From: a virus
IMG/VR virus record: IMGVR_UViG_3300032288_005111
Coordinates: 1-30,473 of that record
Strand: one strand, 5' to 3'
Length of the DNA: 30,473 nt
The notes beneath the pieces were generated by a model. It saw only the letters and a list, made by a program, of their open reading frames with translations, had not been told where the DNA came from and did no database searches. Below are positions 1-30,473 of this stretch, piece by piece (position 1 is the first letter of the stretch; each line of letters opens with the position of its first letter). The position numbers and the translations under genes were made by a program.

Positions 1-2
1 AC

Positions 3-113
3 CCTGTTAAATTTAATCAATCAACAATATCTATTGCAACTAAAAAGGCGTTGGATATTGCGTGTGCAAGAATTCTTGATAGAATGATCAAGAAGGGAAT
101 CTACACAAAATAA
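3..113 (+). CDS. C-terminal fragment, possible CsgG-family protein
   Basis: An open frame enters from the left edge and ends at TAA 111-113, giving 36 residues ending KKGIYTK. The pattern of an alternating A..KKAL..A segment followed by a helix and a K-G-I-Y end resembles the C-terminus of CsgG-family outer-membrane secretion channels, where a helix rich in A/K precedes a G-[LIV]-[WY] end. That resemblance is from memory of the family and is weak because only the tail is present. The next two genes encode exported proteins, which fits an export channel. It could equally be an unrelated phage protein. That the frame is coding is moderately supported by its composition and by the close downstream gene. 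Confidence 0.45.
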   Translation, partial: PVKFNQSTISIATKKALDIACARILDRMIKKGIYTK

Positions 114-150
114 CAGGTTATTTATTAACCACAATTTTAACTGAAACAAT

Positions 151-981
151 ATGAAAAAAGTTTTATTAGTTGTTGGATTAACATTATTGTTAATACTAAT
201 CTGTGCTATTATGTTAAACGCTCAAGTTAGTAATTGGAGAAGTAATCCTCCACAACCACAAACAAAGGTGGAAACACCAAGAATAACACCGAGCGTTCCT
301 CAACGAAATGATGTAAGTAGATGGAGAAACGATCCACCTAGACAATCGCAACCAGATCCTCGTGGAAGGGTTAGAATTCAAAATTGGGGTAGGCCTAATC
401 AATTTGGGTATTATTGGGGAAACTGGGGTTGGTATCAACCATTTCCATATATCTGGTATGATGATCTTGGATGGAGACAAAGAAGTATAATACATGTATA
501 CGAGAATGGTAGAAGAGACACTATTAGAAAAGAATCACCTTACACTTCTTTTGGTGTTGGTCATACCAATAATAAGCAAGCATCTTTTTGGGGTGTGATA
601 GGAAGAAAGAAAGGTTATTTTATTTTAGATTATACAATGTCTTATGACGTTGATCAAAATCAATATTACCCATATGGTAGAATTGATTTGGTTGATTTTC
701 CACTTAGTAAGAATGACTTTATTAAACAAGGTACATTATACCTAGGTGGTGGTAAAAGATTTGGTAAATTAGGTGTTCACGGAATGATTGGGTTTGGTAA
801 TGAGAATATTAGATACCAAGGTAGAGATGCTCTTGGGGGTATATCATTCCCTAAATCAAACTCAAATTTTACAACATTTAAATTCGGTATAATAAGAGAC
901 ATTAAATTCATCACATTAAAACTAGAAAGAGACCCAATAAGAAATTTTAATCAAATATCGATTGGTCTGAATAACAAATAA
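151..981 (+). CDS. Exported protein with WRxxPP repeats and beta-rich C-terminus
   Basis: 276 residues, family not recognised. Residues 1-25 (KKVLL...LNAQ) form a signal peptide or single membrane anchor. Residues 26-75 are rich in Pro, Gln, Arg and contain two related units, NWRSNPPQPQ and RWRNDPPRQS, so a short duplication is visible. Residues 75-110 are rich in Trp, Tyr and Gly. From about 130 to the end the sequence alternates polar and hydrophobic residues with many glycines, as expected of a beta-sheet or small outer-membrane domain. The stop codon shares a base with the next ATG (TAATG at 979-983), implying translational coupling. The likely place of action is the periplasm or outer membrane of the infected cell. 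Function unknown. Confidence 0.75.
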   Translation: MKKVLLVVGLTLLLILICAIMLNAQVSNWRSNPPQPQTKVETPRITPSVPQRNDVSRWRNDPPRQSQPDPRGRVRIQNWGRPNQFGYYWGNWGWYQPFPYIWYDDLGWRQRSIIHVYENGRRDTIRKESPYTSFGVGHTNNKQASFWGVIGRKKGYFILDYTMSYDVDQNQYYPYGRIDLVDFPLSKNDFIKQGTLYLGGGKRFGKLGVHGMIGFGNENIRYQGRDALGGISFPKSNSNFTTFKFGIIRDIKFITLKLERDPIRNFNQISIGLNNK

Positions 982-2384
982 TGAAAAAATATATTATATT
1001 TTTATTAATATTTTGTTTCATTGGTTTTAAATCATCTGGTCAAATTTATACACAAACATTTATTGATAAATGTACTGGCGAAACAAAAATAGCAACGACA
1101 ACATATGTTAATGGCAATGCTGTTGTTTCTTTTTACAACCAAATAAAAACATTTACACCAATTCAGGTGCAAACTGGTCAATTACAAACTTGGCTACAAA
1201 CAACATACAATGAATATAGTACAAGGGCATGCCCGACCAGTCAAGTTGTTCAACAAACTGTAACTGCGGCGGTATCGCAAGCGGCATCACAAGCAGCGTC
1301 GGCTGCAGCAAGTTCAGCGGCGTCGGCTGCAGCAAGTAGTGCTGCAAGTTCTTCGGCTAGTTCAACAGCAAGTTCTTCCGCTAGTAGTGCGGCAAGTTCG
1401 TCATCTAGCGCCGCTTCTTCTACTGGATCATCGGCCGCTAGTTCATCATCAAGTCAAGGTAGTTCATCTGGATCGTCTAGTTCGTCATCAGAAAGTAAAT
1501 CAGAAGGTAGTTCATCTAGTTCATCTAGTTCATCTAAATCTGAATCTAAATCTGAAGAGTCAAAATCTGAATCTAAATCCGAAAGTAAGAGCGAAGAAAA
1601 GAAAGAAGAAACTAAATCTGAAGAAAAGAAAGAGGAGAGTAAGGAAGAGAAAAAAGAGGAAAGCAAGGAAGAAAAAAAAGAGGAGAAAAAGGAAGAAAAG
1701 AAAAAAGAAGAAAAGAAAAAACAACTTTCAACAAATCCAATGTTATTCGCGTCAGATTTAACTGGAGCGCAAGGTGCAGATAGAAAATATAACGTTGTTA
1801 TATCTTTGGGTATTAGTAAATCATCAATGGCTGGAGATGAGAGTTTTAGTGGGACGGCATTAATTTGGAGTAATCTAAGACAGTTTGCTTTTAGTGGTGG
1901 TTATACTAAAATGAAATTTAAAAACGGTTCTTTAAATAGCATACATTCTTATTCCGCAACAGCGGCGTATCTTGATGGTAATTTTATGGGATTACTTGGT
2001 TACACCTGTATTAAACCAAATCCAAAATTTGGTACATATGGGTATAATATTGGTATGGTAAACCTAATGACTAAAAGCGTAGTTCAGAAATATGATTATA
2101 GTTTAATCACTTCGGCGGTTGTGTTTTGGACAAAGCCATATCAGTATTCAAAAAAAATAACATTATCACCACAGGTTTTTATAATGACTTCTCCGTTATC
2201 GTATAACACTTTTACCGGTAATACAATGGTTAATAGACATGCTGGGTTTTTATTGGGTACTTCTGTAGATTACAAAATAAGTAAAAGATTTGGTTTTGGT
2301 TTCAATTATAAATTTAGTGGATCAACAGCAAAAGAAACCCCAATTTTGCATAACTTTTTGATTGGTTCTAGGTTGATTTTGTAA
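981..2384 (+). CDS. Exported protein with Ser/Ala and Glu/Lys stalk
   Basis: 467 residues. A clear signal peptide (residues 1-21, ending FKSSGQ) is followed by a small domain with two Cys (FIDKCTGET and TRACPTS). Next is a long low-complexity stretch, roughly residues 95-250, that changes from Ala/Ser to Ser only, then Ser-Lys-Glu, then Glu-Lys. The last ~215 residues contain Gly- and aromatic-rich alternating strands (for example LGISKSSM, FAFSGGYTKM, FGFGFNYKFSG) ending in IGSRLIL, which look like a small beta-barrel. Coupled to the gene before it (TAATG). I infer a phage-encoded surface or outer-membrane protein with a flexible spacer. No family recognised. Alternative-frame ORFs across the repeats are shadows. 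Confidence 0.75.
   Translation: MKKYIIFLLIFCFIGFKSSGQIYTQTFIDKCTGETKIATTTYVNGNAVVSFYNQIKTFTPIQVQTGQLQTWLQTTYNEYSTRACPTSQVVQQTVTAAVSQAASQAASAAASSAASAAASSAASSSASSTASSSASSAASSSSSAASSTGSSAASSSSSQGSSSGSSSSSSESKSEGSSSSSSSSSKSESKSEESKSESKSESKSEEKKEETKSEEKKEESKEEKKEESKEEKKEEKKEEKKKEEKKKQLSTNPMLFASDLTGAQGADRKYNVVISLGISKSSMAGDESFSGTALIWSNLRQFAFSGGYTKMKFKNGSLNSIHSYSATAAYLDGNFMGLLGYTCIKPNPKFGTYGYNIGMVNLMTKSVVQKYDYSLITSAVVFWTKPYQYSKKITLSPQVFIMTSPLSYNTFTGNTMVNRHAGFLLGTSVDYKISKRFGFGFNYKFSGSTAKETPILHNFLIGSRLIL
1258..1725 (+). repeat. Low-complexity codon repeats within the exported protein gene
   Basis: Degenerate repeats of AGTTCATCT, GCAAGTAG and GAAGAAAAGAAA-type units encode the Ala/Ser, Ser and Glu/Lys tracts. 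The first part is richer in G and C than its surroundings. The units are not separated by unique spacers, so this is not a CRISPR array. Confidence 0.8.
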
Positions 2385-2395
2385 GAAAAATATGG

Positions 2396-2407
2396 TATAT
2401 TAATACC
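2396..2407 (+). promoter_or_regulatory. TATATTA-N5-ATG element and start-codon inverted repeat
   Basis: TATATTA (2396-2402) stands exactly five bases before the ATG at 2408. The same element with the same spacing precedes the genes starting at 13007 and 6667 on the minus strand. It also lies inside a perfect inverted repeat, ATGGTAT (2392-2398), ATTA, ATACCAT (2403-2409), that covers the start codon. It could be a phage promoter giving an almost leaderless mRNA, an operator, or a translation signal. The repeat is seen directly; the role is inferred. Confidence 0.4.
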
Positions 2408-3145
2408 ATGAATATTTTAGTAATCGGAGATACTTGTACCGATGTTTTTATTTATGGTACCTGTGATAGAATTTGTCCAGAGGGTCCTGTACCAATTTTT
2501 AAACCAATTAACAAGGTTGAAAATAAGGGTATGGCAGGAAATGTTTATCAGAATTTATTATCTTTGAACATTGACAATGTTGATATTATAACAAATCATG
2601 AAACAATAACTAAAACAAGATATGTTGAAGAAAAATCAAATCATCTAATTGTTAGGGTCGATGAGAACGATATTGTTGAAAACAGTTTTAACATACATAA
2701 TGTTGATTTTGAAAAATATGATGCGGTTGTTGTTGCTGATTACGATAAAGGTTTTTTAACTGTTAACGATCTAATGAACATATCTAGATCACACGATTTA
2801 ACATTCTTAGACACTAAGAAAATTTTGGGTAAATGGGCAGATAATTTCACATTTATTAAGATAAATGAATTAGAATGGACTAATTGTGAAAAAGCGGGAC
2901 TTGATTACTCTTATTGGAAAGAAAAACTAATAATCACAAAATCTAGTAAAGGGTGTTTATATAATGAATTTATTTATCCTGTTGAAAGTAATTTAGATGT
3001 TAGGGATATAAGCGGTGCTGGTGATACGTTTATGGCTGCATTTGCATGTTCATATGTAAAGACGTTAGATATGTCTGTTTCTTTAAGATTTGCAAATAAA
3101 TGCGCTAGTACTGTTATACAAAAAAGAGGAGTTAGTACTCTATGA
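2408..3145 (+). CDS. PfkB-family sugar kinase, HldE N-terminal-like
   Basis: 245 residues, PfkB/ribokinase fold, closest in pattern to the kinase half of HldE (heptose-7-phosphate kinase). Visible features: N-terminal ILVIGDTCTDVFIYG, the PEGPVP segment near residue 25, GMAGNV at about 38-43 (the family substrate loop, usually GGAANV), a central VVVADYDKG, and the anion-hole/catalytic-base motif DISGAGDTF near residue 200. It is shorter than the usual ~310 residues. The stop overlaps the next gene by 4 bp (ATGA), and that gene is the matching HldE C-terminal-like nucleotidyltransferase, so the two probably act in sequence to make an activated sugar. It leads a four-gene operon. The substrate cannot be fixed from sequence. 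Confidence 0.85.
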   Translation: MNILVIGDTCTDVFIYGTCDRICPEGPVPIFKPINKVENKGMAGNVYQNLLSLNIDNVDIITNHETITKTRYVEEKSNHLIVRVDENDIVENSFNIHNVDFEKYDAVVVADYDKGFLTVNDLMNISRSHDLTFLDTKKILGKWADNFTFIKINELEWTNCEKAGLDYSYWKEKLIITKSSKGCLYNEFIYPVESNLDVRDISGAGDTFMAAFACSYVKTLDMSVSLRFANKCASTVIQKRGVSTL

Positions 3146-3558
3146 AAAAAGTTTGGGTAAATGGATCATTTGATATTTTACATATTGGTCATGTACGGCT
3201 TATCAATTTTGCTAAATCCTATGGTACTATTCGAGTGGGATTGGACTCGGATGAAAGAATTCGTGAGAAAAAAGGAATATCTAGACCGCTCAATGGGTTA
3301 CATGATCGCATGGAGTTTATATCATTTATCTCTGGTGTTGATTCTGTTGTATCTTTTAATTCAGATTTGGAACTTGCTAATTTAATTAAAGATTATAATC
3401 CAGATTATTTTGTCATTGGCGATGATTATATGGGTAAACAAATAATAGGTTCAGAATATGCTAAAGAAATTGTATATTTTAATAAAATAAATGGTTATTC
3501 AACAACCGAGTTAATTCATAAATGTAAAAATGATATTACAAAAACCAGTCGTTACTGA
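3142..3558 (+). CDS. HldE C-terminal-like sugar-phosphate nucleotidyltransferase
   Basis: 138 residues, cytidylyltransferase-like fold. The N-terminal strand VWVNGSFDILHIGH carries the nucleotide-binding HIGH motif at residues 14-17. RPLN.L.DRMEF follows and a late YSTTELI segment matches the conserved end of heptose adenylyltransferases. It would transfer a nucleotide, most likely AMP as in HldE, to the sugar phosphate made by the upstream kinase. In many bacteria the two domains are fused; here they are separate proteins with a 4-bp overlap. The 3' end overlaps the cupin gene by 29 bp. The family is clear, the nucleotide and sugar used are inferred. Confidence 0.85.
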   Translation: MKKVWVNGSFDILHIGHVRLINFAKSYGTIRVGLDSDERIREKKGISRPLNGLHDRMEFISFISGVDSVVSFNSDLELANLIKDYNPDYFVIGDDYMGKQIIGSEYAKEIVYFNKINGYSTTELIHKCKNDITKTSRY

Positions 3559-3904
3559 ATGTTGCAAAATCCCAAAAGGGTGGGGTTACGAATTAATCAT
3601 TGAAAATAACGAAATGTATTGTGGGAAGGTTTTAGTTTTTAAATCGGGTTGTAAATTTTCAATGCATTATCATTTATTAAAAGATGAAACATGGTATGTT
3701 AATAAAGGTGAATTCACATATAGATTTATTGATACTGCGGTTGGTGTTACCCATGAAACACATTTAAAAGAGGGTGATGTTGTTAGACAAAGACCAGGTC
3801 AACCACATCAGTTAATAGCGTTAACTGACGGTGAAATTTTTGAGGTGTCTACAACACATTTTGATGAAGATAGTTACAGAATATATAAAGGAGACACAAT
3901 ATGA
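3530..3904 (+). CDS. Single-domain cupin protein
   Basis: 124 residues. Cupin motif 1 is complete: G40-x5-H46-x-H48-x4-E53-x6-G60 (GCKFSMHYHLLKDETWYVNKG). Motif 2 includes GDVVRQRPGQPH with His93. These His/Glu residues normally bind a divalent metal. The fold resembles the C-terminal cupin of type II mannose-6-phosphate isomerase/GDP-mannose pyrophosphorylase and other sugar isomerases, and the location in a sugar operon supports an isomerase or epimerase role, but the reaction is unknown. The chosen start overlaps the preceding gene by 29 bp; the next in-frame Met (residue 29) would cut into the domain. Overlaps the next ATG by 4 bp. Confidence 0.8.
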   Translation: MILQKPVVTECCKIPKGWGYELIIENNEMYCGKVLVFKSGCKFSMHYHLLKDETWYVNKGEFTYRFIDTAVGVTHETHLKEGDVVRQRPGQPHQLIALTDGEIFEVSTTHFDEDSYRIYKGDTI

Positions 3905-4332
3905 AAGAAAGAAAATTTTTACCAACATTATCAGAGTTAATAGATAGATTATCTATTGTACAATTAAAAGAAGTTAAAATTCCTGAACATAAATCAGAAT
4001 ACGCACAAGAAATTTCTGATATAGTTCACGACATTCAATTAATAATGAATGAAAAAGATGTTGTTATAACAGCAGAATTATTAAGAGCAGTAATTGTTTG
4101 TGCACAAATGAACGCACATATTTGGTATAATGAAACCAATGTTAGAAGTGGTATTTCTGGCCCGAATATGCTAGCGCTAACTCACGGAATAAATGGTATT
4201 AGAAATACTGCAAAGAATAAAATACAAGAAGTTGTAGGTGGTAGGAGAGATTATAAAATTGATTGTATCGCTGCCGACTTTAAAGATTGGGAAGTTAGTT
4301 GGCCAAAGAGAGATGAAGAAATGGAAGGATAA
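3901..4332 (+). CDS. Unknown protein of the sugar operon
   Basis: 143 residues, mostly helical, not confidently recognised. It begins KERKFLPTLSELIDRLSIVQLKE and has a central NAHIWYNETNVRSG segment. The order of a helix ending N-x-x-x-W-x-x-E/N and a following Arg is faintly like the DUF4254 family, which I offer only as a lead. It overlaps the cupin gene by 4 bp and is the last gene before the terminator at 4335-4361, so it is cotranscribed with the kinase and nucleotidyltransferase and probably belongs to the same pathway. Confidence 0.65.
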   Translation: MKERKFLPTLSELIDRLSIVQLKEVKIPEHKSEYAQEISDIVHDIQLIMNEKDVVITAELLRAVIVCAQMNAHIWYNETNVRSGISGPNMLALTHGINGIRNTAKNKIQEVVGGRRDYKIDCIAADFKDWEVSWPKRDEEMEG

Positions 4333-4334
4333 AT

Positions 4335-4361
4335 AAAAAGGGACATTAAGTCCCTTTTTTT
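4335..4361. terminator. Bidirectional intrinsic terminator between sugar operons
   Basis: Inverted repeat AAAAAGGGAC (4335-4344), loop ATTAA, GTCCCTTTTTT (4350-4360). The A-tract and T-tract make it usable from both strands. It sits between the convergent plus-strand operon ending at 4332 and the minus-strand operon ending at 4360. Confidence 0.9.
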
Positions 4362-4908
4362 ATGCTTCATAATATAGTTCCGGATATTCGACAATAACAT
4401 GAATACCACCTTTTTCATAAGCATTTTTATAGTGGGATTCAATTGATGACCAGTTCTTTAAATCAATAAAATTAATATTAGGACACATCGATTTAAATTC
4501 TTCAATGTAATTACCTCTATGTTGGTGACCTGGATCTAATGGTTTATCTGAACCTTTACCTAAACGAATAATCATGTTAGGGTTCCAATTACCTCGACTC
4601 ATCAAACCAATCTTATCTACGTGATTAACTAATTGGTTTGTTGCACAAATTAAGAAATCCCAACGAGGGTAAAAGGTGATTACGAATTTTCCAACCATAG
4701 CCATACCTAACGACATCCCCATTTGAGATTCTTCCATTACAGGTAATTCGATGCATTTATCTTTAGGGACTTCTCCTATAGTTGTGCTCATAGGATTACC
4801 GTGCCAAAGCAATTGCTGACCTATAAAAACGGTGTTATCTTGTTGGCCAAGATAAGTCATCGACTTGGTTAATGCATCCTTGTATGGTGTGTATTGTGGT
4901 GCGCTCAT
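4360..4908 (-). CDS. ThDP-enzyme Pyr-domain protein, E1-beta-like
   Basis: 182 residues, matching the pyrimidine-binding (Pyr) domain of 2-oxoacid dehydrogenase E1-beta/transketolase. The segment IELPVMEESQMGMSLGMAMV (about residues 53-72) contains the conserved Glu (59 or 60) that activates the ThDP aminopyrimidine, followed by FVITFYPRWDF and ATNQLVNHVDKI as in E1-beta. Typical E1-beta proteins are about 325 residues; the C-terminal transketolase domain is absent. Its partner is the PP-domain protein at 10073-10708, the seventh gene of the same operon. Together they would form a minimal ThDP enzyme, perhaps transferring a two-carbon or acyl unit to a sugar. It is the last gene before the terminator. 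Confidence 0.8.
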   Translation of the reverse strand: MSAPQYTPYKDALTKSMTYLGQQDNTVFIGQQLLWHGNPMSTTIGEVPKDKCIELPVMEESQMGMSLGMAMVGKFVITFYPRWDFLICATNQLVNHVDKIGLMSRGNWNPNMIIRLGKGSDKPLDPGHQHRGNYIEEFKSMCPNINFIDLKNWSSIESHYKNAYEKGGIHVIVEYPELYYEA

Positions 4909-5693
4909 TATTGTTGTTCTACTTTTAATCTTTCAATTATATTATCTGCGACTATTTTATGTGCTTCAAGTGTCATGTGACTATCTGGCGGAGGGTTTTC
5001 TTTAAAATACTCCAAATCTGATTCGATACAAAAATTCGGAAATGCTTTCATAAGATCATCTATTGATAGATAACATTCATTTTGATAATTTATCCCGATT
5101 ATTTTTCCACTTAGAAATGGGTCGTCGTTTATTAAATCAAGATAGTCGTTGGTCCAAAAAAGTAATCTACATTTGATTTTTGAGTTCTCTAGTTCAACAA
5201 ATTTATTTTTTATTTTTTCAACGATTTGTTTTTTATGTAATAATCTAAATGTTGCGAAATCGTATTCATTTTCTTTTAACCAACCATAAAATGCTTCACT
5301 ATCTTTATCCTCTAAACCCATATACGTATTAATATGTAATGAATATTCTCTACCTTTATATGTAAAAGTAAATGGGCTCCTAAAGGATTGTGTGGTTTGA
5401 AAAATAAAATAACTAATCTCTTCTTTTTCAAAATCCTGAAAAGTATTATCTAAAAACTTAAATACATCATAATCACTACCGCCATTTTCTTGTCTAGTTA
5501 TTTCAAAGGTTTTAAAATAACTTGCAACGATTCTAGCGAATCTATTAGCATCCTTATATTCCCTTTGTGCTTTAGTAACATAATCTTGTTTAAATTGGTT
5601 TCTAGGCGGTCGTTTAATGTTAGGTAGGTTAGAATAGTAATATAACCCTTGGCCCCAAGTAAATGAATCACCACCAAAAATTAATCCGTTCAT
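4908..5693 (-). CDS. SGNH/GDSL-hydrolase-like protein
   Basis: 261 residues. Block I is GDSFTWGQGL with the candidate nucleophile Ser10, and the C-terminus has PPPDSHMTLEAHKIVADNI with Asp237/His239 in the place of the block V Asp-His pair. The middle is helical and divergent. SGNH proteins in glycan loci usually add or remove O-acyl groups; whether this one is an esterase or a transferase is not visible. No signal peptide, so it acts in the cytoplasm. It shares a base with the downstream Pyr-domain gene and overlaps the upstream SDR by 4 bp. A second SGNH-like gene is at 11243-12037. Confidence 0.7.
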   Translation of the reverse strand: MNGLIFGGDSFTWGQGLYYYSNLPNIKRPPRNQFKQDYVTKAQREYKDANRFARIVASYFKTFEITRQENGGSDYDVFKFLDNTFQDFEKEEISYFIFQTTQSFRSPFTFTYKGREYSLHINTYMGLEDKDSEAFYGWLKENEYDFATFRLLHKKQIVEKIKNKFVELENSKIKCRLLFWTNDYLDLINDDPFLSGKIIGINYQNECYLSIDDLMKAFPNFCIESDLEYFKENPPPDSHMTLEAHKIVADNIIERLKVEQQ

Positions 5694-6667
5694 ATATTAA
5701 ATTCTTTTTTGTTTTCTAAGTACCAATTGTAAGCATTCATTAAACCAACAGTAATTGGTGTTTTTGCTTCCCAACCTAATTTATTTTTAATCTTATTTGA
5801 ATCAATTTTTCTAGTTGGAATCATTGATGGTTTACCTTTAATAAATTCATTCGGCGCGTCATGGTCAGCAATTGCTTTCATCATTTCTAAAACTTCCAAG
5901 ACGGAAAAAACTTTATTAGATCCAACATTATAAACCTCAAACATTTCGGTTTCTTTCTCCATTATGATTTGAAGGGCTTCAACAAAATCTTCAATATATA
6001 GTAAATCCCTTAATTCACTACCATCACCCCAAATAGGTATTGGGTCCATTTTATCTGCTACTTTACGTATTGTTGCTGGTGTTACATGACATTTATTAAA
6101 ATCGTATTTATCATGTGAACCAAATAAATTTGCGGGTCTAACTACTGTGCATTTCATTGTCCTAGGTAGGTATTTCGCATATAGTTCGCACTGAACCTCA
6201 GCGTATCGCTTCATCCAACCAACTGGAAAGTAGACAGGGTATGGTTCATCAAACAAGAAATCGGTTTCAATAACAGGCACATCGCCTTTTGGTGGATACA
6301 CCGTATTAGATGATATGAATATATAATGTTTCACGTTATTTCTCCAAGCAGCGTCAATTAAAAAATTATTCATTGCAACATTTGGTGTGACGTGAGCCAG
6401 TGGATCAACGACAGTGTCGACAGCATTTGATGTGCTAGCGGCGCAATGAAATACAACATCGACATCTACTGTTGCTATTTTACAACCATCGTAAGTTTGT
6501 AAATCATGATAAGTGTAATTAACATTATCATGAACTTTTCTTACACCTCTTATATGAAGGTTTACCCTCAAATCAGTATAACCTTCTTTAATTAATCTTT
6601 CGGTTAAATTTTGTCCTACTAACCCAGAACCACCGGTAATTAGTATTCTACTATCTTTTTTAATCAT
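5690..6667 (-). CDS. Extended SDR, GDP-fucose-synthase-like, lacking catalytic Tyr
   Basis: 325 residues. Rossmann motif TGGSGLVG (11-18), FISSNTVYP near 118-125, VRPANLFG, WGDGSELRDLLYIEDFVEA and a C-terminal LGW. These match extended SDRs of the GDP-L-fucose synthase/NDP-sugar epimerase group. The YxxxK motif reads V149-G-W-M-K153: the Lys is present but the Tyr is Val, confirmed from the nucleotides near 6215-6235. A Tyr lies seven residues before the Lys. The protein may therefore use another acid/base or be a modified enzyme. TATATTA-N5-ATG precedes the start. A 39-bp gap separates it from the upstream SDR gene, so it may have its own promoter. Confidence 0.85.
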   Translation of the reverse strand: MIKKDSRILITGGSGLVGQNLTERLIKEGYTDLRVNLHIRGVRKVHDNVNYTYHDLQTYDGCKIATVDVDVVFHCAASTSNAVDTVVDPLAHVTPNVAMNNFLIDAAWRNNVKHYIFISSNTVYPPKGDVPVIETDFLFDEPYPVYFPVGWMKRYAEVQCELYAKYLPRTMKCTVVRPANLFGSHDKYDFNKCHVTPATIRKVADKMDPIPIWGDGSELRDLLYIEDFVEALQIIMEKETEMFEVYNVGSNKVFSVLEVLEMMKAIADHDAPNEFIKGKPSMIPTRKIDSNKIKNKLGWEAKTPITVGLMNAYNWYLENKKEFNI

Positions 6668-6679
6668 TGGTCTAATATA
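6668..6679 (-). promoter_or_regulatory. TATATTA-N5-ATG element
   Basis: On the minus strand TATATTA (6679-6673) is followed by GACCA and the ATG at 6667. Spacing is identical to the copies at 2396 and 13019. It lies in one of the few intergenic gaps inside the sugar operon. Confidence 0.35.
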
Positions 6680-6706
6680 ATCATTTTTGACTTAAAATAC
6701 AAGATA

Positions 6707-7639
6707 TTATTGGTTTTTTATATAGTGTTTGTAAACCATACTTATCGCATCAATAAATTTAGTTTTAGGTAATATACCGTATTTTTTCTGTTTATCAACA
6801 TCCATTAATCTTCTAAGGTCTCCGTTCGGTTTTGTGATGTCCCAATTAACTATTATGTCTTTACCGCTAATTTCAATTATTTGGCTAACCAGATCCTTTA
6901 TTGACACTTCGACACCTGATCCAAAATTAACGATGTCATTTATATCATTTTCAAATAAATGTACTATAGCGTCAGCCACGTCTCCTGCGTAAACAAAATC
7001 TCTTATCGGTGACCCATCGCCCCAAGCATCAATTTCACCATTAGATTCGTATATTTTTTTAACCATCGTAGCGATTACCGTGCCATTACCACTAAAATCA
7101 TCGTATTCACCGAATATATTCGCCGGTCTAATTATTGACCATTTGTTATAATCATATTGTACTTTGTATGCGTCTAACAGCATTTCTCCCATTCGTTTAG
7201 ACCATGATGGAAACCAGTCCGATTGTGATGGTAATGTATTCCAGACATCTCCCTCAACAAATTTTTCGGCGGGAGAATAAACACCAACAGAACTAACAAA
7301 AACAAGCCATATATTTTTTTTAGCGCACAAGTCAATCAATTCTGTGTTGATCTTAAATGATGGGTATAAAAAATCCACTGGTTTTGTTTTTGCTCTTATA
7401 GGTGAACCTTTTACACCAAAAGTATTCAAAACAACATCAGGGTTTGAAACATCAAAAACAGTTTTTAAATTTTGTTCATTTATTAAATTCGAGTTAATAA
7501 ACGTAAAATTTTCATGTTCAACACTGTTTACTGGGTCTTTGATGTCTACCCCGTAAACGGTATAACCCTTTTCCAAACATTTATTTACTAAATGTGTACC
7601 AACAAGACCGGAAGATCCGGTTATTAATATTCTTTTCAT
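6707..7639 (-). CDS. Extended SDR NDP-sugar epimerase/reductase-like, lacking catalytic Tyr
   Basis: 310 residues. NAD(P)-binding TGSSGLVGTHL (7-17), FVSSVGVYSP with the conserved Ser (about 116-117), IIRPANIFGEYDDF, WGDGSPIRDFVYAGDVADA, and LRRLMDVDKQKKYG near the end, all typical of GDP-fucose-synthase-like reductases. The YxxxK site reads P144-S-W-S-K148, so the catalytic Tyr is replaced by Pro while Lys is kept. This is the second SDR in the operon with that loss, and the two are only moderately alike, so it is not a fresh duplicate. Its start overlaps the glycosyltransferase-like gene by 4 bp. A role in nucleotide-sugar modification is inferred. Confidence 0.85.
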   Translation of the reverse strand: MKRILITGSSGLVGTHLVNKCLEKGYTVYGVDIKDPVNSVEHENFTFINSNLINEQNLKTVFDVSNPDVVLNTFGVKGSPIRAKTKPVDFLYPSFKINTELIDLCAKKNIWLVFVSSVGVYSPAEKFVEGDVWNTLPSQSDWFPSWSKRMGEMLLDAYKVQYDYNKWSIIRPANIFGEYDDFSGNGTVIATMVKKIYESNGEIDAWGDGSPIRDFVYAGDVADAIVHLFENDINDIVNFGSGVEVSIKDLVSQIIEISGKDIIVNWDITKPNGDLRRLMDVDKQKKYGILPKTKFIDAISMVYKHYIKNQ

Positions 7640-8832
7640 TGTGTTAATTCTTTTAATTCTAAAATCACTTCGTCGACCATTTTATTATATGAAAAAGTGA
7701 ATAGTGTATTTTTATTTTTTTCGATCTTTTCTTTATTTTTAATATACCAATCAATTAAATGCTTTTCACCTAAATTTTTAATTCTTTTAATTTCTTTAAA
7801 AACCGCATTTAATCTTTTATCATTATCTTTTATTTCGTCAAATGAGTAGTCGATTAAATCCTCATATAAATCAAAACCAAAATCTAATAATGTTTTATTA
7901 GCAAATGGATCACCAATTATTAAAAACGGTTGGCAGTTTGCTAATGGTTTAAAACTCTTCTCAGTTAAATTTAAACTATTTTCTTCAAATGTGGTTTCTA
8001 GGACAATATTAAAAATTGTACTAGAATAATGGGAAACGGTATTATATCTTAGGTAACTAAACTCATTATTCCCGTCTTTGGTAAAATCCCAATCTAAAAC
8101 ATTGTAACCCATTTTTAAAAAATCTTCAAAATAATTTGATAAACCATTTAATTCATCTTCTGTTGAATTATAAAATCTTCGATGTTCGTCTTTTATTAAC
8201 GTGGAGAGTAAAGTGTCTTTAATTAAATCATTTTTAATTAGCCATAAAATTGTTTTTATTCGATGGTCTCTAGTGCTGTTTTTACTATAACATAAAAAAA
8301 AATTAGTTTTAGGTTCAGTTAAATATTCATCAGTAGTGCACACACCCATCTTGTTCTCATTATGTAAAAAAGGTGAATCTTTAACTTTGGAATAATCACT
8401 AGATAAGTAACCCAATAAAAATGGTTTATATATAATATTTAATTCGTGGCTATAGTTTAAACAAATTTTATTTATTGTAATAACAGTAATTTGTTCTTTA
8501 TTTAATGAAAATTTATTTTTTAGTTCTAGTAATTTCAATATAAATGAATATTGATAATGGCCTTCTTGAAAACTGGAAAAAACTAATCTAACATTTGGGT
8601 TTTCTTTTACGGTTTTAAAAACATTATTAAAATATTCAATATTATTATTTAACACATCAACCCTTAGTTCACAAGTTACACTGAAATTCCATATTATTGG
8701 TTCATAGTTATTTATCTCTAAGATTGGATTTTTCCAACCATATACCCAATCTAAACTACTTGGTGCACATATTTTTCTAAACCCACCATTAGGAACATTT
8801 TCAAAATCAGAATTTTCGTAATAAAATTTCAT
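7636..8832 (-). CDS. Glycosyltransferase-like protein, paralogue 1
   Basis: 398 residues. The recognisable part is C-terminal: VLETTFEENSLNLTEKSFKP with LTEK at 289-292, then a PFLIIGDP strand, a GFDLYEDLIDYSFDEI segment and a helical tail. The E...(V/L)TEK..KP arrangement resembles the nucleotide-sugar-binding end of family 10 (fucosyltransferase-like) GT-B enzymes and a family of phage proteins found in glycan clusters. An earlier RDHR segment (about 190-195) is shared with the neighbouring paralogue. No membrane segment. A role in attaching the sugar made by this operon is inferred from context. It touches the next gene (shared base at 8832). Confidence 0.5.
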   Translation of the reverse strand: MKFYYENSDFENVPNGGFRKICAPSSLDWVYGWKNPILEINNYEPIIWNFSVTCELRVDVLNNNIEYFNNVFKTVKENPNVRLVFSSFQEGHYQYSFILKLLELKNKFSLNKEQITVITINKICLNYSHELNIIYKPFLLGYLSSDYSKVKDSPFLHNENKMGVCTTDEYLTEPKTNFFLCYSKNSTRDHRIKTILWLIKNDLIKDTLLSTLIKDEHRRFYNSTEDELNGLSNYFEDFLKMGYNVLDWDFTKDGNNEFSYLRYNTVSHYSSTIFNIVLETTFEENSLNLTEKSFKPLANCQPFLIIGDPFANKTLLDFGFDLYEDLIDYSFDEIKDNDKRLNAVFKEIKRIKNLGEKHLIDWYIKNKEKIEKNKNTLFTFSYNKMVDEVILELKELTQ

Positions 8833-10088
8833 TAAATAAATTTATTTCTAAATGAATTACCAATTAATTTTGAGAAATAAAAATCCATGTTTTGGCTCAA
8901 ACCATAGTATTTGATGTAATCAGAATTATGTTTTAATTTTTTATGATTATCTTTATAATATTGTATTACTTCATTTTTTATTTTTGATAATCTATCTATT
9001 TCTTGATAAACCTTAATTAATCTTTGTTTATTATTTATTTCATTGTCATAATCATGATTAATTAGATCATCAAAAAGAAATAAATCGTGTCTTTTTCTTA
9101 CGTCATCAACATGTTTATAACTTGCTAAAAATAGTGGTATCTGATAATAAGCGAAAGGTTTGTATGTTTTTTCTGTTAAATGTGTTTCATTTATCTCAAA
9201 ATGTGACTCTGTGATAATGTTTATGTAACTATTTTTATGCGTAGTTATTTCAACATGGTTACATTCATATTTTTCCGGCGTTTCAAACCAGTCCTTTTCT
9301 TGTTCGAAATAACTTAATTTTTTATTTTTACATATAAATTCATAATCCTCAAGCATGTTTTCCCCGGTTAATCCATCAATAAAATTTTCTCTTTTAAACG
9401 TAACCAAATCCGGGTGTTCTTGATGACCATACGGTAGAGACCAGTCAATCAAATCTGGTATATCTAAATGTCCATTATTTTTTAATAAGGTTAATAATGC
9501 TATTCGATGTGTTTTTGGTCTTCTATTTTGACATAAAAAAAGAAATTTTTTATCATAATTAATTTCGGTACTGTTAATTCTTCTACAAATCAAACTGGTT
9601 AATTCTAATAGATAGTTGCACTTGAAAATATTAATATTTAAATCTAATTTTACTTTATATTCCTCTAATCTAGAGTTGTTATTAATTATGTAAAATTGTT
9701 CTTGATTTAAATTCTTTTTTATAATTAAATTTTTCAGTGTGTTTAATTGTTCTTCAACATCCATAAAACTTTCATGTTCGCTTAGAAAAATAACACGTAG
9801 TCCATTGTTTCTTATTTTCTCTTCTACATTTAATGGTATAGCCCAATCGTTTTCATTGTAGAAAAAAGATAAGGCGCATACATGTGATATTACATAATAA
9901 AAATATTCGTTTTCGTTTACATAATCTAACGTATGTTTTTTTATGTTATATAAATTATTATTATTCAACATTACCTCTGGTAATATTGAACATGTTCTCT
10001 GAAATTTATCGTTTACGTTATTGCAATTTGGTTTTGGAGTTTCTTCGTTCAACCAATCATCAAAAACTAAATTTAAAAAATTACCCAT
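8832..10088 (-). CDS. Glycosyltransferase-like protein, paralogue 2
   Basis: 418 residues, related to the gene at 7636-8832. Shared landmarks in order: FLFLCQNRRPKTHRIALLTL (compare FFLCYSKNSTRDHRIKTILW), ITESHFEINETHLTEKTYKP with LTEK at 304-307, a hydrophobic PLFLASY strand, and FDDLINHDYDNEINNKQRLI. The parallel order of motifs indicates a tandem duplication that has diverged strongly. As above, the LTEK motif suggests a GT-B-type transferase, without certainty. It overlaps the upstream E1-alpha-like gene by 16 bp. A protein acting at a different glycosidic linkage from its paralogue would be a reasonable hypothesis. Confidence 0.5.
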   Translation of the reverse strand: MGNFLNLVFDDWLNEETPKPNCNNVNDKFQRTCSILPEVMLNNNNLYNIKKHTLDYVNENEYFYYVISHVCALSFFYNENDWAIPLNVEEKIRNNGLRVIFLSEHESFMDVEEQLNTLKNLIIKKNLNQEQFYIINNNSRLEEYKVKLDLNINIFKCNYLLELTSLICRRINSTEINYDKKFLFLCQNRRPKTHRIALLTLLKNNGHLDIPDLIDWSLPYGHQEHPDLVTFKRENFIDGLTGENMLEDYEFICKNKKLSYFEQEKDWFETPEKYECNHVEITTHKNSYINIITESHFEINETHLTEKTYKPFAYYQIPLFLASYKHVDDVRKRHDLFLFDDLINHDYDNEINNKQRLIKVYQEIDRLSKIKNEVIQYYKDNHKKLKHNSDYIKYYGLSQNMDFYFSKLIGNSFRNKFI

Positions 10089-10708
10089 TTACCTGTTCCG
10101 TAGTGCGGCCACTCTTTTTTGTAATCGTACCAAATAACATCATTTGGTACTTCTCTTTTTATTCCTCCCCACGTTTCGATAGTTGGGGTGTTTGTTGAAA
10201 CTCCGTTATCTTCTATAATAAATCTTATAGGTAAATTATTGTTTCTTGCATATTTGTGCATTTCATAAAAACCACCAGTTTCAAATGCCATGTCGCCAAT
10301 AAAACACCAGACAGTGTCTGTTTTACCGTCTCTTTTGTTCGCCAAAGCGACACCAGTTGCGATTGGTATAATTGCTCCAACAATAGCAGACGAGTAAAAT
10401 TTATCATCTTTAGAAACGATGGTTATTGATCTACCATTTAATATTTCTTCTTCCAACCAAACCGGACAAACGCCTTTAAGTAATGCGTGATAATGTGATC
10501 TCCATGTTGAAAATACCCAATCGGATGTTTTTATTCTTTTAAAAATTTCAATTAAGTTTGTTTCATTACCGCCACTTAGATGTATTGGTCCTCTAACTTT
10601 ACCATTTTCCCAATGACCTGCGATTAGTTTTTCAAATGCAATTAAATCGTCTTCGGTTTGTTCGATTTCTCTAACAATTGGTAAATTATCTTCTAAATTT
10701 TTTATCAT
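10073..10708 (-). CDS. ThDP-enzyme PP-domain protein, E1-alpha-like
   Basis: 211 residues, matching the PP domain of 2-oxoacid dehydrogenase E1-alpha. Visible: WRSHYHALLKGV (69-80, compare REHGHALARG of E1-alpha), VGAIIPIATGVALANK, and the Mg-ThDP motif beginning GDM at 138-140 (usually GDG) with FETGGFYEM, closing at E-D-N168 about 28 residues later. Standard E1-alpha proteins are 320-370 residues, so this is a minimal version. The complementary Pyr-domain protein is at 4360-4908 in the same operon, separated by five genes. The pair probably forms one active site. In a sugar operon a transketolase-like carbon transfer is a plausible role; no E2/E3 subunits are visible. Confidence 0.8.
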   Translation of the reverse strand: MIKNLEDNLPIVREIEQTEDDLIAFEKLIAGHWENGKVRGPIHLSGGNETNLIEIFKRIKTSDWVFSTWRSHYHALLKGVCPVWLEEEILNGRSITIVSKDDKFYSSAIVGAIIPIATGVALANKRDGKTDTVWCFIGDMAFETGGFYEMHKYARNNNLPIRFIIEDNGVSTNTPTIETWGGIKREVPNDVIWYDYKKEWPHYGTGKWVIF

Positions 10709-11115
10709 CTGTCTCTTTTTTGTAATATCGGATTATTTGTTGGCCATTCCATTTGGTATTCTGGATCGTTCCACTTGACAACTCCCTGTTCATCGGCATC
10801 AACGTAATTATCTTTATAGAATAAATTATAGTGAAACATGCAATCGGTTAAAGCATAGTGCCCATTTGCAAATCCTGGGGGAACAAGTACTTGATTTCTA
10901 TCTTTCTCTGTTATCATAAACGACTCCCACTCACCAAATGTTGATGAGTTTTTTCTCATATCTAGCACAACCAAATAGATGTCACCTACGGCGGCTTGAA
11001 CTAACTTCCATGTTTTATTATCGTAGTGTAATCCTCTTAGTACACCTTTGTACGATTTTGAAAATCTTCCATGGATGCTAATTTCAGATTTATCATAATG
11101 TATATGCCTCATCAC
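10705..11115 (-). CDS. RmlC-like sugar 3,5-epimerase, downstream part of a split gene
   Basis: The open frame from GTG 11115 (ATG 11112) encodes about 136 residues of an RmlC/DdahB-type cupin epimerase: GVLRGLHYDNKTWKLVQ with the catalytic-base His of RGLH, a VLDMRKNSSTFGEWE segment, VLVPPGFANGH (usually FAHGF), FHYNLFY, and a WNDP end. The reading frame continues upstream without a break as IYREYRGEIFTTFHSEQHP, which is the missing N-terminal RmlC segment, to a TAA at 11212-11214 and then on to an ATG at 11250. Counting from 11250 the gene would be 181 codons, the family's normal length. Either the N-truncated form is made, or the stop is a mutation or sequence error. Overlaps the PP-domain gene by 4 bp. 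Confidence 0.75.
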   Translation of the reverse strand: MMRHIHYDKSEISIHGRFSKSYKGVLRGLHYDNKTWKLVQAAVGDIYLVVLDMRKNSSTFGEWESFMITEKDRNQVLVPPGFANGHYALTDCMFHYNLFYKDNYVDADEQGVVKWNDPEYQMEWPTNNPILQKRDR

Positions 11116-11250
11116 AGGATGTTGCTCACTATGAAATGTTGTGAAGATCTCTCCTCTATATTCTCTATAAATCGAGGGTGTGAAGGTAGGTACCTCGTAT
11201 CCAAATTTACTTTAGGGGGTTTCAATAAAATCATCCCATTTATTATTCAT
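11116..11250 (-). pseudogene. 5' part of RmlC-like gene with in-frame TAA
   Basis: ATG at 11250-11248 overlaps the end of the upstream SGNH gene by 8 bp, the normal arrangement in this operon. It encodes MNNKWDDFIETP, then TAA (11214-11212), then SKFGYEVPTFTPSIYREYRG and onward in the same frame into the epimerase. The sequence after the stop is RmlC-like, so the frame was formerly or is really coding. No frameshift is needed; one base change removes the stop. A C5 run (minus strand) sits immediately before it. Confidence 0.65.
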
Positions 11251-12037
11251 AATTTTCTAAAAATTTTGATAATTTTTTAGCATACTCCATATGGCCAAAA
11301 TATCCTGGGTGAGAATCTTTGTAGTCATGTTTGAGTTCGCCATTTATTGTTAAATTATTATCATTACACCATCCGTTAACACTGCATGGTCTATCATCAT
11401 TTTCAAAAGTAATAATATCTTTTTTATCATAACAATTTGGAAAATATAGTTCGTTGTAACCCATTAAAAATATTTTAACGTTATTTAACTTACAAAAAGA
11501 GTATAGGCCAGTAAATAGATAATCGTCTTTTTTTACCGCCTCTTCAAAATCAAAGTGATTATTAAACCAATCATTAAAAACATTTTGGTTTAAAACATCT
11601 TCTTTATGTTTGTTATCATCGTAATATCTTCTAGTGGCATAATGAAAATAACGTTCATTATTTTCTTTCTTTGTATTAACAATATAATATTCTTTATTTT
11701 TAGAATAAAATACGTCGCACCTATCTGGATGCGGCTTTTCTAAAATTAAAAAAATTTTATCTTTAATGTGCCAATATTTGTCTAAAAATTCATACGACCT
11801 TCTAACTACTCTTTCAGATCCACCACCACATTCTCCATCATTTATATGTTTAACACCAATTATATCGGATAATCTCTTAGCAAAATTAACCTCCTCCCTA
11901 TTTTTCCATGTAACTCCGTATAATTTTTCATATACAGGTCTAAAACTATCTGGTCTAATTTCTGGTTCTTCTAACCCACCACCTACAACATTTGACGATC
12001 CATTAACATAAAAAAGTTTGTATTTTGAAAAGTCCAT
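11243..12037 (-). CDS. SGNH-like protein with modified block I
   Basis: 264 residues. The N-terminal strand KLFYVNGSSNVVGGG places GSS (Ser14/15) where SGNH hydrolases have GDS. The C-terminus ends DYKDSHPGYFGHMEYAKKL with Asp241/His243 in the block V position, the same DSH arrangement as the SGNH-like protein at 4908-5693, with which it shares little else. A Gly-rich GECGGGSERVVRR segment (about 67-80) may be block II. It is soluble. Likely an O-acyl esterase or transferase acting on the operon's sugar product, by inference only. It lies one base from the SDR gene and overlaps the broken epimerase start by 8 bp. Confidence 0.6.
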   Translation of the reverse strand: MDFSKYKLFYVNGSSNVVGGGLEEPEIRPDSFRPVYEKLYGVTWKNREEVNFAKRLSDIIGVKHINDGECGGGSERVVRRSYEFLDKYWHIKDKIFLILEKPHPDRCDVFYSKNKEYYIVNTKKENNERYFHYATRRYYDDNKHKEDVLNQNVFNDWFNNHFDFEEAVKKDDYLFTGLYSFCKLNNVKIFLMGYNELYFPNCYDKKDIITFENDDRPCSVNGWCNDNNLTINGELKHDYKDSHPGYFGHMEYAKKLSKFLENYE

Positions 12038-12038
12038 A

Positions 12039-13007
12039 TTAAAAATTTTGTGCGTAACCTAAAGGAAATCCATTTCTAAATTCAGATGTCATTCTAGGAA
12101 TTAAAACCTGATATGTTTTCATTAGTTCTTTTATGCCGTCGTCTAACGACCACTTTGGTTCCCATCCAGTTTTTTCAATTTTTTCGTTCGATACGATATA
12201 ATCTCTTTTATCTGGATCTTCATAGAAATCCGAATAGGTAATAGCAAAATCTGGTATAAATTGTTTTATTTTTTCTAACAATTCTTGTTTTGATAAATTT
12301 GCGTCACTTAACCCGACATTGTATACATTACTATTCATTGCAGAATAATTCTCTAAAGAAAAAGAAAATACATTTGCAACATCTTGAATATGTATAAAAT
12401 TTCTTTTAAAGTTTTTCTCAAATACGGTTATGTATTTATCGGTCATTGCTTTGTACACAAACTCATTTACCAATAAATCTGTTCTCATTCTAGGTGACGA
12501 TCCGAACACTGTGGCTAACCTAAAACATACTGCATTAGTGTGTTCTAATAAAATTCTTTCTGATTCACATTTACTTTCGCCATAAACAGATATTGGATTT
12601 AATGGTGATTCTTCGGTGCAAAATTTATCATCTTTACCAATACCATACCCACTATTTGTGTTTGGGTATAATATCATTTGTTCTTTAGATATGATATTAA
12701 GTATATTTTTAATTTGAGTATGGTTAACTTCCCAGGATAATTTTGGGTCTGCTTTACATGCTGGGAATCCAACAATTGCTGCTAACGGAATTATAACATC
12801 ATGTAACTCAACTTGTTGTTTTAATAAATTTTCATTTCTAACGTCACCATAGATAAAGTTATATTTTGGATTATAGGTGAATTGAAGTGGGGATAATTGT
12901 TTAAATAACAAACTATCAATAACGGTTACACTGTGATCAAGATCTAGAAATTTTTTAGTGATTACAGAACCTAGGTATCCGGCACCGCCAGTAATAAGGA
13001 TTTTCAT
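12039..13007 (-). CDS. Extended SDR NDP-sugar 4-epimerase/dehydratase-like
   Basis: 322 residues from ATG 13007 (MKILITGGAGYLG); a longer frame to 13079 runs through the terminator and is rejected. The Rossmann glycine motif TGGAGYLG is at 6-13. The active site PNTNSGYG (115-122) and the intact Y142-G-E-S-K146 make this the only one of the operon's three SDRs with a full catalytic set. Later RLATVFG, RNFIHIQDVANVF, YNVG and GWEPKWSLDDGI are standard for the NDP-sugar epimerase family. It is the first gene of the ten-gene minus-strand operon and is preceded by TATATTA-N5-ATG. Exact substrate unknown. Confidence 0.85.
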   Translation of the reverse strand: MKILITGGAGYLGSVITKKFLDLDHSVTVIDSLLFKQLSPLQFTYNPKYNFIYGDVRNENLLKQQVELHDVIIPLAAIVGFPACKADPKLSWEVNHTQIKNILNIISKEQMILYPNTNSGYGIGKDDKFCTEESPLNPISVYGESKCESERILLEHTNAVCFRLATVFGSSPRMRTDLLVNEFVYKAMTDKYITVFEKNFKRNFIHIQDVANVFSFSLENYSAMNSNVYNVGLSDANLSKQELLEKIKQFIPDFAITYSDFYEDPDKRDYIVSNEKIEKTGWEPKWSLDDGIKELMKTYQVLIPRMTSEFRNGFPLGYAQNF

Positions 13008-13019
13008 AGTATTAATATA
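13008..13019 (-). promoter_or_regulatory. TATATTA-N5-ATG element of the minus sugar operon
   Basis: Reading the minus strand, TATATTA (13019-13013) then ATACT then ATG (13007). The 15 bases TATATTAATACTATG match the plus-strand operon lead at 2396-2410 at 14 of 15 positions. I infer a shared promoter or start signal for the two sugar operons. Confidence 0.45.
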
Positions 13020-13038
13020 AGGAAAATTATGTAAAAAA

Positions 13039-13070
13039 CAAACCCCCGGGATAGAAATCAGGGGGTTTTT
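13039..13070. terminator. Intrinsic terminator between RNA-repair and sugar operons
   Basis: AACCCCC (13041-13047) pairs with GGGGGTT (13061-13067) across a 13-base loop. On the minus strand the stem is followed by TTTGTTTTTT, so it ends the operon that stops at 13122; the plus-strand side also has a T-rich tail. The minus-strand sugar operon begins just beyond it. Confidence 0.85.
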
Positions 13071-13121
13071 CTTTGGCAAGAAACTAAATGTATCTCTACA
13101 TTAATCTAATATACTTAAAAT

Positions 13122-13460
13122 TTATTTCTTTTCAAAGGCCTCATATAAAATTTTAATTTCAGCACATCTTTCATATTCCTCTAATTCTTCATAATACGGT
13201 AATATCTGCTCCATGAGAATATCATATTCATCTTTTTTAAATATGAATTCGGTATCCCATGATAGCGGACCAATGTCAGTAGACACTAATAATGTTAAAC
13301 TGCGTTTTCTACTGTTTTTTAACTCATTATAGATTTGTAAAACACCTTCATAAATCTGACCTTTATTTGTGTCGTAAAGTTGTTTAAAATCCCGATATTT
13401 CTTTTTTTCGATCTGTACCGTAATAAATGGTACTTTTCCGCTATTTCGTGTCCTTTTCAT
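13122..13460 (-). CDS. Unknown 112-aa protein after RNA ligase
   Basis: 112 residues, family not recognised. A basic N-terminus (KRTRNSGKVP) is followed by a strand, VPFITVQIEKKKYRDF, then a helix, then SLTLLVSTDIGPLSWDTEF and an acidic helical end (YYEELEEYERCAEIKILYEAF). Predicted soluble alpha/beta protein. The start overlaps the RNA ligase gene by 20 bp and the terminator follows, so it is the last gene of the RNA-repair operon. Function unknown; proximity suggests but does not prove a link to RNA repair. Confidence 0.7.
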   Translation of the reverse strand: MKRTRNSGKVPFITVQIEKKKYRDFKQLYDTNKGQIYEGVLQIYNELKNSRKRSLTLLVSTDIGPLSWDTEFIFKKDEYDILMEQILPYYEELEEYERCAEIKILYEAFEKK

Positions 13461-14478
13461 TTTTAAATGGCTTTGAGTATGATGGGTATATTGAATGCCA
13501 GATCATTTCATTTAATTGACTTGAGTATGAATCTAATCTTTTAAAAAGAAATGACCTATTTGGGTTGTCTTTAATTTTTTCCGCGAACTCTTTTTTGTTC
13601 ACTAATTCTTTAAACTCGTTTTCTATATCAACCTTAATTGTGTCAAATTGGTTTTGTAAATTTTGAGCGGTTCCTTTAACCCAATCATAAAATTCATCCG
13701 GAACTTTATCGAGAATTTCATCAAACGACTTACCTTCTTTTAAAATTTCCCAAATATCCCTATTGGAGATACCTGTTAAGATTTTATGTAGCCGTTTATA
13801 TTCATCCCCTTTAATTTTCATACGAAAACCATTTTTAAAACGGATTACGTAACCTTCTCTATCTTTACTGATTTCTTCTTGTAATAGTTCATATCCCTCG
13901 CCCCAAGTTTTATACGTTGTAACAACCTCAAAACCAGCGTCTTGCATCCAAAATAAACTACTATCTGGTATTTCATCACCAGTTTCAGTGTGGACACCAC
14001 CAAGAACAACTAATTTTTCTTCATCACCATAATCAACAACAATTCTATTTTCAGGGTAGATAATTTCAAACAAATATGTATTGTCTTTTCTTAAAGCACT
14101 GATATCATGTCTGTCGAGTATTTCTTTTCCTTTAATTGCTTGTGGCGATGTAAAAGATCCGCGTGTTGCTAATACCCACTCATTTTCATAATTAAAAAGA
14201 ATACCTAACGATCCATCCATTTTTTCATAAACAACATAATCCTCATTTGGTATGTCTTCTGGTTTATGTTCTTCGTAGTTAAAGAATTTCTTAAATGGTC
14301 TTGCAACAATGTCACCTTTTGAATTAGTAACCAATCCACGGCATTGTATAGTAATATCATCCCACAATCTATCGTATTGAACTTTTGGTGTATAATTCCA
14401 AATAGTTAAGTCGAAAGTTGGATGGGTTTGTTTATGTAACAAACCATCTCGGTGATATTTTTCTAAAATTTCTAACAT
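13441..14478 (-). CDS. T4 Rnl1-like RNA ligase
   Basis: 345 residues from ATG 14478 (MLEILEKYHRDG). An ATG at 14517 would add 13 residues but would overlap the preceding gene by 40 bp; the 14478 start forms TAATG with the stop of that gene and is preferred. Nucleotidyltransferase motifs are complete and in order: CRGLV (46-50), motif I E-K86-M-D-G-S with the AMP-accepting Lys86, RGSF, FEIIYP (motif IIIa), EGYVIRF (motif IV) and RMKIKGDEY (motif V). Such ligases seal broken tRNA or other RNA. The polynucleotide kinase two genes upstream supplies the 5' phosphate. T4 uses the same pair to undo host anticodon-nuclease cleavage, the likely role here. Confidence 0.9.
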   Translation of the reverse strand: MLEILEKYHRDGLLHKQTHPTFDLTIWNYTPKVQYDRLWDDITIQCRGLVTNSKGDIVARPFKKFFNYEEHKPEDIPNEDYVVYEKMDGSLGILFNYENEWVLATRGSFTSPQAIKGKEILDRHDISALRKDNTYLFEIIYPENRIVVDYGDEEKLVVLGGVHTETGDEIPDSSLFWMQDAGFEVVTTYKTWGEGYELLQEEISKDREGYVIRFKNGFRMKIKGDEYKRLHKILTGISNRDIWEILKEGKSFDEILDKVPDEFYDWVKGTAQNLQNQFDTIKVDIENEFKELVNKKEFAEKIKDNPNRSFLFKRLDSYSSQLNEMIWHSIYPSYSKPFKNEKDTK

Positions 14479-14708
14479 TATTTTATACTTCGGTATATGC
14501 CAGTAATAACTGACCATTTAAACCAAGTGAGGGACAAATATAAACCAACAAATCCATTTGCAAAAGATTTTGGCGAATGAGTTTCCAAATAAATGTCAAT
14601 TGTTGGTAATAAGTGAAAAGACCATTGATGTGTAAGTGTGTTAAAGTGCGGCTTCATAGAAGGTTTTGGTTTTACTGATTCGGTGAAAGAACTAATAAAT
14701 TTACTCAT
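14478..14708 (-). CDS. Small 76-aa protein between kinase and ligase
   Basis: 76 residues, not recognised. Contains SVKPKPSMKPHFN, a hydrophobic segment HQWSFHLLPTIDIYLE and a C-terminal FVGLYLSLTWFKWSVITG that could be a membrane-associated or buried helix. Its ATG follows the kinase TAA with no spacer, and its own TAA shares a base with the ligase ATG. That precise coupling on both sides makes it very likely a real gene. Whether it is a partner of the RNA-repair enzymes is unknown. Confidence 0.7.
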   Translation of the reverse strand: MSKFISSFTESVKPKPSMKPHFNTLTHQWSFHLLPTIDIYLETHSPKSFANGFVGLYLSLTWFKWSVITGIYRSIK

Positions 14709-15131
14709 TTAAAGTTTAATTTCAAACCTATTTTTCATTTGACTTACTTTATCTTCTGGGACTCCGTGAACGTTTAAACCATTGTGTCTATTTTCCACGA
14801 TGATGCTATATACTCTATAAGCATATCTTTCAGCCATTTCATAATACGCAGCCATTTCCCATTCTTGGGTGAACGTATTTGCAACAACAATCTTAAATGT
14901 TTCAAGTTTCATTTTTTCGGCACATCTAACCTGACATGAATTATGTGCTTCTTTTAATTTAGTGGCGTCAAACAGGTATTCACCTTTTTCGTTAACAAAA
15001 AAATCGTCAGCCGAAATAACATCAACGGACCCACCTGGTGTTGATAATATTACAGATGCTAGGGTGGTTTTCCCTGAACCGGGTAAACCTCTAAGTAATA
15101 TTAATTCTCCTTTATATGAAACTTCATCCAT
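14709..15131 (-). CDS. P-loop polynucleotide 5'-kinase (Pnk kinase-domain type)
   Basis: 140 residues. Walker A GLPGSGKTT at residues 15-23 after a strand ELILLR, then ISADDFF (about 39-45), where T4 Pnk has its general-acid Asp, then an EAHNSCQVRC helix and VVANTFTQEWEM as in Pnk/NEDD4BP2-type kinases. Only the kinase domain is present; the 3'-phosphatase domain of T4 Pnk is missing. It is followed without spacing by the 76-aa gene and then RNA ligase, forming an RNA-repair cassette. It could alternatively be a general small P-loop kinase, but the ligase context favours RNA 5'-end phosphorylation. Confidence 0.8.
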   Translation of the reverse strand: MDEVSYKGELILLRGLPGSGKTTLASVILSTPGGSVDVISADDFFVNEKGEYLFDATKLKEAHNSCQVRCAEKMKLETFKIVVANTFTQEWEMAAYYEMAERYAYRVYSIIVENRHNGLNVHGVPEDKVSQMKNRFEIKL

Positions 15132-15170
15132 AACAGATAAATATATTGGTCCAAAAATCGAAATTGTTTA

Positions 15171-16091
15171 TTAGTTTACCGGTTTGTATAACATTGGTGC
15201 TTGACCATAAACAGGTAATTTACCGTCCCATTTGTTAATCCACTCTAATTGTAATAACATAGGGGTAATTGTTTGTTGTTTTAATCTATTTGCTTCAGAT
15301 TCTGCTTTTGCTGAAGTTAGCATTGCTTGTGCGTTACCTTCTGCTGTTGCAACTTTAATTTTTGCTTCTGCTTCCGCTTGTTTAACTTTATTTTCAGCCA
15401 TCAACGCACCTTGTACTGCATTGTTTTTGGCTTCGATCGCTTTCTTAAATGTTTCGGGGTAAACTAAGTTTGATGTTAGTTGATTAATTATAAACCCTTC
15501 TGGTAGTAAACTCGCATCTAATGTTTGGCGAACTTTTGTTTCAAATAATTGGCGATTGCTAATTAATTCCTCGGCCGTATACGCATTTGCGGTCATACGG
15601 AATGCATCGTAGATGTTAGTTTTCAAGAAACCATCTTCAATCTCACCTAAACTTCTACGGTACTTAGCGAATATTGCTGGGACTTTTTCTCTTTTTACTG
15701 AATAGTTTATAATTGGTGAAATATGAAATTCACTACCATCTTTTGAATTTACAATAAAAGCATTTTCACCAGTATATTCTTTGTGTTGAATGTATGTTGG
15801 AAATTCGTAGATATTGTGTGTTATTGGGTTATAAAACACCATACCCGTTACTTCGGTTACATCACTAACACCTTTATTATCACCATAAAGGTTAACTTTA
15901 ACACCTACGTGTCCTGCGTCAATCCTTTCGCAAGATTTAAAAAGAAACACTAATAGGAATAAACCTAAGATACCTGCACTTACTAATTTTGTCATTTGTT
16001 TAAATATTAATTGTTGTTCTAATTTTTTTTGTTGTAATTGTTTCTCGCGCTCTTCCATCTGACGCGCATACCTTTCCTCAAACGATTCCAT
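15171..16091 (-). CDS. SPFH/band-7 (prohibitin-like) membrane protein
   Basis: 306 residues. A charged N-terminal helix (MEEREKQLQQKKLEQQ) precedes one membrane segment, LVSAGILGLFLLVFLF (about 35-52), then the band-7 domain opening RIDAGHVGVKVNLYG. Next come FIVNSKDGSEFHISPIINYSV, LPEGFIINQLTSNLVYPETF, and a long Ala/Glu/Lys coiled coil (AENKVKQAEAEAKIKVATAEG) as in prohibitins and HflC/HflK. Such proteins form ring assemblies at the inner membrane and can regulate FtsH-type proteolysis. In a phage this may affect the host membrane or protease during infection, which is inference. It is one base from the next membrane protein gene. Confidence 0.9.
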   Translation of the reverse strand: MESFEERYARQMEEREKQLQQKKLEQQLIFKQMTKLVSAGILGLFLLVFLFKSCERIDAGHVGVKVNLYGDNKGVSDVTEVTGMVFYNPITHNIYEFPTYIQHKEYTGENAFIVNSKDGSEFHISPIINYSVKREKVPAIFAKYRRSLGEIEDGFLKTNIYDAFRMTANAYTAEELISNRQLFETKVRQTLDASLLPEGFIINQLTSNLVYPETFKKAIEAKNNAVQGALMAENKVKQAEAEAKIKVATAEGNAQAMLTSAKAESEANRLKQQTITPMLLQLEWINKWDGKLPVYGQAPMLYKPVN

Positions 16092-16092
16092 A

Positions 16093-16413
16093 TTATTTTG
16101 TTTTTTTAGTTACTGATTTCTTTCTTGTCTTTACAAAAGGTTCATCGCTTTTAACACCATCAAATTGTTTAGGATTTGGTTTTTTATTTTTTGGGTTTTC
16201 TTCTATTTTTAGAAAAAAATCATCAACCTTTAAATAATAAAATAAAATAAGCACAAGTAAAATACCCGCAACTCCGCCGAATATATTACGTATGGTGTTA
16301 GCAGCGGTTAAGAGTGGATAGATAGCATATTCAAGTGCTATTAAACAAAAAAACCCAACAACAATTGGTCCCAGTGCTTTAGACGATTTTATTTTTGTTA
16401 AAACTTCTTTCAT
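16093..16413 (-). CDS. Small membrane protein with two TM helices
   Basis: 106 residues from ATG 16413 (MKEVLTKIKSSKALG). An upstream in-frame ATG at 16461 would overlap the previous gene by 44 bp and is less likely. Two hydrophobic helices, IVVGFFCLIALEYAIYPLL and FGGVAGILLVLILFYYL, are followed by a basic, Lys/Pro-rich tail ending KSVTKKTK, presumably cytoplasmic. No family recognised. It lies directly before the band-7 gene, so the two membrane proteins are probably made together and could form a complex. Confidence 0.7.
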   Translation of the reverse strand: MKEVLTKIKSSKALGPIVVGFFCLIALEYAIYPLLTAANTIRNIFGGVAGILLVLILFYYLKVDDFFLKIEENPKNKKPNPKQFDGVKSDEPFVKTRKKSVTKKTK

Positions 16414-16417
16414 ATTA

Positions 16418-16660
16418 TTAATTTTTATCAGTATAATGATCCCAGTAAAATTTTCTAACAACAGAACCTAATTCAGCGTTATTAGGATACATGTTAATGT
16501 ATTTTCTTGGTATAGTTATGTGTGCATTATCGTTTATGTTTTCATAACAATTTTCACATAATTGTCCCGCACCTTCGATGTAACCAGTTCTTGTGTCTAT
16601 ATGATCTTCAAGATCATGTGGCGTTTCTTTACCACACATAACACATGTATCTTTTCCCAT
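16418..16660 (-). CDS. Small CxxC zinc-binding-type protein
   Basis: 80 residues. Two CxxC knuckles, C6-V-M-C9 (MGKDTCVMCGKET) and C35-E-N-C38 (GQLCENCYENI), are separated by a GYIEGAGQ turn, with His residues between them. This spacing fits a small zinc ribbon or treble-clef finger. A basic/aromatic tail (VVRKFYWDHYTDKN) follows. Likely first gene of the minus-strand operon that runs to 13122. Small zinc proteins of this kind in phages can bind nucleic acid or host proteins; no specific role can be read. Confidence 0.75.
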   Translation of the reverse strand: MGKDTCVMCGKETPHDLEDHIDTRTGYIEGAGQLCENCYENINDNAHITIPRKYINMYPNNAELGSVVRKFYWDHYTDKN

Positions 16661-16683
16661 AATTTAAAATTTACAAAATAAGA

Positions 16684-16707
16684 AAGGTTGGGCCATTACA
16701 GCCCAAC
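16684..16707 (-). terminator. Intrinsic terminator after lipoprotein gene
   Basis: GTTGGGC (16687-16693), loop CATTACA, GCCCAAC (16701-16707); read on the minus strand the stem is followed by CTTTCTTATTTTG. It sits just after the lipoprotein stop at 16711. Confidence 0.8.
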
Positions 16708-16710
16708 ACT

Positions 16711-16893
16711 TTATTTTACTGTTGTAGAATCAGTTGGAATTTTTGCTACAGTAGTGTCATTACCACTTACAGCACCACTATCAACCGCTACAGCAGTAGT
16801 TGAATCTGTTTGTTCAGTTGTGGCAGATCCTGAGCCACAAGATGCGATAGTCATTGTGATTACCGCAACTAGAAAATACGTGTATTTTTTCAT
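16711..16893 (-). CDS. Short lipoprotein
   Basis: 60 residues from ATG 16893 (MKKYTYFLVAVITMTIASCGSGS). The signal peptide ends in a lipobox, I-A-S-C19, and the mature part is a Thr/Ser/Val/Asp-rich tail (TTEQTDSTTAVAVDSG) without structure. The SCGSGS start resembles many small Bacteroidota lipoproteins. An upstream ATG at 16938 lies in terminator sequence and is rejected. Monocistronic: a -7 box lies at 16905-16898 and a terminator follows. Phage lipoproteins can block superinfection or alter the outer membrane; this is only a suggestion. Confidence 0.75.
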   Translation of the reverse strand: MKKYTYFLVAVITMTIASCGSGSATTEQTDSTTAVAVDSGAVSGNDTTVAKIPTDSTTVK

Positions 16894-16897
16894 TAAC

Positions 16898-16905
16898 CAA
16901 ATATA
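16898..16905 (-). promoter_or_regulatory. TAnnTTTG promoter -7 box before lipoprotein
   Basis: TATATTTG on the minus strand (16905-16898), four bases before the lipoprotein ATG, implying a nearly leaderless transcript. It matches the Bacteroidota sigma-ABfr -7 consensus TAnnTTTG. No convincing TTTG -33 box at the usual spacing was seen. Confidence 0.5.
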
Positions 16906-16920
16906 CGAAAAATTTTTGAA

Positions 16921-16951
16921 ATAAAAAAACCCCAACAAGGATGTCGGGGTT
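16921..16951 (-). terminator. Minus-strand intrinsic terminator
   Basis: Minus strand AACCCCGACA, loop TCCT, TGTTGGGGTT, then TTTTTTTATTT. The stem is 10 bp on the minus strand with one G-U wobble; on the plus strand that pair becomes an A-C mismatch and no T-tract follows, so the orientation is minus. Confidence 0.85.
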
Positions 16952-17035
16952 TAAGGTCTTTCGGTGGGTTCAACCCCACTTGATTTTAAAACGAAAAGGT
17001 AATCGGCAAAGAGAACCTCTGAGAGTATAAATATA
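16921..17035 (-). ncRNA. Candidate small RNA ending in strong terminator
   Basis: About 100 bases without an ORF, richer in G+C than the surroundings. Reading the minus strand: a TATTTATA element (17033-17026), an AGAG-GTT-CTCT hairpin (17020-17010), a GTGGG...CCCAC hairpin (16979-16964), then a 10-bp terminator stem and a T7 tract (16951-16921). No minus-strand gene ends here; the nearest, the ClpC-like gene, ends at 17886 on the far side of an opposing gene. A dedicated small RNA is the simplest reading, though the terminator could serve read-through from the ClpC-like gene. Confidence 0.4.
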
Positions 17036-17086
17036 TAAATTTTAACAAAAAGTTTGGTTTTTTTTATTAATTTCAAGAAAATATTC

Positions 17087-17094
17087 TATATTTG
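17087..17094 (+). promoter_or_regulatory. TAnnTTTG promoter -7 box before peptidase
   Basis: TATATTTG at 17087-17094, 20 bases before the peptidase ATG at 17115, matches the Bacteroidota -7 consensus. A TTTG at 17053-17056 is about 30 bases upstream, too far to be a standard -33 box. Confidence 0.55.
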
Positions 17095-17114
17095 CACTCT
17101 AAAATAATATAAAA

Positions 17115-17912
17115 ATGGAAAATTACGTGAATATGGGTCTTATAACTGATTTATTATCAGTACCTTCTGAGACATTTGATGAATGGGATATGGTTTTTTT
17201 CTTGTCCAAGTATTTGGACAAAATGGATTATGAGTACGATGTCGATGAATATGGTAACATTTTTGTGACAAAAGGAGACGCCTCTAAAAAACCATTAGTG
17301 TGCGCTCACATTGATACTGTACATAAAAAAACCACAATTAATATTCGTGAGGTTTGGTTACCTAGAACTAGTTGCTACGGTCAAAAATATGACCAAAACG
17401 AGACCCTATTATGTTTAAAGGGTTATGGTGATGATGGTAATGAGACCGGCTGTGGTGGTGACGATAAATGCGGAATCTACGTATGTTTAGAACTTTTAAA
17501 ACGAGTTGAGAACATTAAAGTGGCATTCTTCGTATCTGAAGAAATTGGTTGCATTGGTTCGAGCAAATGTGATGCTGATTTTTTCAATGATGTAGAATAC
17601 GTAGTATCGTATGATGGCCCTGGAAATAGATTAGTTACTGAAGTATGTAACGGAGTTAGGGTGTTTGATAGAGACAGTAAGTTTTTTGAAGTTGTTTCGA
17701 AAACATTTGACGAAATCAATTACGAACCAGTATATGGAAATCACCCATATACTGACATTTACATGATCAAAAAACGATTTAATATTGATGGTGTTAATTT
17801 ATCTTGTGGCTATTATAATATGCACTCACCTTCAGAATATGTTTGTGTCGACGACTTAAATAAAGCCATCGACACGGGATTAAATTTAATCAGAAATCTT
17901 AGCGAGAACTAA
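17115..17912 (+). CDS. M20/M42-like zinc metallopeptidase
   Basis: 265 residues. Metal-site motifs in order: CAHIDTV (H65, D67), GCGGDDKCG (D116), SEEIGCIGSS with E142-E143 as catalytic/metal acids, SYDGPG (D167), and YYNMHSPSEYV with H237. All residues of a two-metal aminopeptidase/PepT-like site are present. Length is below the usual ~350-400, and the lid/dimerisation domain appears to be absent. No signal peptide, so it is cytoplasmic and probably trims small peptides or an amide-linked substrate. Own promoter box upstream. Its 3' end overlaps the convergent ClpC-like gene by 27 bp with no terminator between. Confidence 0.85.
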   Translation: MENYVNMGLITDLLSVPSETFDEWDMVFFLSKYLDKMDYEYDVDEYGNIFVTKGDASKKPLVCAHIDTVHKKTTINIREVWLPRTSCYGQKYDQNETLLCLKGYGDDGNETGCGGDDKCGIYVCLELLKRVENIKVAFFVSEEIGCIGSSKCDADFFNDVEYVVSYDGPGNRLVTEVCNGVRVFDRDSKFFEVVSKTFDEINYEPVYGNHPYTDIYMIKKRFNIDGVNLSCGYYNMHSPSEYVCVDDLNKAIDTGLNLIRNLSEN

Positions 17913-19904
17913 CATGTTTTTTCGATAAACTAATTTGTAGTTTTTATTTTCTTTGATGGTACCTCTTAGTATTTCATCGCTTAAATAATCTTCGCATAAA
18001 GATTGGATAATCCTTTTAACAGGTCTAGCACCATATTCTTCTTGCTTATTTCTATTTAGAATCTCTTCAATTACACTATTGTCAAATTTGATATTATAGT
18101 TTTTGTCGTTTAATCGTTTTGCTAATTTTGAAATTTCTAAACTAATAATTGATTTTAAAGAATCTTCATTTAGTTTATTGAACAAAATAACGTCATCAAC
18201 TCTATTTAAAAATTCTGGATTAAACTGTTGCTTAAGGGCTTTTTGTATCATCGTTTTTCTAACCTCATACTTTTGTTCTTCACTTGAGTTTGTTGAGAAC
18301 CCAACGCCATTACCGAATTCAGAAACTCTTTTGGCTCCAACGTTTGATGTCATTACAATTAACGTGTTAGTGAAATTTACTTTTCTACCAAACGAATCAG
18401 TAACATGTCCCTCATCTAAAATTTGTAATAGGATATTGAACACGTCTTTATGTGCCTTTTCAATTTCGTCAAATAAAATAACCGAAAATGGATTATTCTT
18501 AACTTTTTCAGTTAATTGACCGCCCTCATCATAACCAACATAACCTGGAGGAGCACCAACTAATCTTGAAACAGCATGCTTCTCCATGAACTCACTCATA
18601 TCAATTCGAATAACTTTATCCGCAGATCCAAATATCAATTCGGCCAATATTTTAGCAAGGTACGTTTTACCAACACCTGTTGATCCCATAAATATGAAAG
18701 AACCAATAGGTTTTTGACCATCTTTAATACCCACCCTATTTCTTCTGATTGCTTTTGATATTGTTGCGATTGCTTCTTCTTGACCAATTACTCGTTCAGA
18801 TAATTTAGTTTCTAAATTTAATAAGTTTTGGGTTTCTTTATCATCTAATTTAGATATTGGTACGCCTGTCATAAACGTAACCATTTCATAAACATCATCA
18901 ACAATAACAGGAATTCTATTATCCCTTTGACTTTCGGCCCACTTTTCTTTTTCGGTGTCCAGTTTTTTCATCACCTTCCTTTCTTCGTCTCTAAGTTTTG
19001 CCGCTTGTTCGTAATTTTGTGTTTTAACTACTTCTAGTTTTTTATCACGAATGTTGTCAACGTCTTTTTTTAATTTTTCAATTGCCTCAGGAACTTTAGT
19101 GATAACTCTTTTTTCTGAACCCAATTCATCTAAGATATCGATTGCTTTATCTGGGAATTGTCTATCCGTAATATATCTACTAGCCAGTTTAACAACAGTT
19201 TCAACAACATTTTCACCATATGATACTCTGTGATAATCTTCATATGAAGATTTTAAATTTTTTAATATTTCAATTGTTTCGTTTTCAGTTGGTTCCTTTA
19301 AAATTATTTTTTGAAACCTTCTTACTAATGCACCGTCTTTTTCAATGTGTTTTTTAAACTCATCAAAAGTCGTTGCACCAATACATTGAATTTCACCTCT
19401 AGCCAATGCTGGTTTTAATATATTGGCGGCATCCATTGATCCGGAAGCGTTTCCTGCACCAACCATTGTATGTAATTCGTCAATAAAAAGAATTACTTGT
19501 GGGTTCTCAGACAATTCATGTAATATTGCTTTTACTCTTTCTTCAAACTGGCCACGATATTTTGTGCCAGCAACTAAAGATGTTAAATCTAATGATACCA
19601 ATCTTTTATCTAAAAGGTTTGTTGGACAATTTCCTTTTGTAATCATTAATGCTAATTTCTCAACAAGCGCCGATTTACCAACACCAGCATCACCAACAAT
19701 AACCGCGTTATTTTTTTTCTTCCTAGATAAAATTTGTGCAATTCTTTTTACCTCAACATCTCTACCAACAATAGGGTCTATTTTACCTTCTTCCGCTAGT
19801 TTGTTTAAATCTCTTGAAAAGTTATCAAGAATAGGTGTTGTTGAATTGTTTTTTTTGTTCTTAGGGTTTGTTTTGGGACCGTCCTCAAAAAAATCTACTG
19901 ACAT
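17886..19904 (-). CDS. ClpC-like AAA+ ATPase lacking N domain
   Basis: 672 residues with two AAA+ modules. D1: Walker A GDAGVGKSA (71-79), Walker B VILFIDELH (137-145), pore segment KYRGQFEER. A UVR-type coiled coil (about 277-312, QNYEQAAKLRDEERK) marks the ClpC group. D2: Walker A GSTGVGKTY (407-415), Walker B VILFDEIEKAH and NRVDDVI. The usual ~150-residue N-terminal Clp domain is replaced by a short acidic/Asn-rich lead. The loop FGNGVGFSTN carries VGF (534-536) where ClpC/ClpA have the ClpP-binding tripeptide, so it could dock host ClpP. It is divergent from an Hsp20 gene, with a -7 box upstream. Confidence 0.9.
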   Translation of the reverse strand: MSVDFFEDGPKTNPKNKKNNSTTPILDNFSRDLNKLAEEGKIDPIVGRDVEVKRIAQILSRKKKNNAVIVGDAGVGKSALVEKLALMITKGNCPTNLLDKRLVSLDLTSLVAGTKYRGQFEERVKAILHELSENPQVILFIDELHTMVGAGNASGSMDAANILKPALARGEIQCIGATTFDEFKKHIEKDGALVRRFQKIILKEPTENETIEILKNLKSSYEDYHRVSYGENVVETVVKLASRYITDRQFPDKAIDILDELGSEKRVITKVPEAIEKLKKDVDNIRDKKLEVVKTQNYEQAAKLRDEERKVMKKLDTEKEKWAESQRDNRIPVIVDDVYEMVTFMTGVPISKLDDKETQNLLNLETKLSERVIGQEEAIATISKAIRRNRVGIKDGQKPIGSFIFMGSTGVGKTYLAKILAELIFGSADKVIRIDMSEFMEKHAVSRLVGAPPGYVGYDEGGQLTEKVKNNPFSVILFDEIEKAHKDVFNILLQILDEGHVTDSFGRKVNFTNTLIVMTSNVGAKRVSEFGNGVGFSTNSSEEQKYEVRKTMIQKALKQQFNPEFLNRVDDVILFNKLNEDSLKSIISLEISKLAKRLNDKNYNIKFDNSVIEEILNRNKQEEYGARPVKRIIQSLCEDYLSDEILRGTIKENKNYKLVYRKNMLVLAKISD

Positions 19905-19919
19905 GCTTTAATATTTTAA

Positions 19920-19927
19920 CAAACATA
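19920..19927 (-). promoter_or_regulatory. TAnnTTTG promoter -7 box before ClpC-like gene
   Basis: TATGTTTG on the minus strand (19927-19920), 15 bases before the ATG at 19904, fits the Bacteroidota -7 consensus. The -33 side is only a T-rich stretch. The 146 bases between 19904 and 20051 otherwise hold only AT-rich divergent control sequence. Confidence 0.5.
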
Positions 19928-20050
19928 ACTAAATTTTTCGATAAAAAAAAGATAACGACAAAAAGACATTTTAATTAAAAAAAACATGTCAACTTGTCTA
20001 AAGTAATTGTTTGGTAAATTTTTTGATAAATGTATAAAAAAATATATATT

Positions 20051-20413
20051 ATGATTTACGGAAATTCAATCGACAGGATTTTTGATTCACTTATTCCTAA
20101 AACAGTTACTACTAGTTCTAACAACTCAACTAGATTAGTAACAACAGAAAGTGAATATAAAGTTTTAATTGCTGTTCCAGGTTTAAAAAAGGATGACGTT
20201 AAAATATCAACCAAAGAAGGTATTCTAACAATACAATACGAGCGTTCATCAGACCTAGAGTTTAGTTTTGTGGAATCATTTAAAAAATACTACACGCTCC
20301 CAGATGATTCCGACGAAAAAAATATAACTGCTAAGGTTGAAAATGGTATATTAGAAATAGTGTTACCAAAGAGTAAGAAAAAACAAATTGAAAGATTGAT
20401 TACGGTGTATTAA
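20051..20413 (+). CDS. Small heat-shock protein (Hsp20)
   Basis: 120 residues from ATG 20051 (MIYGNSIDRIFDSLIPK), the usual Hsp20-type opening; an in-frame ATG at 20030 would add MYKKIYI. The alpha-crystallin domain covers about residues 28-112: EYKVLIAVPGLKKDDVKIS, YTLPDDSDEKNITAKVENGILEIVLPK. The A-x-x-x-NGxLxI-x-x-PK motif is intact. A very short C-terminal tail (KKKQIERLITVY) retains an I/L-x-I/V-like anchor. It would hold unfolded proteins, and the divergent neighbouring ClpC-like ATPase could process them. Hsp20 genes occur in T4-type cyanophages and other large phages. Confidence 0.9.
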   Translation: MIYGNSIDRIFDSLIPKTVTTSSNNSTRLVTTESEYKVLIAVPGLKKDDVKISTKEGILTIQYERSSDLEFSFVESFKKYYTLPDDSDEKNITAKVENGILEIVLPKSKKKQIERLITVY

Positions 20414-20463
20414 TTTCCTTTTTTCAACTTTTTTATGTATATTATGGTTAATAAACTATTTTT

Positions 20464-20709
20464 ATGGCTATAGTATCAGAAAGTATTGAAGGAAAAGTGA
20501 TTAATGTTTCTATTAGTTCAACTAACCTTAAATCTGCGTCTTACAATACCGAAACCTCGGTTTTAACGGTAAATTTCAATAATGGTGGTATTTATGAATA
20601 CCAAAACATACCCTGGGAACTCTTTACGAAATTTCGTATGAGCGATTCTCAAGGTAAGTTTCTTAATCAAAAGATTAAGGGTACATACCAACATACGAAA
20701 ATTAAATGA
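20464..20709 (+). CDS. KTSC-domain protein
   Basis: 81 residues. The conserved KTSC order is visible: SISSTNLKSASYNTETSVLTVNF, NGGIYEYQNIPWELFTKF, and SDSQGKFLNQKIKGTYQH. KTSC proteins are small and found in phages and bacteria; some are fused to lysyl-tRNA-synthetase- or protease-related domains, but their biochemical role is unknown. Its TGA overlaps the ATG of the nucleotidyltransferase-like gene (ATGA at 20706), so the two are cotranslated. A stretch of about 50 AT-rich bases before it probably holds a promoter, but no consensus was found. Confidence 0.8.
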   Translation: MAIVSESIEGKVINVSISSTNLKSASYNTETSVLTVNFNNGGIYEYQNIPWELFTKFRMSDSQGKFLNQKIKGTYQHTKIK

Positions 20710-21509
20710 TTAAAAAGACGTTAATAGAACAATTAATAGAAAAGTCAAACCCAGAAATGGATGATAAGATTGTTAAATCTTTCCAAATGAAAGACGAATT
20801 ATCTTCTGATATTTTCGAAAAATCTGACGATTCTTACAAAATGAATAAAGGTGTTAGGGACAAACTAATCGACGTCTCTAACGCCTTTTTAGATTTTATT
20901 GATATAGATTTCTTCGTACATGACATAGTATTAACCGGATCTTTAGCAAATTATAACTGGTCCGAGTTTTCGGATGTTGATTTGCACATTTTAATCGATT
21001 TAGATGAGGTTGATGGTGACAAACAATCAGATTCTCCAAAATTACACACAATAGTTAAAGAGTTTTTCGACTTAAAAAGACAAGCGTGGAATGGTTCACA
21101 TGACATTAAAATCAAAGGATATGAAGTAGAAGTTTATGTTCAAGATGTTGATGAGAAGCATTTGTCATCAGGGGTTTATTCCATTTTAAACAATAAATGG
21201 GTTGTTGAACCTAAAAAAATTGAGTCGGCTTCGGATATTGACGAAAGAAAAATTAAAGAAAAAGCAGAAGATTTTATCGATTTAATTGACCAATACGAAG
21301 AAAGACATAAAAACGGTGAAGACGTAACTGTTGAAATAGACAATCTAAGAAAGAAACTTAAAAAATTCAGACAAAGTGGTCTAGATGACGGTGGGGAGTA
21401 CTCCTACGAGAACCTAGTTTTCAAATTATTGAGAAGAAACGGGTATATCGGGAAGATGTTGGAACTAAAAAACTATTCAATCGACAAGAAATTATCCGTA
21501 GAGCAATAG
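20706..21509 (+). CDS. Nucleotidyltransferase-fold phage protein
   Basis: 267 residues. The pol-beta-type signature is LTGSLANYNWSEFSDVDLHI: Gly78-Ser79 and the metal Asp pair D90-x-D92 are present. A third acidic residue may be in YEVEVYVQDVDE. The N-terminal 60 residues are helical and the C-terminal third is a charged coiled coil (ERHKNGEDVTVEIDNLRKKLKKF). Proteins of this type are common near the head genes of large T4-type phages; the substrate (RNA, nucleotide or protein) is unknown. Overlaps the KTSC gene by 4 bp; a weak terminator covers its stop codon. Confidence 0.75.
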   Translation: MIKKTLIEQLIEKSNPEMDDKIVKSFQMKDELSSDIFEKSDDSYKMNKGVRDKLIDVSNAFLDFIDIDFFVHDIVLTGSLANYNWSEFSDVDLHILIDLDEVDGDKQSDSPKLHTIVKEFFDLKRQAWNGSHDIKIKGYEVEVYVQDVDEKHLSSGVYSILNNKWVVEPKKIESASDIDERKIKEKAEDFIDLIDQYEERHKNGEDVTVEIDNLRKKLKKFRQSGLDDGGEYSYENLVFKLLRRNGYIGKMLELKNYSIDKKLSVEQ

Positions 21510-21525
21510 TTAGCGCTATTTTTTT
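21503..21525 (+). terminator. Weak terminator at end of nucleotidyltransferase gene
   Basis: AATAG (21505-21509), loop TTAGCG, CTATT (21516-21520) followed by TTTTT. The stem is short and includes the TAG stop. It may only weaken transcription into the virion block. Confidence 0.4.
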
Positions 21526-21537
21526 GCTTTTCTTTTG

Positions 21538-21545
21538 TATTTATA
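21538..21545 (+). promoter_or_regulatory. TATTTATA element before virion gene block
   Basis: TATTTATA, 34 bases before the ATG at 21580. The same octamer stands 3 and 5 bases before the terminase and portal ATGs. It is the reverse complement of the T4 late-promoter core TATAAATA, so if it is a promoter the strand sense would differ from T4. Confidence 0.3.
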
Positions 21546-21579
21546 GGATAAGAATAACCTTATATATAATTTAAAAAAA

Positions 21580-22845
21580 ATGGGAGATTTAAAACCTCTA
21601 GGTAGTGAAAAACTTCAAGGAGACAACAAATTAAAAAGAATACTTGAACTTACATACTACAATGAAAGTAAGAATAACGCCACAACATCAAACAAACCAG
21701 AATTAGTAAAGGAAGGTAAGAACGGTGTTTATGGTATAGTTAAAGAAAAAGACGGATACCACGTAAAGAAGGGGTTAACCGAATCTACTCTTGATTATAT
21801 CGGAGGTATGTTCATGAAAAATAAAAATAAATTTAATTCATATGCTGAAGCATTAAAGAGATTAGAACTTATCAAATCTCAAGAATTGCAAGAAGCAACA
21901 AACTATGTTTTAAAAACAAATAAACCTAAAACTGAAGCCCCGATGCCAGCACCTTCTTTTGATAGTGCACCAGCACCGTCAGCAGGTGAACCTGCTCCTG
22001 CGCCAGCAAGAGCAGAAGAACCGGCTTTACCGCCTTCGGATTCCGAAGAAACTGGTGACGAAGCACCAGAAGGTGATATGGGTGGCGATATGGGTGGCGA
22101 TATGGGTGGTGAAGGTGGTCCTGAACACATGAAAGAGGTTCAGAGATTAAGTGGTAAACTTGGTCAAGCGATCAGAGAAGTTCAAGACGACATGGAAAGT
22201 GACGACGTTAAATACGTTATTAACATGTTGTTGTCTGCTGTTAATTTAGAAAAATTATCTGAAGAAGATAAAGAAGAAATTGTTGACAAGTTTGAACCAG
22301 AAGAAGGTCAACCTGGTGACGAAACATCTTACGGTGACGAAGAGGAGTTTAAAGCAGAAGAAGAACCGATTCCAGCACCAGAAGGTGAAATGGACGAAAC
22401 AATGAGTAGTTTAGAAGAATTAATTAATACCGATTTTGACCTAAGTGGTGACAAATCTGATATGGACGAATATTTTTACTTCGATCCAGAAAATGAAACT
22501 GGTGATGAACCTGTTGCTCCTAGATATAAATCAGTTAGTGGTGATGATATGCCAAATAGATTAACTACAAGTTCTAAAATGAACGGTACATGGTATAACG
22601 ATAAAGATGACGCGTATGGTGATTTTGATGGCGCTGATTATGATGAAGAAGATTTTGATGATCACGATTCTTATATGAGTAAGCACGGTGATTCAAATGT
22701 GGATTTGAGATATAAACCTGACTTTGAAAGACATAAACCTATTAAAGTTAGAACACTAAAGAAAAAGGACGATCTTGACATTACTCCAGAATTAACTGAA
22801 ATTAATGAAGCGATCAAAACAACATTAAGCAAATACTTTGAATAA
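21580..22845 (+). CDS. Acidic virion-block protein with Gly/Pro linkers
   Basis: 421 residues, first gene of the head/packaging block; family seen in large phages but without an assigned function that I can name. An N-terminal globular part (residues 1-105) includes GKNGVYGIVKEKDGYHVKKG, a small strand-turn unit. Then come a Pro/Ala linker (APMPAPSFDSAPAPSAGEP), a triple GGDM repeat, a helical segment KEVQRLSGKLGQAIREVQDD, and very acidic stretches ending in a helical tail. Composition is strongly acidic and low complexity, like a scaffold or head-associated protein. Precise role unknown. Followed by the next gene after two bases. Confidence 0.7.
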   Translation: MGDLKPLGSEKLQGDNKLKRILELTYYNESKNNATTSNKPELVKEGKNGVYGIVKEKDGYHVKKGLTESTLDYIGGMFMKNKNKFNSYAEALKRLELIKSQELQEATNYVLKTNKPKTEAPMPAPSFDSAPAPSAGEPAPAPARAEEPALPPSDSEETGDEAPEGDMGGDMGGDMGGEGGPEHMKEVQRLSGKLGQAIREVQDDMESDDVKYVINMLLSAVNLEKLSEEDKEEIVDKFEPEEGQPGDETSYGDEEEFKAEEEPIPAPEGEMDETMSSLEELINTDFDLSGDKSDMDEYFYFDPENETGDEPVAPRYKSVSGDDMPNRLTTSSKMNGTWYNDKDDAYGDFDGADYDEEDFDDHDSYMSKHGDSNVDLRYKPDFERHKPIKVRTLKKKDDLDITPELTEINEAIKTTLSKYFE

Positions 22846-22847
22846 TA

Positions 22848-23249
22848 ATGTATCTACTTTACATCAATGAACTAGGAGAAGATTATAAAGGCCAGAGACA
22901 ATATGAGTTTATTTTTGGCGAAGATCCTAGTGTTTTGATGGAAGAGTGGTTTCATATCCCATCATCAGGACGGGCGATACCACCGGAATTAGAATTTATA
23001 GATTTAGTTGGTTTATTAAAAAATTCCGACTTAAAACTAGATTTAGTTCAAAATTCTGACTATTTTGGTGTCATCGATGCTGTTGATGGGATTATTGCGT
23101 TAGGTTGGGAATCATTTGATCTAAACGCAGAAGAAAGACCTGTAAGGGTCTGTTTTCATTTTGGTGAAGAATTAGACAGTGTTACTCAGAAATTAGCATC
23201 AAAAGGATTAAGATTAATAAATGAAGAAATTAAATACAAATTGAAATAA
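22848..23249 (+). CDS. Unknown virion-block protein, 133 aa
   Basis: 133 residues, compact and without low-complexity sequence. Landmarks: MYLLYINELGEDYKGQRQYEFIF, then WFHIPSSGRAIPPELEFIDLVG, a DYFGVIDAVDGIIALGWE segment, and a C-terminal helix. Aromatic and acidic composition suggests a small soluble alpha/beta protein. No family recognised. It sits between two low-complexity virion-block proteins with spacing of one or two bases on each side, so it is surely translated as part of the same operon and is likely a head or assembly protein. Confidence 0.7.
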   Translation: MYLLYINELGEDYKGQRQYEFIFGEDPSVLMEEWFHIPSSGRAIPPELEFIDLVGLLKNSDLKLDLVQNSDYFGVIDAVDGIIALGWESFDLNAEERPVRVCFHFGEELDSVTQKLASKGLRLINEEIKYKLK

Positions 23250-23250
23250 A

Positions 23251-24006
23251 ATGAAAAGAATTGATCTAGTTCAACAATTAGTTAAGGAAGGTATGTCTGA
23301 AAAAACATTAGTTAATTTCAGCGATAAACAATTAAAAATGCTTTCTGAAAGATTGCAAGTAAAAGCGAGTAATTTAAAAGCAAAACCAGAACTGCAGGCG
23401 ATGGCTAAAGATCCTGCGATCGATATGGAAGTGATGGAAAAGAAAGAAGGATTAAAAGGAAATCAAAAGAAGTTAGATAAAAATCATAACGGAAAAATTG
23501 ATGGCCAGGATTTTAAAATATTAAACGGAAAGAAGAAAACAAAAGTTGCTGATAAAGGCGAAAAAAAATCTACAGCAAATAAAAAAACTAAGGTTGACCA
23601 AAAAGAAAAAATGGATTTGAATTTAAAAAATTTGAACGAATGGGTTGACACATTAGTTGAAAAGTCGTATCATCCTTTAACAACTAAAGGCGATATGATG
23701 GAAGCAATTATGAGTAAAATTAAAACAGCGGCAATACCAATGCCTGCTTCTAAACCAAAAAAAGGACACAATGGTGTTGCTGAGTTTATGGAATATAATA
23801 ATCCAGAACCAGAAAAACAAGAACCGGATATTGAAACATTACCTGCGGAGCCAGATACTAAACCTAGAGAAAGGCCAAAGCACCCAGGACAAAGACCAAA
23901 CGATAACCCTGATCCTGCACCAAAAGCAAAAGCGAAACAAAAGATTTCACCTAAAGAAGCGAAATCTAAAGTTATAGGATCAATACATAAATTACTTTCT
24001 AAATAA
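23251..24006 (+). CDS. Virion-block protein with EF-hand-like calcium loop
   Basis: 251 residues. After a helical N-terminus (KRIDLVQQLVKEGMSEKTL, resembling a SAP-like helix-turn-helix start) comes LDKNHNGKIDGQDFKIL near residues 75-91. This contains a full EF-hand loop D-K-N-H-N-G-K-I-D-G-Q-D with acidic or amide residues at 1, 3, 5, 9 and 12 and Gly at 6. A Lys-rich region follows, then a conserved-looking MDLNLKNLNEWVDTLVEK helix and a long Pro-rich tail (PEPEKQEPDIETLPAEP). Calcium binding is inferred from the loop. Function unknown; its position suggests head assembly or a structural role. Confidence 0.7.
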   Translation: MKRIDLVQQLVKEGMSEKTLVNFSDKQLKMLSERLQVKASNLKAKPELQAMAKDPAIDMEVMEKKEGLKGNQKKLDKNHNGKIDGQDFKILNGKKKTKVADKGEKKSTANKKTKVDQKEKMDLNLKNLNEWVDTLVEKSYHPLTTKGDMMEAIMSKIKTAAIPMPASKPKKGHNGVAEFMEYNNPEPEKQEPDIETLPAEPDTKPRERPKHPGQRPNDNPDPAPKAKAKQKISPKEAKSKVIGSIHKLLSK

Positions 24007-25347
24007 ATGAAGAAAAATAAATTAAGGGAGGATATCGATTACGGTAACTACCCAGAAAGAATGGGTAGGTCTACCGAAAGAGCAGCCGCTGATCCAAATA
24101 GTTTATACGCCACAAATCCAGCAATGAAAAGAGGCGCTGCTGATGTTGAAAAACTTATCGGGAATAGATTTAAGAAAGTGGTTGATTATCTAAGACAAGT
24201 TACAAATATTCAAGATTTAAGTTCTAGACAAGTTCAAGGAATGTTATTTAATGAAATGATGTCGAATCTTGTTCCTAGCGTAATTCAAATCGAAGATAAC
24301 CATAAAGAAGAGATTCAACAATTGGCTATCGAAGCATCATTAGATGAAACTGAAGTTCCTGCTGAATGGTATGAAATTGAGGCCCAATTAATCAGAGCCC
24401 CGATTGATCCTAATGAGTTTAGAATGCAACCAGACGATGATGAGGAAGATCAAGATCAAGAAGATGATCAAGAAGATGATGATAATAATGAGCAACCAGA
24501 AATACCTTCTTTTGATATTGAAGATCTAACACCTGATGAACAATTAGAGTTAGAAAAACACAAAAGAAATATCATAAACGCATTAATACAAGGTGCTGCA
24601 AAAAAAGGTCATCACATTTATGATAAACCATGGGTTAAAGAAAGATTAGATCAAATAGATCCAAATTTACATGCAATGTATAAGAAGATCATGGCTATAA
24701 CTGATTTCAACTATTTTACTATGGATGACGCAATTGACGCTATGAGTCAATCTGGGTCAGGTATTGCTGGTATGAATAAATTAAGTAATCCAGATGAAGA
24801 TGGCGGTGGTGATGAAGGTGGTGGTGATGAAGGTGGTAGCGGAGAACCGAAACCAGATACTAAAATAACTGCCTTAGGTTTGTTTTTCCCAATACTTTGT
24901 CACGAAATTGTTAAAGGAATTAAAGAAGCGTCAGGAAGACATGGTTTACCAAATGATCCTGAAATGTCACAAAAGATCAGAGGAAAAACAGATGTTTTAA
25001 GTAATGAACCAATGCAATTGAGAGTTGGTCCTGAGTTATTTGAAAAACTAAGATTTTTATTACCAGACGAAATGTTTGACGAATCAAATAAAGGTCTAAC
25101 TCCTTGGTTTGAAATGGTTTTATACCAAATACCTGCTCAAGAATTTTTAACAATTATTGGTAACATAGTTACAGATGATGAAAGAAAAAATAATTTAGTT
25201 AAAACTAGATTCAGAGAGGTGATGAGAGAAGCAATGAATCTTAAATCAGAATACGACGATTACAAAGAAGATAACAATATCCCACCAGACAGCGATGATA
25301 AATTAGGCGACTGGCTTAATAGTATGGGTATTGATTTACCTAGTTAA
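24007..25347 (+). CDS. Acidic virion-block protein upstream of terminase
   Basis: 446 residues, begins one base after the previous stop. Not recognised. The N-terminal 140 residues look globular and helical (DVEKLIGNRFKKVVDYLRQV; MLFNEMMSNLVPSVIQIEDN). A poly-acidic linker follows (DDDEEDQDQEDDQEDDD, about 143-160), then a helical domain, a GGGDEGGGDEGG linker, and a C-terminal folded domain (ALGLFFPILCHEIVKGIKEA to the end). The two linkers divide it into three domains. The terminator after it separates it from terminase. Possibly a scaffold, core or head-completion protein; this is a guess from position. Confidence 0.7.
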   Translation: MKKNKLREDIDYGNYPERMGRSTERAAADPNSLYATNPAMKRGAADVEKLIGNRFKKVVDYLRQVTNIQDLSSRQVQGMLFNEMMSNLVPSVIQIEDNHKEEIQQLAIEASLDETEVPAEWYEIEAQLIRAPIDPNEFRMQPDDDEEDQDQEDDQEDDDNNEQPEIPSFDIEDLTPDEQLELEKHKRNIINALIQGAAKKGHHIYDKPWVKERLDQIDPNLHAMYKKIMAITDFNYFTMDDAIDAMSQSGSGIAGMNKLSNPDEDGGGDEGGGDEGGSGEPKPDTKITALGLFFPILCHEIVKGIKEASGRHGLPNDPEMSQKIRGKTDVLSNEPMQLRVGPELFEKLRFLLPDEMFDESNKGLTPWFEMVLYQIPAQEFLTIIGNIVTDDERKNNLVKTRFREVMREAMNLKSEYDDYKEDNNIPPDSDDKLGDWLNSMGIDLPS

Positions 25348-25353
25348 AATAAC

Positions 25354-25381
25354 AAAAGTGGTCAATTTAGACCACTTTTTT
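25354..25381 (+). terminator. Intrinsic terminator before terminase
   Basis: AAAAGTGGTC (25354-25363), loop AATTTA, GACCACTTTT (25370-25379) plus further T. A strong 10-bp stem. It ends the upstream virion transcripts, so terminase should have its own start signal in the 13 bases that remain. Confidence 0.85.
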
Positions 25382-25383
25382 CA

Positions 25384-25391
25384 TATTTATA
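25384..25391 (+). promoter_or_regulatory. TATTTATA element before terminase
   Basis: TATTTATA three bases before the terminase ATG (25395) and immediately after the terminator, the only space available for a start signal unless transcription reads through. The same octamer is before the portal gene. Confidence 0.35.
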
Positions 25392-25394
25392 TAT

Positions 25395-27170
25395 ATGAGT
25401 CAAAAAATTGAACAATTAAAAGAATATGCTCGTATTATAAAAGATACGCCATATGCTCTTAGGACATATCTACAAACGTTTGATAACACCCAAAAGAAAT
25501 TTGTACCATTAGAATTGTTTCCTGATCAAATACAACTGTTAAAAGATTACGAAACGTTTAATGAAAATATTACTAGAAAATATAGACAAGCGGGTGTTAC
25601 CACAGTAACTGCAGCATGGTTGTCAAAAAAATTACAATTAGCAAAACCAGATAACCCTGAAAGAGTTCTGATTATTGCAAACAAACGTGATACCGCAATT
25701 GAGATGGCTAATAAAGTTAGACATTTCTTAGAGCAGTGGCCAGAATGGTTAAATGTTGGGTTTTCTCCCGATAAAAACTCCGAGAGTAGATTTAGGTTAA
25801 ATAATGGTTCTGAAGTAAAAGCGGTTGCGACATCTGCGGATGCTCTTCGTGGTTTTACACCTACAGTACTTGTGTTTGATGAGGCCGCGTACATTGAAGC
25901 GGGTGAAGATTTTTGGGCTGCGTCAATGGCATCATTGTCAACGGGCGGTAAGATTATATTAATCTCAACACCAAATGGTTATGACCCAATTTATTGGGGT
26001 GTTTATGACCAAGCAATAAGGGGTATTAATGATTTTCATATTACCGATTTAAGATGGTTTAAAGATCCGCGTTATACAAAAGATTTAGTTTGGATAAAAG
26101 TTCCAGATATTGTTCATTACATGTTGAATAGAGAACAATATAATGACGATGATGTGGTATTAAAAGAATTTGATCTTTTAAAATATCAAGAATTAATGGA
26201 CCAAGGTTATCAACCATATTCAAGTTGGTTTGAGTCAATGTCTAAAAAATTCAAATATGATAAAAGAAAGATTGCTCAGGAATTGGAATGTGATTTCTTG
26301 GGTTCTGGTGATAGTGTTATTCCTTCTGAAACAATGGAAAGAATTGCTAAAACAATGATCAAACAACCTAAAGAAAAGTACATGCAAGGCACTTTATGGT
26401 TATGGAAAGAACCAGAACAAGGGCATAGGTATATAATGGGTGTCGACGTTAGTAGAGGGGACAGTGAGGATTTCTCATCAATAAACATTATTGATTTTGA
26501 TGCAAGAGAACAGGTTATGGAATACATTGGTAAAATACCTCCTGATGATTTAGCGGCTATAGCATATAAATGGGGAGTATTATATGACGCATTTATTGTT
26601 GTGGATATAACTGGTGGTATGGGGGTTGCGACATCCAGAAAACTACAAGAAATGAATTATAAAAATTTATTCATTGACGGTATTAACACAAAAAATATCT
26701 GGGAGTACAATGCTAAAGCAATGGAAAAAATCCCTGGAATTAATTTTAACAACAAAAGAACACAAATAGTAGCATGTTTTGAAGAACAATTAAGACATGA
26801 TTTTATAGTTAGATCCAATAGATTATTAAATGAATTGAATACGTTCGTTTATCTAAATGGTAAACCAAACCATATGAAAGGCGCTCATGATGACGCTATT
26901 ATGAGTATGGCTATCGCACTATATGCTGGAGATATCTCTTTTACACAACTAACAAGAAACGAAAACCAAGCAAAAGCAATGGTTGACTCTTGGATGTTAG
27001 CAGAGAGAACATACGATTCAGGTAAAGGATTTTATTCATACGGTACATCGTTTGACGGTGTTGGATCAATGCAAATGGATCAATCACAGTACGGTAATCA
27101 GCAAACGCAACCTTCAAAACAACTTTATCAAGAATATGGGTGGTTATTTGGTGGCAAAAAGGGTTCATAA
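25395..27170 (+). CDS. Terminase large subunit, T4 gp17-like
   Basis: 591 residues, close to the 610 of T4 gp17. It is the ATPase-nuclease that pumps DNA into the head. ATPase domain: Q-motif region LELFPDQ, Walker A position RKYRQAGVTT (61-70), Walker B VLVFDEAA (158-165) with catalytic Glu163, coupling motif LISTPNG (189-195). Nuclease domain: GVDVSRGD (D351), VVDITGG (D404), GAHDDAIMS (D499/D500), the RNase-H-type acidic triad. The Walker A lysine is Val68; Lys62 five residues before the Gly is a candidate substitute, as in lambda-type terminases. Followed by portal after 48 bases. Confidence 0.95.
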   Translation: MSQKIEQLKEYARIIKDTPYALRTYLQTFDNTQKKFVPLELFPDQIQLLKDYETFNENITRKYRQAGVTTVTAAWLSKKLQLAKPDNPERVLIIANKRDTAIEMANKVRHFLEQWPEWLNVGFSPDKNSESRFRLNNGSEVKAVATSADALRGFTPTVLVFDEAAYIEAGEDFWAASMASLSTGGKIILISTPNGYDPIYWGVYDQAIRGINDFHITDLRWFKDPRYTKDLVWIKVPDIVHYMLNREQYNDDDVVLKEFDLLKYQELMDQGYQPYSSWFESMSKKFKYDKRKIAQELECDFLGSGDSVIPSETMERIAKTMIKQPKEKYMQGTLWLWKEPEQGHRYIMGVDVSRGDSEDFSSINIIDFDAREQVMEYIGKIPPDDLAAIAYKWGVLYDAFIVVDITGGMGVATSRKLQEMNYKNLFIDGINTKNIWEYNAKAMEKIPGINFNNKRTQIVACFEEQLRHDFIVRSNRLLNELNTFVYLNGKPNHMKGAHDDAIMSMAIALYAGDISFTQLTRNENQAKAMVDSWMLAERTYDSGKGFYSYGTSFDGVGSMQMDQSQYGNQQTQPSKQLYQEYGWLFGGKKGS

Positions 27171-27205
27171 TCCAGTAAAATTTGTTTACATTAACAAAGG
27201 AAAAG

Positions 27206-27213
27206 TATTTATA
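27206..27213 (+). promoter_or_regulatory. TATTTATA element before portal gene
   Basis: TATTTATA five bases before the portal ATG (27219), in a 48-base gap after terminase. Third plus-strand virion gene with this octamer close upstream. Confidence 0.35.
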
Positions 27214-27218
27214 TCTAT

Positions 27219-28700
27219 ATGGCAGATCAAAATTTAACAATATTTCAAAGGTTAACGAAAATATTCGGGTTTCAAGGTCAAGTACCTCAGCCACCGTCCT
27301 TTAATTTTTCAAAAGAAGAACTTCTTAGGACTGACGATCCTGCTGTTTTTGAAAAAGAAAAATTACAACGTCAGCAAAGTCAATATCTTTTTGATAAATG
27401 GACTAAATTAGATAATTCATTATACAATCAATCGGTTTATTATGAACCTAATAGAATTGCTGCGTACTACGACTTTGAATCGATGGAATTCACTCCAGAG
27501 GTTTCAGCAGCATTAGACATTTATGCTGAAGAGTCAACAACAGTTTCAGAAAAAGGTCATATTTTAGAAATTTACTCTGAATCAAAAAGGGTAAAAAATA
27601 TATTAATTGACTTATTTGAAAATAAATTAGACATTAACACAAACTTACAAATGTGGGCAAGAAACATGTGTAAGTATGGTGACAACTTCTTGTACTTAAA
27701 AGTTGATCCAGAAGATGGAAAAGGTGTTGTTGGATGTCAGCAACTACCAAATATTGAAATTGAAAGATTAGAAGGAGCATTAAACGCTAGTCCACAACAA
27801 AGGGACGCAAAATTACCCGCTAAAGAACTTAGGTTTAGATGGAAGAATAAAGATTTGGAATTCCAAGCGTGGGAGATTGCTCACTTTAGAATTATGGGTG
27901 ACGATAGAAAATTACCTTATGGTACTTCTATGTTAGATAAGATCAGAAGAATTTGGAAACAACTTTTACTTGCTGAAGATGCTATGTTAATATATAGAAC
28001 ATCGAGAGCACCGGAAAGACGTGTGTTCAAAGTATTCGTAGGTAACATGGATGATAAAGATATCGAACCGTATGTACAACGTATTGCGAACAAGTTCAAA
28101 AGAGATCAAACAGTAGATGCTAGAAATGGTCAGGTAGATATGCGTTATAATCAAATGGCTGTTGACCAAGATTATTTCATTCCTGTTCGTGACCCAGCAA
28201 CTCCAAACCCAATTGAAACATTGGCTGGGGCACAAAACTTAGGTGAGATTGCGGATATTGAATATATTCAGAAAAAATTATTAGCAGCACTTCGTATACC
28301 TAAGGCGTTCTTAGGTTTTGAAGAAGTTGTTGGAGATGGTAAGAATTTAGCATTAATGGATATCCGTTTTGCTAGGACAATCAATAGAATTCAAAAATCA
28401 TTAATACAAGAACTTAATAAAATTGCATTGATCCACCTTTACATGTTGGATCTAGAGGATGAGTTAGATAATTTCTCGTTAGGTTTAAGTAACCCTTCTG
28501 CACAATCAGATTTATTAAAAATTGAAAGTTGGAAAGAAAAAGTTACACTATACAAGGATGCAACGTCAGATCAATCACAGGTTGGTATCTTACCAGTGTC
28601 ACACACTTGGGCTAAGAAGAACATCCTTGGATTTAGTGATAATGAGGTTTTACTTGATTTACAACAACAACGTCTTGAAAGAGCGATGGCTTTGAATTAA
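27219..28700 (+). CDS. Portal protein, T4 gp20-like
   Basis: 493 residues in this frame. T4-type portal landmarks: SVYYEPNRIAAYYDFESMEFTPEVSAALDIYAEES near the N-terminus, MWARNMCKYGDNFLYLKV, the crown/stem region with DRKLPYGTSMLDKIRRIWKQ, LIYRTSRAPERRVFKVFVG, and AALRIPKAFLGFEE with RFARTINRIQKSLI. These define the ring through which terminase injects DNA. The frame ends at TAA 28698-28700 (ERAMALN), but the -1 frame continues with portal-like sequence to 29044; a single extra T in the run at 28691-28693 would join them into about 608 residues. T4 gp20 has 524 residues, so the core is complete without the extension. Confidence 0.92.
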   Translation: MADQNLTIFQRLTKIFGFQGQVPQPPSFNFSKEELLRTDDPAVFEKEKLQRQQSQYLFDKWTKLDNSLYNQSVYYEPNRIAAYYDFESMEFTPEVSAALDIYAEESTTVSEKGHILEIYSESKRVKNILIDLFENKLDINTNLQMWARNMCKYGDNFLYLKVDPEDGKGVVGCQQLPNIEIERLEGALNASPQQRDAKLPAKELRFRWKNKDLEFQAWEIAHFRIMGDDRKLPYGTSMLDKIRRIWKQLLLAEDAMLIYRTSRAPERRVFKVFVGNMDDKDIEPYVQRIANKFKRDQTVDARNGQVDMRYNQMAVDQDYFIPVRDPATPNPIETLAGAQNLGEIADIEYIQKKLLAALRIPKAFLGFEEVVGDGKNLALMDIRFARTINRIQKSLIQELNKIALIHLYMLDLEDELDNFSLGLSNPSAQSDLLKIESWKEKVTLYKDATSDQSQVGILPVSHTWAKKNILGFSDNEVLLDLQQQRLERAMALN

Positions 28701-29044
28701 CAAATACTCAAAATATTATTAAACGTTCAGGTATATTTGATGAGGTTGACTCTAAGTATGGTATACCAGAAGAAGAAAGAGAAAAGGCACAAGAAGCCGC
28801 TGATGCTGGTGGAGAAGATGGTGGAGGTATGGGTATGCCACCACTAGGCGGAGGCGGAGGTTCTTCAGCCCCAGAACCAGACGCAGGCGGAAGCGAACCA
28901 TTGAGTGAAGGCAAAAAAGATAAAAAAAGAAAATTACTTTCATTATTAGAAAGTGAAGATAATCATGATTTATTCAACATGGAAAAGGCACAAAAGAATA
29001 TTTATGAAATAGAAAATAAACTAAATAATTTACTAAACGATTAA
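28701..29044 (+). pseudogene. Out-of-frame C-terminal extension of portal
   Basis: Reading from 28691 in the -1 frame: FELTNTQNIIKRSGIFDEV then DSKYGIPEEEREKAQEAADA, a Gly/Met/Pro linker (GGEDGGGMGMPPLGGGGG), SEPLSEGKKDKKRKLLSLL and a helical end INL-type ending NNLLND at 29044. The NTQ.IIK..GIFD.VD..YGI pattern is what follows the ERA segment in portal proteins of this group as I remember them, so it belongs to the portal rather than to a separate gene. An ATG at 28829 could start a 71-aa product, but it lies in the linker. Either a frameshift or a sequence error separates it. Confidence 0.65.
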
Positions 29045-29046
29045 AA

Positions 29047-29802
29047 ATGAACAATAAAGTAGGGGTTTTAAAAACTAAAATACTAAAGAAACTTACAGAA
29101 TCTTACACATCTGAGAATAAATCAGATATGAAGAATATTCTTAAACTTATAAAAGAAAACAAAGATTTTAAAGAAATGTATTTGTTTTATGAAGAAATTG
29201 AGAATAAACATATTTCAGATAAAGAGACAGCAAAGTTATACGTTGAGGGTTTGAGCGCAATGTTAAATCATCAAATGTTAAAAGGAAGTAAAAATAGTTT
29301 AGACGTGTTTTGCGAATCATTAAATAAAACAATTGGTGATGTTTCAATAGAGCAAAATGATTTATACGAATCCTTAGACACTCTAACCGAGAACGATACT
29401 CTATCAAATATAGAAAAGAAAGTTATAGCAAAAAGGAAATTGGTTGAACATTTGACAACCAAAAAGGAAATATTAGAATCTAAGGAATCTGTTTTGGTCC
29501 CTAATGAAAATTTATTAAATGCAATTTTAACAAATAACTTTAACACATTATATTCAAACACACTGTCTGAATCTGAAAAAAATGAATTAAAAAATATTCT
29601 AGCAATACCTTATAGTGAAATTGAAGAGAAAACAGTAGAATTAAAAGAATCTATTGTAAATCAAGTTTCCACACTTATAAATGAATCAAGCGATAATGAT
29701 TTATTAAGTAAATTAAACACAGTAAAAGATGAGGTAAATCAGATGAAACCATCTAGGTACAACTACTTCAGATTAAACGAACTAAAAAATGGACTTAATT
29801 AA
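29047..29802 (+). CDS. Unknown helical virion-block protein
   Basis: 251 residues, starts two bases after the portal extension stop, which supports that extension being translated. Almost entirely helical and charged: LKTKILKKLTESY, MKNILKLIKENKDFKEMYLFYEEIENK, EKKVIAKRKLVEHLTTKKEIL, and LSKLNTVKDEVNQMK near the end. No transmembrane segment or catalytic motif. Position after the portal and the coiled-coil composition would suit a scaffold, core or prohead protein, but it has no recognisable family. Its last codons (NGLN, stop) lie in the 24-bp palindrome shared with the convergent bS21 gene. Confidence 0.75.
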   Translation: MNNKVGVLKTKILKKLTESYTSENKSDMKNILKLIKENKDFKEMYLFYEEIENKHISDKETAKLYVEGLSAMLNHQMLKGSKNSLDVFCESLNKTIGDVSIEQNDLYESLDTLTENDTLSNIEKKVIAKRKLVEHLTTKKEILESKESVLVPNENLLNAILTNNFNTLYSNTLSESEKNELKNILAIPYSEIEEKTVELKESIVNQVSTLINESSDNDLLSKLNTVKDEVNQMKPSRYNYFRLNELKNGLN

Positions 29803-29810
29803 GTCCATTT
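29787..29810. terminator. Perfect 24-bp palindrome/bidirectional terminator
   Basis: AAATGGACTTAA at 29787-29798 is followed at once by its exact reverse complement (29799-29810), then TTTCTTTTTT-type T-rich sequence on the plus strand and A/T-rich sequence on the minus. It contains the stop codons of both convergent genes, at 29800-29802 (plus) and 29797-29795 (minus). With no fixed loop, the hairpin would open 4 central bases. Confidence 0.75.
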
Positions 29811-29986
29811 CTTTTTTGTTCAATATAGATCGCTTTTAGTTTTTCGTCCCTTTTCTTTACTGAAGGTTTAATATAAACCTGTCTATCCCTCAACTGCTGG
29901 ATTTGTTTGGTTTTTTGAACTTTGTTTTTATAAGTTCTTAATGCGGTTTCTATACTTTTTTCTTTTGATAGATCAATAATAATCAT
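29795..29986 (-). CDS. rpsU: Phage-encoded ribosomal protein bS21
   Basis: 63 residues, the full length of bS21 in Bacteroidota. Landmarks: KEKSIETALRTYKNKVQKT (the E..E.AL..YK.K..K helix), IQQLRDRQVYIKPSVKKRDE and a Lys/Arg-rich end EKLKAIYIEQKRNGLN that parallels the host form's basic helix. bS21 is on the small subunit platform near the 16S 3' end, and in Flavobacterium it helps hide the anti-Shine-Dalgarno. A phage copy could replace host bS21 and bias translation. No AGGAG-type Shine-Dalgarno is present before its ATG (AAAGAGAAATCCTTTATG). Convergent overlap of 8 bp with the gene before it. Confidence 0.88.
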   Translation of the reverse strand: MIIIDLSKEKSIETALRTYKNKVQKTKQIQQLRDRQVYIKPSVKKRDEKLKAIYIEQKRNGLN

Positions 29987-30092
29987 AAAGGATTTCTCTT
30001 TATTTTAAATATATACAAAATTTTGGAATTTTAAAAAATTTTCTTTATTTTTATACTTAACACCATTAAAATATAATAATATGAAGATATAA

Positions 30093-30473
30093 ATGAAATT
30101 TGGTAAATTTATTCACTTGGGTGAATATGAAGAAATTAAAATTGGTTACGGTACCGTAGATTTTAGAAACTTAAAAACCGTGTATGTAAAATTAAACTCC
30201 TGGGTTATGCCAACAGATGAAATGGCTGATTTCGATAAAACAATTTTAAGGAGTAGAAAGAAAATTAAAGATACAATAAGAGAACATAACTTAAATAATT
30301 TATTTAAAAAAGAAAGCATTGTTGATCTAGATATAAGAACTAAGGGAATAAAGTTAGATAAAAAATCCTTTATGAACCTAGAAGTAACACTATTCGCTGA
30401 AAATCAATTTGATATAAAAAGTAAGGAAATTAAAAATACACTTAAAAACTTGATTGAAAGCATCGTTGATAAC
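30093..30473 (+). CDS. N-terminal part of unknown phage protein
   Basis: Open frame from ATG 30093 to the right edge, 127 codons without a stop. An ATG at 30081 is followed at once by a stop (ATG AAG ATA TAA). The protein begins MKFGKFIHLGEYEEIKIGYG and has VYVKLNSWVMPTDEMADFDK, then a basic helix LRRSRKK-type segment (RSRKKIKDTI) and a mixed alpha/beta part (IDLDIRTKGIKLDKKS to FAENQFDIKS). Soluble, not recognised. The 106 bases before it, shared with the divergent bS21 gene, are AT-rich and hold no promoter consensus that I can see. Confidence 0.7.
   Translation, partial: MKFGKFIHLGEYEEIKIGYGTVDFRNLKTVYVKLNSWVMPTDEMADFDKTILRSRKKIKDTIREHNLNNLFKKESIVDLDIRTKGIKLDKKSFMNLEVTLFAENQFDIKSKEIKNTLKNLIESIVDN

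Follow-up and report, generated by a model that had tools for sequence, protein, structure and literature searches.

Bacteroidota do without Shine-Dalgarno sites and seldom use leaderless mRNAs. Among phages, the lambda cI gene is read from a leaderless mRNA, and the late promoters of T4 have a TATAAATA-like box and no −35 element. The housekeeping (sigma-ABfr or sigma-A) promoter of Bacteroidota is described, in the parts of the reports available to us, as TTTG ... TAnnTTTG (PMC6847099, PMC7366714, PMC9723704). Its −7 box reads T-12 A-11 n n T-8 T-7 T-6 G-5, with many transcription starts 4–5 nt after it (PMC6847099), and is placed at −12 to −5 (PMC9723704); the −33 element is much less evident in F. 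johnsoniae (PMC6847099). According to the same partial sources, 5.5% of mRNAs are leaderless in F. psychrophilum (PMC9723704), ~3.7% of 5′ UTRs are shorter than 10 nt in B. thetaiotaomicron (PMC7366714), and 87% of predicted leaders exceed 10 nt in F. johnsoniae (PMC6847099). In Deinococcus-Thermus, a −10 motif at a fixed short distance from the start codon goes with leaderless mRNA (PMC12340547), and most middle and late transcripts of the Thermus phage phiYS40 are leaderless (PMC3594737), as far as the available text of these two papers goes.

The DNA analyzed here (the window) is a whole virus record, a contig of 30,473 bases. The terminase shares 29% identity with its counterparts in Flavobacterium phage immuto and Microcystis phage Mel-JY01, and the portal protein 35% and 38%. 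We assign the virus to the T4-like phages, and its host likely belongs to the Bacteroidota. Two sugar clusters encode a PfkB kinase, a cytidylyltransferase, a cupin, and epimerases (by Pfam), and the window also encodes an SPFH protein, a ClpA/B-like ATPase, and an Hsp20. A 467-aa protein at 981–2384 (+), for which a Pfam search gave no match, has long Ser/Ala and then Ser/Lys/Glu runs between its N-terminal part and its C-terminal domain. One close relative, contig IMGVR_UViG_3300034198_012353 (G001), was available for comparison, with aligned blocks 80%–90% identical to the window. Over 4302–10705 this relative is mostly unalignable, except for a 47-base piece, and carries other genes; the stretch appears to be a replaced sugar cassette flanked by conserved sequence.

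The original prediction concerned TATATTA exactly five bases before the ATG of three sugar genes, and all three occurrences were recovered, at 2396–2410 (+), 6679–6665 (−), and 13019–13005 (−), the sites of genes 2408 and 13007 having 14 of 15 bases in common as described. A fourth copy, which had been missed, lies at 13113–13099 (−) and has a TAG directly after its ATG. Dinucleotide shuffles of the window contain 0.32 copies on average and two at most, so that 0 of 100 reach four. We picked 40 gene starts out of the ORF list, a few of which are doubtful, and looked for TATATTA at spacings of 0–49; three starts have it at spacing 5, one has it at 19, and the remaining spacings are empty. The placement had been called unexpected by chance. 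That agrees with the result for TATATTA at this one spacing, where none of 2,000 shuffles of the 60-mers upstream of the 40 starts gives three, but over all heptamers and spacings of 0–29 the best combination reaches three or more in 47 of 500 shuffles. Because of this look-elsewhere rate, the three genes at a fixed spacing are, taken alone, only suggestive and not decisive. By itself, TATATTA-N5-ATG shows no enrichment over the reversed pattern in other contigs (6 versus 5 in 22 terminase-bearing contigs; 23 versus 29 in nine contigs including the one close relative), and with no such excess it was dropped as proof of generality. Among the sites listed from the viral collection, start-like ORFs of at least 60 codons follow 48 of 120 distinct sites with N5 and 28 of 114 with N8.

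The signal is carried by a two-part promoter, not by the heptamer. TTG or TTTG stands 19–20 nt upstream of TATATTA at all four sites, versus 2 of the 18 other TATATTA copies (Fisher p = 0.002; the background rate of TTG at N19/20 is 4.5%), and the full TTTG is present at two of the four, those of gene 13007 and the fourth site (Table 1). Compared with TAnnTTTG, TATATTAG (gene 6667 and the fourth site) has five of the six key bases and TATATTAA (genes 2408 and 13007) has four.

Table 1. Proposed promoter elements in the window and the genes and RNA that they would serve
Feature	Position	Strand	Remarks
TTG, proposed −33 element of gene 2408 promoter	2373..2375	+	N20 before box; kept in G001
TATATTA, proposed −7 box, 5 nt before ATG 2408	2396..2402	+	kept in G001
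PfkB-family sugar kinase gene, predicted leaderless mRNA, proposed +1 at 2408	2408..3145	+	PF00294
TTG, proposed −33 element of gene 6667 promoter	6700..6702	−	N20
TATATTA, proposed −7 box, 5 nt before ATG 6667	6673..6679	−	no counterpart in G001 (stretch unaligned)
NAD-dependent epimerase gene, predicted leaderless, proposed +1 at 6667	5690..6667	−	PF01370
TTTG, proposed −33 element of gene 13007 promoter	13039..13042	−	N19
TATATTA, proposed −7 box, 5 nt before ATG 13007	13013..13019	−	kept in G001
NAD-dependent epimerase gene that opens the long minus-strand sugar cluster, predicted leaderless, proposed +1 at 13007	12039..13007	−	PF01370
TTTG, proposed −33 element of fourth site	13133..13136	−	N19
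TATATTAG, proposed −7 box of fourth site (small-RNA promoter)	13106..13113	−	unchanged in G001
Predicted 69-nt small RNA with a 5′ hairpin starting at +1, TTTAGTTTCTTGCC in the middle, and a T-tailed terminator	13033..13101	−	fold, covariance model

We think it likely that these are host sigma-A promoters with leaderless starts for the three sugar genes. TATATTA would serve as the −7 box, with TTG/TTTG 19–20 nt upstream as its −33 element, for the host's housekeeping RNA polymerase, which would be of the Bacteroidota type (sigma-ABfr). As the box ends 5 nt before the ATG, transcription would begin at the A of the AUG. It is the published position of the −7 box (−12 to −5) that would put +1 on the A of the ATG at 2408, 6667, and 13007. 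The mRNAs of 2408 (a sugar kinase) and of 6667 and 13007 (epimerases) would then be leaderless and translated by recognition of a 5′-terminal AUG, and the fourth site would be the same promoter serving a small structured RNA, its ATG being incidental. The sigma factor and polymerase, the host phylum, the exact +1, and leaderless translation are what we infer. Like the Bacteroidota sigma-A promoter, the sites combine TTG/TTTG at N19–20 with a TAnnTT box whose −12 position places +1 at the ATG; unlike it, their boxes are TATATTAA or TATATTAG rather than TAnnTTTG, and the leaders in the available parts of the published work mostly exceed 10 nt. Spacing alone does not discriminate, as an E. coli-type sigma-70 promoter, TTGnnn-N17-TATATT, has the same spacing as TTG-N20-TATATT. 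The Deinococcus-Thermus motif likewise has a box at a fixed short distance from the start codon and leaderless mRNA, but that box is TANNNT and, from the portion of the report at hand, experimentally validated (PMC12340547), whereas the box in the window is predicted and is accompanied by a −33 element. phiYS40 likewise has phage genes read from leaderless mRNA, most of its middle and late transcripts according to the available text (PMC3594737), compared with three predicted genes in a 30-kb fragment here. A literature search gave no report of leaderless mRNA in Flavobacterium phages, judging by titles and the openings of abstracts.

The boxes and their spacing can be read directly from the DNA, as can their conservation in one relative and the distance classes in other phages. 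The sites of genes 2408 and 13007 and the fourth site are all retained in G001, to which the region around gene 6667 does not align. Of 35 nt of the fourth-site promoter, five are changed in G001, all outside TTTG and TATATTAG. The 45 nt preceding 2408 carry three changes, likewise all outside the boxes, and the 25 nt preceding 13007 carry a single change, a number not significantly low (p = 0.12). In distinct upstream regions of homologues (for several, the listed start of the match is not a genuine start codon), the site is found in 1 of 16 for gene 2408, 0 of 53 for gene 6667, and 1 of 13 for gene 13007, both positives being G001.

The two-part promoter is frequent in immuto (MW353175; 150 of 160 kb scanned), where TTG-N20-TANNTT precedes a start-like ATG 50 times, compared with 2.6 on average for eight wrong spacers. 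Of the 50, four have TATATT 5–7 nt from the ATG, three 8–17 nt, and 43 at least 18 nt; the mode is 30, and the four short sites start at annotated CDS starts (immuto26A_20, 33, 54, and 93, the last a glycosyltransferase). Immuto thus resembles the window in having TTG-N20-TATATT with a minority of sites 5–6 nt (after TATATT) before annotated starts, and differs in that its sites are mostly leadered (at least 18 nt from the box in 43 of 50) and many continue TATATTTAG. In five contigs picked for having at least one TTTG-N19/20-TATATTA-N5-ATG each, the sites at 5–7 nt number 3 of 19 (G032), 2 of 16 (G047), 6 of 29 (G040), 4 of 29 (G035), and 2 of 10 (G033), with control means of 6.8, 2.1, 2.8, 12.0, and 3.1, respectively. 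No short site at 5–7 nt was seen in Mel-JY01 (100 kb). The distance profile of four Bacteroidota-type genomes, with at least 190 matches versus at least 123 for the reversed pattern, was too noisy for use.

Within the window's own group (163 sources: L001–L080, L596–L675, the two halves of G001, and the window), starts clustered by protein have TATATTA in five clusters at spacing 5, two at spacing 4, and 1, 0, 0, 1, and 1 at spacings 6–10. This clustered version replaced an unclustered k-mer enrichment at starts, which was dominated by homologous genes. Several families keep the arrangement (MARVSFSQYSM in 3 of 9, the other six having it three bases further; the LNGLNNQVKW type in 4 of 5; MKKYALFIGRWQ in 2 of 2; MNIGYACINLSL in 2 of 3; MLKGEAHPMHKLT in 2 of 3), shares that are biased upwards, as the families were noticed among contigs fetched for having the pattern. 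The arrangement is not tied to sugar genes: what follows the fourth copy is a small RNA, and in other contigs it stands before other types of gene. Elsewhere in the window, TATATTTG, with an exact TAnnTTTG box, lies 20 nt upstream of the ATG at 17115 (+) and is a candidate leadered host-type promoter for the peptidase-like gene there.

A different element, TATTTATA-N3/4-ATG, occurs in the window at 25380–25397 and 27200–27221 (+), before the terminase and portal genes, and also in L001–L080. TATTTATA lies 2–6 nt before the ATG in 76 of 80 members of the terminase cluster and 80 of 82 of the portal cluster; it appears in five clusters overall, the other three having it in 6 of 9, 2 of 3, and 1 of 47 members. 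The terminase and portal upstream regions read by eye have no TTG element at the right distance. TATTTATA would seem the better candidate for a phage-specific late promoter than TATATTA, and the genes behind it are possibly leaderless as well. Our literature search found nothing on late promoters of Flavobacterium phages.

TATATTA had itself been proposed to be a phage-specific promoter that leaves a very short leader. A promoter whose leader is very short, in this case zero, is the inference that has the best support. The phage-specific part, which would make the sites T4-late-like and dependent on a phage sigma factor, appears unlikely. The phage is T4-like, and the short distance to the ATG resembles that of TATTTATA before the terminase and portal genes. 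However, TATATTA and TATTTATA differ; the TTG element is found at all four TATATTA sites, 19–20 nt upstream as in Bacteroidota sigma-A promoters, and at none of the terminase and portal upstream regions that were read; and the same geometry is common in a Flavobacterium phage. The sites also depart from the T4 type of late promoter, as TATATTA is not TATAAATA-like (TATTTATA fits better) and the T4 type has no −35 element, whereas a TTG element accompanies all four.

Coincidence in AT-rich DNA is quite improbable. In its favor, 47 of 500 shuffles reach three genes when all heptamers and spacings are allowed, and the bare pattern shows no enrichment in other contigs. Against it stand the −33 association, the confinement of the G001 changes to the spacers, and the spacing classes of the two-part promoter elsewhere. 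The original selection did not include the −33 element, the G001 relative, or the two-part spacing profiles, and these therefore support the observation independently of that selection.

The fourth site belongs to a neighborhood of its own. An RNA-repair-like cluster at 13122–15131 (−) includes an Rnl1-type RNA ligase (13441–14517; PF09511; first-listed phage match Tenacibaculum phage pT24, 40%) and a kinase-like AAA_33 protein (14709–15131). It also includes a 112-aa protein (13122–13460, −) with no Pfam or PHROG match and no tblastn match in the phage collection. Downstream of the ligase gene and gene 13122 lies a predicted RNA of 69–80 nt, with a 5′ hairpin bearing a UAGAG-like loop, a conserved middle, and a terminator, that is also predicted in L610, L611, L624, L625, L661, L666, L669, L674, L687, and L690. 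In the window its terminator overlaps the next promoter, the T tail (13033–13042, −) including the TTTG of the gene 13007 promoter. Folding of 68 nt gives −18.9 kcal/mol (z = −2.6), a value matched by 2 of 200 shuffles. The window and G001 differ at 1 of the 69 nt, compared with a block average of 13.7% (binomial p = 0.0005). In several relatives a matching RNA downstream of the RNA-ligase gene is preceded by TATATTA or a variant.

A covariance model built from ten relatives, with the window excluded, gives the window 43.0 bits (E = 2.2e-6). Among 79 ligase-bearing loci (L597–L675), 49 have a plus-strand match downstream of the ligase at E ≤ 0.02. Eight of these matches were among the model's seeds, and scores above 40 bits are reached by only 11. 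Matches of 25–36 bits also occur in three of the four bacterial genomes searched, so weak matches count only through synteny. In 37 aligned matches 20 of 21 pairs are changed on both sides, and the covariation score is 0.625; shuffles give 0.186, and sliding gives no more than 0.123. The 5′ hairpin by itself scores 0.413 versus 0.154, with 0 of 500 shuffles reaching it, in this alignment fitted to the covariance model; in a sequence-only alignment of the ten seeds the hairpin covariation is not significant (91 of 500 shuffles reach the score). The covariation evidence leans towards the predicted 5′ hairpin. When +1 is placed 12 nt from the box's first base, 13 of 14 copies have a predicted hairpin starting at RNA base 1 or 2, the exception being L690; ten of the 14 boxes are TATATTA and four are variants. 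Among these copies only those of the window and G001 (L596) have an ATG at +1, and the ATG is therefore taken to be incidental at the fourth site.

That TATATTA acts in the mRNA rather than the DNA, as a signal for translation initiation occupying −12 to −6 relative to the start codon, would account for the fixed distance to the ATG and recalls the tuning of initiation in Bacteroidota by bases near the start codon (PMC6847099, in the part available), but it is very improbable, as the fourth copy precedes an ATG-TAG and a terminated RNA, the box persists in relatives without an ATG at the small RNA, the other 37 of the 40 starts examined have no TATATTA at spacing 5, and an association with TTG 19–20 nt further up would not be expected.

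Rfam gave no match at the gathering score in the window or in four loci with the RNA (best sub-threshold match 30.9 bits, with 49 needed), and 50,697 phage records gave only pieces covering at most 37% of the small-RNA query. Nothing was found in the literature search on phage-encoded sRNA in Bacteroidetes. Leaderless phage mRNAs and a box adjoining the ORF are already known; the small RNA looks like a new family. Somewhat speculatively, and with a rather low probability in our estimation, one box with its +1 12 nt from its first base may drive leaderless mRNAs of sugar genes as well as a family of phage small RNAs not described before. The RNA would be inherited beside the RNA-repair genes (the Rnl1-type ligase and the kinase-like gene) and act in trans with them, for example as a decoy or guide against host anticodon nucleases, or as an mRNA regulator through its conserved unpaired middle.

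Phages that keep some of their genes in the leaderless position would offer a natural test of how Bacteroidota ribosomes initiate on a bare AUG. The two-part promoter offers a concrete annotation rule for uncultured phages of Bacteroidota, and the fourth site draws attention to a conserved small RNA, so far unnamed, close to RNA-repair genes.
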